Source: Lactobacillus sp. Sy-1 (GTDB lineage Bacteria; Bacillota; Bacilli; Lactobacillales; Lactobacillaceae). From it: a DNA stretch of 64,000 nucleotides. How positions within the stretch are numbered: the first letter of the stretch is position 1; every line of letters starts with the position of its first letter. Under the pieces are notes generated by a model. It was not told the origin of the DNA, ran no database searches, and saw nothing but the letters and a program-made list of their open reading frames with translations. Positions 1-64,000 of this stretch are shown one piece after another. Made by a program: the position numbers and the translations under genes. Location of the stretch: NCBI RefSeq assembly GCF_019303535.1, contig NZ_JACCIU010000001.1, positions 434,001 through 498,000 of the forward strand. The letters run 5' to 3'.

Positions 1-3000
1 ATGCTAAATCGATTGCTGATAGTGCTTCTAACGTGGCAACGCAGGCTTCTACCAATGCTTCGAATGCAAGAAGTGCTGCCATGTCAGCTAAAAACGCTGC
101 TGATCAGTTGGCTAGTCAAGCTACTTCAGCTGCTCTGAACGGTGACAGTCTCGTTGCTGATCAATACAATGATCAAGCTAATACGGCTGCGAATACCGCA
201 ACTGCTGAAGATAATAAAGCCCAATCTGCTGATTATATTGCGAGTGCTGCCAGTCGAAGTGCTGCTGCTGCTGAATCATCCGCAACCCAGGCTTCTAGTG
301 TTGCTAGTCAAGCGTCGGCCGTGGCATCTAGTGCCGCTTCCGATGCGCAATCCAGAGCTGCTAGTTATGATGCTGGTCAGAGTAAGAAGCGCGCTTCCAA
401 TGCTTCCTCCGCTACCAATAGTCATGCGAGTGACGTTGCGGTGGACAAAGAATCAGTTGCCAGTGATTTGGCAAATGTGAAACTTGCTGCTAGTGCTGCC
501 TATGATGCTTCTAAGGCTGCCTCGCAGGCCGCAATTGCTACTAATACGCAACTATCAGCCCACCCTAAGAACTCAATTATTGCCAGTGCGAATGCAGCTG
601 CCCAATCTGCTTCATTAATTGCTTTTGATGCTTTGTCTGATGCTGTGGTTGCTAGTGGAATCGTATCCAGTGCTTCTGCCGTCGTTAGTTCCGCTGCCTC
701 TGTTATCAAAAGCGCGCAAAACGCAGCTTCCAGTATCTACAGTCTCGTTGCCGTCAATGCATCGAATGCCGGAGACCAACGACTGCCGCTTGCTTCGCGG
801 AGTGATGCTAAGTCAATCGCTGCCATTGCTGCTGATAGCGTTGCTGGACAGGAAAGAATTGCTTCGATTGCAGCTGCTGACGCCTCCCAAGCCGCAATCA
901 ATGGTTTTAATGCTGTTGGGCGGGCTAACAAGGACCAACTAATTGCCACCACTGCATCTGATCAAGCTAATCGTGCCAACGTGGCAGCTAGTTCTGCTGC
1001 TGCTAACGGGGCTAATAATGATACTAGTGCTGATGCAGCAACCGCTGAAGCCAATCGTGCGAACAGCGTTGCTTCCGTAGCAACTAGTGATGCTAATTTA
1101 AATGTCACCCTTGTATCTCAATATGCAAGTCAAACTAGTGCTTCAAACCTCATTGCTTCTAACACTAACAGTGATGTCGCAACCGTTACTTCTACGGTAG
1201 ATAGCATTGCTTCAGCCTACCCAGCTAACCAGGTTATTAAATCAACTGCTTTAGTTGCTAACGCTGCTTCAGCAACTGCTAAGTCAGCTAATGATGATGC
1301 AAGCCAGGCTAATAGCGTTGCTCAGTCCGCAAAGGCACTAGCAATTACCGCTGATGGTTCGGCTAAGGCTGCGAGTGAAGCGGCTAGTTCCGCTGCCTTG
1401 CTTGCGAATAGCTATGCGTTAGTTGCCAAGAGCTATGCAAGTGCGGGGAATGAATCTTCCGCTGCCAATGCTAATGCTTCCGCTACTGCTCAGGCTAATA
1501 GTGCTAGCGTTGCTGCTACCCAAGCAGGTTCTGCTTCTGCTACCGTTGTTTCAGCAATTAGCACTGCCGCCACTGCCTCTGCTAGGGCAGCTAGTGATGC
1601 CGCTGTGGTTGCCGCTGCTAAGTCTGCTGTGGACCTAGCCAACTCAACTGCTTCGACTGCCGTTGTTAATGAAAGTCAAGCAATTGCAAGTGCTAGTTCT
1701 ACCAACGTCAAGGCAGCAAGTGCCAGCGCAGTCGGTACCCAGATCACTAGTGGATTTAATCCTACTACTTCATTGGTAACTACAGCTGCTAGCCAAACCA
1801 GTGGAACAACTAGTCAAGTTAGCTCAAACACGGTCCTAGTGAACTCGTTAGCGTCAGCCACAAGTATCGTTTCAGCTGCTAACCCAACCTACGTAGCGAT
1901 TTCCTCTGCTGCGGTGGTTGCAAATGAAGCGGCTGCGACCGCTAATTCAGCTAGTGCGGATGCCGCTAGCGCTAATTCGGTTGCCCAATCAGCTAAGGAC
2001 GTAGCTCAATCTGCGACTGCGGTTGCTATTTCAGCTAGTGCTACTGCGCAGTCCACAGCTGCATTGGCATCTAGTTACGCTAGGGTTGCTAGTAGCTATG
2101 CAACCATTGGGTCGCAATCAGCTGCTGATAGTGCGAACGTTCAAGCAGCTAGTTTAGCCAATGTGGCTAGTTCTGCGGCTGCTCAGACCGTAAGTGAATC
2201 TGCAGTTGCATCGAATGCTGCTCAATTAGCAGTAAGTGCATCTGCCCGTGCTGCTAGTGACGCTGTGGTTGTTAGTGCGGCTCTTTCGACTGCTACTTCA
2301 GCCAATAATGCTGCTAATGAGACGGTTAAAAACAAGCCGGTATCGTCATCATCTGCACAGCCGGTGGCGGTTGCTAGTGTTGCAACTCCATCTAGCCTAG
2401 TTAATTCTGCTGCACCATACGCTTCGTTAGCTAGTTCTTACGCTAGTTATGCTTCCCAAGCCGTTAGCTTAGTGACCGTGAACGTATCAAGTGCCACCCA
2501 ATATGCTAGTGCCGCTAGTTATAGTAATTCTGAAACGGTGACGCCAGCTAGTTCAGCAATTCAGCTAGCTAGTCAAGTTATTAGTCAGGGAGGCAAGTCT
2601 GGTGCTGATGAATCATCAATTAGTTATGCTTCATTGGCAAGCTCTGCCGCTAAGACCATTCTTTCGGCTTCAGCTGATGCTACAATTGCTAATAGCATTG
2701 CCAGTTCTGCTACCAGCGTCGCTAACTCTGCTGCTTCGGTAGCTAGGTTTGCTGCAACGCTTGCTAATAACGCTAACGTAACTGCTAGTAGCGCTAATTC
2801 AGCTGCTGCAGTTGCTTACTCGCAGGGAAATGGTTCTGCCGGTGATAGCTACGCTTCAATTGCTGCTTCAGCCGCTTCCGCTGCCAAGCTTGCTACTTCT
2901 ACAGTTGACAGTGCCACCTCAGTTAATGCAGCTGCTACTTCAGTTGCTAGTTCCGCTGCAAGTCGGGCCGCTAGCGATTATCAAACCATTGTTTATGCTG

Positions 3001-3827
3001 CTAAGATGATTTTTAGCTCTTCAGCTGATTACTCTAACGAAGGGGTATCAGATGCTAAGCGGGGGTCAAAGAAGAACGCTGCTTACGCTGATCAACCAAC
3101 TTATCAAGCTGGCTTTGATGGTTATTCAGCCGGATATAAGAATAAACCTGCCAAGAATGATTTTACTGGCGAAACAACCGCTTATGAAACTGACTATGGA
3201 AAGGCATACCAAGCTGGTCAAAAGGCTTATAAGGCAGAGGTTGCTCGTGGAAAAGCTGCGGCTAAGAAACTTACTAATCCAAAGGCATCATTAGCTGGAA
3301 AATCCGCTGGTTATAAATATGGATATGTGAGTGAGTTTAATGCAAAGCTCAAGCGTCATCCACAATTCGTTTATAATACCAAGGGCATTTACCTGTATAA
3401 GACCGCGTCCTTTACACATGCTGGTCGGATTAAGGGCTATGCTAAGAAAGTACTTGATCGGGCTTCTGAATTTAAGGTTACTAAGATTGCACTATCAAAG
3501 AGCGGCTTAGTTCGTTACTACATTAAGAGCCAGCTATCAAGTAAGGCTGTAAGTGGATACATTACTGCTAATCGTAAGTTTACGGTTAATGCCTACTACA
3601 GCAAGCAAGAAATGGCTACCGCTAAAAGTAAGAAGGTTAAGGTAATCAACTCGAAGGGGATTCAGGTTCACGGTGATAAAAGCTTTAGTTCTAACACTGG
3701 TAAGCACTATCAACGAGGCAAAGAAGTTCGGGTTAGTCGGATTGTTAATTATAAGGGATTAACGCGTTTCTACATTGGTAGTGGTGATTACATTACCAGT
3801 AACAAGAGATTCGTTAAATTCGTTTAA
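1..3827 (+). CDS. Giant Ala/Ser-rich surface protein, C-terminal part only (gene 1)
   Basis: The frame is open from base 3 to the TAA at 3825-3827, so this is the last 1274 or so residues of a protein that starts outside the window. The ATG at 33 lies inside a repeat and is not a real start. About 1000 residues are Ala/Ser/Asn-rich stalk with Ala at heptad positions. Stalk turn motifs begin at 561 (HPKN), 1218 (YPAN), 1881 (NPTY) and about 2598. The first spacings, 657 and 663 bases, match the equivalent place in the next two genes. The last, 717, carries a short insertion, and no amplified 663-base block is present. The stalk ends with RAASDYQTI, as in genes 2 and 3. Then comes a Tyr/Gly-rich linker (about 3030-3350) and two basic DUF5776/SLAP-like repeats (about 3370-3824), ending in KFV. 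No LPXTG or membrane anchor is visible. I infer a wall-bound giant adhesin; the head domain is not seen. Confidence 0.9.
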   Translation, partial: AKSIADSASNVATQASTNASNARSAAMSAKNAADQLASQATSAALNGDSLVADQYNDQANTAANTATAEDNKAQSADYIASAASRSAAAAESSATQASSVASQASAVASSAASDAQSRAASYDAGQSKKRASNASSATNSHASDVAVDKESVASDLANVKLAASAAYDASKAASQAAIATNTQLSAHPKNSIIASANAAAQSASLIAFDALSDAVVASGIVSSASAVVSSAASVIKSAQNAASSIYSLVAVNASNAGDQRLPLASRSDAKSIAAIAADSVAGQERIASIAAADASQAAINGFNAVGRANKDQLIATTASDQANRANVAASSAAANGANNDTSADAATAEANRANSVASVATSDANLNVTLVSQYASQTSASNLIASNTNSDVATVTSTVDSIASAYPANQVIKSTALVANAASATAKSANDDASQANSVAQSAKALAITADGSAKAASEAASSAALLANSYALVAKSYASAGNESSAANANASATAQANSASVAATQAGSASATVVSAISTAATASARAASDAAVVAAAKSAVDLANSTASTAVVNESQAIASASSTNVKAASASAVGTQITSGFNPTTSLVTTAASQTSGTTSQVSSNTVLVNSLASATSIVSAANPTYVAISSAAVVANEAAATANSASADAASANSVAQSAKDVAQSATAVAISASATAQSTAALASSYARVASSYATIGSQSAADSANVQAASLANVASSAAAQTVSESAVASNAAQLAVSASARAASDAVVVSAALSTATSANNAANETVKNKPVSSSSAQPVAVASVATPSSLVNSAAPYASLASSYASYASQAVSLVTVNVSSATQYASAASYSNSETVTPASSAIQLASQVISQGGKSGADESSISYASLASSAAKTILSASADATIANSIASSATSVANSAASVARFAATLANNANVTASSANSAAAVAYSQGNGSAGDSYASIAASAASAAKLATSTVDSATSVNAAATSVASSAASRAASDYQTIVYAAKMIFSSSADYSNEGVSDAKRGSKKNAAYADQPTYQAGFDGYSAGYKNKPAKNDFTGETTAYETDYGKAYQAGQKAYKAEVARGKAAAKKLTNPKASLAGKSAGYKYGYVSEFNAKLKRHPQFVYNTKGIYLYKTASFTHAGRIKGYAKKVLDRASEFKVTKIALSKSGLVRYYIKSQLSSKAVSGYITANRKFTVNAYYSKQEMATAKSKKVKVINSKGIQVHGDKSFSSNTGKHYQRGKEVRVSRIVNYKGLTRFYIGSGDYITSNKRFVKFV
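3030..3824 (+). other. C-terminal wall-binding module of gene 1: Tyr/Gly linker plus two DUF5776/SLAP-like repeats
   Basis: The linker contains spaced Y-x-x-G-[YF] steps (for example FDGYSAGYKNK, YGKAYQAGQKAY, SAGYKYGYVSEF). Two copies of a roughly 70-residue Lys-rich beta unit follow. Each opens with a short beta strand (GIYLYKTASF; GIQVHGDKSF) and closes with the [IV]TxN[RK]K[FL] signature (YITANRKF; YITSNKRF). This resembles the DUF5776/SLAP class of lactobacillus cell-wall binding repeats. The family name comes from recall, not a search. The high Lys content fits binding to anionic wall polymers. Confidence 0.65.
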
Positions 3828-3840
3828 GATTTAAATCAAA

Positions 3841-3882
3841 AAAGAAATCAAACCACATGCTTGCGGTTTGATTTCTTTTTTT
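3841..3882 (+). terminator. Rho-independent terminator after gene 1
   Basis: A perfect 14-base inverted repeat, AAAGAAATCAAACC at 3841-3854 and its complement at 3865-3878, closes a 10-base loop and runs into a T tract reaching 3882. It lies 13 bases after the gene 1 stop. The A-rich left flank could also let it stop transcription on the other strand. Confidence 0.93.
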
Positions 3883-3909
3883 GGGCTAATTGAACAGATA
3901 GTTAAATAT

Positions 3910-3943
3910 AATCAATGATTATCAAATTAGTAAGTGGTAAACT
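3910..3943 (+). promoter_or_regulatory. Promoter of gene 2
   Basis: ATGATT (3915-3920, weak -35), a 17-base spacer, then TAAACT (3938-3943, -10) preceded by TGG as an extended -10. The 16-base string AATCAATGATTATCAA at 3910-3925 is identical to 19628-19643 upstream of gene 3. All three promoters in the window keep the 17-base spacer and an AAGTGRTA core. The predicted leader is only about 34 bases. Confidence 0.7.
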
Positions 3944-3971
3944 TATATTATTAATAATCGTTTATGAACAT

Positions 3972-3978
3972 GGGGGGA
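3972..3978 (+). promoter_or_regulatory. Ribosome binding site of gene 2, fixes the start at 3984
   Basis: GGGGGGA lies five bases before ATG 3984. An in-frame ATG at 3915 is part of the promoter -35 element and has no Shine-Dalgarno, so it cannot be the start. The protein from 3984 begins MLYNKF exactly as genes 3 and 4 do. Confidence 0.9.
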
Positions 3979-3983
3979 TTTGG

Positions 3984-6900
3984 ATGCTTTATAATAAATT
4001 TCAGTTTAATAAAGTAAATGATAAAAAGATACTCCGTAAAGTTAAAAAGCAATGGGTAGTCGTATCACTATCAATGCTATTTTTAATGGGGGGAACTGCA
4101 TTTACCCAGCGGGAAGCACGGGCGGATGCGGACGTTAATGCAAATACTTCACTTTCCCAAGCCGAATCAGCTGGCACGACCACAAATAGTTCAGCAACGA
4201 CGTCAGTTAGCTCAATTGCAGCTAGTGGAAAGGATGCTGATAATGGTACTTCATCGACTTCGGCTACGTTAAGCGGAGTAAGCACATCTAGTAGTCCTTC
4301 CATCACTAGCAGTACCGATTCGAACTCAGTTAGTAGTGTTGTGACCAGCACGAGTGTGAGTGCCTCAAGCAGTAACGCTACCACTGATGTCAAATCAAGT
4401 GTCGCCACTAGTAGTTCGGTAGGTAGTTCTAATAATGCGAGCGCAGCTAGTACTACCACTAGTAGTTCGACAACGAGTAGTGGCACTAGTTCTTCAGCAT
4501 CTGGTACTATCTCAAATGGCACTACCAGCAGTGGGGATGCTAGCGGCAGCGATAGTAAAAGTGGGACCTCCACCGCTACTAGCAGCTCCGCAACCCAGAC
4601 CAGTGGGTTGATCCTATTAAATACCGATAGTGATGGAATTAGTGATCGAATCAATTTGGATGCCGTTAATGATAATAACACGACTGCCACTAATCAAAGC
4701 TCAGTTTATAGCTCTGCATATGCAGCGGCTTATTCTGCTGCGCAAATTGGTTCATCATTTGCCACCAGTGGGAACAGTGATGCAACCTTCTTAAGTGCGG
4801 TTTCAGCAGCACAATCTGCTTATGGCGCCTACGTCAAGGCTTTTAGTGGTGGTTTTACCGCTGCTTCATCTGCAGCAATTGCCGGAACCACCGTCACGAC
4901 TAATTCTTCCATTGGGTATACTAGCGGGATCACTGCTTATTACTCCACAAATGCAGGAGCGGTGGCGGCTTGGAACTCCCTTCATCCTGATGATACCAAG
5001 TCAGCAGACTCTGCTGGTTTGTACAACACCAAGGATGCCTTTTATGTTCAGGGGTACAATGCAACCATCAACGCATTTAATACTTACAGTAGTTTAAATG
5101 CCAGCGCCGGAACTCAATCGGGATCTGCAATCTATGGTTCTGGCGGCCTTGGGCAACAAACTAGCGTTACCAGTGGTTCCGTCAATAAAAACATCTCCGC
5201 CCAGGTTGTTAATTCACCAAGTGATAGTGCTGAGGCTACTTCTGGCAATGATGTGCAGTCTAGTACATCTGGAACGATATCTGGAACGGGAGTGAACGCC
5301 GCTGCTCCTGATCAAAGTTTGGCCTACAATTACGCTGTAGACTATTTTCTGACCCGTCAAGGGACTTACGACGCTGAAACTGGGCGGTGGAATGGAGCGA
5401 CTGCAAGCGGAGCGTACTCCGTCTTGGACACGACTAATAATACTAATAATCCATACATTCAGGCTTACAATGGGGCCCAGGATGCGATTAACAATGAACA
5501 AACTGGCAGTTTCTTTAGCGTTACTAACTTAACTAGTGATCAAAAGAGCAGTACCACTAACAACTACCAGTATGGTTATAATGACGTTGCAAATAAGGTC
5601 AATAACCAAAATATTGCCTTTGTGACTTATAATACTACCAATTCAAATATTGATAAGTTCTTTTCGCGTAGTTACATTAACGGCAATAGTGAGCTTCGGA
5701 TTACTAGCGATTTTAACTATACTGCTTCCACTGGTAACACAGCCGTTGGTGCGAACATGAACATGATTATTAATGGACAAAATCACATCGTTGATTGGCA
5801 ACGGATGCACCAGAATCCATACAACATCAAGAGTTTAACAGTTGAGAACTTTGCTAAGATGTATGGAACTAATGTTTACGGTCCAATTAACCTTTGGAAT
5901 TCTACTTCTGGTAGTTTGACCTACCGAAACATGAACTACGAAGGCTCCCAGTTGTTCTATGGCCCTAGTCTACCCAATCTCTATATTGACGGTGGGGTTA
6001 GTGTTATCAGTGAAGGTAGTTACACGAGTCCGTTCAATACCAATGGCTATAAGACCGACAATAATAATCAACAAAACATCCAGGTTACTAACATGGAATT
6101 ACTCCCTAACTCTTACTACTACGGTAAAACTGAAAAGGGGAATAATATTGAATTAGGGGGCAACCTAGTCTTAGACCAGGGTGCTAGTATGTACTTAGTT
6201 CCCCGTGGTCGTGGCGGTGAAAACGCTAGTGGTGGTGATCGTGGATTAGTAGTGAGTGGGAACGTTAACATCAATAAGGGTGCAAGTCTAACTGCTGCTC
6301 CTGGGGATTCCAGTGCCAATGCGATGATTATTAATTCAGGTGGAACGGTGACAGTCAACGGTGGATCATTAAATTCTATTTACGATTACAATCCGACTGA
6401 TACTGACCCAACCTTAATTCAAGGGAATGTTTATGTTAAAAATGGCGGTAAAATTGTCGTTCACGCGACTACAAACGTTACCAATTTTGGCGGGAACTTG
6501 TTTACCATCGCAAAGGGTGGGTCCCTATCAATTACTAACTTAGCCACTATGCAAATTTATGCTGATGGTGCCAATACCAATAAAAACATGTATTTAATGA
6601 ACAACAGTGGGAACGTTACGATTAGTAACCCTGGAAAATCAGTTATTTTGAGTAAGAATGGCTTAAACAATGACCAAGGTGGGAATGGAGCCGGACGATT
6701 CTTTAATACGACACCAATTACAGCGTATTCAGTTATCGGCCAAGCTAATGACCAAGTTGATAGTCGTCCACAATATATGGTTAAAATCTCTAGTGATGGA
6801 CAGAGTGATTCCAATATCATTACGGTTTGGGATCCGATTAATAATGAAGTTACTGATGAAACGCTAAATAACTTTAATAATTTAACTTACCAATACTTGG

Positions 6901-9900
6901 CGTTTGATGCGGTTCCAACCGTTTATATTAACAGTACGCCCGTTTTGAAGAATGATTCCACAGCTAATTCCAAGTATGACGTCACCACTAATCTACAGTT
7001 GACCAATCTGAACTCCACTGACGGATATGTTTACGTTCGGGTGCAAACGAATGGTCAGGATGAAAAACCAGCCAGTGGGGATAATCCAGCTAATTTTACA
7101 ACTAATAGCAGTGGAATGATAATGGATAGTGATCAACCGACCGGGAATGGAAAAGATGCTGACTATCGGAATGCCTATACAACTGCAATTCCAGTGATTG
7201 CATTTACTAATATTGGTGACGGATTGTATTCATACTCATACTCGCATCAAATTAACGCTACTACCCAAGTGCCAACTGATGTAATCGTAACTGCTCAGTA
7301 TGAAGTTACTAATAATAGTATTGAAGTTAAAAATAATGGTAGCCAAACCCAAATTATCAATAAATCGCATAATCCGGCGTCACCAGGAGCAATTAGTAAT
7401 AGTACGGACTCAACTCCTGGGACGATTACCCAAAACGTGGTGGTTGTTGATAATACAGGCAAGTACAATAGCGTTGCTCAATCCGCAAACACCAGTGCCA
7501 ATGATGTTGCTAACCAGGCGTCAAGTGGGTTAAGTTCATATGCTAGTGTTGCCGATTCTGCTGCAAATACGGTAAGTGGCTATAACTCAACTGCGCAGTC
7601 ATATGCTAATGATTCTGCTACGTTGGCTAAGGATGCTACCTACGCATCATTGGTTAAATCAGCTGCTACTTCAATTAGTAGCTATAGTGTGGATGCTAAC
7701 GTACAGTCATCAATTGCTGACTCCGCGAGTTCAGCCGCCAGTGTTGCAATTGCGAATGCAATGAGTCAAGCCGTTTTAGCATCTTCATATGCATCAATTG
7801 CGGCTAATACAGTGATTCAGTTTAGCAGTGCCAGTAGTGTTTACCCGTTAGCATCGGCCATTTCATTACAAAATTCAGCTAACTCTGCCGCTTCGAGTGC
7901 AGCAAGTAGGGCAACTAGTGTAGCATCATTGGCTACTTCATATTCAAATGTTGCGGCTTCAGCTAATATGACTGGGGCGACAGCGTCTTCAAAAGCATTG
8001 AATGATGAAAAATCAGCTGCTCAAGCAATGGCTTCAATTACAACCGCTTATAATAAACTGCTAGCTGATAACTTTAATTCAATTGCCGCTAGCGCAGTTG
8101 CTTCTGCCACAAGTGCATCCAATGCAGTAGTAAGTGCTGCTACTGGTTCTGTTAACGGGAGTTCTAACGCTTCTAATACTGCCTCCCATTCAGCATTAGC
8201 TAGTGCCGCTGCTTCCACTGCTTCGGATAATAATAATTCCGCGACCTCAGATGCGAATGCTGCCCAATCAACGAACAGTCTGGTCCAATCTGCATTTTCA
8301 AGTAATGCATCGAATTCGGTAGTTTCATCAGCTGCTTCGGTTGCTAATTCCGCGACGACGGTTGCTAGTGATGCTGCTAGTCAAGTAGCCAGTGCAAATT
8401 CGGCTGCCCAATCCGCAAATAGCCGCGCTGCGAATGATAATTCCACTGCTGCTAGTGCCAATGCAGTTGCTTCAAGTGCTACTTCGGCTGCGATTGCTGC
8501 ATCAATCGCTGCTTCTACTGCCGTTTTAAATGGGGATCCATCTGCCGCATCAATTGCCGCAAGTACGGCTGTTTCTGTTGCATCAATTGCAGTTGCCGCA
8601 TCAGTTGCCGCTTCGAATGCGAATGCTGATGCCGCTGCGGCTGCCAATGATGCCACTAATGCTTCTTCAACTGCCGCTAGTGCAACTAGTGTGGCATCCA
8701 GTGCTAACTCATTAGTTCAATCTGCGAATGCGGTTATTAATGCCACTGCTGGGGATGCGCAAAGTGCTGCCAATGAAGCTAACCAGTACGCTAGCAAGGC
8801 ATCGATTAGTGCCAGTCAGGCAAACGACGCCGCTACGAATGCAAGCAGTGGTGCTAATAGTGCTTCTACAATGGCAAGTCAATATGCTAGTGAAACGGCA
8901 CAAACGGCTAGTCAAGCTAGTGGTTTGATGGGTTCAATTAGTACTGCCCAACAAGCTACGAACCAATTGCAAAGTTCTAACCCAAGTAATGCTATCGTTA
9001 GCAGCGCAGTTAGTGTAATTGCTAGTGTTACTACGGCTGCTAATTCTAACGCCGTGATAGAAAGTAACGCTAACGTAGAAGCCCAATCTGCTAGTGCGGT
9101 TGCGAGTGCTAATACCGCTAGTGCTAATGCGGCTGCGCAGGCGGCAAGTACCCAGGCTAGCATTGCTCGTTCAGCAGCTGTTGTTGCTAATGCGGCTGCT
9201 AGTACCGGAGATACCGCTACCGCTAAGAGTGCTGATTCAGTGGCTAAGGATGCTGCCAGTGCCGCAGCTAATTTCAATAGTTCGGCTAGTGCCGCCAGAA
9301 TTAGCGCTCAATCCGCAGCATCAGTTGCTGCTACTGCTAGTACCGTTGCTTCTAACATGGCAGTAGCAATTTCAGCATCTGCAACTGCCGCCAGTCAGGC
9401 TGCTAGTGAAGCTGCTTCAAACGTCAGCCAGGTCAACAGTGACAGTAGCGGGGCTGTTAGTGCAGCTATGAATGCTAATGCTGCTTCCAATACTGCTACT
9501 AGTGTATCTAACGGGGTTGCAAGTAATTCTACAACCGCTTCTAATGCTGCCAACGGGGCTAATGATAGCAATACTGCAACCAGTCAAACGGCGGCTGCCA
9601 CTAGTTCGATCGCCCAAAACGTTAATTCAATGGCAGCCCAAAATGCTGATAATTCAATCATTGCCAGTGCAAATACGGTTGTCAACGGGGCTTCTTCAAC
9701 TGCTCAATCGGCTGCTAGCGCTGCTGCCAGTGCCAATGGTGCCGCTCAGTCAGCTAAGAACCAGGTTGATACTGATAGTTCTACGGCTGCCAGTGCCAAT
9801 GGAGTGGCTAGTTCCGCTGCTGCTGTTGCTCGTAGTGCTAGCCAAGCTGCTAGTGAAGCGGCTGTGAATGGGGATGTTTCTGCTGCATCAGTCGCATTGA

Positions 9901-12900
9901 GTACGGCGATTTCCGCTGCTAGCGTGGCAAATAGTGCTGCGAATGAAGCTACGAATGCCAATTCCGCTGCTTCAACTGCTGCCAGTAACGCTGTAACTCA
10001 ATCTAGTGTTGCCGCCAGCGCCAGTTCAGTTGCGGCAAGTGCTAATTCGGTCGCTAGTGCTACCCAAGCGAGTGCCGCTGCCGTTGTTCAGGCAATTGCG
10101 AACGCGAGTGCCGCCCAAAGCGATGCTAATACGGCTGCTAAGTACGTAACCGCAGCTTCCGTTGCTAATAGTAGCGCTAGTGCGACCGTTCCATCTGCTA
10201 ATTCTAATGCGGTCAATGCTGCTAATAGTGCTTCAGCAACTGCCAGTGATACCGCAGCCCTAAGTTCCACTAATTCAGTAGTAGCTAGCATCGCATCAGC
10301 CAACGCCACTGATTCAGTGGTCGCAAGCATCGCTAGTTCGGTGGCTGCTTATCAATCCGCTGCCGTTAGTGCGAGTGCTGCTGGATCGAACGCTGCTGCT
10401 CAGGCTGCAATTGCAAGTTCGACCGCCAGTTCTGCTGCTCAACAAGCCGCAAGTCAATCCCAAGTAGCTTCCAGTGCGAGTGCTGCTGCACAGTCATACG
10501 CTACCGCTGCCTCCAGTGCGGCTCAAAATGGTGATAGTGCTACGGTTTCAAAAAACGCTAGTCTAGTTAGTTCAGCAATTGCTGTTGCTTCCCAAGCCGC
10601 CATCAATGGGTCTTCCTATGCTAACCAAGTCGTAAGTGCGGCTCAGCAAGCAACGATTGAATCACAGAGTGCCGCAAGTGCTAAAACAGCTACCCAATCA
10701 GCTGCAGATGCGGCTGCTCAATTGCAAGTGAGCCTTGTCAATTCAGTAGCTGCTGTTAACTCGGCTGCGAATAGTGAAGCTAGCGTTGCCCAACCAGTGG
10801 CATCACAAGCTACCAATGATGCTAGTCAAGCTACTGCAGGAACTGCTGATAATTCACAAGCGGTTGATAAGCGTTCTTCAGTTGCTAGTTCAGCTGCCAG
10901 TTCAGCCTCAATGGCTGCTGGAAGTGCCCAGAATGCTGCCACTGGAGCTAGTCAAGCAGCTGCAGAAAACCCAGCTGATTCCACAATTGCAAGCCTTGCT
11001 ACGGTGGCCTCTTCAGCTGCTGTGGTAGCAAGCAGTGCTGCTACGGTTGCCAACCAGGCTTCCCAAACGGCTTGGACGGCATCTTCAACCGCCAATAGTG
11101 CTAATTCAGCTGCGCAAAGTGCTAGTGTTGCTACCAATAGCTACGCGACCGTTGCTTCAGGTGAATCAGTAGCTGCTGCTCAGGCAGCTAGTGCTGGAAA
11201 CATGTCTGCCGCTAAGTCCCATGCTGATGCCGCTTCCAATGCAGCTGCGAGTGCGGCTGCCCAAGCAACCGTTGCAGAAAATGCATCCACTGCAGCCAGT
11301 CAAGCTGCTGTAGACGCTTCCAGTGCTGCATCGTTGGCCCAAAGTGCGAACGATGTTGCCCAATCAGCAAATTCCGTTGCCACAAGTGCTGAAAACGAGG
11401 CGGTTAAGGACAGCCAAGCGAATGCCGCTAGCGCCGCTGCTAATCGTTCTGCAGCTTCTAGTGCTAATTCAGCTGCTCACTCGTACGCTAGTGGGGCTTC
11501 CGTTAGTGTTTCGAATGCTGATGCGGATGATCAACAAGCTGCTAGCGATGTTAATACAACTAGCGTTGCCAATACGGGCGCTAGTCAATCTGCGAGTGCC
11601 GTTAACCAAGTTGCAACTTCAGCGAACTCCGTTGCGAGTGCTAATGCCAGCAATTCGGTGATTAGTAGTGCCGCTGCTAAGGTTAATTCTGCTAATATTG
11701 TAGCTGCCAGTGCCGCTGCTGATGCGGTAACTGCTAACGAACAAGCCGCTGCTGCAATGGTGACAGCGACTACTGCCAGTCACACTGCTAGCGTGCAAAA
11801 TTCACTAGCTCAACAGGCAGCGACTGATGCTTCCATTGCTAGCTCTAAAGCTGACTCTGCATATGCTGCAAAGGACTATGCTGCCGGCAATAGCTACGTT
11901 AATACTGCTATTCAGAATGCCAGCAACGCCCAAGCTGCTAGTCAAGCAGCGAGTGCTGCAGCGAGTGCGATTAAGGCGGCAACTGACTTGGCATCCAGTG
12001 CCGCTGTGCGTGCAACAACAGATTCGCAAACCGCTGCCCAGGCGTCCACTGCTGCATCAAGTGCGGCTGCCGAATTGAATACGGCTGTCTCCACTCAGAA
12101 CAACCAGGTAAGTGCTGCTGATTCCATTGCTAGTGCTGCCGTTGCTGCTAATCGTTCTGCTGCCGTTGCAAGTAATCACGCCGAAACCAACAGTGCGGTT
12201 ACGTCTAGTAACGCCAGTGCCACTAGCTCGCTAGCTTCACAAACTTCCATTGCTGCTAGCCTAGCAAGTTCGCAAGCTTCTGATGCTCACAATGCGGTCA
12301 GCATTGCTAATTCTGCTTTGAACTTGGAACCATCTGCTGATTCGGGCACTAAATCCGCCTTAAGCAGTGATGCTTCTGTAGCTACTGCTGCTGCCAACCA
12401 AGCTGACGCTGCTAATAATAATGCTAGTGCGGCCAACCAGGCTGCAACCAGTGCTAACAATGCTGCTAATTTAGCATCAACTAGTGCCTCAGTTGCCCGT
12501 TCTGCAGCCCAATCGGCAACTACAGCTGCCACTAGTTTTGCTAGCCAAGCAGTTGCCGCAGCGGTAGCTGGGGATAGTTCGGCTGCTGATAGTTATAATC
12601 AACAGGCGCAGACCGCTGCTAATAGCGCTGCAACTCAAAATGCTAGTGCTCAGGCTGCCGATAGTGCTGCTGCAAATGCAAGCATGGTTGCTGCTAACGC
12701 CGTGCAAAGTGCAGAGACTGCCGTAAGCGTTGCCAGTTCAGCTAATTCATTGGCATCCAGCGCTGCATCAGATGCACAATCACGGGTTGCTAGTTATGAT
12801 GCTAACCAGAGCAAGCAACGGGCAAGCAATGCCGCTTCTGCTACCAGTAGCCATAGTGCCGCAATTGCTTCTAACGGTACCGATGTTGCTAGTGATGCGA

Positions 12901-15900
12901 CCACCACTAGCCAGGCCGTTAGTGCAATTTCCCAAACCGTTAGCGCTGCAAACAGTGCTGTAACTGCCACTAATCAGTTAGTTTCTGACCATCCTAAGAA
13001 TGCAGTTATTGCTACTGCTAATTCAACAGCCCAGTCAGCAGCCATAGTAGCAAGTCAAGCTAGTGCAGATGCTAGTTTAGCTAGTCAAATTGTGGCAAGT
13101 GCTTCTACCACCGTTAGTTCCGCTTCTGAAGTAGCTAGTTCTGCTCAAGCTGCTGCGAATGCTGCTAACTACGCGGCCAGTAGTGCTGCTGCAGCTGCTA
13201 GTGATCCAAATCTTTCACCAGCAGCACGGGAAACAGCCAAATCTGCTGCTGCGAATGCTGCAGATCAGGCTGCTGCTCAAGAAAAAGTAGCATCGCAAGC
13301 TGCCAATGATGCTAGTAATGCTGCGAGTGCTGCAGATCAGGCTGCCGCTCGGGCAACGAAGGATCAATCAATTGCTGCTACTGCTGCTCAGCAAGCAAAG
13401 GATGCTCAACAAGCTGCTCAAAATGCTGCGAACGCTGGAAATCAATATGATTCTGCTGCTGATTCAGCAGCTGCAGCTGCTGCTAGCGCGAATGCAACGG
13501 GATCAACTGCTGCAGTTAGTGCGGCCAATGCTTCTAATCAAGCTGATCAGGCAGCTAGTCAAGCCAGTTCATCCACTAGCGTTACCAGTAGTAACAGCGC
13601 CATTATTAGTGGAATCACAAGTACTACCAATAGCATTGCTGCTGCTCACTCAGCAAACCAAGTGATTAGTGCTGCCGCCACCGCTGTTAGTTCAGCGTCA
13701 GTCGTTGCCAGTGCTGCTACTTCCGATGCGGTAGTTGCCAACGATGCTGCACAAAGTGCTAAGGCTACCGCTAGCTCAGCCGTTGTAGTTGCTAATTCTG
13801 CTAGTACAACCGCTAGTTCGGCAAACGTTGCCGCAGCATCTGCAGCATCCGCAGCCAAGAGTTACGCTAGTGAGGGGAATGAGGATTCCGCAGCCAGCGC
13901 CGTTACGGTTGCTTCCATTCAGGCATCAGTCGCCAGTGCCGCTGCTACTTCAGCTGCGCTAGCTTCACAAGCTGCTTCTGCAGCAAACCAAGCTGCATCC
14001 AGTGCCGCTATTCGGGCTGCTAGTGATGCAGTTGTGGCAATCTCTGCCTCAGCTGTAGCTAGTTTTGCCAATTCCGTGGCCAACTCCGCCACATCCGCTG
14101 AACAACAGGCAATCAGCAGCGCCGATGATTCGTCATCAGCTGCAAGCAGTGCCAACACTGTCGCAACGAGTGCCGCTAGTGGCACCAACAGTAATCAAGG
14201 GCAAACTTCTCAAAGTGCAGCCCAAACCAGTTCATCCACTAGCAATGCTGCTAATGATGATCAATCTGCAGCCAGTGATGCTTCCGCAACCAGCAGCGTC
14301 TTCTCTGACCATCCAAAGAACCAGGTAGTTAGTTCCGCTGCATCGGTGGTAAACTCTGCTGCCGCCACCGCCAGCTCCGCTCATTCCGCAGCCAGTGTTG
14401 CCAACTCGACTGCCCAATCAGCTAAGTCAACTGCCGATAGTGCATCTGAATCGGCAAGTGCTGCTAGTTCCGCAGCCAGTGCTGCCAACTCCGCGGCCAG
14501 TTCCGCCGCATCCGCTGCTAAGAGCTACGCTGTTGCCGGGGATAGTGCGAGCGCTGAAAGTGCTAATTCGGTCGCATCATCTGCCGCTGATAGTGCTAAG
14601 GCAGCGCAAAACTCTGCCGCAGCTGCTTCCCAAACTGCTGCTAACGCCAGCCAAGCCGCATCCACTGCCGCTAGTCAAGCTGCCAGTGCTGCAATCGTAG
14701 CTAGTTCCGCAGCGGCAACTGCCAGTTCCGCCAATTCCGTGGCTAACTCCGCAGCTTCCGCTGAACAACAGGCAATCAGCAGCGCTGATGATTCGTCATC
14801 AGCTGCAAGCAGTGCCAACACTGCCGCAACGAGTGCCACTAGTGGCGCTAATGGTGATCAAGTGCAAACTTCTCAAAGTGCGGCTCAAACGAGTTCATCC
14901 ACTAGCAACGCTGCCAACGATGATCAATCAGCATCCAGTGATGCATCTGCAACTAATAGCGTCTTCTCTGACCATCCAAAGAACCAGGTAGTTAGTTCCG
15001 CTGCATCGGTGGTAAACTCTGTTGCCGCCACCGCTGGCTCTGCTCATTCCGCAGCCAGTGTTGCCAACTCGACTGCCCAATCAGCTAAGTCCACTGCCGA
15101 TAGTGCATCTGAATCGGCAAGTGCTGCTAGTTCCGCAGCCAGTGCTGCCAACTCCGCGGCCAGTTCCGCCGCATCCGCAGCCAGGAGCTACGCTTCTGCT
15201 GGGGAAAGTGCTAGTGCCGAAAGCGCTAATTCAGTCGCATCCGCTGCCGCTGATAGTGCTAAGGCAGCGCAAAACTCTGCTGCTGCTGCTTCCCAAACCG
15301 CTGCTAACGCCAGCCAAGTTGCATCCAATGCCGCTAGTCAAGCTGCCAGTGCAGCGACCGTGGCCAGTTCTGCTGCCGCAACTGCCAGTTCCGCTACCTC
15401 AGTTGCTAACTCCGCAGCATCCGCTGAACAACAGGCAATCAGCAGCGCCGATGATTCGTCATCAGCTGCAAGCAGTGCCAACACTGTCGCAATGAGTGCC
15501 GCTAGTGGCACCAACAGTAATCAAGGGCAAACTTCTCAAAGTGCGGCTCAAACGAGTTCATCCACTAGCAATGCTGCTAACGATGATCAATCTGCAGCCA
15601 GTGATGCATCTGCAACTAATGGCGTCTTCTCTGACCATCCAAAGAACCAGGTAGTTAGTTCCGCTGCATCGGTGGTAAACTCTGCTGCCGCCACCGCCAG
15701 CTCCGCTCATTCCGCAGCCAGCGCTGCCAACTCGACTGCCCAATCAGCTAAGTCAACTGCCGATTCAGCATCTGAATCGGCAAGTGCTGCTAGTTCCGCA
15801 GCCAGTGCTGCCAACTCCGCGGCCAGTTCTGCCGCATCCGCTGCCAGGAGCTACGCTTCTGCCGGGGACAGTGCCAGTGCCGAAAGCGCTAATTCAGTCG

Positions 15901-18900
15901 CATCCGCTGCCGCTGATAGTGCTAAGGCAGCGCAAAACTCTGCCGCAGCTGCTTCTCAAACCGCTGCTAACGCCAGCCAAGTTGCATCCAATGCCGCTAG
16001 TCAAGCTGCCGGTGCTGCAATCGTAGCTAGTTCCGCAGCGGCAACTGCCAGTTCCGCTACCTCAGTTGCTAACTCCGCAGCATCCGCTGAACAACAGGCA
16101 ATCAGCAGCGCCGATGATTCGTCATCAGCTGCAAGCAGCGCTAACACTGCCGCAACGAGTGCCGCTAGTGGCACCAACAGTAATCAAGGGCAAACTTCTC
16201 AAAGTGCAGCCCAAACCAGTTCATTCACTAGCAATGCTGCCAACGATGATCAATTCGCATCCAGTGATGCATCTGCAACTAATAGCGTCTTCTCTGATCA
16301 TCCAAAGAATAAGGTAATTAGTTCCGCAGATTCAGTAGTAAACTCTGCTTCCTCAGTTGCTAGCTCTGCTCATTCCGCAGCCAGCGCTGCCAACTCAACC
16401 GCTCAATCAGCTAAGTCAACTGCCGATTCAGCATCTGAATCAGCAAGTGCCGCGAGTTCCGCTGCCAGTTCCGCTAACTCCGTTGCTAGTTCCGCCGCAT
16501 CCGCTGCCAAGAGCTACGCTGTTACCGGGGATAGTGCGAGCGCTGAAAGTGCTAATTCGGTCGCATCAGCTGCCGCTGATAGTGCTAAGGCAGCGCAAAA
16601 CTCTGCCGCAGCTGCTTCCCAAACTGCTGCTAATGCCAGCCAAGTTGCATCTAGTGCGGCTAGTCAAGCCGCCAGTGCCGCGACCGTGGCCAGTTCCGCT
16701 GCCGCAACTGCCAGTTCCGCCAATTCTGTGGCTAGTTCCGCTGCTCAAGATGGTGATCAAGGTGTCGCTATTGCCAGCGCTGCCGTTTCAACCGCAGCCA
16801 GTGCCAATGCTGTCGCATCTAAAGCCGCCAGTGGAGCCGCTAATGACGCTAACCAAGCTGCTAAGTATGCTAGCCAAGCTAATGATTCAACGAGTGCGGC
16901 CCACAGTGATAACTCTGGAGTGGCCAGTGCAACTAGTCAGGCTAATTCCATCTTATCCAGTCATCCCAAGAACCAAGTCGTAAGTTCCGCTGCATCGGTT
17001 GCAGACTCCGCATCATCAGTGGCTAGTTCTGCAACTTCCGATGCAGATATCGCCAATTCACAGGCTGCTGCTGCTAAAGCCGCTGCTAGCGTTGCCGCAA
17101 GTGCTGCCGCTTTAGCTGCTAGTAATGCTGCGGTTGCAAATTCAAATGCGGATGTTGCTGCTTCAGCAGCGCAAAGCTATGCGGATGATGGAGACTCGAC
17201 TTCAGCAGCTAGTGCTAATGCTGTTGCCGCTAGTCAAGCCGCTACTGCCGTTTCAGCTGCTAGTCAAGCTGTTGCTGCTAGCAATGCCGCTAGCGTTGCA
17301 ACTGAATCAGCTTCCAGTGCTTCCGTAAGGGCTGCGAGTGATGCTGCAATCGTAAAGGTGGCCTTATCGACTGCAAATAGCGCTGCATCTGCAGCTCAAT
17401 CAGCTGCGGATGCCCAGAGTAACGCTATTAAGTCTGCTAACTCTGCTAATAGTCAGGCCACTAGCATCAGTAATGCAACTTCAAGTGAAGCTGCAGGGAC
17501 ATCTTCAGCTAATGCCAACACTGCAGCTAATACCAACGCCGTTAATTCGGATAACTCGAATACGCAGTCTAATAATAGTGCTGCTGGCTCTGCCACTGCA
17601 GTTGCTAGTGCAATTGCTTCTGGTGCCCCACAAAACGGAAGTGCGCAGTCCGCTGCAAAGGTTGCAGAATCAGCTAATTCAGTTGCTTCTTCTGCCGCAA
17701 TGGTGGCAAGTAGCGCGAATGCAACTGCGCAAAGTGCTAATCAAGCTGCTAGTGCTGCCAACTCGGTTGCGGCGAGTGCCAATCGTCAGGCAAGTACGGC
17801 GGCTCAATCAGCCCAGTCACTTGCTTCAGCTGTGTCATCCGCTGCTGCTGACGGAAACTCGAGTGCGGTAACGTCACTTAACTCAGCGTTAAGTTCCGCT
17901 ACTTCTGCCATTAATAGCTACTATCATGTTGCTAGTGCTGAAAAGCATAGTGCCCAGTCCGCAGCTAGTGTTGCTGCTAGTGCTCAACAGGTGGCATCCG
18001 CGGCTGCCGTTGTAGCTAGTTCTGCCAATTCAGTTGCGCAAAGTGCAGCTGCATTAGCATATCAAGTGACTCATTTGACTAATCAAGCTAGCCAATACGC
18101 ATCGAATACTGCTGAAATTAATCCAAATGTTTCTCAGGCTGCTATGATTGCTAGTTCGGCAGCTAGTGTTACTACGCAGTATTCAATTGTCGCCAGCAGT
18201 AGTACCTCGCAAACGGCATTCCCAACTAATTCTGCTCAGGAATTAACTAGCCAAGCCATTAGTTTAGCTAGTCAATATCCAGATAACCAATCACTAGCTA
18301 GCTATGCAACAATTGCTAGTTCTGCTTTCATAACGATCTCAGCTGCCTCTGCCGATGCAGTAATCGCTAACCAAATTGCAGGGGCGGCCACTGCAGTTGC
18401 TAACAGTGCAGCAACTGCGGCTGCCTCTGCCGCTCGGATTGCGAACTATACGGTCGCTGCTGTTAACTCTGCTAATTCAGCAGCAGCTGCTGCTTATAAT
18501 CGGGGAGATGCCGCGTTAGGCGATAGTTACGCCCACGAGGCTTCAATCGCAGCTACTGGTGCAGCGAGTGCGAATGCAGACGTTGAACGTTATAACTCCA
18601 TTGCAGTTTCTGCTGCATCGATGGCAAGTGCTGCTGCTGCTCGTGCTGCTAGTGATTATCAAACGATTATTTTAGCGGCTAAGGTAGTCTTCAGTGCTAA
18701 TTCTGCGGCTACCTCAGCTGCCGCTAGTGCTGGAAACTTCTATCAAGATGGGTTAAACGATGCTAAGGCCAAAGTTAAACGTGATCCGCAAATGGCAAGT
18801 CAGCCAACCTATCAAGCTGCTTATGATGGTTATCAAGATGGGTTCAACCACCGGACAGCGAAGACGAACTTTGCTGGACAGACGGCGGTTTATCGGAATG

Positions 18901-19535
18901 ATTACGCTAAGGCTTACCAGGTAGGACATGCTGACTATATTAAGGAAGTTGCCCTAGGGCGTGCCGCTGCTAAGAATGCAGGGCGCTATGCTGATGCATC
19001 ATTAGTTGATCGTTCGGTTGGTTACCGTGATGGGTACGTTAAGAAGTTCAACGCGCGGCTAAAGAAAGCACCGTTATATATTTACAATACGAAGAGTCTC
19101 TATCTACACACCAAGGCTGATTTTGGTAAGGGGAAGCGGGTTAAGGGCTACGCTAAGCAACCCCAAAACCAAATTCATGAGTTTAAGGTGCTAGGAATTA
19201 CCGTTAATAAGCGGGGCTTGGTTCGCTACTATGTCAAGGGACACCTAGCCGATCAAACGGTTAAGGGCTACATGACTGCTAATCGTGATTACATTAAACA
19301 GGCGTATTACGATAAGCATGATATGCAGAAAGCACAAGCAACCGTTAAGGTAATTAGTAAGAAGGGGATTCGAGTGCATGATCGGACTACTTTTGATACG
19401 AAGGATGGTAAATATTACCAACCAGGAACTAAGTTAACGGTTACCAAAGTAGTTAACTACAAGGGACTAACTAGGTTTGAAATATCAAATGGTGGTTACA
19501 TTACCAGTAATAAAAAGCTAGTTCAATTGATTTAA
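3984..19535 (+). CDS. Giant beta-solenoid/helical-stalk adhesin, 5183 aa (gene 2)
   Basis: Domains in order (residues approximate): 1-49 secretion leader with a basic n-region (KKILRKVKKQW), hydrophobic core and likely cleavage near RADAD; 50-210 Ser/Thr/Ala-rich; 210-225 a DSDGISD calcium-loop-like motif found only in this paralog; 240-330 two copies of the 45-residue Ala/Ser/Gly repeat; 525-970 pectate-lyase-like adhesive beta-solenoid; 975-1115 Ig-like beta domain; 1150-4910 Ala/Ser/Asn helical stalk; 4915-5183 Tyr/Gly linker and two DUF5776/SLAP-like repeats. The stalk has 16 turn motifs from 8304 to 18276, with six consecutive spacings of exactly 663 bases from 13647 to 17625. I saw no cysteine and no LPXTG. 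It has its own promoter and terminator. The likely role is secretion, perhaps by SecA2/SecY2 as for other KxYKxGKxW proteins, and display of an adhesive tip on a long stalk. Ligand unknown. Confidence 0.92.
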   Translation: MLYNKFQFNKVNDKKILRKVKKQWVVVSLSMLFLMGGTAFTQREARADADVNANTSLSQAESAGTTTNSSATTSVSSIAASGKDADNGTSSTSATLSGVSTSSSPSITSSTDSNSVSSVVTSTSVSASSSNATTDVKSSVATSSSVGSSNNASAASTTTSSSTTSSGTSSSASGTISNGTTSSGDASGSDSKSGTSTATSSSATQTSGLILLNTDSDGISDRINLDAVNDNNTTATNQSSVYSSAYAAAYSAAQIGSSFATSGNSDATFLSAVSAAQSAYGAYVKAFSGGFTAASSAAIAGTTVTTNSSIGYTSGITAYYSTNAGAVAAWNSLHPDDTKSADSAGLYNTKDAFYVQGYNATINAFNTYSSLNASAGTQSGSAIYGSGGLGQQTSVTSGSVNKNISAQVVNSPSDSAEATSGNDVQSSTSGTISGTGVNAAAPDQSLAYNYAVDYFLTRQGTYDAETGRWNGATASGAYSVLDTTNNTNNPYIQAYNGAQDAINNEQTGSFFSVTNLTSDQKSSTTNNYQYGYNDVANKVNNQNIAFVTYNTTNSNIDKFFSRSYINGNSELRITSDFNYTASTGNTAVGANMNMIINGQNHIVDWQRMHQNPYNIKSLTVENFAKMYGTNVYGPINLWNSTSGSLTYRNMNYEGSQLFYGPSLPNLYIDGGVSVISEGSYTSPFNTNGYKTDNNNQQNIQVTNMELLPNSYYYGKTEKGNNIELGGNLVLDQGASMYLVPRGRGGENASGGDRGLVVSGNVNINKGASLTAAPGDSSANAMIINSGGTVTVNGGSLNSIYDYNPTDTDPTLIQGNVYVKNGGKIVVHATTNVTNFGGNLFTIAKGGSLSITNLATMQIYADGANTNKNMYLMNNSGNVTISNPGKSVILSKNGLNNDQGGNGAGRFFNTTPITAYSVIGQANDQVDSRPQYMVKISSDGQSDSNIITVWDPINNEVTDETLNNFNNLTYQYLAFDAVPTVYINSTPVLKNDSTANSKYDVTTNLQLTNLNSTDGYVYVRVQTNGQDEKPASGDNPANFTTNSSGMIMDSDQPTGNGKDADYRNAYTTAIPVIAFTNIGDGLYSYSYSHQINATTQVPTDVIVTAQYEVTNNSIEVKNNGSQTQIINKSHNPASPGAISNSTDSTPGTITQNVVVVDNTGKYNSVAQSANTSANDVANQASSGLSSYASVADSAANTVSGYNSTAQSYANDSATLAKDATYASLVKSAATSISSYSVDANVQSSIADSASSAASVAIANAMSQAVLASSYASIAANTVIQFSSASSVYPLASAISLQNSANSAASSAASRATSVASLATSYSNVAASANMTGATASSKALNDEKSAAQAMASITTAYNKLLADNFNSIAASAVASATSASNAVVSAATGSVNGSSNASNTASHSALASAAASTASDNNNSATSDANAAQSTNSLVQSAFSSNASNSVVSSAASVANSATTVASDAASQVASANSAAQSANSRAANDNSTAASANAVASSATSAAIAASIAASTAVLNGDPSAASIAASTAVSVASIAVAASVAASNANADAAAAANDATNASSTAASATSVASSANSLVQSANAVINATAGDAQSAANEANQYASKASISASQANDAATNASSGANSASTMASQYASETAQTASQASGLMGSISTAQQATNQLQSSNPSNAIVSSAVSVIASVTTAANSNAVIESNANVEAQSASAVASANTASANAAAQAASTQASIARSAAVVANAAASTGDTATAKSADSVAKDAASAAANFNSSASAARISAQSAASVAATASTVASNMAVAISASATAASQAASEAASNVSQVNSDSSGAVSAAMNANAASNTATSVSNGVASNSTTASNAANGANDSNTATSQTAAATSSIAQNVNSMAAQNADNSIIASANTVVNGASSTAQSAASAAASANGAAQSAKNQVDTDSSTAASANGVASSAAAVARSASQAASEAAVNGDVSAASVALSTAISAASVANSAANEATNANSAASTAASNAVTQSSVAASASSVAASANSVASATQASAAAVVQAIANASAAQSDANTAAKYVTAASVANSSASATVPSANSNAVNAANSASATASDTAALSSTNSVVASIASANATDSVVASIASSVAAYQSAAVSASAAGSNAAAQAAIASSTASSAAQQAASQSQVASSASAAAQSYATAASSAAQNGDSATVSKNASLVSSAIAVASQAAINGSSYANQVVSAAQQATIESQSAASAKTATQSAADAAAQLQVSLVNSVAAVNSAANSEASVAQPVASQATNDASQATAGTADNSQAVDKRSSVASSAASSASMAAGSAQNAATGASQAAAENPADSTIASLATVASSAAVVASSAATVANQASQTAWTASSTANSANSAAQSASVATNSYATVASGESVAAAQAASAGNMSAAKSHADAASNAAASAAAQATVAENASTAASQAAVDASSAASLAQSANDVAQSANSVATSAENEAVKDSQANAASAAANRSAASSANSAAHSYASGASVSVSNADADDQQAASDVNTTSVANTGASQSASAVNQVATSANSVASANASNSVISSAAAKVNSANIVAASAAADAVTANEQAAAAMVTATTASHTASVQNSLAQQAATDASIASSKADSAYAAKDYAAGNSYVNTAIQNASNAQAASQAASAAASAIKAATDLASSAAVRATTDSQTAAQASTAASSAAAELNTAVSTQNNQVSAADSIASAAVAANRSAAVASNHAETNSAVTSSNASATSSLASQTSIAASLASSQASDAHNAVSIANSALNLEPSADSGTKSALSSDASVATAAANQADAANNNASAANQAATSANNAANLASTSASVARSAAQSATTAATSFASQAVAAAVAGDSSAADSYNQQAQTAANSAATQNASAQAADSAAANASMVAANAVQSAETAVSVASSANSLASSAASDAQSRVASYDANQSKQRASNAASATSSHSAAIASNGTDVASDATTTSQAVSAISQTVSAANSAVTATNQLVSDHPKNAVIATANSTAQSAAIVASQASADASLASQIVASASTTVSSASEVASSAQAAANAANYAASSAAAAASDPNLSPAARETAKSAAANAADQAAAQEKVASQAANDASNAASAADQAAARATKDQSIAATAAQQAKDAQQAAQNAANAGNQYDSAADSAAAAAASANATGSTAAVSAANASNQADQAASQASSSTSVTSSNSAIISGITSTTNSIAAAHSANQVISAAATAVSSASVVASAATSDAVVANDAAQSAKATASSAVVVANSASTTASSANVAAASAASAAKSYASEGNEDSAASAVTVASIQASVASAAATSAALASQAASAANQAASSAAIRAASDAVVAISASAVASFANSVANSATSAEQQAISSADDSSSAASSANTVATSAASGTNSNQGQTSQSAAQTSSSTSNAANDDQSAASDASATSSVFSDHPKNQVVSSAASVVNSAAATASSAHSAASVANSTAQSAKSTADSASESASAASSAASAANSAASSAASAAKSYAVAGDSASAESANSVASSAADSAKAAQNSAAAASQTAANASQAASTAASQAASAAIVASSAAATASSANSVANSAASAEQQAISSADDSSSAASSANTAATSATSGANGDQVQTSQSAAQTSSSTSNAANDDQSASSDASATNSVFSDHPKNQVVSSAASVVNSVAATAGSAHSAASVANSTAQSAKSTADSASESASAASSAASAANSAASSAASAARSYASAGESASAESANSVASAAADSAKAAQNSAAAASQTAANASQVASNAASQAASAATVASSAAATASSATSVANSAASAEQQAISSADDSSSAASSANTVAMSAASGTNSNQGQTSQSAAQTSSSTSNAANDDQSAASDASATNGVFSDHPKNQVVSSAASVVNSAAATASSAHSAASAANSTAQSAKSTADSASESASAASSAASAANSAASSAASAARSYASAGDSASAESANSVASAAADSAKAAQNSAAAASQTAANASQVASNAASQAAGAAIVASSAAATASSATSVANSAASAEQQAISSADDSSSAASSANTAATSAASGTNSNQGQTSQSAAQTSSFTSNAANDDQFASSDASATNSVFSDHPKNKVISSADSVVNSASSVASSAHSAASAANSTAQSAKSTADSASESASAASSAASSANSVASSAASAAKSYAVTGDSASAESANSVASAAADSAKAAQNSAAAASQTAANASQVASSAASQAASAATVASSAAATASSANSVASSAAQDGDQGVAIASAAVSTAASANAVASKAASGAANDANQAAKYASQANDSTSAAHSDNSGVASATSQANSILSSHPKNQVVSSAASVADSASSVASSATSDADIANSQAAAAKAAASVAASAAALAASNAAVANSNADVAASAAQSYADDGDSTSAASANAVAASQAATAVSAASQAVAASNAASVATESASSASVRAASDAAIVKVALSTANSAASAAQSAADAQSNAIKSANSANSQATSISNATSSEAAGTSSANANTAANTNAVNSDNSNTQSNNSAAGSATAVASAIASGAPQNGSAQSAAKVAESANSVASSAAMVASSANATAQSANQAASAANSVAASANRQASTAAQSAQSLASAVSSAAADGNSSAVTSLNSALSSATSAINSYYHVASAEKHSAQSAASVAASAQQVASAAAVVASSANSVAQSAAALAYQVTHLTNQASQYASNTAEINPNVSQAAMIASSAASVTTQYSIVASSSTSQTAFPTNSAQELTSQAISLASQYPDNQSLASYATIASSAFITISAASADAVIANQIAGAATAVANSAATAAASAARIANYTVAAVNSANSAAAAAYNRGDAALGDSYAHEASIAATGAASANADVERYNSIAVSAASMASAAAARAASDYQTIILAAKVVFSANSAATSAAASAGNFYQDGLNDAKAKVKRDPQMASQPTYQAAYDGYQDGFNHRTAKTNFAGQTAVYRNDYAKAYQVGHADYIKEVALGRAAAKNAGRYADASLVDRSVGYRDGYVKKFNARLKKAPLYIYNTKSLYLHTKADFGKGKRVKGYAKQPQNQIHEFKVLGITVNKRGLVRYYVKGHLADQTVKGYMTANRDYIKQAYYDKHDMQKAQATVKVISKKGIRVHDRTTFDTKDGKYYQPGTKLTVTKVVNYKGLTRFEISNGGYITSNKKLVQLI
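4609..4680 (+). other. Calcium-loop-like DxDGxxD motif, present only in gene 2
   Basis: NTDSDGISDRINLD matches the DxDxDGxxD spacing of thrombospondin type 3 and dockerin calcium loops, except that the first acidic residue is Asn. It sits between the Ser/Thr-rich segment and the first 45-residue repeat. Genes 3 and 4 have no equivalent. One loop is weak evidence for calcium binding. Confidence 0.45.
5560..7340 (+). other. Adhesive head of gene 2: pectate-lyase-like beta-solenoid plus Ig-like domain
   Basis: The sequence changes from Ala/Ser-rich to Asn/Gly/Val/Tyr-rich with repeating short beta rungs (for example MNMIINGQNHIVD, GSLTYRNMNYEGSQLFYG, TVTVNGGSL, NVTISNPG). The NGQNH, YEGSQL and IDGxVxxxSE blocks are characteristic of the pectate-lyase-like adhesive domain of lactobacillus surface proteins (recalled as Pfam Pectate_lyase_5). 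From about 6911 an Ig-like domain follows, with VPTVYI, GYVYVRV and a DYRNAYT-AIPV block, all matched in genes 3 and 4. Confidence 0.7.
8304..18710 (+). repeat. Helical stalk of gene 2: 16 super-repeat units of about 221 residues
   Basis: The turn motif codon (H, Y, N or E before P-x-N or its variant) starts at 8304, 8979, 9642, 10302, 10968, 11643, 12327, 12990, 13647, 14310, 14973, 15636, 16299, 16962, 17625 and 18276. Spacings are 675, 663, 660, 666, 675, 684, 663, 657, six times 663, then 651. In the unit at 14973, core positions 7 to 73 step 3-4-3-4 and are Ala except Val at 7, 14, 17 and Tyr at 73. A GE/GD turn lies near 77. A second run at 82-148 is all Ala, followed by a shorter third segment with a Gly-rich kink near 179. 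Confidence 0.9.
14067..16741 (+). repeat. Four near-identical 663-base tandem copies inside the gene 2 stalk
   Basis: From the GCCAATTCCGTGGC segment at 14067 the sequence recurs almost unchanged at 14730, 15393 and 16056, and again at 16719, just before it diverges near 16741. The junctions lie in the second helix of the unit, not at the HPKN turn. This marks the recombination register. Copies keep the same frame and length and differ by scattered, often synonymous, substitutions. Confidence 0.88.
18735..19532 (+). other. C-terminal wall-binding module of gene 2
   Basis: A Tyr/Gly-step linker (NFYQDGLNDAK, AAYDGYQDGFNHR, SVGYRDGYVKKF) is followed by two Lys-rich repeats beginning SLYLHTKADF and GIRVHDRTTF and ending YMTANRDY and YITSNKKL. 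The order and spacing equal those in genes 1 and 3. I read it as non-covalent cell-wall attachment by DUF5776/SLAP-like repeats. Confidence 0.65.
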
Positions 19536-19548
19536 TTCACTAATAATT

Positions 19549-19594
19549 AAAAGGGAATCAATCCGGATAAAATAACGGATTGATTCCCTTTTTT
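19549..19594 (+). terminator. Rho-independent terminator after gene 2
   Basis: AAAAGGGAATCAATCCG at 19549-19565 pairs with CGGATTGATTCCCTTTT at 19576-19592 across a 10-base loop and continues into the T run. The stem is perfect and starts 13 bases after the stop codon. Confidence 0.94.
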
Positions 19595-19627
19595 AATCAT
19601 TAAAATTTTATTAAACTAATAGAATTA

Positions 19628-19661
19628 AATCAATGATTATCAATTGAATAAGTGGTACACT
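19628..19661 (+). promoter_or_regulatory. Promoter of gene 3
   Basis: ATGATT (19633-19638), a 17-base spacer, then TACACT (19656-19661) preceded by TGG. AATCAATGATTATCAA at 19628-19643 is identical to the gene 2 promoter. The leader to the start codon would be about 72 bases. I see no riboswitch or attenuator hairpin in it. Confidence 0.7.
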
Positions 19662-19739
19662 AGCAATATGTATAAGTGGGTTGAATTATAAATTAACTCG
19701 TCCTATGAATTATGTTTAGATATCGAAGGGGATGTCCTT

Positions 19740-22700
19740 ATGCTTTATAATAAATTTGAATTTAATAAAGTAAATGATAAAAAAATTCTCCGGAAAGTGA
19801 AGAAGCAATGGGTAGTTGTCTCCCTATCCATGTTAGCTTTACTAGGGGGTTCGGCACTGGTTGGTCAGAAGGCCATCACAGTTAAAGCCGATGTAAATAC
19901 TGGCTCTACATATGGATCAGATTCTGCTAGTGGTAATGATCAAAACGTAAGTGATTCATTATCGACAACTAGCACATCTAATAGCACCACTAGTGCGTCA
20001 GACGGAAGTACTACTAGTAACACTTCCACGGCTACTAGTGGAGCTAGTTCCAGTAGTCAGTCTTCAGCTAGTTCCGATAGCAAGACCAGCAGTAGTAATG
20101 ATACTACTAGCTCAAGCTCATCAACTAGTTCAGCTAGTTCTAATGCTAAGACCAGCAGTAGTGCTGATAGTACTAGCTCCAGTAGTGCTAGTTCAAGTTC
20201 AGCAACCAGTTCAGCTAGCTCTGATAGCAAGGATAGCAGTTCTTCTGTAACTTCTTCAGACAGTGCTGATAGTGGTTCATCGACTAGTAATGATTCAAGT
20301 GCAGCAGTCAAGTCAGCTGAAAGCGCTGGTTTTGCTGCTGCCTCTTTAGCTAATAAAAATGGTACTAGTGTTGCAATCAGTGATGATGATAACTTCAATA
20401 AGGGTGTTTTGGAATTTGATTCATCCGTAGCTGCTGCTTCATCGTCAGCTGATGAAATGAGTGCTGGTTTTGCTGCAGCTTCGTCTGCCGATTCAGCAGG
20501 GACCTCATTAGCTAGCAATTCTAACTCTGCATTTAATGCTGGGGTTTCAGAATACTACTCTTCAGTTGCCGCTGCGAATGGATTAAGTGTAAGGATGACA
20601 GTTGGTGCAACTGCATCATCCACTGCCGCCCAAATTAGCGCTGCCATTAGTGCTGGTTTCTCAGCAGCTGTATCTGCAGCTAAAGCTGGCACTTCAGTTG
20701 CTACTAGTTCCGATGCTAACTTCAATAGTGGGGTTGCTAGTTATGCAAATAGCTATAATTCTTCAGTTGCTAGTTCCGTATATGCTGCAGCTTATTCAGC
20801 AGCTTCAAATGGAAGCTCTTATTCAGCAAGCAGCAATAGCAACTCCGCTACTTCCACTGCAATTGCAAGTGCGATTGCTTCTGCATCTAGCGCCTACAGT
20901 GCATACAGTTCAGCATTTGCTGGTGGACTTTCAGCTGCTTCGACCGCTGCCTTTTCTGGCACCAGTGTTACTTCACAAAGTGCTAGTGGATTCTCAGATG
21001 GGGTTCAAGCATACTACGCTGCCAATGCCGGAGCGGTGGCTGCTTGGAACTCCCTTCATCCAGATGACTTAAAGTCAGCTGATGATACTACTGATACGTT
21101 TACGACCAGTAATGCATTTTACGTTCAAGGGTACAATGCTACTATTAATGCTTACAACACTTACAATAGCTTAAACGCTAGTGCCGGAACTCAATCTGGT
21201 TCTGCAATTTATGGTTCTGGTGGCCTAGGTCAAACCACTAGTTACACCAGTGGTTCTGTTAACCGTAGTAACTCAGCACAAGTAGTAAATTCGCCAAGTG
21301 ATAGTGCTGAGGCGACTTCTGGAAATAACGTTAAGAGCGGTACTGCCGGAAACTTAACTGGAACTGGAATTAACACTGCAGCACCAACCCAAAGCCTAGC
21401 TTATAACTACGCGATTGATTACTTTTTGGGTCGTCAAGGGGCGTATGATGCTGAAACTGGGCGTTGGAATGGGGCCGATGGTAACGGAAGTTACACCGTT
21501 TTGAATACTTCCACGAATACTAATAATCCATATATTCAGGCCTACCTTGGGGCGAATGCTGCGATTACTAATGAACAGTCACACACTAACCTTTCAAGTG
21601 TTACGGCCCTAACGACCTCGCAAAAGAGCAGCACTACTAATAACTACCAATATGGTTATAATGATGTTGCCAATAAGGTTAATAATCAAAATAATTACTT
21701 TATTACTTATAACACTCCTAATGGAACGTTGGATTCGATTCTTGCGCTTAGTAACAGTGGAACGAACACGATTAAATTCACTAGTGACTATAAGTACTCT
21801 TCAGCTAGTTCTTACGCTCCATCTAATTCCAATCTTAACATCGTTGTTAACGGGCAAAATCATATTGCTGATTTATACCAAATGCACCAGAACCCATACA
21901 ATATTGGGAGTTTAACGATTGAAAACTTCGCTAAGCTGTATGGGACCAATGAATATGGTGCAATTAACCTTTATAATTCAACTTCGGGAAGTTTAACCTA
22001 TCGAAACCTTAATTTTGAGGGCTCTCAGTTATTCTATGGACCTAATTTGCCTAACCTATACATTGATGGTGGGGTTAGTGTAATTAGTGAATACTACTAC
22101 ACAAGTCCATTTAGAACCAATCAGATCACTGACGCACCTACGCAACAAAACTTCCAAGTTACTAACATGGAGTTATTGCCAAATGCATATTACTATGGGC
22201 AAACTCAAGATGGAAATAATATTGAATTAGGGGGAAGTCTTAAGCTAGACCAAGGAGCTACCATGAACTTAGTTCCTAATACAAACTTAGCCAATGGAAG
22301 TCCTGAAAATTACTATTCTGGTAATGGAGCAAGGGGTTCTCGAGGACTATTGCTAACTGGTAATAACTCTAACCTATCGATTGGGAAGGGGGCCACTTTA
22401 AATATTACTCCTGGAAACGGGGCATCATCTGCGCTTTATGTTGCTTCTGGTGGGAACGTTAATATTGACGGTGGTTCACTAAACGTCACTTATAATAATA
22501 ACCCAGTTGATACCAACCCTATTTCTATCGCCGGTAATGTTATGGTTCAAGATGGAGGAACCCTTAGTGTTCATGCTACTAATAATGCTAGCAATATTGG
22601 TGGCGACTTAGTTACCCTTTCTGGGAACCTGAACGTTCAAAACCGTGGGAATTTATTAATCTATGCTGATGGTGCTAATACTAATAAGGCAATGACATTG

Positions 22701-25700
22701 CTTGATAATACTGGTACCGTTACCATCAATAATCCTGGGAATAACGTTATCTTTAGTAAGACTGGGTTAACCTATGATTCAACTCAACCAGGTGCTGGTA
22801 ACTTCTTCCACACTACGCCAATTACTGCTTATTCTGTTATTGGTCAAATTGATGGGACTACCGATTCTACACCACAATACGTGGTTAAAATTGATACTAC
22901 TTCCGGTAACGGAGGAAGTGTAATTTCAGTTATGAACCAGGCAGGTCAAAAGGTTGCTGATAACACGTTAACTTCATTTGACAATGCTAATAACAAGTAT
23001 CTATCATTCCATGCCGTTCCAACTGTTTACATCAGTGGGCAACCATACCTAGTTGTCAATAGTAGTTCATTGAGTAAGTTTTCAGTTTCTACGAATCTTG
23101 AATTAGCTAATGTTAACAGCAATAATGGATATGTTTACGTTCGGGTAACGACTAATGGGATAGATGAAACGCCAAGCTCTGGTGATAATCCGGCTAGTGC
23201 TGCTACTACCACTAGTGGGATGCTAGTTGATCCTGACCAAGCTGTTTTATCTTCCGGGGTTTCTGAATCTGACTATCGGAATGCATACACGGTTGCGATT
23301 CCAGTCGCAAACTTCACATCTAATTCCAATGGAACTTACACTTACACCTACACACGTTCTTTAAACGCCACTTCTGCACAGCCAACTGATGTTAAAATCG
23401 ATGCTCAATATGGAGTTACTAATAACCAGGCTGAAATTGCTAATAGTGGTGGTAGTACAGTCGCTACCAATAGTACCCTTAACCCAGCTACTACATCCAT
23501 TGTAAATAATAGTAGTACTGCTAGTGGAACGATTACTCAAAATGCACAAGTTGCTAATAGTACCGGTTCTTACAATAGTTCCGCTAATTCTGCATCAGTT
23601 GCTGCTAGTTCGTACGCAACTGGGGCTCAATCAGTTGCTGGCAATATGACCTCATACTCTAGTGTGGCTTCAAGTGCATCTACTGTGGTTGCTAGTTTTA
23701 ATAGTTCCGCACAATCGTTAGCCAGTGATAGTAGTACAACTGCTAAGAATGCTAGTTATTCTACTACGGTGAGCTCCGCTTTTGCTGCCATTAGTGCTGC
23801 TAATAGCGATGCCATTAAACAATCATCATTAGCCAGTTCCGCTAGTGTTGCGGCTAGCAAAGCAATTGCATCTGCCTTTGCGGCATCCTCTGCTACAAGT
23901 TCTTACGCTAGCTTAGCTTCCAGTGCAGCTAATAATTTCACACTGGTTTCAGGAGCATCTGCACAAACCTCAGTTAATAATGCAGCTTCAACTTATGCTT
24001 CCCAGGCCGTTTCGGCAGCTGCCGTTGCATACAATCAATCATCAGCGGTTACTTCTATTAACGCCAGTGGTTCACTTGCTGCTTCCCAGGCGGTTTCTGA
24101 CGAAATGAGTGCCGCAATTGCTGCGTTTGTCCTTAGCTCTGCCTACACGAGTCTCCAAGTTTCTGGTGCTGACTCATTAGCCAGTCAAGCTAGCACCGAA
24201 GATAGCACAATTAATGGCAACAAGGCTGCCGTTGATTCAGACTTTACCAGTGTTAATAGTATCGCCAGTCTTTACCCATCCAATTCAGATATTATTAATG
24301 ATCAATCAGTTGCTGCTTCAGCTTCAGCTACTTTGTCAACTGCTGCTTCAGCTGGTTCATCTGCTAATGTGGATGCCCAATCAGCCAAGTCCAATGCCGA
24401 CGCTGCGCAAAGTAGCGCAAGCAGTGCCTATGTGGTTGCTTCAAGTGCTACTTCAGCTGCTTTAATTGCCACTTCAATTGCACAACAGTTCCTATTAAAC
24501 GGAAATAGTTCAGCTGCTCAATCTGAGCTATCTTCAATTGCAACTTTAAGTTCAACTGCTTCTGTTGCTAATGATAATCTTAATACCTACACTTCAGCTG
24601 CATCATCTGCTAATAGTTGGGCTTCGTCAGCTGAATCAGTGGTTGCTTTAAACCTAAAGAATGCCAGTGCTGCTGCTACTGCTGCCAACTCTGCTGCAGC
24701 TAATGCTAGTTCTGTTGCAAGTAGTATTGCTGCAAGTACTGGTGATAGTGCTAGTTCAATTGCATCCAGTGCTGCTAATGCTGCCTCAACTGCTGCTAAT
24801 GGGGGTTCATCAAATGCATCGAATGCTGCCTCACGAGCTAATTCCGCTAGTGTTGATGCATCTAGTGCATCAGCTAATAATTCGTCAGCTAATTCAGAAT
24901 CTGCCGCTGCATCTTCTGCTAATAGTAATGCCCAGTCAGTTGCTGCTGCTAATTCAGGGAATTCAGCAGTTTCTAGCGCCGCTAGTGTCGCATCTTCTGC
25001 CACCGGAGTAGTTAGTTCTGCTGCTAGTGTTGCATCGAATGCTAATTCTACTGCTCAAGATGCTAAGAGTAAGGCTGATAGTGATAATGCTAAGGCTTCA
25101 TCTGCAAATGCTGCCGCTAGTGCTGCCAAGTCTGCTGCTGACTCCGCATCTGCTGCCGCATCATCTGCTACTGCTGCTGGTGATCATTCAACCGCCAGTG
25201 CTGAAGCAAGTACCGCTGCTAGTGAAGCATCAAATGCTTCTAATGCTGCAAATGACGCATCCAACGCTAATAACGATGCCAGTTCTCAGGCTTCAATCGC
25301 ATCGAGTGCATCCGTTGTTGCATCCAGTGCTAACTCAGTTGCTTCATCAGCAAATAACACTGTTCAATCTGCAAATAATACGATTAATTCAATTGCGGGC
25401 TCTGCTACTACTGATGCTCAATCCGCATCTGCTGCTGCAGCTAAGGCTGCTGCTGATGCTTCTGGTGCTGCTACACAATCATCAAGTGCTAATAGTGCCA
25501 GCGATGCTGCGAAGAGTGCATCTTCTGCTGCGAGTGCAGACTCTGCAGCCGCTGGTTCATCAATTGCATCATCGATTGCTCCAGCCCAAAATGCTGCAAA
25601 TAGCATGAACAGTGCTTACCCAAGTAATGCAGCTGTCAAGAGTGCATCTGCGGTAATTTCAAGTGCTGCATCAACTGCTAGTTCTGCTGCCAATGATGCT

Positions 25701-28700
25701 ACTTCGGCATCAAGTGACGCTAATTCTGCCAGCGCAGCTGCTAGTTCACATGCTGCTGCACAAAGTTCAGCTGCTGCTGATGCTAGTTCGCAAGCTGCAA
25801 TTGCATCTAAAGCTGCTGCTGATGCTTCTTCAGCTGCTAATGCTGGGAATGCCAATGCTGCCAGTGCTGCTAACTCAACTGCCCAATCAGCTGCTGCTCA
25901 AGCATCTGCTGACAGTAGTAACGCTACTTCAGAAGCTTCCGCTGCATCCAGTGAAGCTGAAAAGGCCAAGAGTGCTGCCAACCGTGCAGCAAGTGATTCC
26001 GCAGTAATTTCGAGTGCTGCTCAATCTGCTTCCTCAGCTGCTTCTGCTGCTTCTGCTAACGTAAATGGTGGTTCCGCTGCTAATAATACCGCTAGCGACG
26101 CTGTTAAGAGTGCCGATAGTGCTTCTATTGCTGCATCTAGCGCTGCAACTGGTTCTGCTAATGGATCTGCTGATGCATCGAATGCTGCATCCCATGCTAA
26201 CTCCGTTGCTTCAGACGTTGCCAGTGTTACTAATTCTAGTACCGCTACTAGTAATGACACATCATCTGCTAACTCATATGCTAATGATGCACAATCCATT
26301 GCTAATGCAAACTCCGGTAATCCAGCCATTTCGAGTGCTGCCTCCGTTGCCAATTCTGCTGCCTCTGATGCTGCCTCTGCATCTAAGGACGCTGATAGCG
26401 CTAGTTCAGTTGCATCTGCTGCTAAGAGTCAAGCTGATTCTGACAATTCAAAAGCATCTACTGCTAATAATACTGCTAGTTCCGCAGCCAGCGTTGCCCG
26501 TTCTGCTTCAACTGCAGCTAGCCAAGCCGTTGCCAACGGTGATTCAGCTGGGGCATCGACCGCTGCTAGTCAAGCTGCATCCGCAGCCATCGTAGCATCC
26601 AATGCTGCTACCGACGCATCGAGTGCGAATGCCGATGCTTCTTCAGCTGCATCTAATGCTAACTCTGCCTCTGCGAAAGCTAATACAGCTTCATCAGTTG
26701 CATCCAGTGCCAATGCTGCTGCTCAATCTGCTGATGCTGCTGCCGCTTCGATTGCTAATAATGGGAATTCTGCTGCTAATGCTGCTGATTCTGCCGCTAA
26801 GGCTGCCAGTATAGCTGCATCCGCTGCCAATCAGGCAGCATCCAATGCTACTAGTGGGGCTACCAGTGCTAACACAGCTGCAAATAACTACTCATCTGAA
26901 ACCAGTGCTACTTCTAGTACTGCTGCTCAATCAGCAACTTCAGTTGCTTCCGCACAAAATTCAATCAGCGCAATGACGAGTCAATACCCAAGTAATGCAA
27001 CCGTAAGTAGTGCTGCTGTTACAATTTCTAGTGCCGCTGTGGTAGTTAGTGCTGCTACTAAGGACGCCACCGATGCCTCCAGTGTCGCTAACTCGGCTAG
27101 TGCTGCTGCTAGTTCTTACGCTTCAACTGCTAGTTCTGCTGCTTCAGATGCTAATGCTCAAAGTATCGCTGCAAGTAATGCTGCTTCTATTGCACACTCT
27201 GCTGCCTCTGCTGGAAACACGGCATTAGCTAGTTCCGCTGCTTCCGCTGCTGAAACCGCTCAAAAATCAGCCGAGGCCGATAGTTCAACTGCTGAAGCCG
27301 CAAGTACCGCTGCTGATTCTCAAGTGGCTTCCGGAAAGGCTGCCTCCCAAAAGGCATCTAGTGCTTCCTCCGCAATTGCTAGTGCCGCCCAAGCTGCTAG
27401 TGAAGCTGCAAGTACCGCTGCTGCGAATACCCAGGCTGGATCAGGGGCTAACGCCGAAGCTTCCACTGCCGTTTCCAATGCTGACAAGGCATCTAGTGAA
27501 GCATCCAGTGCTGCTACTGGTTCGGCTAATGGATCTGCTGATGCATCGAATGCTGCCTCCCACGCAAACTCCGTTGCTTCAGATGTTGCCAGTGTTACTA
27601 GTTCTAGCACTGCCACTAGTGAAGCTGCTTCATCTGCACAGTCGTACGCTAATACGGCTTCTTCAATTGCGTCTGCAAATCCAAGTAACACGGTGGTTTC
27701 AAGTGCTAACTCCGTGGCTCAATCTGCTGCTACTGTAGCTAGTTCCGCATCCAACGATGCCAATAATGCCAGTTCTACTGCCTCAGTTGCTAAATCGCAA
27801 GCTGATTCAGACAACGCAAAAGCAGCTAGTGCTAACGTTGTTGCAAGCAACGCAGCCAGTGCTGCCCGTTCTGCATCCGCAGCTGCCAGTGTAGCTGCTG
27901 CGAATGGGAATTCATCTGCTGCCCAAAGTGCTGCCGACGTTGCGAGTCAACAAGCTTCCAGTGCCCAAAGTGCTGCAAATGACGCATCTAATGCGAATTC
28001 TGACGCTGCCTCCGCTGCTGCTAGTGCGAATGCTGCCTCCGCAAAGGCAGCCACTGCTTCTTCAGTTGCAGCCAGTGCGAATGCTGCTGCTCAAAAGGCG
28101 GCTCAAGATGCAGCGAATGCAGCGAATGGTGACAAGGCTACTAACGCTGCGGATAGCGCCGCTAGCGCTGCTAAGAGTGATGCCTCCGCTGCTGCTAATG
28201 ATGCCTCAAACGCATCTAGTGGAGCCACTAGCGCTTCATCTGCTGCTGATGGTTACTCTAAGGCTGCTAGTGCTGCATCAAGCACGGCTGCTCAATCGAT
28301 TAGTTCAATTACGGATGCCTCGAGTGCAGTTAACAGCATGCAAAGCGCTTACCCAAGCAATACTGCAGTAAGTAGCGCTTCCGCAGTAATTGCAAGTGCA
28401 TCATCAACCGCTGCATCTGCTTCTAAGGATGCCAACGATGCATCCAGTGCTGCTAATTCTGCCAGTTCCGCTGCCAGTTCATATGCTGCTACTGCTAACT
28501 CAGCTGCTACTGATGCCAGCACCCAAGCTTCAATTGCTAGTTCTGCTGCCGCCGTGGCCCATTCTAAGGCTTCTGCTGGAGATGCTTCTGGGGCTAGTGC
28601 TGCCGCTACTTCAGCTGAAAACGCCCAAACTAGCGCTGATGCTGATAACAGTGCTGCCTCCGCTGCATCTGCCTCCGCTGCTAGTGAAGCTGCTGCCGGA

Positions 28701-31700
28701 TCTATTGCTGCATCTAAGGCTGCCAGTGCATCTACTGCAATTGCTAATGCTGCGCAAGCTGCTAGTGCTGCTGCTTCATCTGCAGCTGCCAATACCAATA
28801 CGGGTTCAGCTGCCAATAGTACTGCATCTACTGCTGTTGATAATGCAGACAAGGCTTCTATTGAAGCATCTAGTGCTGCAACTGGTTCTGCTAATGGATC
28901 TGCTGACGCATCGAATGCTGCCTCCCACGCGAACTCCGTTGCTTCAGCCTCTGCTAGCGTTGCTAATTCTACTGCTGCAACTAGCAATAACGCCTCTAGT
29001 GCAATTTCATACGCAAGCACGACCGCATCAATCGCCTCTGCTAACCCATCTAATACTGTTGTCTCCAGTGCTAATTCAGTAGCCAGTGCTGCAAGTGCTG
29101 CTGCAAGTTCAGCTTCTGTCGATGCTTCGAATGCAAATGCATCTGCAAGCTCTGCTAATACCCGGGCTAGTTCAGATAATGCTAAGGCATCCAGTGCCAA
29201 TAGTGTTGCCCGTTCTGCTGCCTCTGCTGCGCGTTCTGCGTCGATAGCTGCAAGCTCCGCTGCTGCTAATGGTAATTCTGCTGCGGCATCCATTGCTGCT
29301 TCAACTGCTAGTAACCAAGCAAGCATTGCCCAAAGTGCTGCTGATGATGCATCTAGTGCTAACTCAGATGCATCCAGTGCCGCTTCTGACGCTAATACAG
29401 CTTCTGCTAAGGCAGACACAGCTTCATCAGTTGCATCTAGCGCCAACGCTGCTGCTAAGGCCGCTGCTGATGCTGCCGCTGCTAACGTTGCTAGTGGGAA
29501 TGCTGCTAATTCATCTGCAGCGAACGCTTCCACCGCTGCTTCAACTACTGCTAGTTCCGTTCCATCAGTGGCTAGTTCTGCAACTTCAAGCGCTGCGAGT
29601 GCTTCATCAGTTGCTAGTGTCGTTAGTTCAGTTAACAGTGCCATTTCACAAGCTACGACCAGCGCCTCCAATGCTCAGGATTCCGTTGCTTCAATGGCAT
29701 CCAATAATCCTGGTAATAGTGCCGTTAACAGTGCCACTTCGGTTGTAAGTAGTGCTTATTCAGCTGCGAGTGCTGCGAGTGCTGACGCATCACATCAAAA
29801 CTCAATCGCCCAATCAGCAAGCACGACTGCTTCCATTGCTAGTTCTACGGCCAGTTCTGCTAATTCAGCCGCCGCTGATGCTGCCAGTCAGGCCGCTGCT
29901 CAATCCGTAGCTGCTAGTTCCGCTGCTAAGGCAGGGGACACCAGTGCTGCTTCAACTGCTGCCAGCACTGCTGCTTCATATGCAAGCCAAGCTTCTGCCG
30001 ATAGTAACGCTGCTAACTCCGCAAGTGCTTCTGCTGAAGCCGCAAGTAAGGCTGCTGATGCTGCTAATTCTGCAATTGCCGGCGACAGTACCGCTGCATC
30101 CAAGGCTGCTAACGATGCTTCATCGGCCGCTGCAGCTGCTTCCAATGCGCTAGATAGTGGGAATCAATCTGCCGCTGCCTCAGCTGCTGCCAAGGCGGGA
30201 CAAGATAGTACCGCTGCAGGACAGGCATATAGTTCTGCACAATTAAACTCCAATGCCGCATCCAAGGCCTCTGCTGATGCAAGTTCAGCAAACTCACTTA
30301 CTAGTAATGCTGCCGGTTCAATTAATGCTGCCTCTTCTGCAGTTAACAGCTTAAACAGCAATAATAGTGCTAACCCAGTGGTATCCAGCGCTTCGTCTGC
30401 AATTGCATCAGCTTCTGCTGTTGCTTCATCAGCATCTTCTGACGCTGTGATTGCTAATAGTGCTGCTAGTGCCGCTAAGACTTCTGCTGATGCTGCCGTT
30501 GCTAGTGCTAAGGCTGCCTCAACTGCTGCTTCCACCGCTGCTTCAACGGCTAGTTCATATGCATCCCGGGCCGCATCTGCAAAGGGGAACACAGCTTCGT
30601 CATTAGCTAGTCAAGCAGAATCTGCTGCTGCGAATGCTGATACTGCATTAACGAGTGCAAATAACGCTTCCAATGCTGCAAACTCAGCTGCACAAAGTGC
30701 CACTAGTGCTGCTCAAAGAGCTGCTTCTGATCAGTCAGTTGCTTCTAGTGCTGCTCAAGTGGCTTCAAACGCTGCTAGTGATGCTTCGAATGCTATTTCA
30801 GCCGGAATTTCGAGTGCTAATAGTGTAGTTAGTTCTGCAGGGAGCGTCATTCCTTCAGCATCAACTGCAACTTCAAATGCTGCTGGGGTAACCAGTGATG
30901 CAAGTTCAGCTACTAACAATGATTCAGTAGTTGCAAGTAGTGCTAACTCTAATGCTAAGTCAGCTGCTGATAGTGCTGCAATTGATTCACAAGATGCTGC
31001 CTCAATTGCTTCTGCTAACCCATCTGATGCTTCACTTGCTTCAGATGCTAGCGTAGTTTCATCAGCTGCCAGTGCTGCTAAATCCAACGCAAACACCGCT
31101 AGTTCAGCTTCCCAAGTTGCATCTAGTGCTTCTTCAACTGCATCGAATGCTAACTCGGTTGCAGCTAGCGCAAATGTTATTGCTAGTTCAGCAAATAGCG
31201 ACTTTGCATCTGCATCCGCTGCCGAATCTTCCGCAGCCCAAGCTAATAACAGCTCTGCAGCTGCCAGTGCTGCCAGTGCTGCTGCCAGTGCTGCTGCAAG
31301 GGTTCAATCCGCTGCGAGCGTAGCTAGTGCCGCATCTGCTGCAGCTGCTAGTGCTAAGGATGCTGGTTCAAAGGCTGCTGCCGCTGCTTCAAGTGCCGCC
31401 AGTGCCGCTGCATCAAACGCTGCCGTAGCTAGTTCTGCAGATAGTGATGCCAATGCTAAGAGTAGTGCCACTTCATCTGCTAACTCATCTGATGCTACTT
31501 CTGGTAATAATGCTGCTCAAACAGCTAGTGCTACGACTTCACTTGCTCCTAACACGACTTCCGTTATTGTTAGCGCCACCAGCACTGCTGCTTCCAATGC
31601 GGATAGCTATGCGAAGGTTGCTAGCGACGCTAATAGTGGAACCGGGAGTTCAACTAGCGTTGTTTCAAATGATGCAACTCAACTAAATAGCTTAGCTTCT

Positions 31701-34700
31701 CAATACCCACAAAATAAGGTTGTTGCTAGCGCTAATAGCGTCGTAAGCTCAGCAACTACAGTTGTTAACTCAGCAAATACTGTTGCATCTAGTGCGAATG
31801 TAGTTGCTTCAAATGCTAAATCGGTTGCTGATTCCGCTTCCAACGATGCTGTTCAACAAAATTCAGTTGCCGTTTCTGCTGCATCTGCTGCTAAGGCTGC
31901 CAGCATTGCTGCTTCTTCTGCATACGCAGCAGGAAGTTACTCTGATGGTGATAAGTACGCCCGGAGCGCAACTCAAGCTGCATCTGACGCTAGTTCAGCT
32001 GTTACCGCAGCGCAAGCTGATTCAACTGCTGCTTCCGCTGCCGGATCCACCGCATCTAACGCTGCATCCATTGCTACTTCAGCATCCATTGTGGCTTCCA
32101 ATACTGCTAACGCTGCTAATGGGGCTTTGAACTCGGCAACTAGTGCAGTTAATGCTGCTAATTCATACGCTTCTAGTGCCGCTAGTGCTGCGAGTGCCGC
32201 ATCTACTGCTGCTTCTAAGGCTGCAACCGACAGTAATGGGACTAACGATGCTAATTCAGCTGCTTCTAATGATGCCTCAAACGCATCAATCTCATCTAGT
32301 GTTGCATCTAGTGCTAACACAATTGCATCCAATGCTAATTCTGATGCCGCTAGTGCCAATTCAATTGCAAACTCTGCATTATCTGGTCATTCTAGTGATG
32401 CTTCGATTGCGTCTGATGCATCCATCGCTAGCTCAGCTTCCGTAGTTGCATCGAGTGCCAATTCAGTTGCATCTAATGCTACTAATAGTGCTAGTGCTGC
32501 GAGTGCCGCAGTGACAAGTGCGGTTGCTTCTGCAAATGCTGCAACTGCTACTGCTAACAGTGCTAAGGCAGCGGCTTCTACTGCTGCTAGCCAAGCTGCG
32601 AGTGCTGCAGCTGCTGGTGATACTTCTACCGCAAGTTCCGCTGCATCCGTTGCTTCTTCTCAAGCAATTATCGCTTCAAATGCTGCGGATTCTGCGAATG
32701 CCGCTCGTTCAGCTGCTGATAGTGAATCTAATGCGGCTTCTACTGCTGCTTCAATTGCTAGTTCCGCTGCATCCGTTGCTAGTTCTGCAGGCTCTATTGG
32801 AAGTTCTGCCGCTGCTGATGCACAAAGTCGGTCTGCAAAGATTGATTCATCAAATGCTTCATTGAATTCTAACCGGGCTTCTAACGCTGCCAGTGCCGCA
32901 TCTGCCCACGCTAACAATGCAAGTAGCTACGCAAGTGCTGCCTCAATTGCAAATAGTGGGACTCAGAATGCTAGTTCCCAAGTTAGTTCATCTACTTCTG
33001 CTACTAATTCAGCTTCAGCAGTTGTTAGTTCAATTGCAAGCAATTACCCAAGCAACTCAGTAATTTCAAACGCTAATAGTGCTGCGACTCAAGCTAGTTC
33101 TGCCGCTGCTTCAGCTAGTGCTGATGCCTCGACTGCTGCTAGTCAGGCCAGTGCTGCAAATGCATCTGCATCTGCTGCCGCTGCATCTGCTGCCGCTGCT
33201 GTTCAATCAGCAAATAGCGCTGATGCTGCAGCAAACAGTGCTGCCAGTGCTAGTCCATATAACTCTAGTGCTGCTGATTCAGCTGCCAGTGCCGCTGCAA
33301 ACGCTAATAGTGCTGCATCGAATGCTGAAAATAATGCTTCAGCCGCTGCCTCAGCTGCTCAATCAGCTTCAAATCGGGCTGCTACTGATTCATCAATTGC
33401 TAGCTCCGCTGCGCAAGCTGCCAGTGCCGCTCAAAGCACTGCGCAAGCTGCTAGTGCTGCTATTAACACTGCTAATAGCATTGCCAGCGACTCTGCAAAG
33501 GCATCTACGGCTTCAAATGCAATTTCAAGCAATTCTGCTAACACTTCCCAAGCTGCAAGCTCAATGAGTTCTGTGGCTAACAGTGTAGCAAACAGTAGTA
33601 CTGGTGCAAGTAATAGTGCGGACGCTGCTAGCTCCGCTGCCTCCGCTGCTGCCTCAATGGCCAGTGAACATCCTGATAACTCAGCAATGCAATCAGCCGC
33701 TACCACTGCGTCAACTGCTGCATCGAGTGCTGAAGTTGCATCGAGTGCTGCATCGAGTGCTAATTCTGCTGCTCAATCAGCTCAATCACGGGTTAACAGT
33801 GATAGTGCCAAGGTTGCTAGTGCTAACTCAGTAGCATCCAGTGCTGCCAGTGCAATCGCATCTGCTTCCGCTGCTGCTCAAAATGCTGCATCAAACGGTG
33901 ATCCTTCAACTGCTGCTACTCAATCTAAGGTTGCTAGTGAAGCTGCCTCAGCTGCTACTTCTGCAGCCGCTGATGCCAGTGCCGCAAACAAGGATGCTTC
34001 GTCTGCTGCTAACGATATGAGTAGTGCGAGTGCTGCTGCTCAATCAGCAAGCACCAATGCATCTACAGCTAACTCTGCTGCTCAATCAGCAAATAACTAC
34101 ATTCACACCATTAATGGAAGTGGATATGATGACGTTACTTCAGCTGAAAGTGCTGCTCGGGCAGCTTCAATTGCTGCTAGCTCAGCAGGGGTAACTGCCG
34201 GAAGTTCCGCCAATGGAGCAGGTAGTTTTGCATCCAATGCATCACTTGCTTCTAGCAATGCTGAAGCTGCATCGAATGCTGCTAATAATTCCATGGGCTC
34301 TGTCACTAACGCATCTAGTACGGTGGCTAGCTTACAAAGTGCTAACCCTAGCAACACAGTCGTAAGTAGTGCTGCTAGTGTGGTTAGTGCTGCCTCAACG
34401 GCTGCTAATTCAGCATCTACGAATGCTACCAATGCATCCAGCGCTGCAGATTCAGCATCGACAGCTGCTAGTTCGTTTGCAATCGCCGCTTCTTCAGCTG
34501 CCAGTGCTGCTAGTGTGCAATCTTCAGTTGCATCCTCTGCTGCCATTGCGGCTCAATCTGATGCGAATGCCGGAAATGTTGCATCTGCTTCTGCCGATGC
34601 ATCTAATGCGATTGCTGCTCAAAAGGCAGCTGAGGGTCTTAACTCAGCTGCCAGTGCAGCTCGTGATTCAGCATCAAGTGCTGCATTAGTTGCTAGTTCA

Positions 34701-37700
34701 CAAGCAGGCATTGCATCGAGTGCCGAAGTAGTGGTTTCAAGTGCTGCTTCAGCTGCTGCTTCAGCTGCGCAAACTGCGTCAGCTAACGTTAGTCAAGTTG
34801 TTAACGACAGTAGTGTTGCTAGTTCTGCTAATGCCGTGGCAAGTGGTGCTGCAACCCCAGTTCCATCTGAAACGATCAACACAAGTTCTGCCGCAACTGC
34901 GGTTTCAGCTGCTGCTAACAGTGTTGCTGCTTCATCACAAGCTGTTAACAGTAACTCAATTGCAACTAGCTCGGCGGCTTCAGTGGTTAACTCAATGATT
35001 TCTGCTAACCCATCCAATAGTTCACTTTCAGCCGCTGCTTCAGCGATTGCAAGTGCTACTTCAGCTGCCACTTCCGCATCTAAGGATGCCAGTGCTCAAA
35101 ATTCAGCTGCTCAATCAGCATCTGTAGTTGCTTCAGCTGCAAGCAGTAATGCAATTGCTGCTTCGACTGCTGCATCAAATGCTGCTAGCAATGCTGCTTT
35201 GGAATCAAGCGCTGCTAGTTCTGCTTCCGTAGCTGGAGATTCAGCTGCTGCTTCTAGTGCTGCCTCTGCTGCTAAATCCTATGCTTCAGATGCAATTGCT
35301 GCTTCTAACTCCGCTGCTGCCGCAAACCAAGCTGCTAACAATGCAAACCGTTCTGCTCAGTCGGCCTCTGCTGCCGCATCTGCTGATTCAGCCAATGCAT
35401 CTGCAGCTGCCAGTGCTGCTGCCAGCGCCCAAAATTCAGCTGGGAACACAATTGATAGTGGTGAAGCTTCAGATGCTGGTAGTGATGCTAATCGTGCCAA
35501 GGGTGATAGTAGCGCCGCTGGCTCAATCAATGCAAGCGTTTCTAATGCTGCTAATGATGCTTCACTTAAGTCTAGTCAAGCGAATGTTTCATCTAGCCAA
35601 GCCAGTGTAGCAACCAGTGGGGTTAACGCAGCTGCTTCCGTTGTTAATAGTATCTTTAGTAACGACAGTAGTAACGCTGTAATTGCTAGTGCTTCTTCAG
35701 TGGTTAGCTCAGCTAGTTCAGCAGCTAATTCTGCTTCCGCCGATGCAACCAGCGCTTCTGCTGATGCATCTAAGGCTAAGTCAGATGCTGACGTTGCTTC
35801 TTCCAACGCGGTGTCTGCTTCTACTGCTGCCTCAACGGCTGCTTCAGAGGCCAATTCATATGCTTCTGCTGCCTCTAACGCTCATGGTGATAGTGCTAAG
35901 AGTCTTGCTAGTCAAGCTGCTTCCGCTGCATCAAACGCTGATACTGCATTATCTAGTGCTCAAGCGGCTTCAACAGCTGCTTCAGATGCTGATAGTCGGG
36001 CTACCAGTGCTTCAGTTCGGGCTGCTGCCGATTCCAAGGCTGCTGCTGATGCATCTTCCGCTGCTAGTGCTGCCACTGCTAGTGCAATTGCTGCTAGTCA
36101 AGCCGTTGCTAGTGCTGGGAATGCTCAAACCATTGCTGCTGGAGCTGATAATTTCGTTAGTGCTGCTTCTACCGCTTCAACTAATGGTAGTGCTGCTGCT
36201 AGTTCTGCTGTTTCCAATGCTTCCAATGCTGCAACTAGTTCTGCCGCAACCGGTAGTGATGTTGCTAACTTGAGTGCTAATGGTTCAGTCGTTAACAGCA
36301 TTGCATCTGCTAACCCAACTGATTCTTCAGTTGCTTCTGATGCTGCTCTCGTTGCTTCATATTCAGCAAATGCTTCGAATGCATCTGCTGCTGGATCAAC
36401 GGCTGCTGCTAATGCTGCTAGCGATAGTTCGAATGCAAATTCATTTTCTCAATTGGCATCTTCTCAATATGCCGCTGCGGTCACTGCATCTAGTGCTGCC
36501 CAAAGTTATGCTAAGGCTGCAAATAGCTATGCTGCTAATGGGGATAGCGCTAATGCTTCCACTGCTGCTAGCCAAGCAATTTCAGCAGTTTCTGCTGCAA
36601 GTCAAGCTGCTTCCAATGGTTCCTCGTATACTAACCAAGCAGTGATTGCTGCTCAACAAGCAACTACTGAATCACAAAATGCTGCTTCAGCAAAGGCCGC
36701 TACCAATAGTGCTGCTAATGCTGTTTCCAATGTGAAGATTAGCCTAGCTGCTTCCGTTGCTACTGTTAATACGGCTGCATCTAGTGAAGCTGCATCCGTT
36801 CAACCACTCGCATCGAGTGCATCATCAACTGCTAGTTCTGCTGCATCAGGAACCGTAGCTAACAGTTCCGCAACCAATTCCAGTTCTTCACTTGCTAGTT
36901 CCGATAACGATGCTGCCAGTTCTGCTGCAACTAGTGCTCAAAATGCTGCTAATGCCGCTTCTAATGCTGCATCTAACAACCCAACTGATCCAACAATTGC
37001 TAGTGATGCCTCCGTTGCTTCATCTGCTGCTAAGGTAGCATCGAGTGCTGCTGGAACTGCACTCAGTGCATCTAGTGATGCGTTTACTGCATCATCAACG
37101 GCAAATAGTGCGAACTCCGTTGCTTCATCTGCTAATAACGCAACCAGCAACGATTCTGCTGCTGCATTGAGTTATGCTAAGGCTGCTGATGCTGCTTCTG
37201 CTGCTGGAAACATGTCAGCTGCTAAGTCCAATGCTGATGCTGCGTCGAGTGCCGCTGCTGCCGCTGCTGCTCAAGCAGTGATTGCTACCAATGCCTCCGC
37301 TGCTGCCGCTCAAGCAGCTAAGGACGCCTCAAACGCCGCCGTCGCTGCTAGTGCTGCAAACTCCGTTGCTCAATCAGCAAACGCAGTTGCTTCTGCTGCA
37401 GGTAGTGATGCTAATAAGGGCAGTAATGCTAACTCAGCTGCTGCTTCTGCTAACACTAGTGCTGCATCGAGTGCTAATTCAGTTGCACCATCATATGCAA
37501 GTGGGGCTTCCGTAAGTGCATCTAAGGCGGCTGCTAATGATTCATGGGCTTCTACCTATGCAAGTCAAGCTTCAGTTGCTAATTCACAAACAGTAGTATC
37601 TTCTTCCGCAGTTAATGCAGCTAGTCAATACGCAAGTAGCGCTGTATCAGCTAACCCAAGTAACGCTGTTGTTAGTTCAGCTGCTTCCGTAATTAACTCT

Positions 37701-40700
37701 GCAAATGTAGTTACATCCAGTGCTTCATCCGACGCTTCAATTGCCAATGCTCAAGCATCGATTGCTAAGTCCAATGCAGACGCTGCTACTAACACAGCTA
37801 GTTACCAAAACTCACTCGCTCAAAAGGCAGCTAGTGATGCTTCGGTTGCTAACTCCAATGCAATTTCAGCTTATACTGCTAAGGACTACTCAGCTGGAAA
37901 CAGCTATGCAAGTGCAGCGGTTCAAGCTGCTAATAGTGCTTCTGCTGCTAGTGCAACTGCTGCTTCCGCTGCTGTCACTGTTCAATCTCAAACTAATTCT
38001 GCATCAAGTGCTGCGGCAAGAGCACAGGCCGATTCTAGTGCAGCATCCAATGCTGCTGCATCTGCATCTGCCGCCAGTGCTGCAATTAGTCAAGCTGTTA
38101 AAACTCAAAACTCACAAATTAGTGTTGCTTCATCAATCGCTAGTTCCGCATCAGTTGCTGAAAGTATTGCTTCTGACGCTAACACTAGTGCTGGTAAGAA
38201 CAACGCTGCTACTTCTAATAACGCCAGTGTTGCTAGTTCGATTGCGACTCAAAATGCGAAGGTGGCTAGTCTTGCTAGTTCTCAAGCAAACGATGCACAA
38301 AGTGCTTCTGCAGTGGCCTCATCGGTTGCTAGCCAAGAAAGTCTAGTTGATTCATCAACTGCTTCAGCCCTTGCTAGTGATTCAACGGTTGCTTCATCTG
38401 CTGCTAGTGTAGCCAGTGCTGCTGCTCAATCGGCTGTTTCAACGGCCAACCAAGCATCGAGTGCTGCATCTACCGCTGATGCTGCCTCCAGCGCTGCGTC
38501 GACTGCCAGAAGTAATGCGACCGCAGCAAACAGTGCTGCTAGCAACTATGCTAGTCAAGCTGCTTCCGCTGCTTCCGCCGGAGATAGCGCCGCTGCTGAT
38601 AGTTATAATGGGCAAGCCAAGTCTGCTGCCAACTCAGCTGATGTTCAAAATAGTGCTGCGCAAAGTGCAGATGACGTTGTAGCCAGTGCCAGTTCTACTG
38701 CTTCAATTGCTGCTTCCAATGCTGCAATTGCATCGAGTGCCGCAAGTCAAGCTTCAGCAATTGCATCGAGTGCTGCATCGGATGCTCAATCTAGAGCAGC
38801 TAGTTACGATGCTGATCAAAGTAATAAGCGGGCTTCCAATGCTGATTCCGCAACCGATAGTTATGCTACCGCTGTTGCTGGCAACAGCTCCGCGGTTAGT
38901 GGTGATTCTGCTGCAACCAGTGCTGCTGTTTCTAACACTACGAAGGATTCAGTTAGTGCCAGTGCCGCTGCTAGTGCAACCGCGGCTCAAGTTTCAGCTC
39001 ATCCTAAGAATTCAGTTATTGCTAGTGCTAACTCCACTGCTAACTCTGCTTCAGTAGTTGCTAGTCAAGCTGCTGTTGATGCTAGTGCTGCGAATGGAAT
39101 TGTATCCAGCGCATCTTCAGTAGTTAACTCTGCTTCAGCTGCAATTAGTTCAGCTCAAACTGCAGCTTCTGCTGCTAAGAGTGCTGCATCTAGTGCCGCT
39201 GCTGATGCAAGTAACCCAAGCCTATCACCAGAATCACGGAATGCTGCTAGAACTAGTGCTGCCGCCGATGCTGATAGTGCTGCTGCTCAAGAACAAATTG
39301 CATCCAATGCTGCCGCTGCCGCAAGCAACGCTACTAACGATGCTTCCGCTGCTACTAGTCGGGCCAACAACGATCAATCGATTGCCTCGACGGCTGCTAG
39401 TCAAGCCGCTAGTGCTAATGCTGCTGCTAGTGCCGCTGCTAACGCTGGGACTCAGGATGATTCAAGTGCCGCTGCTGCTTCATCAGAAGCTGCTAGTGCT
39501 AATACGGCGGCCTCCAACGCTGCTAGTGGTGCCAACACTGATGCCGCTAAGGCCGCTAGTTACGCTAGTCAAGCTAATGCATCCACTAGTGCTGCCGCTA
39601 ACTCGGACAGCACAGCTTCCACTGCTGCAACTTCCGCAAACAGCTATGCTTCAGCTCACCCAAGCAACACAGTGGTTAGCTCGGCTGCTTCAGTGGTTAA
39701 CTCTGCTGCTGCCGTTGCCAGTTCCGCTCATGCTGATGCTAACTCCGCTAATTCGGATGCTCAATCAGCTAAGAGTGCTGCTAGTGATGCTGCTCAATCA
39801 GCTGCAGTTGAAAGTGCTAATGCTGCTAACGCTTCCAGTCTGGCATCCAGTTATGCCTCCGCTGCTAAGAGTTACGCTAGTGATGGGGATGAATCTGCAG
39901 CTGCTAACGCAAATGCTTCCGCTGCCGCACAAGCTGCTAATGCAAGTACTGCTGCTTCTAATGCTGTCGTTCAAAGCCAAACTGCTTCAACTGCCGTTGT
40001 CTCCGCATCCAGCGCTTCAGTGAGAGCTGCAAGCGATGCTAAGGTTGCTTCCGATGCAGCGACGACTGCTACCTCCGCCAATGCGGTTGCTTCATCCGCC
40101 GCTAACGCAGGGGATCAAGGTTCCGCCAGTGCCAGTGCTTCTTCATCCACAGCTGCCAGTGCTAATACGGCGGCCTCCAACGCTGCGAGTGGTGCTAACT
40201 CCGATGCCGCTAAGGCTGCTAGTTATGCTAGTCAAGCTAGCGCATCCACTAGTGCTGCTGCTGACTCAGACAGCACTGCTGCCAACGACGCCAGTTCTGC
40301 AAACAGTTATGCTTCAGCTCACCCAAGCAACACAGTGGTTAGCTCAGCTGTTTCAGTGGTCAACTCCGCTGCTTCCGTTGCTAGTTCTGCTCATGTTGAT
40401 GCCAACTCCGCTAATGCGGATGCTCAATCAGCTAAGTCTGCTGCTAGTGTAGCTGCTGGATTAGCTAACAACGCTAGTGCTGCTGCCGCTAGTGCAAATG
40501 CTGCTGCATCAGCTGCTGCATCAGCCGCTAAGAGTTACGCTTCCGCTGGAGATAGCGTCTCTGCTGCCAGTGCTAACGTTGTAGCCGCACAACAAGCTGC
40601 CAATGCAAGCACTGCTGCATCCACGGCTGTCGTTCAAAGCCAAGCTGCTTCGAATGCCGTTGTCTCCGCATCCAGCGCTTCAGTGAGAGCCGCAAGCGAT

Positions 40701-43700
40701 GCTAAGGTTGCTTCCGATGCAGCGACGATTGCTACGTCAGCCAATGCGGTTGCTTCATCCGCCGCTAACGCAGGGGACCAGGGCTCTGCCAGTGCTAGTG
40801 CTTCCTCATCCGCAGCTGCCAGTGCTAACACAGCGGCCTCCAACGCTGCGAGTGGTGCTAACTCCGATGCCGCTAAGGCTGCTAGCTATGCTAGTCAAGC
40901 TAACGCATCCACTAGTGCTGCTGCTGACTCAGATAGTACGGCTGCTAACGACGCCAGTTCTGCAAATAGCTATGCTTCAGCTCACCCAAGTAACTCAGTA
41001 GTTAGCTCGGCTACTTCAGTGGTTAACTCCGCTGCTTCCGTTGCTAGTTCCGCTCACACTGATGCTAATTCAGCTAATGCGGATGCTCAATCAGCTAAGG
41101 CTGCCGCTAGTGTAGCTGCTGGCTTAGCTAACAACGCCAGTGCTGCTGCTGCGAGTGCAAATGATGCTGCATCAGCTGCTGCATCAGCCGCTAAGAGTTA
41201 CGCATCAGCTGGAAATAGCGCTTCTGCTGCCAGTGCTAACGTTGTAGCTTCACAACAAGCTGCTAACGCAAGTACTGCTGCATCAACTGCGGTTGTGCAA
41301 AGTCAAGCTGCTTCGACTGCCGTTGTCTCCGCAGCTAGTGCTTCAGTGAGAGCTGCAAGCGATGCTAAGGTTGCTTCTGATGCAGCGACGACCGCTACCT
41401 CCGCCAATGCGGTTGCTTCATCTGCCGCTAACGCAGGGGATCAAGGTTCTGCCAGTGCCAGTGCTTCCTCATCCACAGCTGCCAGTGCTAATACGGCGGC
41501 CTCCAACGCTGCAAGTGGTGCCAACTCCGATGCCGCTAAGGCTGCTAGTTATGCTAGTCAAGCGAGTGTGTCCACTAGTGCTGCTGCTGATTCGGATAGT
41601 ACTGCTGCTAACGACGCCAGTTCTGCAAACAGCTATGCTTCAGCCCACCCAAGCAACACTGTGGTTAGTTCGGCTGCTGCAATTGTTAACTCGGCTGCTT
41701 CCGTTGCCAGTTCTGCCCATGTCGATGCCAATTCCGCTAATGTGGACGCTCAATCAGCTAAGGCTGCCGCTAGTGTTGCTGCTGGCTTAGCTAACAACGC
41801 CAGTGCTGCTGCCGCTAGTGCTAACACTGCTGCTGCTTCCGCTGCCTCCGCTGCTAAGAGTTATGCTTCCGCTGGAGATAGTGCTTCTGCTGCCAGTGCT
41901 AACGTCGTGGCTTCACAACAAGCTGCCAATGCAAGTACTGCTGCATCAACTGCGGTTGTGCAAAGTCAAGCTGCATCGACTGCCGTTGTTTCCGCAGCTA
42001 GTGCTTCAGTGAGAGCTGCAAGTGATGCCAAAGTTGCCGCTTCCGCTGCTTCCGTTGCTACCTCCGCCAATGCGGTTGCTTCATCCGCCGCTAACGCAGG
42101 GGACCAAGGATCTGCCAGTGCTAGTGCTTCCTCATCCGCAGCTGCCAGTGCTAATACGGCGGCCTCGAACGCTGCGAGTGGCACTAACTCCGATGCTGCT
42201 AAGGCTGCTAGTTATGCCAGTGAAGCTAGTTCTTCCACTAGCATCGCTGCTAACGCTGATAGCGCTGCTGCCAACGACGTTATCTCTGCAGATAGCTACG
42301 CTGCAGCACATCCAAGCAACGTAGTGGTTAGTTCGGCTGCTGCAGTGGTTAGCTCCGCTGCTTCCGTTGCTAGTTCCGCTCATACTGATGCCAACTCTGC
42401 TAATGCGGATGCTCAATCAGCTAAGAGCCTTGCTAGTTCCGCTGCCGCTGATGCTAATAGCGCTTCTCAAACAGCTTCAACAGCGGCGCAAGCTGCTTCA
42501 TCAGCTGCTGCTAGTGCGAATAGTTATGCTGCTGCTGGAAATGTTAAGTCAGCTTCAATTGCTAACTCAGTTGCTGCATCTCAAGCAGCTAATGCTAGTG
42601 CAGCTGCATCCCAAGCAGTTGTTGATAGTCAAACTGCATCGACTGCCGTTGCCTCCGCTTCCAGTGCTTCAGTGAGAGCCGCAAGCGACGCTAAGGTTGC
42701 TACTGATGCTGCCACATTAGCTAGTTCTGCCAATGCGGTTGCTTCATCCGCCGCTAATGCAGGCGACCAAGGTTCTGCCAGTGCTAGTGCTTCCTCATCA
42801 GAAGCTGCCAGTGCCAACGCTGCTGCTTCAACTGCTGCGAGTGGAGCTAACGCTGCTGCTGCTAAGGCTGCTAGTTACGCTAGCCAAGCTAGTGCATCTA
42901 ATAGTCAAGCCGCATCTAACGATAGCGTAGTAACTAGTACGACTGCTCAAATCAATAGCGTTGCCGCTGTTCATTCAGCTAACACCGTTATTGGCAGTTT
43001 AGCTTCCGTTGCTAACTCTGCATCAGTAGTTGCTAGTTCTGCTACCACTGATGCTAGCGAAGCTAACACCGCTGCCCAATCGGCTAAGAGTGCTGCTAGT
43101 GATGCTGCTGCTTCCGCTAACACCGCTAGTGCCAACGCAAGCACCGCCGCATCTGCTGCTGCATCCGCCGCTGTAGTTGCTAAGAGTGCTGCTTCAGCAG
43201 GGGACTCCGTTGCTGCCGCTAGTGCCAACGTCGTCGCTTCACAACAAGCTGCTGCTGCTAGTGCTGCCGCATCAACTGCTGTCGTTCAAAGTCAGGCTGC
43301 ATCAACTGCGGTTCAATCCGCAGCCAGTGCATCTGCTAGAGCTGCTAGCGATGCTGCTGTGGTTTCCAATGCGCTTCAAACCGTTACCTCCGCTACCTCC
43401 GCTGCTAACTCCGCTGCTGCAGCTGGTAGTCAAGACGCTTCAAACGCTGACTCCACTGCAACGAAGGCTAATAGTGATAACGCATTAGCATCCAGTGCTG
43501 CTAGTGGCGCCAATGCTGACGCTGTCTTGGCATCCCAGTATGCTAGTCAGGCTAGTGCATCTAATAGTCAAGCGGTTAGTGGTGATAGTACTGTTAATAG
43601 CACCACGAACCAGATTAGTAGCATTGCATCTGCAAACTCAGCCAACCAAGTAGTTGCCTCAGCTGCTGGAGTTGCTAAGTCAGCTGCATTAGTAGCTAGC

Positions 43701-46700
43701 TTCGCTACTTCAGATGCTGCGGTAGCCAATGTGGTAGCTCAATCAGCTAAGGCTGCTGCTAGTGCTGCCGCTGCCTCAGCTAATGCTGCCAGTGTTGCTG
43801 CTAGCTCCAATGCAGTAATTGTCGCTAGCTATGCCTCAGCTGCTAAGAGTTACGCCAGTGCTGGATCTGAATCAGCTGCTAACAGTGCTAATTCAGCTGC
43901 CAATAGTGTTGCTAACCTAGTAAGTTCTGCTGTTGTTCAAGCCGTTAGTGCTTCTAATGTTGCTTCGATTGCGGTTCAATCAGCTGCGAGTGCTTCTGCA
44001 AGAGCTGCTAGTGACGCAGCCGTTGTTTCAAGTGCTATTCAAACCGTTACTTCTGCTGATTCAGCTGCTAGTTCTGCAGTGATTGCAGGTAGCAAGGGAG
44101 CCTCAAGTGCTGATGCATCCTCATCAGCTGCCGTTACTAATAACAGTAAGGCCGCTAGTGATGCCAGTGGCGCTAACAACGATGCTTCATTAGCATCCAG
44201 TTATGCTAGTCAAGCCAGTGCTTCAACTAGCCAAGCTGCTTCGACAACCGCTAAGGTTAACTCCTATGCTGCTCAAACTAGCAGTACTGCTGCTGCTCAC
44301 TCTGCCAACCGGGTAATTACCTCGGCAGCCTCCGTTGCCAGTTCCGCTGCTTCCGTTGCGAACTCAGCAACTAGTGATGCTAATATTGCAAATTCACAGG
44401 CTCAGTCAGCTAAGAGTACTGCTAGTTCCGCTGCTAATTCAGCAAGTAACGCTGCGGTTGTTGCTAGTTCTATTGCTTCACTTGCAGCTAGTTATGCCTC
44501 TGCTGCCAAGAGCGACGCAAGTGCCGGAAATGAATCAGCTGCATCCGCTACAAACGCCTCTGCTGCTGCTCAGGTAAGCTTAGCTAGTTCCGCTGCTCAA
44601 GCTGCATCCAATGCCTCTGCGGTCGCTTCAACTGCTGTTCAATCGGCATCCAGCGCTTCTGCAAGGGCTGCTAGTGATAATGCAATTGCTAATAACCAAC
44701 TTGCAATTGCCTCCCTCGCTAACTCAGTTGCCAATGCTGCTGCAGATAAGCAAAGTGCTGATGCTCAATCAGCATCCGCTGCTGCATCTAATGCTGCTGC
44801 TCAGAATACCTCTGCTTCTGCTAAGGCTGCTAGCGCGGCTTCTGCTAACTCGACCGCAACCGTAATTGCTAGTTCGGTTAGTGCTAATAATTCACAAGCA
44901 CAGGTCGCATCGAGTGCTGCTCAAAGCGCTGCTACGTCTGCTTTAGTGATTGCATCTGGTGCACAACAAAACTCCAGTGCCCAATCATATGCTAGCCAAG
45001 CTATTTCAGATGCTGTGGTTGCATCATCTGCTGCTAGTCAAGTTACTAGTGCGAACGCCACTGCTCAATCAGCTAAGAGTGTCGCTAGTTCAGCTAATGC
45101 CCAAGCTTCGACTGCTAATAGTCAAGCTAGCTCAGAAGCTAAGGTGGCTTCATCACTTGCAAGTCAAGCTGCTTCGGCTGCCAGTGCTGGTGATTATGCA
45201 GGAGTTACTTCGTTGAATTCCCAAATTAATTCAGCTAATAGTGCTGTTAGTGCTTATAACAGTGCTGCTTCAGCTGCCAACACGATTGCTAGTTCCGCTG
45301 CTGCTGCCGCTAGTGTTGCTCAATCAGTTGCGACATCTGCATCTGTAGTGGTTACCTCCGCAAACTCTGCTGCGCAAAGTGCACTTTCTGGTGCTAAGTA
45401 CATTACTAACCTGCCTAACTTGGCTAGTCAGTACGCATCGTCAGTTAACACTGCAGTTAGTTATGTTGCTCAAAGCATTAGCTTAACAAGTGCGAATGTA
45501 AACATGGCCAACAGCTACTCAGTGGCTGCTAGCTACAGTACTTCTGAAACTTCACTACCAACTAGTTCTGCTGAACAAGTTGCTAGCCAAGCCGTTAGTC
45601 TTGCAGCTAAGACTTCTAATAACTCCTCATTAGCTAGTTATGCTTCAGCTGCTCAATCGGCTGCTGTAATGATTACTTCTGCATCTGCAGATGCAATCAT
45701 TGCTAACAGCCAGGCAAGTGTCGCTACAGCAGTCGCTAATAGCGCTGCTACCGTGGCATCGGCTGCTGCTGCTGCATTCAATAGTGCTGCCGTTACTGCT
45801 AACTCAGCCGCTAATGCTGCTTCATTAGCTTACTCACGTGGTGAAGAATCACTTGGTAATAGTTATGCCTCCGTTGCATCTACTGCCTCATCTAGTGCTG
45901 CCGTTGCTGCTTCACAACTACAAAGTGCTAACTCGGTAGTTTCATCAGCAACGTCCGTAGCTAGTTCTGCTGCTAGCCGGGCGGCCAGTGATTATCAAAC
46001 GATTATCGCTGCTGCTAAGATCATCTTCTCAGGTCAATCTAGTGCAAGTTCATCAGCTTCGTCTGCTGCTGATTCTAACTATTACGATGAAGGATTAGCC
46101 GCTGCTAAGGCTGGTAGTGGGAAGGCATCTGAATATGCTAACCAACCAACTTACCAGGGGGCTTACGATGGATATCGGGATGCTTACAAGGGTAAGAGTG
46201 CTAAGAAGGACTTCACCGGCTATGCTGCTGCTTATGAAACTGACTACAACAAGGCATACGAAGTGGGGCATGCTGCTTATCTCAAGCAGGTTGCTGCTGG
46301 GAAGGCTGCAGCCAATTCAGCTACCTTCTATGCTAAGGAATCCTTAGTTGGTAAGTCTGCTGGATACAAGGCTGGATACGTTAAGGAATTCAATGCGAAG
46401 TTGAAGAAGCACCCACTTTACATCTACAATGTAAAGGGACTCTACGTTCACACTAACCCTACCTTTAGCAAGGGTGAAACTGTGAAGGGCTTTGCTAAGA
46501 AGGCTCGAAACAAGATTTCTGAGTTTAAGGTAACTAAGATCTCACTTTCCAAGAGTGGTCTGGTTCGTTACTATGTTAAGAGTCATGGAAGTGACACGAA
46601 CATCAAGGGTTACCTAACTGCTAATCGGAAGTACATCGTTAACGCTTACTATCGTAAGGGTGAAATGACGAGTGCTAAGTCTAATACGGTTAAGGTAATT

Positions 46701-46880
46701 AATAGTAAGGGCATCCGGGTTCATGGTAGCAAGACCTTTAGTTCTAATAATGGGAAGCTATATAAGCTCGGTTCCAAGGTTCACGTTAATAAGGTAGTAA
46801 ACTACAAGGGCTTAACTCGTTTCTACATCGGAAACGGTAAGTACGTCACAAGTAACAAGAAATTTGTGAAGTTTATCTAA
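19740..46880 (+). CDS. Giant beta-solenoid/helical-stalk adhesin, 9046 aa (gene 3)
   Basis: An uninterrupted 27.1 kb frame. The start follows GAAGGGGAT (19725-19733). Domains (residues approximate): 1-60 leader (KKILRKVKKQW, hydrophobic core, likely cleavage after VKA); 60-190 Ser/Thr-rich; 193-430 five 45-residue Ala/Ser/Gly repeats; 634-1080 beta-solenoid head; 1088-1230 Ig-like domain; 1275-8770 helical stalk; 8780-9046 Tyr/Gly linker and two DUF5776/SLAP-like repeats, ending KFI. The stalk has 33 turn motifs between 24273 and 45612, including eight spacings of exactly 663 bases. The mass should be near 0.8 MDa from its Ala/Ser/Asn content. That is similar in scale and helical-bundle design to staphylococcal Ebh, though sequence and repeat length differ. 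No cysteine or LPXTG seen. The likely role is a very long surface adhesin or filament. Ligand and glycosylation cannot be read from sequence. Confidence 0.93.
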   Translation: MLYNKFEFNKVNDKKILRKVKKQWVVVSLSMLALLGGSALVGQKAITVKADVNTGSTYGSDSASGNDQNVSDSLSTTSTSNSTTSASDGSTTSNTSTATSGASSSSQSSASSDSKTSSSNDTTSSSSSTSSASSNAKTSSSADSTSSSSASSSSATSSASSDSKDSSSSVTSSDSADSGSSTSNDSSAAVKSAESAGFAAASLANKNGTSVAISDDDNFNKGVLEFDSSVAAASSSADEMSAGFAAASSADSAGTSLASNSNSAFNAGVSEYYSSVAAANGLSVRMTVGATASSTAAQISAAISAGFSAAVSAAKAGTSVATSSDANFNSGVASYANSYNSSVASSVYAAAYSAASNGSSYSASSNSNSATSTAIASAIASASSAYSAYSSAFAGGLSAASTAAFSGTSVTSQSASGFSDGVQAYYAANAGAVAAWNSLHPDDLKSADDTTDTFTTSNAFYVQGYNATINAYNTYNSLNASAGTQSGSAIYGSGGLGQTTSYTSGSVNRSNSAQVVNSPSDSAEATSGNNVKSGTAGNLTGTGINTAAPTQSLAYNYAIDYFLGRQGAYDAETGRWNGADGNGSYTVLNTSTNTNNPYIQAYLGANAAITNEQSHTNLSSVTALTTSQKSSTTNNYQYGYNDVANKVNNQNNYFITYNTPNGTLDSILALSNSGTNTIKFTSDYKYSSASSYAPSNSNLNIVVNGQNHIADLYQMHQNPYNIGSLTIENFAKLYGTNEYGAINLYNSTSGSLTYRNLNFEGSQLFYGPNLPNLYIDGGVSVISEYYYTSPFRTNQITDAPTQQNFQVTNMELLPNAYYYGQTQDGNNIELGGSLKLDQGATMNLVPNTNLANGSPENYYSGNGARGSRGLLLTGNNSNLSIGKGATLNITPGNGASSALYVASGGNVNIDGGSLNVTYNNNPVDTNPISIAGNVMVQDGGTLSVHATNNASNIGGDLVTLSGNLNVQNRGNLLIYADGANTNKAMTLLDNTGTVTINNPGNNVIFSKTGLTYDSTQPGAGNFFHTTPITAYSVIGQIDGTTDSTPQYVVKIDTTSGNGGSVISVMNQAGQKVADNTLTSFDNANNKYLSFHAVPTVYISGQPYLVVNSSSLSKFSVSTNLELANVNSNNGYVYVRVTTNGIDETPSSGDNPASAATTTSGMLVDPDQAVLSSGVSESDYRNAYTVAIPVANFTSNSNGTYTYTYTRSLNATSAQPTDVKIDAQYGVTNNQAEIANSGGSTVATNSTLNPATTSIVNNSSTASGTITQNAQVANSTGSYNSSANSASVAASSYATGAQSVAGNMTSYSSVASSASTVVASFNSSAQSLASDSSTTAKNASYSTTVSSAFAAISAANSDAIKQSSLASSASVAASKAIASAFAASSATSSYASLASSAANNFTLVSGASAQTSVNNAASTYASQAVSAAAVAYNQSSAVTSINASGSLAASQAVSDEMSAAIAAFVLSSAYTSLQVSGADSLASQASTEDSTINGNKAAVDSDFTSVNSIASLYPSNSDIINDQSVAASASATLSTAASAGSSANVDAQSAKSNADAAQSSASSAYVVASSATSAALIATSIAQQFLLNGNSSAAQSELSSIATLSSTASVANDNLNTYTSAASSANSWASSAESVVALNLKNASAAATAANSAAANASSVASSIAASTGDSASSIASSAANAASTAANGGSSNASNAASRANSASVDASSASANNSSANSESAAASSANSNAQSVAAANSGNSAVSSAASVASSATGVVSSAASVASNANSTAQDAKSKADSDNAKASSANAAASAAKSAADSASAAASSATAAGDHSTASAEASTAASEASNASNAANDASNANNDASSQASIASSASVVASSANSVASSANNTVQSANNTINSIAGSATTDAQSASAAAAKAAADASGAATQSSSANSASDAAKSASSAASADSAAAGSSIASSIAPAQNAANSMNSAYPSNAAVKSASAVISSAASTASSAANDATSASSDANSASAAASSHAAAQSSAAADASSQAAIASKAAADASSAANAGNANAASAANSTAQSAAAQASADSSNATSEASAASSEAEKAKSAANRAASDSAVISSAAQSASSAASAASANVNGGSAANNTASDAVKSADSASIAASSAATGSANGSADASNAASHANSVASDVASVTNSSTATSNDTSSANSYANDAQSIANANSGNPAISSAASVANSAASDAASASKDADSASSVASAAKSQADSDNSKASTANNTASSAASVARSASTAASQAVANGDSAGASTAASQAASAAIVASNAATDASSANADASSAASNANSASAKANTASSVASSANAAAQSADAAAASIANNGNSAANAADSAAKAASIAASAANQAASNATSGATSANTAANNYSSETSATSSTAAQSATSVASAQNSISAMTSQYPSNATVSSAAVTISSAAVVVSAATKDATDASSVANSASAAASSYASTASSAASDANAQSIAASNAASIAHSAASAGNTALASSAASAAETAQKSAEADSSTAEAASTAADSQVASGKAASQKASSASSAIASAAQAASEAASTAAANTQAGSGANAEASTAVSNADKASSEASSAATGSANGSADASNAASHANSVASDVASVTSSSTATSEAASSAQSYANTASSIASANPSNTVVSSANSVAQSAATVASSASNDANNASSTASVAKSQADSDNAKAASANVVASNAASAARSASAAASVAAANGNSSAAQSAADVASQQASSAQSAANDASNANSDAASAAASANAASAKAATASSVAASANAAAQKAAQDAANAANGDKATNAADSAASAAKSDASAAANDASNASSGATSASSAADGYSKAASAASSTAAQSISSITDASSAVNSMQSAYPSNTAVSSASAVIASASSTAASASKDANDASSAANSASSAASSYAATANSAATDASTQASIASSAAAVAHSKASAGDASGASAAATSAENAQTSADADNSAASAASASAASEAAAGSIAASKAASASTAIANAAQAASAAASSAAANTNTGSAANSTASTAVDNADKASIEASSAATGSANGSADASNAASHANSVASASASVANSTAATSNNASSAISYASTTASIASANPSNTVVSSANSVASAASAAASSASVDASNANASASSANTRASSDNAKASSANSVARSAASAARSASIAASSAAANGNSAAASIAASTASNQASIAQSAADDASSANSDASSAASDANTASAKADTASSVASSANAAAKAAADAAAANVASGNAANSSAANASTAASTTASSVPSVASSATSSAASASSVASVVSSVNSAISQATTSASNAQDSVASMASNNPGNSAVNSATSVVSSAYSAASAASADASHQNSIAQSASTTASIASSTASSANSAAADAASQAAAQSVAASSAAKAGDTSAASTAASTAASYASQASADSNAANSASASAEAASKAADAANSAIAGDSTAASKAANDASSAAAAASNALDSGNQSAAASAAAKAGQDSTAAGQAYSSAQLNSNAASKASADASSANSLTSNAAGSINAASSAVNSLNSNNSANPVVSSASSAIASASAVASSASSDAVIANSAASAAKTSADAAVASAKAASTAASTAASTASSYASRAASAKGNTASSLASQAESAAANADTALTSANNASNAANSAAQSATSAAQRAASDQSVASSAAQVASNAASDASNAISAGISSANSVVSSAGSVIPSASTATSNAAGVTSDASSATNNDSVVASSANSNAKSAADSAAIDSQDAASIASANPSDASLASDASVVSSAASAAKSNANTASSASQVASSASSTASNANSVAASANVIASSANSDFASASAAESSAAQANNSSAAASAASAAASAAARVQSAASVASAASAAAASAKDAGSKAAAAASSAASAAASNAAVASSADSDANAKSSATSSANSSDATSGNNAAQTASATTSLAPNTTSVIVSATSTAASNADSYAKVASDANSGTGSSTSVVSNDATQLNSLASQYPQNKVVASANSVVSSATTVVNSANTVASSANVVASNAKSVADSASNDAVQQNSVAVSAASAAKAASIAASSAYAAGSYSDGDKYARSATQAASDASSAVTAAQADSTAASAAGSTASNAASIATSASIVASNTANAANGALNSATSAVNAANSYASSAASAASAASTAASKAATDSNGTNDANSAASNDASNASISSSVASSANTIASNANSDAASANSIANSALSGHSSDASIASDASIASSASVVASSANSVASNATNSASAASAAVTSAVASANAATATANSAKAAASTAASQAASAAAAGDTSTASSAASVASSQAIIASNAADSANAARSAADSESNAASTAASIASSAASVASSAGSIGSSAAADAQSRSAKIDSSNASLNSNRASNAASAASAHANNASSYASAASIANSGTQNASSQVSSSTSATNSASAVVSSIASNYPSNSVISNANSAATQASSAAASASADASTAASQASAANASASAAAASAAAAVQSANSADAAANSAASASPYNSSAADSAASAAANANSAASNAENNASAAASAAQSASNRAATDSSIASSAAQAASAAQSTAQAASAAINTANSIASDSAKASTASNAISSNSANTSQAASSMSSVANSVANSSTGASNSADAASSAASAAASMASEHPDNSAMQSAATTASTAASSAEVASSAASSANSAAQSAQSRVNSDSAKVASANSVASSAASAIASASAAAQNAASNGDPSTAATQSKVASEAASAATSAAADASAANKDASSAANDMSSASAAAQSASTNASTANSAAQSANNYIHTINGSGYDDVTSAESAARAASIAASSAGVTAGSSANGAGSFASNASLASSNAEAASNAANNSMGSVTNASSTVASLQSANPSNTVVSSAASVVSAASTAANSASTNATNASSAADSASTAASSFAIAASSAASAASVQSSVASSAAIAAQSDANAGNVASASADASNAIAAQKAAEGLNSAASAARDSASSAALVASSQAGIASSAEVVVSSAASAAASAAQTASANVSQVVNDSSVASSANAVASGAATPVPSETINTSSAATAVSAAANSVAASSQAVNSNSIATSSAASVVNSMISANPSNSSLSAAASAIASATSAATSASKDASAQNSAAQSASVVASAASSNAIAASTAASNAASNAALESSAASSASVAGDSAAASSAASAAKSYASDAIAASNSAAAANQAANNANRSAQSASAAASADSANASAAASAAASAQNSAGNTIDSGEASDAGSDANRAKGDSSAAGSINASVSNAANDASLKSSQANVSSSQASVATSGVNAAASVVNSIFSNDSSNAVIASASSVVSSASSAANSASADATSASADASKAKSDADVASSNAVSASTAASTAASEANSYASAASNAHGDSAKSLASQAASAASNADTALSSAQAASTAASDADSRATSASVRAAADSKAAADASSAASAATASAIAASQAVASAGNAQTIAAGADNFVSAASTASTNGSAAASSAVSNASNAATSSAATGSDVANLSANGSVVNSIASANPTDSSVASDAALVASYSANASNASAAGSTAAANAASDSSNANSFSQLASSQYAAAVTASSAAQSYAKAANSYAANGDSANASTAASQAISAVSAASQAASNGSSYTNQAVIAAQQATTESQNAASAKAATNSAANAVSNVKISLAASVATVNTAASSEAASVQPLASSASSTASSAASGTVANSSATNSSSSLASSDNDAASSAATSAQNAANAASNAASNNPTDPTIASDASVASSAAKVASSAAGTALSASSDAFTASSTANSANSVASSANNATSNDSAAALSYAKAADAASAAGNMSAAKSNADAASSAAAAAAAQAVIATNASAAAAQAAKDASNAAVAASAANSVAQSANAVASAAGSDANKGSNANSAAASANTSAASSANSVAPSYASGASVSASKAAANDSWASTYASQASVANSQTVVSSSAVNAASQYASSAVSANPSNAVVSSAASVINSANVVTSSASSDASIANAQASIAKSNADAATNTASYQNSLAQKAASDASVANSNAISAYTAKDYSAGNSYASAAVQAANSASAASATAASAAVTVQSQTNSASSAAARAQADSSAASNAAASASAASAAISQAVKTQNSQISVASSIASSASVAESIASDANTSAGKNNAATSNNASVASSIATQNAKVASLASSQANDAQSASAVASSVASQESLVDSSTASALASDSTVASSAASVASAAAQSAVSTANQASSAASTADAASSAASTARSNATAANSAASNYASQAASAASAGDSAAADSYNGQAKSAANSADVQNSAAQSADDVVASASSTASIAASNAAIASSAASQASAIASSAASDAQSRAASYDADQSNKRASNADSATDSYATAVAGNSSAVSGDSAATSAAVSNTTKDSVSASAAASATAAQVSAHPKNSVIASANSTANSASVVASQAAVDASAANGIVSSASSVVNSASAAISSAQTAASAAKSAASSAAADASNPSLSPESRNAARTSAAADADSAAAQEQIASNAAAAASNATNDASAATSRANNDQSIASTAASQAASANAAASAAANAGTQDDSSAAAASSEAASANTAASNAASGANTDAAKAASYASQANASTSAAANSDSTASTAATSANSYASAHPSNTVVSSAASVVNSAAAVASSAHADANSANSDAQSAKSAASDAAQSAAVESANAANASSLASSYASAAKSYASDGDESAAANANASAAAQAANASTAASNAVVQSQTASTAVVSASSASVRAASDAKVASDAATTATSANAVASSAANAGDQGSASASASSSTAASANTAASNAASGANSDAAKAASYASQASASTSAAADSDSTAANDASSANSYASAHPSNTVVSSAVSVVNSAASVASSAHVDANSANADAQSAKSAASVAAGLANNASAAAASANAAASAAASAAKSYASAGDSVSAASANVVAAQQAANASTAASTAVVQSQAASNAVVSASSASVRAASDAKVASDAATIATSANAVASSAANAGDQGSASASASSSAAASANTAASNAASGANSDAAKAASYASQANASTSAAADSDSTAANDASSANSYASAHPSNSVVSSATSVVNSAASVASSAHTDANSANADAQSAKAAASVAAGLANNASAAAASANDAASAAASAAKSYASAGNSASAASANVVASQQAANASTAASTAVVQSQAASTAVVSAASASVRAASDAKVASDAATTATSANAVASSAANAGDQGSASASASSSTAASANTAASNAASGANSDAAKAASYASQASVSTSAAADSDSTAANDASSANSYASAHPSNTVVSSAAAIVNSAASVASSAHVDANSANVDAQSAKAAASVAAGLANNASAAAASANTAAASAASAAKSYASAGDSASAASANVVASQQAANASTAASTAVVQSQAASTAVVSAASASVRAASDAKVAASAASVATSANAVASSAANAGDQGSASASASSSAAASANTAASNAASGTNSDAAKAASYASEASSSTSIAANADSAAANDVISADSYAAAHPSNVVVSSAAAVVSSAASVASSAHTDANSANADAQSAKSLASSAAADANSASQTASTAAQAASSAAASANSYAAAGNVKSASIANSVAASQAANASAAASQAVVDSQTASTAVASASSASVRAASDAKVATDAATLASSANAVASSAANAGDQGSASASASSSEAASANAAASTAASGANAAAAKAASYASQASASNSQAASNDSVVTSTTAQINSVAAVHSANTVIGSLASVANSASVVASSATTDASEANTAAQSAKSAASDAAASANTASANASTAASAAASAAVVAKSAASAGDSVAAASANVVASQQAAAASAAASTAVVQSQAASTAVQSAASASARAASDAAVVSNALQTVTSATSAANSAAAAGSQDASNADSTATKANSDNALASSAASGANADAVLASQYASQASASNSQAVSGDSTVNSTTNQISSIASANSANQVVASAAGVAKSAALVASFATSDAAVANVVAQSAKAAASAAAASANAASVAASSNAVIVASYASAAKSYASAGSESAANSANSAANSVANLVSSAVVQAVSASNVASIAVQSAASASARAASDAAVVSSAIQTVTSADSAASSAVIAGSKGASSADASSSAAVTNNSKAASDASGANNDASLASSYASQASASTSQAASTTAKVNSYAAQTSSTAAAHSANRVITSAASVASSAASVANSATSDANIANSQAQSAKSTASSAANSASNAAVVASSIASLAASYASAAKSDASAGNESAASATNASAAAQVSLASSAAQAASNASAVASTAVQSASSASARAASDNAIANNQLAIASLANSVANAAADKQSADAQSASAAASNAAAQNTSASAKAASAASANSTATVIASSVSANNSQAQVASSAAQSAATSALVIASGAQQNSSAQSYASQAISDAVVASSAASQVTSANATAQSAKSVASSANAQASTANSQASSEAKVASSLASQAASAASAGDYAGVTSLNSQINSANSAVSAYNSAASAANTIASSAAAAASVAQSVATSASVVVTSANSAAQSALSGAKYITNLPNLASQYASSVNTAVSYVAQSISLTSANVNMANSYSVAASYSTSETSLPTSSAEQVASQAVSLAAKTSNNSSLASYASAAQSAAVMITSASADAIIANSQASVATAVANSAATVASAAAAAFNSAAVTANSAANAASLAYSRGEESLGNSYASVASTASSSAAVAASQLQSANSVVSSATSVASSAASRAASDYQTIIAAAKIIFSGQSSASSSASSAADSNYYDEGLAAAKAGSGKASEYANQPTYQGAYDGYRDAYKGKSAKKDFTGYAAAYETDYNKAYEVGHAAYLKQVAAGKAAANSATFYAKESLVGKSAGYKAGYVKEFNAKLKKHPLYIYNVKGLYVHTNPTFSKGETVKGFAKKARNKISEFKVTKISLSKSGLVRYYVKSHGSDTNIKGYLTANRKYIVNAYYRKGEMTSAKSNTVKVINSKGIRVHGSKTFSSNNGKLYKLGSKVHVNKVVNYKGLTRFYIGNGKYVTSNKKFVKFI
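20318..21035 (+). repeat. Five 45-residue N-terminal repeats in gene 3
   Basis: The pattern is AGFAAASxAxxxGTSxAxxSxxxFNxGVxxYxSS with a conserved Gly-Thr-Ser and an F-N-x-G-V step. The copies begin near 20318, 20461, 20650, 20776 and 20914; the fourth is the most diverged. Gene 4 has the same five in the same order and gene 2 has only the last two. The F/Y-x-x-G-x-x-x-[YF] spacing recalls the Tyr/Gly linker near the C-terminus. Confidence 0.75.
21640..23440 (+). other. Adhesive head of gene 3: beta-solenoid plus Ig-like domain
   Basis: It aligns block for block with gene 2: NNYQYGYNDVANKVNNQN, NGQNHIAD, SLTIENFAKLYGTN, FEGSQLFYG, IDGGVSVISE, ITAYSVIGQ, then VPTVYI and GYVYVRV in the Ig-like part (from about 23008). 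The rung-like alternation of Val/Ile with Asn/Gly supports a right-handed beta-solenoid. I did not see the clustered acidic calcium site or Arg expected of a working pectate lyase, so I take it as binding, not catalytic. Confidence 0.7.
24951..29735 (+). repeat. Alternating two-unit (about 1366-base) repeat in gene 3
   Basis: SAYPSN- or SQYPSN-type turns (25617, 26985, 28350) alternate with ANSGN- or ANPSN-type turns (24951, 26310, 27678, 29043). Like turns are 1359-1368 bases apart. Both classes keep their own flanks: the N type is followed by AKSQADSD-like helix text, and the Y type is followed downstream by text like ATGSANGSADASNAASH. A dimer of units was therefore duplicated as a block. 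Confidence 0.78.
39480..42830 (+). repeat. Tandem block of highly similar 663-base HPSN units in gene 3
   Basis: HPSN turns lie at 39657, 40320, 40983, 41646 and 42309, each 663 bases apart. Surrounding text such as AYASAHPSNxVVSSA and AANAGDQGSASASASSS is kept in nearly every copy. Many base differences between copies are synonymous (for example GCTTCC against GCATCA), so the copies are older or better purged than the block in gene 2. Confidence 0.88.
46077..46877 (+). other. C-terminal wall-binding module of gene 3
   Basis: The Tyr/Gly linker (NYYDEGLAAAK, GAYDGYRDAYKGK, SAGYKAGYVKEF) is followed by two Lys-rich beta repeats beginning GLYVHTNPTF and GIRVHGSKTF and ending YLTANRKY and YVTSNKKF. 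Lys is coded mainly by AAG here, a bias less marked in the N-terminal leader. No sorting signal or transmembrane tail follows. Confidence 0.65.
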
Positions 46881-46896
46881 CTACCCCTAAATAATA

Positions 46897-46949
46897 AAAA
46901 ATAGGTTGTTGAAATCGATTTTAAATCGGCTTTCAACAGCCTATTTTTT
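46897..46949 (+). terminator. Rho-independent terminator after gene 3
   Basis: AAAATAGGTTGTTGAAA (46897-46913) pairs with TTTCAACAGCCTATTTT (46931-46947) with one T-G wobble. The stem extends inward through TCGAT/ATCGG, and seven Ts follow. It is the longest of the three terminators and starts 16 bases after the stop. Confidence 0.93.
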
Positions 46950-46981
46950 TAAATGAATTTAATGAAACTAAAGGCTAATAT

Positions 46982-47010
46982 ATGAATTATTATTAAATAA
47001 GTGATAAAAT
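46982..47010 (+). promoter_or_regulatory. Promoter of gene 4
   Basis: ATGAAT (46982-46987), a 17-base spacer, then TAAAAT (47005-47010) preceded by TGA. The AAATAAGTGATA core matches the other two promoters, but the 16-base block shared by genes 2 and 3 has drifted here. The -10 is closest to consensus of the three. The leader is about 69 bases. Confidence 0.68.
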
Positions 47011-47085
47011 ATAGTGGTGTAGATTATGTACTAGATTATTTGTTCAATGTCTATAATTCCTGTCAATATTTAAGGGGGATACTTT

Positions 47086-50000
47086 ATGCTTTATAATAAA
47101 TTTAAATTTAATAAAGTGAATGATAAAAAAGTTCTCCGCAAGGTAAAGAAGCAATGGGTAGTCGTTTCGCTATCCATGTTGGCTTTACTTGGTGGAGGAA
47201 CAGTCTTAGGACAATCCACTTCTGCTAAAGCAGATGCGAATAGTTCTGATTCAAATGTGAGTCAAAAGGCTGCCGCTAACGGTACATATGGTACCAGCGA
47301 TGATGGTGATACTAGTTATAGTACCACTAGTGCTAGTGATAGCACCGCTTCATCTAGTTCAACTGGTTCCAGTTCAGTAAGTACTGTTAACTCATCAGCT
47401 GATAGTAGCTCTGCTGATAGTAGCAGTACCGTTAGTTCAAGCGCTAGCGGTAGTAGCTCTGCCGATAGTAGTACTACTAGTTCAAGTGCTAGCGGTAGTA
47501 GCTCTGCTGATAGTAGTACTACTAGTTCAAGTACTAGTGGTAGCAGCTCTGCTGATAGTAAGACGAGCAGCGATGCTAGTTCTGCTGACAGTAGCAGTGC
47601 AAGCTCTTCTGATAGTAAGAGTGGTTCTTCCAGTAGCGATGATTCCAGTGCTTCAGCAAAATCAGCTGAAAGCGCTGGTTTTGCTGCGGCTTCATTAGCA
47701 AAGGCTAACGGCACTAGTGTAGCTATTAGTGATGATGATAACTTCAATAAGGGTGTTTTGGAATTCGATTCATCCGAAGCTGCTACTTCAGCATCATCTG
47801 ATGACACCAGCGCTGGTTTTGCTGCGGCTTCATCTGCTGATGCAGCAGGGACCTCATTAGCTAGCAATTCTAACTCGGCATTTAATGCTGGGGTTTCAGA
47901 ATACTACTCTTCAGTTGCCGCTGCGAATGGATTAAGTACTCGTTTAGGAACGAATGATACTGCTTCATCCACTGCCGCGCAAATTAGTGCTGCCGTTAGT
48001 GCTGGTTTCTCAGCAGCTGCATCTGCAGCTAAAGCTGGCAAGACAGTTGCTAGTAGCTCTGATACTAACTTCAATAGTGGGGTAGCTAGTTATACCGCAT
48101 CCGTAAATTATAGCTCGGCTTATTCAGCTGCATACACGGCTTCTTCAAATGGATCATCGTATTCATACGCTGGTAGCGACTCTAACATCGCAAGTGCGGT
48201 CGCTTCTGCAAATAGTGCGTATGGTTCATACAGCTCTGCATTTAGCAACGGGTTCTCTGCTGCTACTTCAGCTGCACTCAATGGTGCTTCTGCAACTAGT
48301 GGTTCTGATAGTGGTTTTAATAGTGGGATTATGGCCTACTACGCTACCAATGCCGGAGCAGTGGCTGCATGGAACTCACTCCATCCAGATGATTTGAAGT
48401 CCGCAACTGATACGACCGATTCATTTACCGCAAGTAATGCGTTCTACGTGCAAGGTTACAATGCTACAATTAATGCATTTACGACCTACAGTAGTGCTAA
48501 CTCTGGCGTTGGGACCTTATCCGGTGCGGCTGCTTATGGCTCAAACACGAATGCCATTAATCAAACGAGTGGTTCTGTTGATCTTTCGAAGAGTGCCACC
48601 GTTGTGAACTCACCTAGTGACTCCGCTCAGGCATCGAATGGGGTTAATGCGCAGTCTTCAGCTACTGGTAATTTAGCTGGAACTGGAATTAACACTGCTG
48701 CTCCAGACCAAAGCTTAGCTTATAACTACGCAATTGACTTCTTGCTTAGTCGGCAGGGGGCTTATGATGCTGAAACTGGGCGTTGGAATGGACTAAATGG
48801 TTCATCCGTATTAACGAGTGCCACTCAGTCAGCTAATAGTAATAATCCTTATATCCAAGCCTACCAAGGGGCAACTGCCGCCATCAGTAGTAACCAAAAG
48901 GGAAATATTTTCCAAGTTAGTGCCCTCACTAACTCACCAAGCAATAATTACTCATATGGTTACAATGACGTAGCAAATAAGGTTAATAACCAAAATATTG
49001 TCTTTGTTGATAGTACGAATGCTTATTCTAATTACAGTAACTTTGTTAGTTCTAATAATGGCTCAAGTGGAACCCATGAACTACGGTTTACTGCTGATAT
49101 TAACTTAGGTAATAATGGAGAACTTGACTATGCTAGTAATAATGGAGTTAATTTAATTTTTAACGGGCAAAACCATGTGGTTGACTTTGGGACTACTACT
49201 AGAGCTCTATCTAATCCAGGTTCTGTGACCCTAGAAAACATGCGTAAAGTTTATGCATATGACTACTATGGTCCGATTAACTTGAAAACTGGTAGTACTG
49301 GAACCATGATTATGAGGAACATTAACTTTGAAGGTTCTCAACTATTTAATTCAAATACTGGTTCTGTAAAGTTAGTTATTGATGGTAGTGTGAATGCACT
49401 TAGTGAAGCTTCTTATAAGAGTCCTTATAAGACACAAGTCACTTTAGGTGGGACCAATCAACAAAATATCCAGACTAATAGTATGGAATTATTACCGAAT
49501 GCCAGTTACTACGGGACTACTAATAATGGGAACGTAATTGAACTGAGTGGTAACTTAACCATGGATAATGGTTCATACATGTACCTAGTTCCACAAGGAT
49601 CTAGTGGTGAAGACGTTGGGTTAAACGGTGCCAGTCCTGTTAATGAAGGGTTAATGCTCCTTAACTCCAGTAGTACGCTTAATATTAATCAGGGGGCTAA
49701 TTTAACAATTAGACCAGGATTAGCTAATAGTACTAACCTATCTTCCGCTATTTTCACCTATGGTGGATCAACTGTTAACATTAATGGTGGAACCCTGGAT
49801 CTTGAATATAATGGGAATCCGGCTGATAAGAATCCCGCGAACTTAAACGGGAACGTTAACGTTCAAAATGGTGGTTACTTAATCGCCCACGCTAACTCCA
49901 ATGCCACCAACTTTAACAGTGGGAACTTACTTACTGTTTCCGGGAACTTAAACGTTCAAAACCGTGGGAACTTGGAAATTTATACCGATGGGACTACTAC

Positions 50001-53000
50001 TACTACTGGGACGACGCTCCTTAATAATGGTGGATCCGTTGTGATCAATAACCCTGGTTCTAACATTGTCTTCAGTTTAAATGGATTAAACAACGACAAG
50101 GGTGGTAACGGAGTTGGAACGATTTTCAATAATCCTGGGAAAATCACTGCCTACTCAGTTCTAGGGCAGGTTGATAATAGTAAGGATACGACACCACAAT
50201 ACATGGTTAAAGTCCAACAAAATACCGGGAATCTATTAGCTTATAAAGCAGATGGAACCACTGTCCCTGATTCAGTTTTAAATCCATTCAATAACACCTC
50301 CACTAAGTACTTGGCCTTTAATGCCGTTCCAACCGTTTACATCAGTGGGCAACCATACTTGGTTAGTGGTAGCAATTCCTTAACTGGATATTCTGTAGTT
50401 ACTAATTTAGAGCTTACGAATGTTAATTCAGATTCTGATAAAAGTGGTTATGTTTATGTACGTGTAACCACTAACAATAAGGATGAAACACCAGGCACCA
50501 ATGATAATCCAGCGAGTGCCGCAACTGATAGCAATGGCATGTTAGTGGATTCTGGACAAGCTTCATTGGCTTCGGGGATTTCTGATGCTGACTACCGGAA
50601 TGCTTATACCGTTGCAATCCCAGTTTCAGACTTTACGTCTGGTTCAGACGGCACTTATACCTACAAGTATACTCGGGCATTGAATGCCGTTAGTGCTACT
50701 CCAACTGACGTTAAGATTAATGCGCAATATGAAGTTACTAATAACCAAACAGAACTTGCCAATAGTAACGGCAATACTATAATTACCAATACCACTCATA
50801 ACCCTGCTACTTCAGCAATTACAAATAATAGTACTACTGCTAGCGGGACCATTACTCAAAATGCTCAGGCTCCTGACAACACTGGTTCATACACTAGCTC
50901 TGCTACTTCAGCATCTGCTAGTGCTAGTTCATATGCTGCTGGGGCACAATCAGTTGCTGATAATATGACTTCATACTCCAGTGTCGCATCTTCTGCATCT
51001 GACGTTGTTGCTAGCTTTAATAGCTCCGCTCAATCACTAGCTAGCGATAGTAGTAATACTGCCAAGGACTCTAGTTATTCGGCAGTTGCTAGCTCGGCTG
51101 CTTCTGTCATTAGTGCAGCTAATAAAGATGCCAGTCTACAATCATCACTAGCTAATTCTGCCAGTGCTGCTGCAAGCAATGCGATTGCATCTGCATTTGC
51201 GGCTTCAAGCGCTGCTAGTTCGTATGCAGTCTTAGCCTCTTCAGCAGCAACTAATTTTGCGAACGTTTCTGGTGCCACTGCTCAAACGTCTGTCAACAAT
51301 GCTACTTCTAGTTATGCTGCTAAAGCTATTTCAGCTGCAGCAATTGCATACAGCCAATCATCCGCCGTTACTTCAATTAATACCGATGGTTCGTTAGCTG
51401 CATCTAAGGCAGTTTCAGATGAAATGAGCGCTGCAATTGCCGCATTTGCACTTAGTTCAGCTTATACGAGTCTCCAAGCATCTGGTGCTGATTCATTAGC
51501 AAACAAGGCCAGTTCTGAAGATGGCACAATCAACTCTAATAAGGCTGCTGTTGACTCAGACTTTACCAGTGTCAGCAACATTGCTAGTCTTTATCCATCC
51601 AATGCAGATATTAAGAATGATCAATCAGTTGCAATTTCAGCTTCTGCTACTTTGTCATCCGCTGCATTAGCTGGTTCATCTGCTAATTCGGATGCACAAG
51701 TAGCTAAGTCAGCTGCTGATGCTGCTGAAAGTAACGCGTCATCTGTAGCTGCTAGTGCTTCTACTGCTGTCTCAACGGTTGCAGCTCAATTATCAGCGGC
51801 CCAAAGTTATGCGTCAGCCGGTAATAGTGCCTCTGCTGAAACAGCATTAATTGCTGCTTCCTCCGCAAGCAACGATGCTTCAACTGCTGATAGTAATTTG
51901 AATGCTTACACTTCTGCTGCATCTGCTGCTAACGTAAAGGCTTCTTCTGCTGAATCAGTTGTTGCTGATAACCTGAAGGCTGCCAGTGCTGCCGCAAGTG
52001 CTGCTTCTGATGCTACTTCTAATGCAAACTCAGTTGCCACTAGTATTGCTAATAGTACTGGGAATAGTGCTAGTTCCAATGCTGCTAATGCATCTAAAGC
52101 TGCATCCAGTGCTGCCACTGGTTCTGCTAATGGTGCTTCAGATGCATCTAATGCTGCATCGCACGCAAATTCAACCAGTGCTGACGCATCAGGGGCTTCT
52201 TCTAATGCCTCAGTTGCTAGTTCTGCAGCTAAAGATGCTTCGTCAGCTAACAGCAATGCACAATCAATTGCATCTGCTAATCCTGGAAATTCAGTTATCT
52301 CTAGTGCTGCATCAACAGTAAGTTCAGCAAATTCAATTGCTTCGACTGCAAATTCTACAGCGCAATCTGCAAGTTCTGCAGCTCAATCAGCAAAGAGTCG
52401 GGCTGATAGCGATAATGCTAAGGCGTCAACTGCAAATTCAGTTGCCAGTGAAGCTGCATCTAAGGCTGCTTCCGCTTCCGCTGCTGCCAGTGAAGCTGCA
52501 GCTAGTGGTGATCAATCAGCAGCAGCTAGTGCTGCTAGTGAGGCAAGTAACCAAGCTAATAGTGCTTCCGCTGCAGCTCAATCAGCTTCTGATGCTAACT
52601 CAGACGCAGCTAGTGCTGCTTCTGATGCCTCTGCTGCATCAAATGCCGCTGCTAGTGCTGCTAATAGTGCAACTAGTGCTAATAATAATGCTCAAAAAGC
52701 TAATGACGTGATTAATAGTATTGCTGGTGGAACTTCAAGTGCCGCTTCTGCAGCCGATAGTGCAGCAACTGCTGCATCTAAGGCTGCTACCTCAGCAAAC
52801 AATGCTGCATCTAATGCATCAAGTGGAGCTGATAGTGCCGCTTCTGCTACTAGCAAGTACTCTAGCGAAGCTAGTGCTGCATCCAGCGCTGCTAAGGATT
52901 CAATGGGTTCAGTTACTTCAGCACAAAGTTCAATCAATAGCTTGAATAGTAGTAATGCTAGCAACCCAGTTGTAAGTAGTGCTTCTTCAGCGATTTCAAA

Positions 53001-56000
53001 GGCTGCCAGTACTGCCGCATCGGCATCTAGTGATGCTAATGATGCTTCCAGTGCTGCTAATTCAGCTTCTGTCGAAGCTAGCAACCAAGCATCGATTGCT
53101 AATAGTGCTGCATCTGCTGCTAAGTCAGCTAGTGATGCTGCATCTAAGGCAGCTTCAGAAGCTCATTCTGCCTCTGCTGCTGGAGATACTTCTGCCGCTA
53201 GTGCAGCCGCTGATGCTGCTAAGTCAGCCCAAAATAGTGCTGAATCCTATCAAAATGACGCTGAAAACGCTAGCAAAGCAGCTGACAATGCTGCTACTGC
53301 TGGATCAAGTGCTGCATCTAAGGCAGCTAGTGCTTCCGCAGTAATTTCTAATGCTGCACAAGCTGCAAATGACGCAGCCAGTGCTGCTAATAATGCTGTT
53401 AATGGTGATAATGCTACAACTGATGCCAATAGTGCTGCAAATGCTGCTAGCTCTGCCGCTAGTGCTGCTAATAATGCTGCTTCAAATGATTCTAGTGGAG
53501 CTGATAGTGCCTCTTCTGCTACTAACAAGTACTCTAGCGAAGCTAGTGCTGCATCTAGCGCTGCTAAGGATTCAATGGGTTCAGTTACTTCAGCACAAAG
53601 TTCAATCAATAGCTTAAATAGTAGTAATGCTAGCAACCCAGTTGTAAGTAGTGCTTCTTCAGCGATTTCAAAGGCTGCCAGTACTGCCGCATCGGCATCT
53701 AGTGATGCTAATGATGCTTCGAGTGCTGCTAATTCAGCCAGTGCTGCTGCTAGTTCGTACGCCTCTGCTGCAAATGCTGCTGCTAGTGCTGCCAATGACG
53801 CTAAGAATACCGCTTCTAGCGCTGCGGTTGTTGCTAGTACTGCTGCATCCAATGGAGATACAAGTGCTGCTGCTAGTGCTGCGATTGTTGCTAAGTCAGC
53901 TCAAAGTAGCGCTGAATCCTATCAAAATGCTGCTGAAAACGCTAGCAAGGCAGCTGATAATGAAGTTTCCGCTGGATCAAGTGCTGCATCTAAGGCAGCT
54001 AGTGCTTCCGCAGTAATTTCAAACGCTGCACAAGCAGCCAGTGCTGCAGCGAGTGATGCTAACAGCGCCATTAATGGTGGAAATGCTACTAACAGTGCCG
54101 CTAGTGAAGCTGCTGCCAATGCTGATAAGGCATCCAGCGAAGCATCCAGTGCCGCTAGTGGTTCTGCTAATGGATCTGCTGATGCATCTAATGCTGCATC
54201 CCACGCTAATTCAGTTAGTGTGGTTGCATCTAGCACTGCATCTAACAATTCACAAACAAGTCAAAATGCTTCATCTGCAAACTCGTTCTCAGATACGGTT
54301 AAATCACTCGCATCTGCTAACCCAAGTAATGCAACTGTCTCGAGTGCTAATAGTGTGGTAAGTTCCGCTGCATCAACTGCTACTTCAGCATCTTCTGACG
54401 CATCTGCTGCTAATTCAGCAGCCCAATCAGCAAAGAGTCGGGCTGATACTGATAGTTCTACTGCTGCCAGTGCCAATACGGTTGCAAGTTCTGCTGCATC
54501 TGTTGCTCGTTCTGCATCTGCAGCTGCTAGTGAAGCTGCTGCTTCTGGCAACTCAGACGCTGCATCCGCTGCAGTTAAGTCCGCACAAGCTGCTGCTACG
54601 ACTGCATCATCCGCAGCCAGTGTTGCATCGAATGCTAATGCCGATGCAGCTAGTGCTGCCGACGATGCAAGTAATGCTTCAGCAAAGGCATCCACGGCTT
54701 CTTCAGTTGCTTCAGCTGCCAATGCAGCTGCCCAAAATGCTGCTAATGATGCCAATAATGCGGTTAAGTCAGCTGCTAACTCAGGAACTAACAGTGCTGC
54801 TAGTGAAGCTGCTGCAAATGCTGATAAGGCATCCAGCGAAGCATCCAGTGCCGCTAGCGGTTCTGCTAATGGATCTGCTGATGCATCTAATGCTGCATCC
54901 CACGCTAATTCAGTTAGTGTGGTTGCATCTAGCACTGCATCTAACAACTCACAAACAAGTCAAAATGCTTCATCTGCAAACTCGTTCTCAGATACGGTTA
55001 AGTCACTCGCATCTGCTAACCCAAGTAATGCAACTATTTCGAGTGCTAATAGTGTGGTAAATTCTGCTGCATCAACTGCTACTTCAGCATCTTCTGACGC
55101 ATCCGCTGCTAATTCAGCAGCCCAATCAGCAAAGAGTCGGGCTGATACTGATAGTTCCACTGCTGCTAGTGCCAATACGGTTGCAAGTTCTGCTGCATCT
55201 GTTGCTCGTTCTGCATCCGCAGCTGCTAGTGAAGCTGCTGCTTCTGGCAACTCAGACGCTGCATCCGCTGCAGTTAAGTCCGCACAAGCTGCTGCTACGA
55301 CTGCATCATCCGCAGCCAGTGTTGCATCGAATGCTAATGCCGATGCAGCTAGTGCTGCCGACGATGCAAGTAATGCTTCAGCAAAGGCATCCACGGCTTC
55401 TTCAGTTGCTTCAGCTGCCAATGCAGCTGCCCAAAATGCTGCTAATGATGCCGCTAATGCTGCTAACGCTGGCTATGCTTCTTCTGCCGCTAATGCTGCT
55501 GCTAAGGCTAAGGCCGATAGTACTGCTGCTGACGGTGCTAATGGCTCTGCTGCTAATAATGGGACCGATGCATCGCTTAAATCTAGCCAAGCTAGCGTAT
55601 CATCCAGTGCTGCTAATGACGCTGCTAAGAATGCGAGCGCCGCTTCAGCAGCCGTTAACAGCTTGAATAGTAATAATAGTGCTAACCCAGTTGTAGCTAG
55701 CGCTTCTTCAGTTGTATCCAGTGCGAACTCCGTTGCTCAATCAGCATCTGCTGATGCCACAAGTGCATCCAGTGATGCTTCCAGCGCGAAGAGTGCTGCT
55801 GATAGTGCAACTGCATCCGCTGCTAAGGCATCGACTGCTGCATCCAATGCTGCCTCTGCCGCACAATCCTACGCTGACGCTGCTAAGTCAGCCCAAGGAC
55901 CATCTGCATCAAGCTTAGCCAGCCAAGCTGCCTCTGCTGCCGCCGATGCAGACGCTGCACTATCCAGTGCCAATACTGCTTCTAATGCTGCTAACTCTGC

Positions 56001-59000
56001 TGCTCAAAAGGCAACTAGTGCTGCACAACGGGCTGCTTCTGATCAAGCTGCTGCATCTAGCGCTGCACAAGTTGCTTCTAACGCTGCTACGCAAGCATCC
56101 AGTGCCGTTGCAGCTGGCATCTCCAGTGCTAACAGTGCAGTAAGTTCTGCAGGTTCAGTATTGCCATCTGCATCTACTACCGCATCTAGTGCTGCTAAGG
56201 ATGCTAACAACGCTAGTTCTGCCACTAATGCAGACTCATCCCAAGCTAGTGCCCTTAGTTCTGCAACTAGCTCTGCTGCTAACAGTGCTGCCATCGATGG
56301 TCAAGATGCTGCTTCACTCGCATCTGCCAACCCAAGCAACTCTTCAATTGCATCCGCTGCTAGTCAAGCACAAAGTGCTGCAAGTGTTGCTAAGTCAGCA
56401 GCTAGTGATGCTAGCTCAGCTTCACAAACTGCAGCTAGTGCTTCAGTCACTGCATCCAGTGCTAACTCAGTTGCAGCTAGTGCCAATGCCGACGTAAGCT
56501 CAGCTAATAGCGATTACTCATCAGCATCAGCTGCTGAATCATCAGCTGCTAAGGCTAATGATAGTTCCGCTGCTGCCAGTGCTGCCAGTGCGGCTGCTTC
56601 CGCTGCTGCCAAGGCTCAATCAGGGGCTTCGGTTGCAAGTAATGCTGCTTCCCAAGCTGACGCTGCGAAGTCAGCAGGGGATTCTGCTGTTGCTAAGGCA
56701 TCCAGTGCTAACTCCGTTGCTAATTCAGCTGCTGGGGTTGCAAGTTCTGCTGATAACACAGCTAACTCACTTAACAGTTCTAACTCCACTAATGCATCTA
56801 GTGCTGCAAGTGCTGGTAATAGTACTGCTGCCAGTGCCGTTAGTTTCACAAGCTCAGCTGCTAGCACCACTGCACCACTAGCTAGCTCCGCTAGTGCTAA
56901 TGCATCCAGTGTTGACAGTTATGCTAAGGTTGCTAGTGATGCTAACAGTGGGGCTGCTAATTCAACTAGCCTTGCTAACAGTGGTAATTCACAAGTTAAT
57001 AGTTATGCTTCTCAATACCCATCTAATGCTACGATTGTCAGTGACGCAAGTGTAGCTAGCTCTGCTAACTCAGTTGCTAACTCTGCAAATAGTGTTGCAT
57101 CTAGTGCAAATAGTGTTGCGCAAGCTGCTAAGTCCGCTGCTGATAGCGCATCCAGTAATGCTAGTCAACAAAACTCAGTTGCTAAGTCCGCTGCTTCCGC
57201 AGCCGTTTCAGCATCTAGTGCTGCTTCATCTGCCTACGCTGCTGGAAACACCAAGGACGGGGACAAGTACGCCCGGACAGCTTCTCAAGCTGCCACTGAT
57301 GCTAGTTCCGCAACTGTTGAAGCATTATCAAATGCTTCAGTAGCTAGTTCAGCCGTTGCAACTGCCTCTGAAGCTGCATCTACAGCTACTTCAGCATCTA
57401 GCGCTGCTGCTAGTGCTTCTGGAGACGTTTCTAATGCATTATCAAATGCTAACAGCGTTGCTGGTGGTGCTAATAGTGCTGCTAGTGGTGCCGCAAGTGA
57501 TGCTGCTAAGGCAGCTAGCGCTTCTTCAGCTGCTAGTTCCCAATCAGCTGTTACTAGTGGTCAAGCTAGTTCAGCAACTAGTGACTCCGTTGTTACTAGT
57601 TCCGCTGCTAACGTAGCATCAAATGCTAAATCCGGTGTTGATAGTGCTTCCGCTGCTGTTTCACAAGCGAGTGCAATTGCTTCTAAGGCTGGTCAACCAG
57701 ACTCATCAATTGCTTCCGATGCAGTTGTAATAAACTCTGCATCTAGCGTTGCTTCAACTGCTTCATCAGTTGCTAGCGCTGCAAATGATGCCGCTTCTTC
57801 AGCCAAGGCTTCCGCTGATGCTGATAACACGAAGGCTAACTCTGCTAGCGCCGTTGCCAGTGCTGCTAAGTCTGCTGCTTCCTCTGCTGCCGCAGTTGCA
57901 TCATCTGCTGCTGCCAAGGGTGATTCATCAACAGCTAATTCAGCTAGCGTGGTTGCTTCACAACAGGCAAGTACTGCTACTTCAGCTACTAGTGACGCTA
58001 ACTCTGCTCGTTCAAACGCAGATAGCGCATCGAATGCTGCATCGACTGCTGCCAGTGCTGCTAAGTCTGCTGCCTCTGTTGCTCAATCAGCCAATCAAGT
58101 TGCTAGTCAAGCTGCATCTGATGCTCAATCCAGAGCTGCCAGTGTGGACTCAGCTAACACTTCATTGAACCCAGATCGGGCATCCAATGCTGCTGCTAAT
58201 GCTGCGACCCACTCTCAAAATGCTGATAGTTACGCATCCGTTGCATCATCGGCTAACGCTGGTGCTCAAACCCAAAGTAGTCAAACTAGTGTTTCAACTA
58301 GCGCAACTAGTGATGCCGCATCAACTGCAGGTTCAATTGCTAGTGACTACCCAAGTAATTCAGCCCTTAACAGCTTGAACAGTGCCGCTCAAAATGCTAG
58401 CCAAGCTGCATCCTCTGCAAATACTGATGCTTCAGTTGCTGCTAACCAAGCTAGTGCTGCTAAGGACTCTGCACTTGCTGCCTCAACTGTTGCAAGTAAC
58501 GCAGTTGCATCTGCAAACGCTGCCAACGCTGCTGCTCAATCTGCTAAGAGTGCGCAACCTTATGATTCATCAGCTGCCAGCTCCGCTGCCAACGCTGCTG
58601 CCTCAGCAAATAACGCTGCATCTAGTGCTGAAGCCAATGCTTCACAAGCTGCTGCATCTGCCCAATCTGCATCTGATCGGGCTGCAACTGATTCTTCAAT
58701 TGCTAGTTCTGCTGCTGCTGCTGCTAAGTCTGCTCAAGATGCTGCTGTTGCAATTAGTAACGCAATCGTAAATGATAATTCCGTTGCTAGTTCTGCTAGT
58801 TCTGCTGCATCCAGCGCTGCATCCACCGTTGCTCCTGAATCCAGCACCGCTTCAAACCGGGCTAGTTCAGTAAGTGCACTTGCATCCAGTGTATCCAGTG
58901 CATTTAGTTCTGCTACTTCAGCTGCTAGTGCTGCCAGCTCCAATGCTGCTACTACCCAATCAATGGCCAGCCAAAACCCAAGCAACACGGCTATTCAAAG

Positions 59001-62000
59001 TGCTGCTTCCGTTGCTAACAGTGAAGCTGCCAATGAATCCGCTGCTAGTGCTGCTGCTTCAGCTGCTAACTCAACTGTTCAATCAGCTAAGAGTAAGGCT
59101 GATTCAGCTTCAGCTACGGTTTCAAGCGCTAACCAAGCTGCCAATTCAGCTGCTTCAGCTGCTTCATTAGCTAGCGTTGCAGCATCTAGCGCCGCTGCTG
59201 GTGGTGACCCATCCACTGCATCTAGTCAAGCTGCAATCGCAAGTTCTGAAGCTCAGGTTGCTAAGAATGCTGCTGCCTCTGCCGCTGCTGCTAATAACGA
59301 TGGTTCCAACGCTGCCGCTGCTGCTGATGATGCTACAAAGAGCTTCAACTCAGCAACTAGCGCAATGAGTGCTGCTACTTCAGCAATTAATAGTGCTAAT
59401 TCAGCGGCATCCAATGCTGCTGCCGCCGGTTACGCTTCAGCAGCTTCCAATGCTGCTGCTAAAGCTAAGGCTGATAGTATTGCTGCTAATGGTGCGAATG
59501 GTTCTGCTGTCAACAATGGGACTGATGCTTCACTCAAGTCTCAACAAGCCAGTGTATCATCCAGTGCAGCTAGTGATGCTGCTAAAACGGCTAGTGCCGC
59601 TTCAGCAACCGTTAATAGCTTGAACAGTAACAATAGTGCTAACCCAGTTGTAGCTAGTGCTTCTTCAGTTGTATCCAGCGCGAACTCCGTTGCTCAATCA
59701 GCATCTGCTGATGCCACAAGTGCATCCAGTGATGCTTCCAGCGCGAAGAGTGCCGCTGATAGTGCAACTGCATCTGCTGCACAAGCTTCTACTGCTGCTA
59801 GTGATGCTGCATCTAAGGCTGATTCATATGCTTCTGCTGCTAAGAATGCAACTGGTAATTCAGCAGCTAGCCTAGCTAGCCAAGCTGCTTCTGCTGCCTC
59901 CGATGCAGACGCTGCGTTATCAAGTGCCAATACTGCTTCTAATGCTGCTAACTCTGCTGCTCAAAAGGCAACCAGTGCTGCACAACGGGCTGCTTCTGAT
60001 CAATCACTTGCATCCAGTGCTGCGCAAACGGCATCGAATGCTGCTGCACAAGCATCTAGTGCCGTTGCAGCTGGCATCTCAAGCGCTACCAGTGTGGTAA
60101 GCTCTGCCGGTTCAGTTGTTCCTTCAGCATCAACTACTGCATCGAATGCTGCTGCTAATGCAGATGCTGATAGCAAGGCAACTAACACGACCTCATCACA
60201 AGCTAGTGGCCACAGCTCCGAAGCTAGTTCTGCTGCTAATAGTGCTGGGATTGACAGTGCAGACGCTGCTTCCATTGCATCTGCTAACCCAACGAATCCA
60301 CAAATTGCCTCTGCTGCTGCGCAAGCATCTAGTGCTGCTTTGGTTGCAAGTTCAGCATCTAGTGACGCTAACTCTGCTTCTAAGGATGCTGCTTCTGCTT
60401 CATCCGTAGCATCCAGTGCTGATTCAGTTGCAGCTAGTGCCAATGCCGATGTAAGCTCAGCTAATACTGATTACTCATCCGCATCCGCTGCTGAATCCTC
60501 CGCTGCCAAGGCTAACGACAGTTCCGCTGCTGCTAGTGCTGCTAGTGCGGCTGCTTCCGCTGCTGCCAAGGCTCAATCAGGCGCTTCAGTTGCAAGTAAT
60601 GCTGCTGCGCAAGCTGACGCTGCCAAGTCTGCTGGGGTATCTGCTGCTGCCAAGGCATCTACTGCTGCTTCGACTGCCAATTCAGCCGCTGGAGTTGCCA
60701 GTTCCGCTGACAATACTGCTAATTCATTAAACAGTGTTACTTCTTCACAAGCTGCTAGTGCTGCTAGTGCTGGTAACAGCACTGCCGCTAGTGCATCCAG
60801 TGCTACTTCATCTGCCGCTAAGACCACTGATCCAATTGCCAGTGCTACCAGTACTGACGCATCCAGTGCCGATAGCTACGCTAAGGCTGCTAGTGATGCT
60901 AACAGTGGGGCAGGAAGTGCTAATGGCTTCACAAGTAGTGCTGCTTCAACCGTAAATAGTTATGCTTCTCAATACCCAGCCAACTCTGCGATTGCTAGTG
61001 ACGCATCCGTAGCTAGTTCTGCTAACTCAGTTGTTAACTCTGCAAATAGTGTTGCATCTAGTGCAAATAGTGTTGCACAAGCTGCTAAGGCTTCAGCTGA
61101 CGCTGCATCTAGTGATGCTAGTCAACAAAACTCAGTTGCTAAGTCCGCTGCTTCCGCTGCCTCTGCCGCATCCGCATCTGCTTCTTCAGCTTATGCTGCT
61201 GGAAACACCAAGGATGGTGACAAGTACGCCCGGACAGCTTCACAAGCTGCTAACGATGCTAGTTCAGCCGTTACCAAGGCCCAATCAGATGCTTCAGTTG
61301 CTAGTGCTGCTGTAACGAATGCTTCTAACGCTGCCTCAACTGCAGCTTCAGCATCTGTTGTTGCTTCTAAGGGTGCTAGTGACGCTGCGAACGCAGTATC
61401 CAATGCTAATAGCATTGCCGGTGGTGCTAACAGTGCCGCAAGTGGTGCTGGTAGTGACGCATCTAAGGCTGCTAGTGCTGCTTCAGTTGCTAGCTCACAA
61501 TCAAATGCTACTAGTGGTAAGGCTGCTGGAACTTCAAGTGATGCTTCCGCAACTAGTTCTGCTGCTGGTGTGGCATCGAATGCTAAGTCTGGTGTTGATA
61601 GTGCTGCCGCTGCTGTTTCACAAGCGAATGCAATTGCTTCTAAGGCAGGTAAGCCAGATTCATCAATCGCAAACGATGCTGCTACGGTTGCTTCCGCATC
61701 CGTTGTTGCATCTAATGCCAACAGCGTAGCAAGTTCTGCTAATACAGTTGCTTCTACTGCTAATAATGATGCTAGTGACGCTAATAAGTCTGCTAGTGCT
61801 GCTGATTCTGCTGCTGCATCTGCTAAGAATGCTGCATCCAATGCCGCAAGCGTTGCATCATCTGCTGCTGCTAAGGGTGATTCATCAACTGCTAACTCAG
61901 CTAGTGTCGTTGCTTCACAACAAGCTAGCGCTGCTACTTCAGCTGAAAGTGATGCTAACGCCGCTCGTTCTAAGGCTGAAAGTGCATCATCTGCTGCCGC

Positions 62001-64000
62001 TGCTGCTGCTAGTGCTGCTAAGGATGCCGCATCTACAGCTAACTCAGCAAATGCAGTTGCCAGTTCTGCTGCTGCCGATGCTCAATCTAAGGCTGCAAAT
62101 GCTGATTCTTCAGACACTTCATTGAACCCAGCACGGGCATCCAACGCTGCTGCAAATGCTGCGACCCATTCTCAAAATGCTGATAGTTATGCATCCGTTG
62201 CATCATCCGCTAACGCTGGTGCTCAAACCCAAAGTAGTCAAACTAGTGTTTCAACTAGCGCAACTAGTGAGGCCGCATCAACTGCAAGTTCAATTGCTAG
62301 TGACTACCCAAGTAATTCAGCCCTTAACAGCTTGAACAGTGCCGCTCAAAATGCTAGCCAAGCTGCATCCTCTGCAAATACTGATGCTTCAGTTGCTGCT
62401 AACCAAGCTAGTGCTGCTAAGGACTCTGCACTTGCTGCCTCAACTGTTGCAAGTAACGCGGTTGCATCTGCCAACGCTGCCAACGCTGCTGCTCAATCTG
62501 CTAAGAGTGCGCAACCTTACGATTCATCAGCTGCCAGCTCCGCTGCTGACGCTGCTGCCTCAGCAAATAACGCTGCATCTAGTGCTGAAGCCAATGCTTC
62601 ACAAGCTGCTGCATCTGCCCAATCTGCATCTGATCGGGCTGCAACTGATTCTTCAATTGCTAGTTCGGCTGCCGCTGCTGCTAAGTCTGCTGCTGATAAT
62701 GCGGCTGCAATTAGTAACGCAATCGTAAATGATAACTCCGTTGCTAGTTCCGCCAGTTCTGCTGCATCTAGTGCTGCTTCAACAGTTGCTCCTGAATCCA
62801 GCACCGCTTCAACCCGGGCTAGTTCAGTAAGTGCACTTGCATCCAGTGTATCCAGTGCATTTAGTTCAGCTCAGTCAACTGCTAGCTCAGCTCAATCAGC
62901 TGCCTCTGCTGCTCAATCAACTGCTAGTCAAAACCCAAGCAATACTGCTATTCAATCAGCTGCATCTAAGGCTGCCTCTGAAGCTGCTAATGAAGCAGCT
63001 GCCAGTTCCGCTGCTTCAGTTGCTAACTCAACTGTTCAATCAGCTAAGAGTAAGGCTGATTCAGCTTCAGCTACGGTTTCAAGCGCTAACCAAGCTGCCA
63101 ATTCCGCTGCTGCTGCTGCTTCATTAGCTAGTTCTGTTGCATCGAGTGCTGCTGCTGGTGGTGATCCATCCACTGCATCCAGTCAAGCTGCAATTGCTAG
63201 TTCTGAAGCTGAGGTTGCTAAGAATGCTGCTGCCTCTGCTGCTGCTGCTAATAGCGATGGTTCTAATGCTGCCGCTGCTGCTGATGATGCTACAAAGAGC
63301 TTCAACTCAGCAACCAGCGCAATGAGTTCTGCTGCTGCTGCTGTATCTAGTGCTACTAACGTAGTAAGTAGTGGTGCTAACGATAGTTATGCCGCTGCTG
63401 CTCAAAATGCTGCTGACAAGGCGAATGCTGATAGCGTTGCTGCTGCTGGTGCGAATGCATCCGCTGCCAATAACGGCACCGACGCTTCACTTAAGTCCAG
63501 TCAAGCTAGCGTATCATCTAGCCAAGCTAGTGACCAAACTAACGCTGTTAACTCAGCCGCTTCATATGTAAACAGCTTAAATAGCCTCAACAGCAACAAC
63601 CCAATCGTTGCTTCCGCAAGTTCAGTTGTTGCCTCCGCAAGCTCAGTTGCTAACTCCGCATCTGCTGATGCTACGAGTGCATCTAGTGATGCCACAAGTG
63701 CTAAGTCTGCTGCTGATAGCGCAACTGCTAGTGCAACGAATGCTTCAATTGCTGCAAGTACGGCTGCATCTAGAGCTAATTCATATGCCGCTGCTGCGAA
63801 GGGTGCTACAGGTTCATCGGCTGCTATTCTAGCTAGCCAAGCTGCTGCTGCTGCATCTGATGCTGATAATGCATTGTCAAGTGCTAACATCGCATCCAAT
63901 GCTGCTAACTCCGCTGCTCAAAAGGCAACTAGTGCTGCACTGCGGGCTGCTAGTGATGAATCAATGGCATCCAATGCTGCTCGTGATGCAACGAATGCTG
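47086..64000 (+). CDS. Giant beta-solenoid/helical-stalk adhesin, 5' part, at least 5638 aa (gene 4)
   Basis: The start ATG at 47086 follows AAGGGGGAT (47072-47080). The frame is open to the window edge, so the C-terminus is missing. Domains (residues approximate): 1-50 leader beginning MLYNKF with KKVLRKVKKQW and likely cleavage after SAKA; 50-190 Ser-rich with a 45-base micro-repeat; 195-425 five Ala/Ser/Gly repeats; 620-1075 beta-solenoid head; 1075-1225 Ig-like domain; about 1265 onward helical stalk. Turn motifs run from 51592 to 63589, at least 19 units. The head is more diverged from genes 2 and 3 than they are from each other (for example GSVTLENMRKVYAYDYYG). The stalk carries two recent unit duplications and a 3957-base higher-order repeat. 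Its role is as for gene 3, and the wall-binding end presumably lies downstream. Confidence 0.92.
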   Translation, partial: MLYNKFKFNKVNDKKVLRKVKKQWVVVSLSMLALLGGGTVLGQSTSAKADANSSDSNVSQKAAANGTYGTSDDGDTSYSTTSASDSTASSSSTGSSSVSTVNSSADSSSADSSSTVSSSASGSSSADSSTTSSSASGSSSADSSTTSSSTSGSSSADSKTSSDASSADSSSASSSDSKSGSSSSDDSSASAKSAESAGFAAASLAKANGTSVAISDDDNFNKGVLEFDSSEAATSASSDDTSAGFAAASSADAAGTSLASNSNSAFNAGVSEYYSSVAAANGLSTRLGTNDTASSTAAQISAAVSAGFSAAASAAKAGKTVASSSDTNFNSGVASYTASVNYSSAYSAAYTASSNGSSYSYAGSDSNIASAVASANSAYGSYSSAFSNGFSAATSAALNGASATSGSDSGFNSGIMAYYATNAGAVAAWNSLHPDDLKSATDTTDSFTASNAFYVQGYNATINAFTTYSSANSGVGTLSGAAAYGSNTNAINQTSGSVDLSKSATVVNSPSDSAQASNGVNAQSSATGNLAGTGINTAAPDQSLAYNYAIDFLLSRQGAYDAETGRWNGLNGSSVLTSATQSANSNNPYIQAYQGATAAISSNQKGNIFQVSALTNSPSNNYSYGYNDVANKVNNQNIVFVDSTNAYSNYSNFVSSNNGSSGTHELRFTADINLGNNGELDYASNNGVNLIFNGQNHVVDFGTTTRALSNPGSVTLENMRKVYAYDYYGPINLKTGSTGTMIMRNINFEGSQLFNSNTGSVKLVIDGSVNALSEASYKSPYKTQVTLGGTNQQNIQTNSMELLPNASYYGTTNNGNVIELSGNLTMDNGSYMYLVPQGSSGEDVGLNGASPVNEGLMLLNSSSTLNINQGANLTIRPGLANSTNLSSAIFTYGGSTVNINGGTLDLEYNGNPADKNPANLNGNVNVQNGGYLIAHANSNATNFNSGNLLTVSGNLNVQNRGNLEIYTDGTTTTTGTTLLNNGGSVVINNPGSNIVFSLNGLNNDKGGNGVGTIFNNPGKITAYSVLGQVDNSKDTTPQYMVKVQQNTGNLLAYKADGTTVPDSVLNPFNNTSTKYLAFNAVPTVYISGQPYLVSGSNSLTGYSVVTNLELTNVNSDSDKSGYVYVRVTTNNKDETPGTNDNPASAATDSNGMLVDSGQASLASGISDADYRNAYTVAIPVSDFTSGSDGTYTYKYTRALNAVSATPTDVKINAQYEVTNNQTELANSNGNTIITNTTHNPATSAITNNSTTASGTITQNAQAPDNTGSYTSSATSASASASSYAAGAQSVADNMTSYSSVASSASDVVASFNSSAQSLASDSSNTAKDSSYSAVASSAASVISAANKDASLQSSLANSASAAASNAIASAFAASSAASSYAVLASSAATNFANVSGATAQTSVNNATSSYAAKAISAAAIAYSQSSAVTSINTDGSLAASKAVSDEMSAAIAAFALSSAYTSLQASGADSLANKASSEDGTINSNKAAVDSDFTSVSNIASLYPSNADIKNDQSVAISASATLSSAALAGSSANSDAQVAKSAADAAESNASSVAASASTAVSTVAAQLSAAQSYASAGNSASAETALIAASSASNDASTADSNLNAYTSAASAANVKASSAESVVADNLKAASAAASAASDATSNANSVATSIANSTGNSASSNAANASKAASSAATGSANGASDASNAASHANSTSADASGASSNASVASSAAKDASSANSNAQSIASANPGNSVISSAASTVSSANSIASTANSTAQSASSAAQSAKSRADSDNAKASTANSVASEAASKAASASAAASEAAASGDQSAAASAASEASNQANSASAAAQSASDANSDAASAASDASAASNAAASAANSATSANNNAQKANDVINSIAGGTSSAASAADSAATAASKAATSANNAASNASSGADSAASATSKYSSEASAASSAAKDSMGSVTSAQSSINSLNSSNASNPVVSSASSAISKAASTAASASSDANDASSAANSASVEASNQASIANSAASAAKSASDAASKAASEAHSASAAGDTSAASAAADAAKSAQNSAESYQNDAENASKAADNAATAGSSAASKAASASAVISNAAQAANDAASAANNAVNGDNATTDANSAANAASSAASAANNAASNDSSGADSASSATNKYSSEASAASSAAKDSMGSVTSAQSSINSLNSSNASNPVVSSASSAISKAASTAASASSDANDASSAANSASAAASSYASAANAAASAANDAKNTASSAAVVASTAASNGDTSAAASAAIVAKSAQSSAESYQNAAENASKAADNEVSAGSSAASKAASASAVISNAAQAASAAASDANSAINGGNATNSAASEAAANADKASSEASSAASGSANGSADASNAASHANSVSVVASSTASNNSQTSQNASSANSFSDTVKSLASANPSNATVSSANSVVSSAASTATSASSDASAANSAAQSAKSRADTDSSTAASANTVASSAASVARSASAAASEAAASGNSDAASAAVKSAQAAATTASSAASVASNANADAASAADDASNASAKASTASSVASAANAAAQNAANDANNAVKSAANSGTNSAASEAAANADKASSEASSAASGSANGSADASNAASHANSVSVVASSTASNNSQTSQNASSANSFSDTVKSLASANPSNATISSANSVVNSAASTATSASSDASAANSAAQSAKSRADTDSSTAASANTVASSAASVARSASAAASEAAASGNSDAASAAVKSAQAAATTASSAASVASNANADAASAADDASNASAKASTASSVASAANAAAQNAANDAANAANAGYASSAANAAAKAKADSTAADGANGSAANNGTDASLKSSQASVSSSAANDAAKNASAASAAVNSLNSNNSANPVVASASSVVSSANSVAQSASADATSASSDASSAKSAADSATASAAKASTAASNAASAAQSYADAAKSAQGPSASSLASQAASAAADADAALSSANTASNAANSAAQKATSAAQRAASDQAAASSAAQVASNAATQASSAVAAGISSANSAVSSAGSVLPSASTTASSAAKDANNASSATNADSSQASALSSATSSAANSAAIDGQDAASLASANPSNSSIASAASQAQSAASVAKSAASDASSASQTAASASVTASSANSVAASANADVSSANSDYSSASAAESSAAKANDSSAAASAASAAASAAAKAQSGASVASNAASQADAAKSAGDSAVAKASSANSVANSAAGVASSADNTANSLNSSNSTNASSAASAGNSTAASAVSFTSSAASTTAPLASSASANASSVDSYAKVASDANSGAANSTSLANSGNSQVNSYASQYPSNATIVSDASVASSANSVANSANSVASSANSVAQAAKSAADSASSNASQQNSVAKSAASAAVSASSAASSAYAAGNTKDGDKYARTASQAATDASSATVEALSNASVASSAVATASEAASTATSASSAAASASGDVSNALSNANSVAGGANSAASGAASDAAKAASASSAASSQSAVTSGQASSATSDSVVTSSAANVASNAKSGVDSASAAVSQASAIASKAGQPDSSIASDAVVINSASSVASTASSVASAANDAASSAKASADADNTKANSASAVASAAKSAASSAAAVASSAAAKGDSSTANSASVVASQQASTATSATSDANSARSNADSASNAASTAASAAKSAASVAQSANQVASQAASDAQSRAASVDSANTSLNPDRASNAAANAATHSQNADSYASVASSANAGAQTQSSQTSVSTSATSDAASTAGSIASDYPSNSALNSLNSAAQNASQAASSANTDASVAANQASAAKDSALAASTVASNAVASANAANAAAQSAKSAQPYDSSAASSAANAAASANNAASSAEANASQAAASAQSASDRAATDSSIASSAAAAAKSAQDAAVAISNAIVNDNSVASSASSAASSAASTVAPESSTASNRASSVSALASSVSSAFSSATSAASAASSNAATTQSMASQNPSNTAIQSAASVANSEAANESAASAAASAANSTVQSAKSKADSASATVSSANQAANSAASAASLASVAASSAAAGGDPSTASSQAAIASSEAQVAKNAAASAAAANNDGSNAAAAADDATKSFNSATSAMSAATSAINSANSAASNAAAAGYASAASNAAAKAKADSIAANGANGSAVNNGTDASLKSQQASVSSSAASDAAKTASAASATVNSLNSNNSANPVVASASSVVSSANSVAQSASADATSASSDASSAKSAADSATASAAQASTAASDAASKADSYASAAKNATGNSAASLASQAASAASDADAALSSANTASNAANSAAQKATSAAQRAASDQSLASSAAQTASNAAAQASSAVAAGISSATSVVSSAGSVVPSASTTASNAAANADADSKATNTTSSQASGHSSEASSAANSAGIDSADAASIASANPTNPQIASAAAQASSAALVASSASSDANSASKDAASASSVASSADSVAASANADVSSANTDYSSASAAESSAAKANDSSAAASAASAAASAAAKAQSGASVASNAAAQADAAKSAGVSAAAKASTAASTANSAAGVASSADNTANSLNSVTSSQAASAASAGNSTAASASSATSSAAKTTDPIASATSTDASSADSYAKAASDANSGAGSANGFTSSAASTVNSYASQYPANSAIASDASVASSANSVVNSANSVASSANSVAQAAKASADAASSDASQQNSVAKSAASAASAASASASSAYAAGNTKDGDKYARTASQAANDASSAVTKAQSDASVASAAVTNASNAASTAASASVVASKGASDAANAVSNANSIAGGANSAASGAGSDASKAASAASVASSQSNATSGKAAGTSSDASATSSAAGVASNAKSGVDSAAAAVSQANAIASKAGKPDSSIANDAATVASASVVASNANSVASSANTVASTANNDASDANKSASAADSAAASAKNAASNAASVASSAAAKGDSSTANSASVVASQQASAATSAESDANAARSKAESASSAAAAAASAAKDAASTANSANAVASSAAADAQSKAANADSSDTSLNPARASNAAANAATHSQNADSYASVASSANAGAQTQSSQTSVSTSATSEAASTASSIASDYPSNSALNSLNSAAQNASQAASSANTDASVAANQASAAKDSALAASTVASNAVASANAANAAAQSAKSAQPYDSSAASSAADAAASANNAASSAEANASQAAASAQSASDRAATDSSIASSAAAAAKSAADNAAAISNAIVNDNSVASSASSAASSAASTVAPESSTASTRASSVSALASSVSSAFSSAQSTASSAQSAASAAQSTASQNPSNTAIQSAASKAASEAANEAAASSAASVANSTVQSAKSKADSASATVSSANQAANSAAAAASLASSVASSAAAGGDPSTASSQAAIASSEAEVAKNAAASAAAANSDGSNAAAAADDATKSFNSATSAMSSAAAAVSSATNVVSSGANDSYAAAAQNAADKANADSVAAAGANASAANNGTDASLKSSQASVSSSQASDQTNAVNSAASYVNSLNSLNSNNPIVASASSVVASASSVANSASADATSASSDATSAKSAADSATASATNASIAASTAASRANSYAAAAKGATGSSAAILASQAAAAASDADNALSSANIASNAANSAAQKATSAALRAASDESMASNAARDATNA
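47404..47570 (+). repeat. 45-base Ser-rich micro-repeat in gene 4
   Basis: GSSSADSSTTSSSAS-like units begin at 47449, 47494 and 47539, exactly 45 bases apart, with a degenerate copy just before (SADSSSTVSSSAS). It sits in the low-complexity segment after the signal. Genes 2 and 3 have Ser/Thr-rich sequence here without such a regular repeat. The length is a multiple of three, so copy change would keep the frame. Confidence 0.8.
47668..48365 (+). repeat. Five 45-residue N-terminal repeats in gene 4
   Basis: The first two copies are nearly identical in DNA to those of gene 3. For example, 47845-47937 and 20496-20588 differ at about one base. The later copies are more diverged. The array ends at NAGAVAAWNSLHPDD, a block shared with genes 2 and 3. 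Confidence 0.78.
48950..50760 (+). other. Adhesive head of gene 4: beta-solenoid plus Ig-like domain
   Basis: Core blocks are kept (YGYNDVANKVNNQN, NGQNHVVD, FEGSQLF, QQNIQTNSMELLPN, ITAYSVLGQ, VPTVYISGQPYL, GYVYVRV), while several rungs differ from genes 2 and 3. The LDYASNNGVNLIFNGQ and GTMIMRNINFEGSQ segments replace more similar text in the others. Divergence in the head with conserved flanks suggests a different ligand or antigenic change. Confidence 0.68.
52820..53740 (+). repeat. 672-base duplicated unit in gene 4
   Basis: About 250 bases at 52820-53068 recur at 53492-53740 with only a few substitutions (offset 672). The shared part covers the NSSNASNPVV turn and both flanks. The rest of the two units is diverged, which looks like a recent local conversion between adjacent units. 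Confidence 0.82.
54091..55455 (+). repeat. 699-base tandem duplication in gene 4
   Basis: 54091-54756 and 54790-55455 are nearly identical over about 665 bases at an offset of 699 (233 residues). Shared text includes the AACAATTCACAAACAAGTC area at 54244 and its partner at 54943. Both copies carry AKSRADTDSSTAAS and the ANPSNAT turn. It is among the most recent events visible in the stalk. Confidence 0.87.
55460..64000 (+). repeat. 3957-base higher-order repeat in gene 4
   Basis: Landmarks recur at exactly 3957 bases: TATGCTTCTCAATACCC at 57004 and 60961; GACTACCCAAGTAATTCAG at 58345 and 62302; the NSNNSANP turn at 55675 and 59632, with a third at about 63589. One copy holds six units with spacings 654, 687, 678, 654, 627 and 657. 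The third copy is cut by the window end. Gene 3 has one related copy (30363-33669, spacings 654, 687, 684, 657, 624). Confidence 0.9.

What the first reader, a model, noticed from the sequence alone, without database searches (positions are those of the whole stretch)
10302..18276. Paralogs share the same series of unit lengths and differ by whole 663-base units
From 10302 in gene 2 the spacings read 666, 675, 684, 663, 657, six times 663, 651. From 36312 in gene 3 they read 666, 675, 684, 663, 657, eight times 663, 651. Gene 1 retains the 657 and 663 steps. The distal stalk is thus collinear between genes, and copy number of one unit type is the variable. This behaves like a length ruler tuned by unequal crossing over.
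Basis: seen in the sequence. Interest (0 to 1): 0.85.

Follow-up and report, generated by a model that had tools for sequence, protein, structure and literature searches.

The report
Giant adhesin stalks with variable-copy module
A lactic acid bacterium carries a row of enormous surface proteins whose stalks are built from about 221-residue blocks in a fixed order inherited since before its species split, with one internal block copied anywhere from once to 43 times, which probably sets how far each protein reaches from the cell.

Summary
All listed spacings in window genes 2 and 3 fall on the same motif. These genes, their neighbours and a second species encode tandem series of about 221-aa Ala/Ser-rich, predicted helical modules.

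Modules p1-p5 (666, 675, 684, 663, 657 bp) each form one clade (support 99-100) across eight genes of two species. All 39 have their best foreign match at the same position, better than any module of their own gene. The terminal module and the last 663-bp module are also positional.

Between p5 and that last module, copies mostly resemble others of their own gene, so they expanded separately: 1, 6, 8 and 2 copies here, 1-43 in the relative. Expansion borders lie inside modules, in register, as homologous tandem duplication or unequal exchange predicts.

Corrections: other parts of the stalk also change by whole modules, and the block is wall-proximal, not distal.

The proteins match Apilactobacillus kunkeei Giant1-3 in head fold and C-terminal domain, and resemble periscope proteins. 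Length tuning is likely but untested.

The parts
561..1880 (+). gA (gene 1): module p5 (561-1217, 657 bp) and one 663-bp module (1218-1880)
1881..3827 (+). gA: 239-aa module related to the variable type instead of the usual 217-aa terminal module, last module and C-terminal region
3915..19535 (+). gB (gene 2): giant surface protein, 5206 aa
10302..13646 (+). gB positional modules p1-p5 (666, 675, 684, 663, 657 bp)
   Evidence: each position one clade
13647..16961 (+). gB variable block, five 663-bp modules v1-v5; homogeneous tract about 14070-16713, borders inside v1 and v5
16962..18275 (+). gB last 663-bp module vL (16962-17624, positional) and terminal 651-bp module t (17625-18275)
19329..19523 (+). 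gB C-terminal DUF5776 (PF19087), likely cell-wall binding
   Evidence: E 1e-14, above gathering score
19740..46880 (+). gC (gene 3): giant surface protein, 9046 aa
20988..23609 (+). gC head, beta-solenoid over its confident part
   Evidence: model; best PDB match L. reuteri SRRP 5ny0
29043..36311 (+). gC positional modules q1-q11, shared with gA and the G001 gene at C2:639303
36312..39656 (+). gC positional modules p1-p5
39657..44297 (+). gC variable block, seven 663-bp modules v1-v7; homogeneous tract begins inside p5 at about 39477
44298..45611 (+). gC last 663-bp module vL (44298-44960) and terminal 651-bp module t (44961-45611)
46677..46868 (+). gC C-terminal DUF5776
   Evidence: E 2.9e-11
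47086..64000 (+). gD (gene 4): giant surface protein, 8798 aa, runs past the window to 73482; its p1-p5 and two 663-bp modules lie beyond the window
55018..62931 (+). gD: two copies of a six-module higher-order repeat (about 3.96 kb each); a third copy follows

Best explanation
The genes encode a cluster of giant, secreted, wall-bound adhesins with a beta-solenoid head, a long stalk of head-to-tail ~221-aa Ala/Ser-rich helical modules and a C-terminal DUF5776 (SH3b-like) anchor. SHOWN: the order and length of most stalk modules predates the gene duplications and the split of two species, because modules at the same position are each other's relatives. SHOWN: a block of exactly 663-bp modules between p5 and the last two fixed modules has been multiplied separately in each gene, giving 1 to 43 copies. 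SHOWN: the multiplied tracts have borders inside modules, in register, and the copies align without indels. INFERRED: copies are gained and lost by homologous tandem duplication or unequal exchange between neighbouring modules, with some sequence exchange between neighbouring genes. INFERRED: each module is a stiff rod of about 10 nm, probably a three-helix bundle. Adding modules at the wall-proximal base then pushes a head on an otherwise unchanged stalk further out. That length is the selected property is the least certain step.
For: Motif and spacing exact; segmentation; run shared far beyond shuffles. Positional clades p1-p5, t, vL and nearest-neighbour counts 39/39 and 33/33. Copies in the block group by gene. 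Borders inside modules at matching phase. Zero gaps in 23 three-module stretches at 53-89% identity to the first. In the p1-p5 tree the 8-copy gC is sister to the 43-copy gene of the other species. Recent whole-module tandem duplications elsewhere and a gA/gC shared tract. DUF5776 at the C-termini; SRRP-like head. Helical model; heptad alanine period 3.5 and turn-residue peaks near 1-5, 77 and 153.
Against: Only one genome per species was available, so present-day change in copy number was not seen. The closest copies in the window's 663-bp blocks differ at dS 0.18-0.38, so they are not now turning over quickly. The module model has only moderate confidence (pLDDT 72.7, pTM 0.45) and does not show a packed bundle. 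Other stalk parts also vary, so the 663-bp block is not a sole length control.
Confidence: 0.72

Rival explanations
1. The matching unit lengths reflect a physical constraint on helical modules (independent convergence on favoured lengths), not common descent.
For: Exact 221-aa periods also occur in a giant of another genus (G110), and copies of the block align without gaps, so some lengths are clearly favoured.
Against: Each position is one sequence clade with support 99-100 and all 39 p modules match their own position best. Convergence on length would not produce this. Constraint may still act on top of descent.
Confidence: 0.06
2. The stalks vary in length, but module number is neutral: arrays drift by duplication and loss, and the modules serve another role such as glycan display, shielding, aggregation or ligand binding along the stalk.
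For: Serine and alanine make up over half of gene 3's protein. Heads, stalks and tails recombine freely. No strain or functional data tie length to a trait.
Against: dN/dS about 0.1-0.3 between close copies and the absence of gaps show constraint on the modules, though not on their number. Two genes in two species keep the same series while only the block expands, which drift alone does not predict.
Confidence: 0.3
3. The copy numbers are assembly artefacts of collapsed or expanded repeats.
For: The relative's cluster has frameshifts, including one inside the 43-copy array. The gA two-module repeat upstream of the window is 99% identical and could be mis-assembled.
Against: In gB and gC, neighbouring copies differ by 6-51% in DNA and the frame is open throughout. 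Collapse would merge near-identical copies, not these.
Confidence: 0.05
4. Copies arise by replication slippage or gene conversion rather than unequal crossing over.
For: A 1330-bp gA/gC tract at 94.7% identity fits conversion between paralogs; slippage cannot be excluded from one genome.
Against: Units of 663-3315 bp are long for slippage, and conversion alone does not change copy number. Published views of periscope proteins favour homologous recombination (PMC9704523).
Confidence: 0.2

Closest known systems
Apilactobacillus kunkeei Giant1-3 (PMC12863079)
   Same: Cluster of consecutive genes for proteins of thousands of residues; SRRP-like beta-solenoid head; long helical-repeat stalk; C-terminal DUF5776 / SH3b-like anchor; recombination among giants. 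Head profile finds relatives inside 5-8 thousand-residue frames of another genus whose sizes fit Apilactobacillus (genus unnamed here).
   Different: Stalk module 221 aa here, against repeats of 62, 103 and 366 aa reported there, and periods of 105 and 188 aa in the likely Apilactobacillus genome read here. Positional module series and a variable block are not described in that paper (terms searched). Larger share of the genome, 11.9% against 6%.
Periscope proteins (SasG, Rib, Sgo_0707; PMC8201768, PMC9704523)
   Same: Head, variable-length stalk of tandem modules, wall attachment; proposed length change by homologous recombination.
   Different: Modules are helical and about 221 aa; the variable block sits inside a series of distinct positional modules; variation seen between paralogs and species, not yet between strains; only some copies exceed 80% identity.
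L. reuteri CmbA intragenic macrosatellite (PMC13339910)
   Same: Intragenic tandem repeats in a lactobacillar wall adhesin with different copy number in two strains (11 and 8).
   Different: Identical repeats of about 290 bp in a protein of about 160 kDa; no positional series.
L. reuteri serine-rich repeat proteins (SRRP)
   Same: Head fold: best PDB match 5ny0 (E 5.8e-4, 17% identity).
   Different: Stalk of Ala/Ser-rich helical modules and DUF5776 end; accessory Sec not examined.

Membership tests
A. kunkeei Giant1-3 family | Consecutive genes for extracellular proteins of 3,000-8,000 aa | tested here: met
   Five consecutive genes of 8179, 8711, 5206, 9046 and 8798 codons
A. kunkeei Giant1-3 family | N-terminal beta-solenoid domain resembling SRRP | tested here: met
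   Model confident over the solenoid part; top PDB matches 5ny0 and 5nxk
A. kunkeei Giant1-3 family | C-terminal DUF5776 / SH3b-like domain | tested here: met
   PF19087 above gathering score in gB and gC; one copy detected, two to four reported there
A. kunkeei Giant1-3 family | Sec signal peptide | tested here: inconclusive
   KxYKxGKxW signal model matches below its cut-off
A. kunkeei Giant1-3 family | Stalk of parallel alpha-helical repeats | tested here: inconclusive
   Predicted helical, moderate confidence; repeat length differs
Periscope proteins | Tandem repeats over 50 residues with at least 80% identity | tested here: met
   gB v2-v4 92-94%, gC v1-v4 mostly 84-90% DNA identity; most other modules fall below
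Periscope proteins | Repeat number varies between strains of a species | not testable with these tools
   One genome per species held; variation seen only between paralogs and between two species
Periscope proteins | Rod-like stalk with module ends at opposite poles, projecting an N-terminal functional domain | not testable with these tools
   Three-helix geometry inferred, not resolved by the model
SRRP | Accessory Sec (SecA2/SecY2) export genes nearby | not tested
   Not searched for

The most novel reading that the evidence does not exclude
These stalks have an addressed design: most module positions have a conserved identity and exact length, and both species use a dedicated wall-proximal insertion site to set reach. 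The paralogs, with 1 to 43 copies, would then form a graded brush of heads at different heights on one cell.
Probability: 0.25. Interest if true: 0.72.

Novelty: new variant of a known kind. Interest (0 to 1): 0.52.

Why it matters
Variable-length bacterial adhesins are mostly known as blocks of near-identical repeats, in which history is erased. Here the expanding block is framed by modules with readable positions in many paralogs and two species. Where modules were gained, how far an expansion runs and which parts of the stalk are held fixed can therefore be read directly. The cluster is also a natural series of stalks carrying 1-43 copies, mostly with related heads, for testing whether length itself matters. 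The same roughly 221-aa module in other Lactobacillaceae genera suggests a wider stalk domain that has no Pfam or NCBIfam entry.

Tried and rejected
Low-complexity artefact: rejected, since identity at a lag of 663 bp rises to 85-100% with clear borders, and a shuffled sequence fits the module profile far worse. Naming the organism: two scans of genome contigs found no relative; Xylocopilactobacillus was considered but its genomes of 2.27-2.31 Mb do not fit. Foldseek of the module model found nothing at E 0.001 or below; the best-shaped matches are elongated helical trypanosome receptors, not significant. No PDB sequence relative of module or head at a meaningful E-value.

Full report
WHAT WAS CLAIMED AND WHETHER IT IS THERE. 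Every point they generate is in frame and begins the same motif. A separate segmentation, looping a 221-residue profile along each protein with gaps allowed, returned the same lengths without being given them. The order is far from chance: the runs shared by gB and gC (5 steps) and by gA and gC (12 steps) were reached in 0 of 2000 shuffles each.

CONTEXT. The window is G000:C1:434001-498000 of a 2.04-Mb genome. It lies in a cluster of five consecutive giant genes of 8179, 8711, 5206, 9046 and 8798 codons. A sister species (G001) has the same cluster between the same flanking genes, partly broken by frameshifts. Both species have further giants next to the pyrimidine genes: 13,648 aa here, 16,836 and 14,123 aa there. 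The giant genes read here make up 241.6 kb, 11.9% of this genome.

ANATOMY. gB, gC and gD have a KxYKxGKxW-like N-terminus (below the Pfam cut-off), and gB and gC end in DUF5776. The head model is a beta-solenoid over its confident part, and its best PDB match is the L. reuteri SRRP binding region. The stalk modules are predicted helical (moderate confidence). Across 316 modules, turn-forming residues peak at positions 1-5, 76-80 and 151-155. Alanine repeats every 3.5 residues in each of the three segments between them, and length differences cluster around the second and third peaks and in the last segment. I infer an elongated three-helix bundle of about 65-71 residues per helix, roughly 10 nm per module. 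This geometry is not shown.

HISTORY OF THE MODULES. A tree of 98 modules from nine genes and two species puts p1, p2, p3, p4 and p5 each on one branch with support 99-100. The terminal module t does the same except in gA, and the last 663-bp module (vL) forms one clade from eight genes (99). All 39 p modules have their best foreign match at the same position and above any module of their own gene. All 33 q modules (q1-q11 in gA, gC and the G001 gene at 639303) are likewise closer to another gene.

THE VARIABLE BLOCK. Between p5 and vL the copies behave differently. gB v1-v5 form one clade (99), gC v1-v5 another (88), and 45 of 64 modules labelled v are closest to a copy in their own gene. Copy numbers including vL are gA 1 (without a typical vL), gB 6, gC 8 and gD 2; in the other species they are 1, 1, 3, 10 and 43. 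The last comes from 28,507 bp = 43 x 663 - 2, the 2 bp being a frameshift. In the p1-p5 tree the 8-copy gC is sister to the 43-copy gene (98/96). Twenty-three three-module stretches, 53-89% identical to the first, align without one gap.

MECHANISM OF CHANGE. In gB the tract of high identity at a lag of 663 bp starts about 423 bp into v1 and ends about as far into v5; in gC it starts inside p5. Borders inside modules at matching phase are what in-register tandem duplication or unequal homologous exchange leaves, not insertion of ready-made modules. Synonymous divergence between the closest copies is 0.18-0.23 in gB and about 0.38 in gC, with dN/dS about 0.1-0.3, so the block looks old and constrained rather than hypervariable. 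Recent events of the same kind exist elsewhere: 1353 bp in gA (99.2%), 699 bp in gD (97.8%), 3315 bp = 5 x 663 in the pyr-locus giant (96.1%), and a 1330-bp tract shared by gA and gC (94.7%). Heads, stalks and tails give different trees, so the genes also seem to exchange pieces.

The block is wall-proximal if the C-terminus carries the anchor, so adding modules would raise everything above it. Copy number of one module is not the only variable. gB is shorter than gC by about 17 modules, of which two are in the block.

COMPARISON. The head, anchor, gene cluster and helical stalk match A. kunkeei Giant1-3 (PMC12863079). The likely Apilactobacillus genome read here shows stalk periods of 105 and 188 aa instead of 221. 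The length principle matches periscope proteins (PMC8201768), whose strain-variation criterion I could not test. A 221-aa period with eight successive 221-aa units occurs in another genus (G110), and 210-213 aa periods in others, so the module is not confined to this genus.

LIMITS. One genome per species; unnamed organism; repeats in assemblies can be miscounted; function not tested. That copy number is selected for reach is an inference by analogy and position.

Noticed in passing
26783-28111 (gC) and G000:C1:419644-420972 (gA): A 1330-bp tract is 94.7% identical between paralogs gA and gC, far above the rest of their stalks, as recent exchange or conversion would leave.
   Followed up: partly
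54088-55460 (gD): A 674-bp stretch is repeated at a spacing of 699 bp with 97.8% identity: a recent single-module duplication next to the gD higher-order repeat.
   Followed up: partly
G000:C1:411692-437827 (gA), head: gA's head is far from the heads of its neighbours and matches Pectate_lyase_5 (PF20585), although its stalk series is the same as gC's.
   Followed up: partly
G000:C1:1111012-1151958 and G001:C2:1346984-1440152: Giants of 13,648, 16,836 and 14,123 aa sit beside pyrB-pyrC-carA-carB genes; the first holds three copies of a five-module, 3315-bp repeat.
   Followed up: partly
G001:C2:571167-688809 (L017-L023): Several giants of the sister species are split by frameshifts; whether these are sequencing errors or real was not settled.
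   Followed up: no
G000:C1:386946-411485 and G001:C2:571167-599624: The first gene of the cluster has a different variable block: alternating 216- and 214-aa modules (430-aa dimer), with more dimers in the sister species.
   Followed up: partly
L069 (G201:C69), L070 (G110:C44), L071 (G110:C41): Other Lactobacillaceae genera encode stalks with 221-, 213- or 210-aa periods, some running off contig ends, so such genes may often be truncated in draft assemblies.
   Followed up: partly
G000 contig C2 (447 kb) and G001 contig C1: Both species have a second large contig besides the 1.6-1.7-Mb one; in G000 it carries a 9996-aa giant. It may be a second replicon.
   Followed up: no
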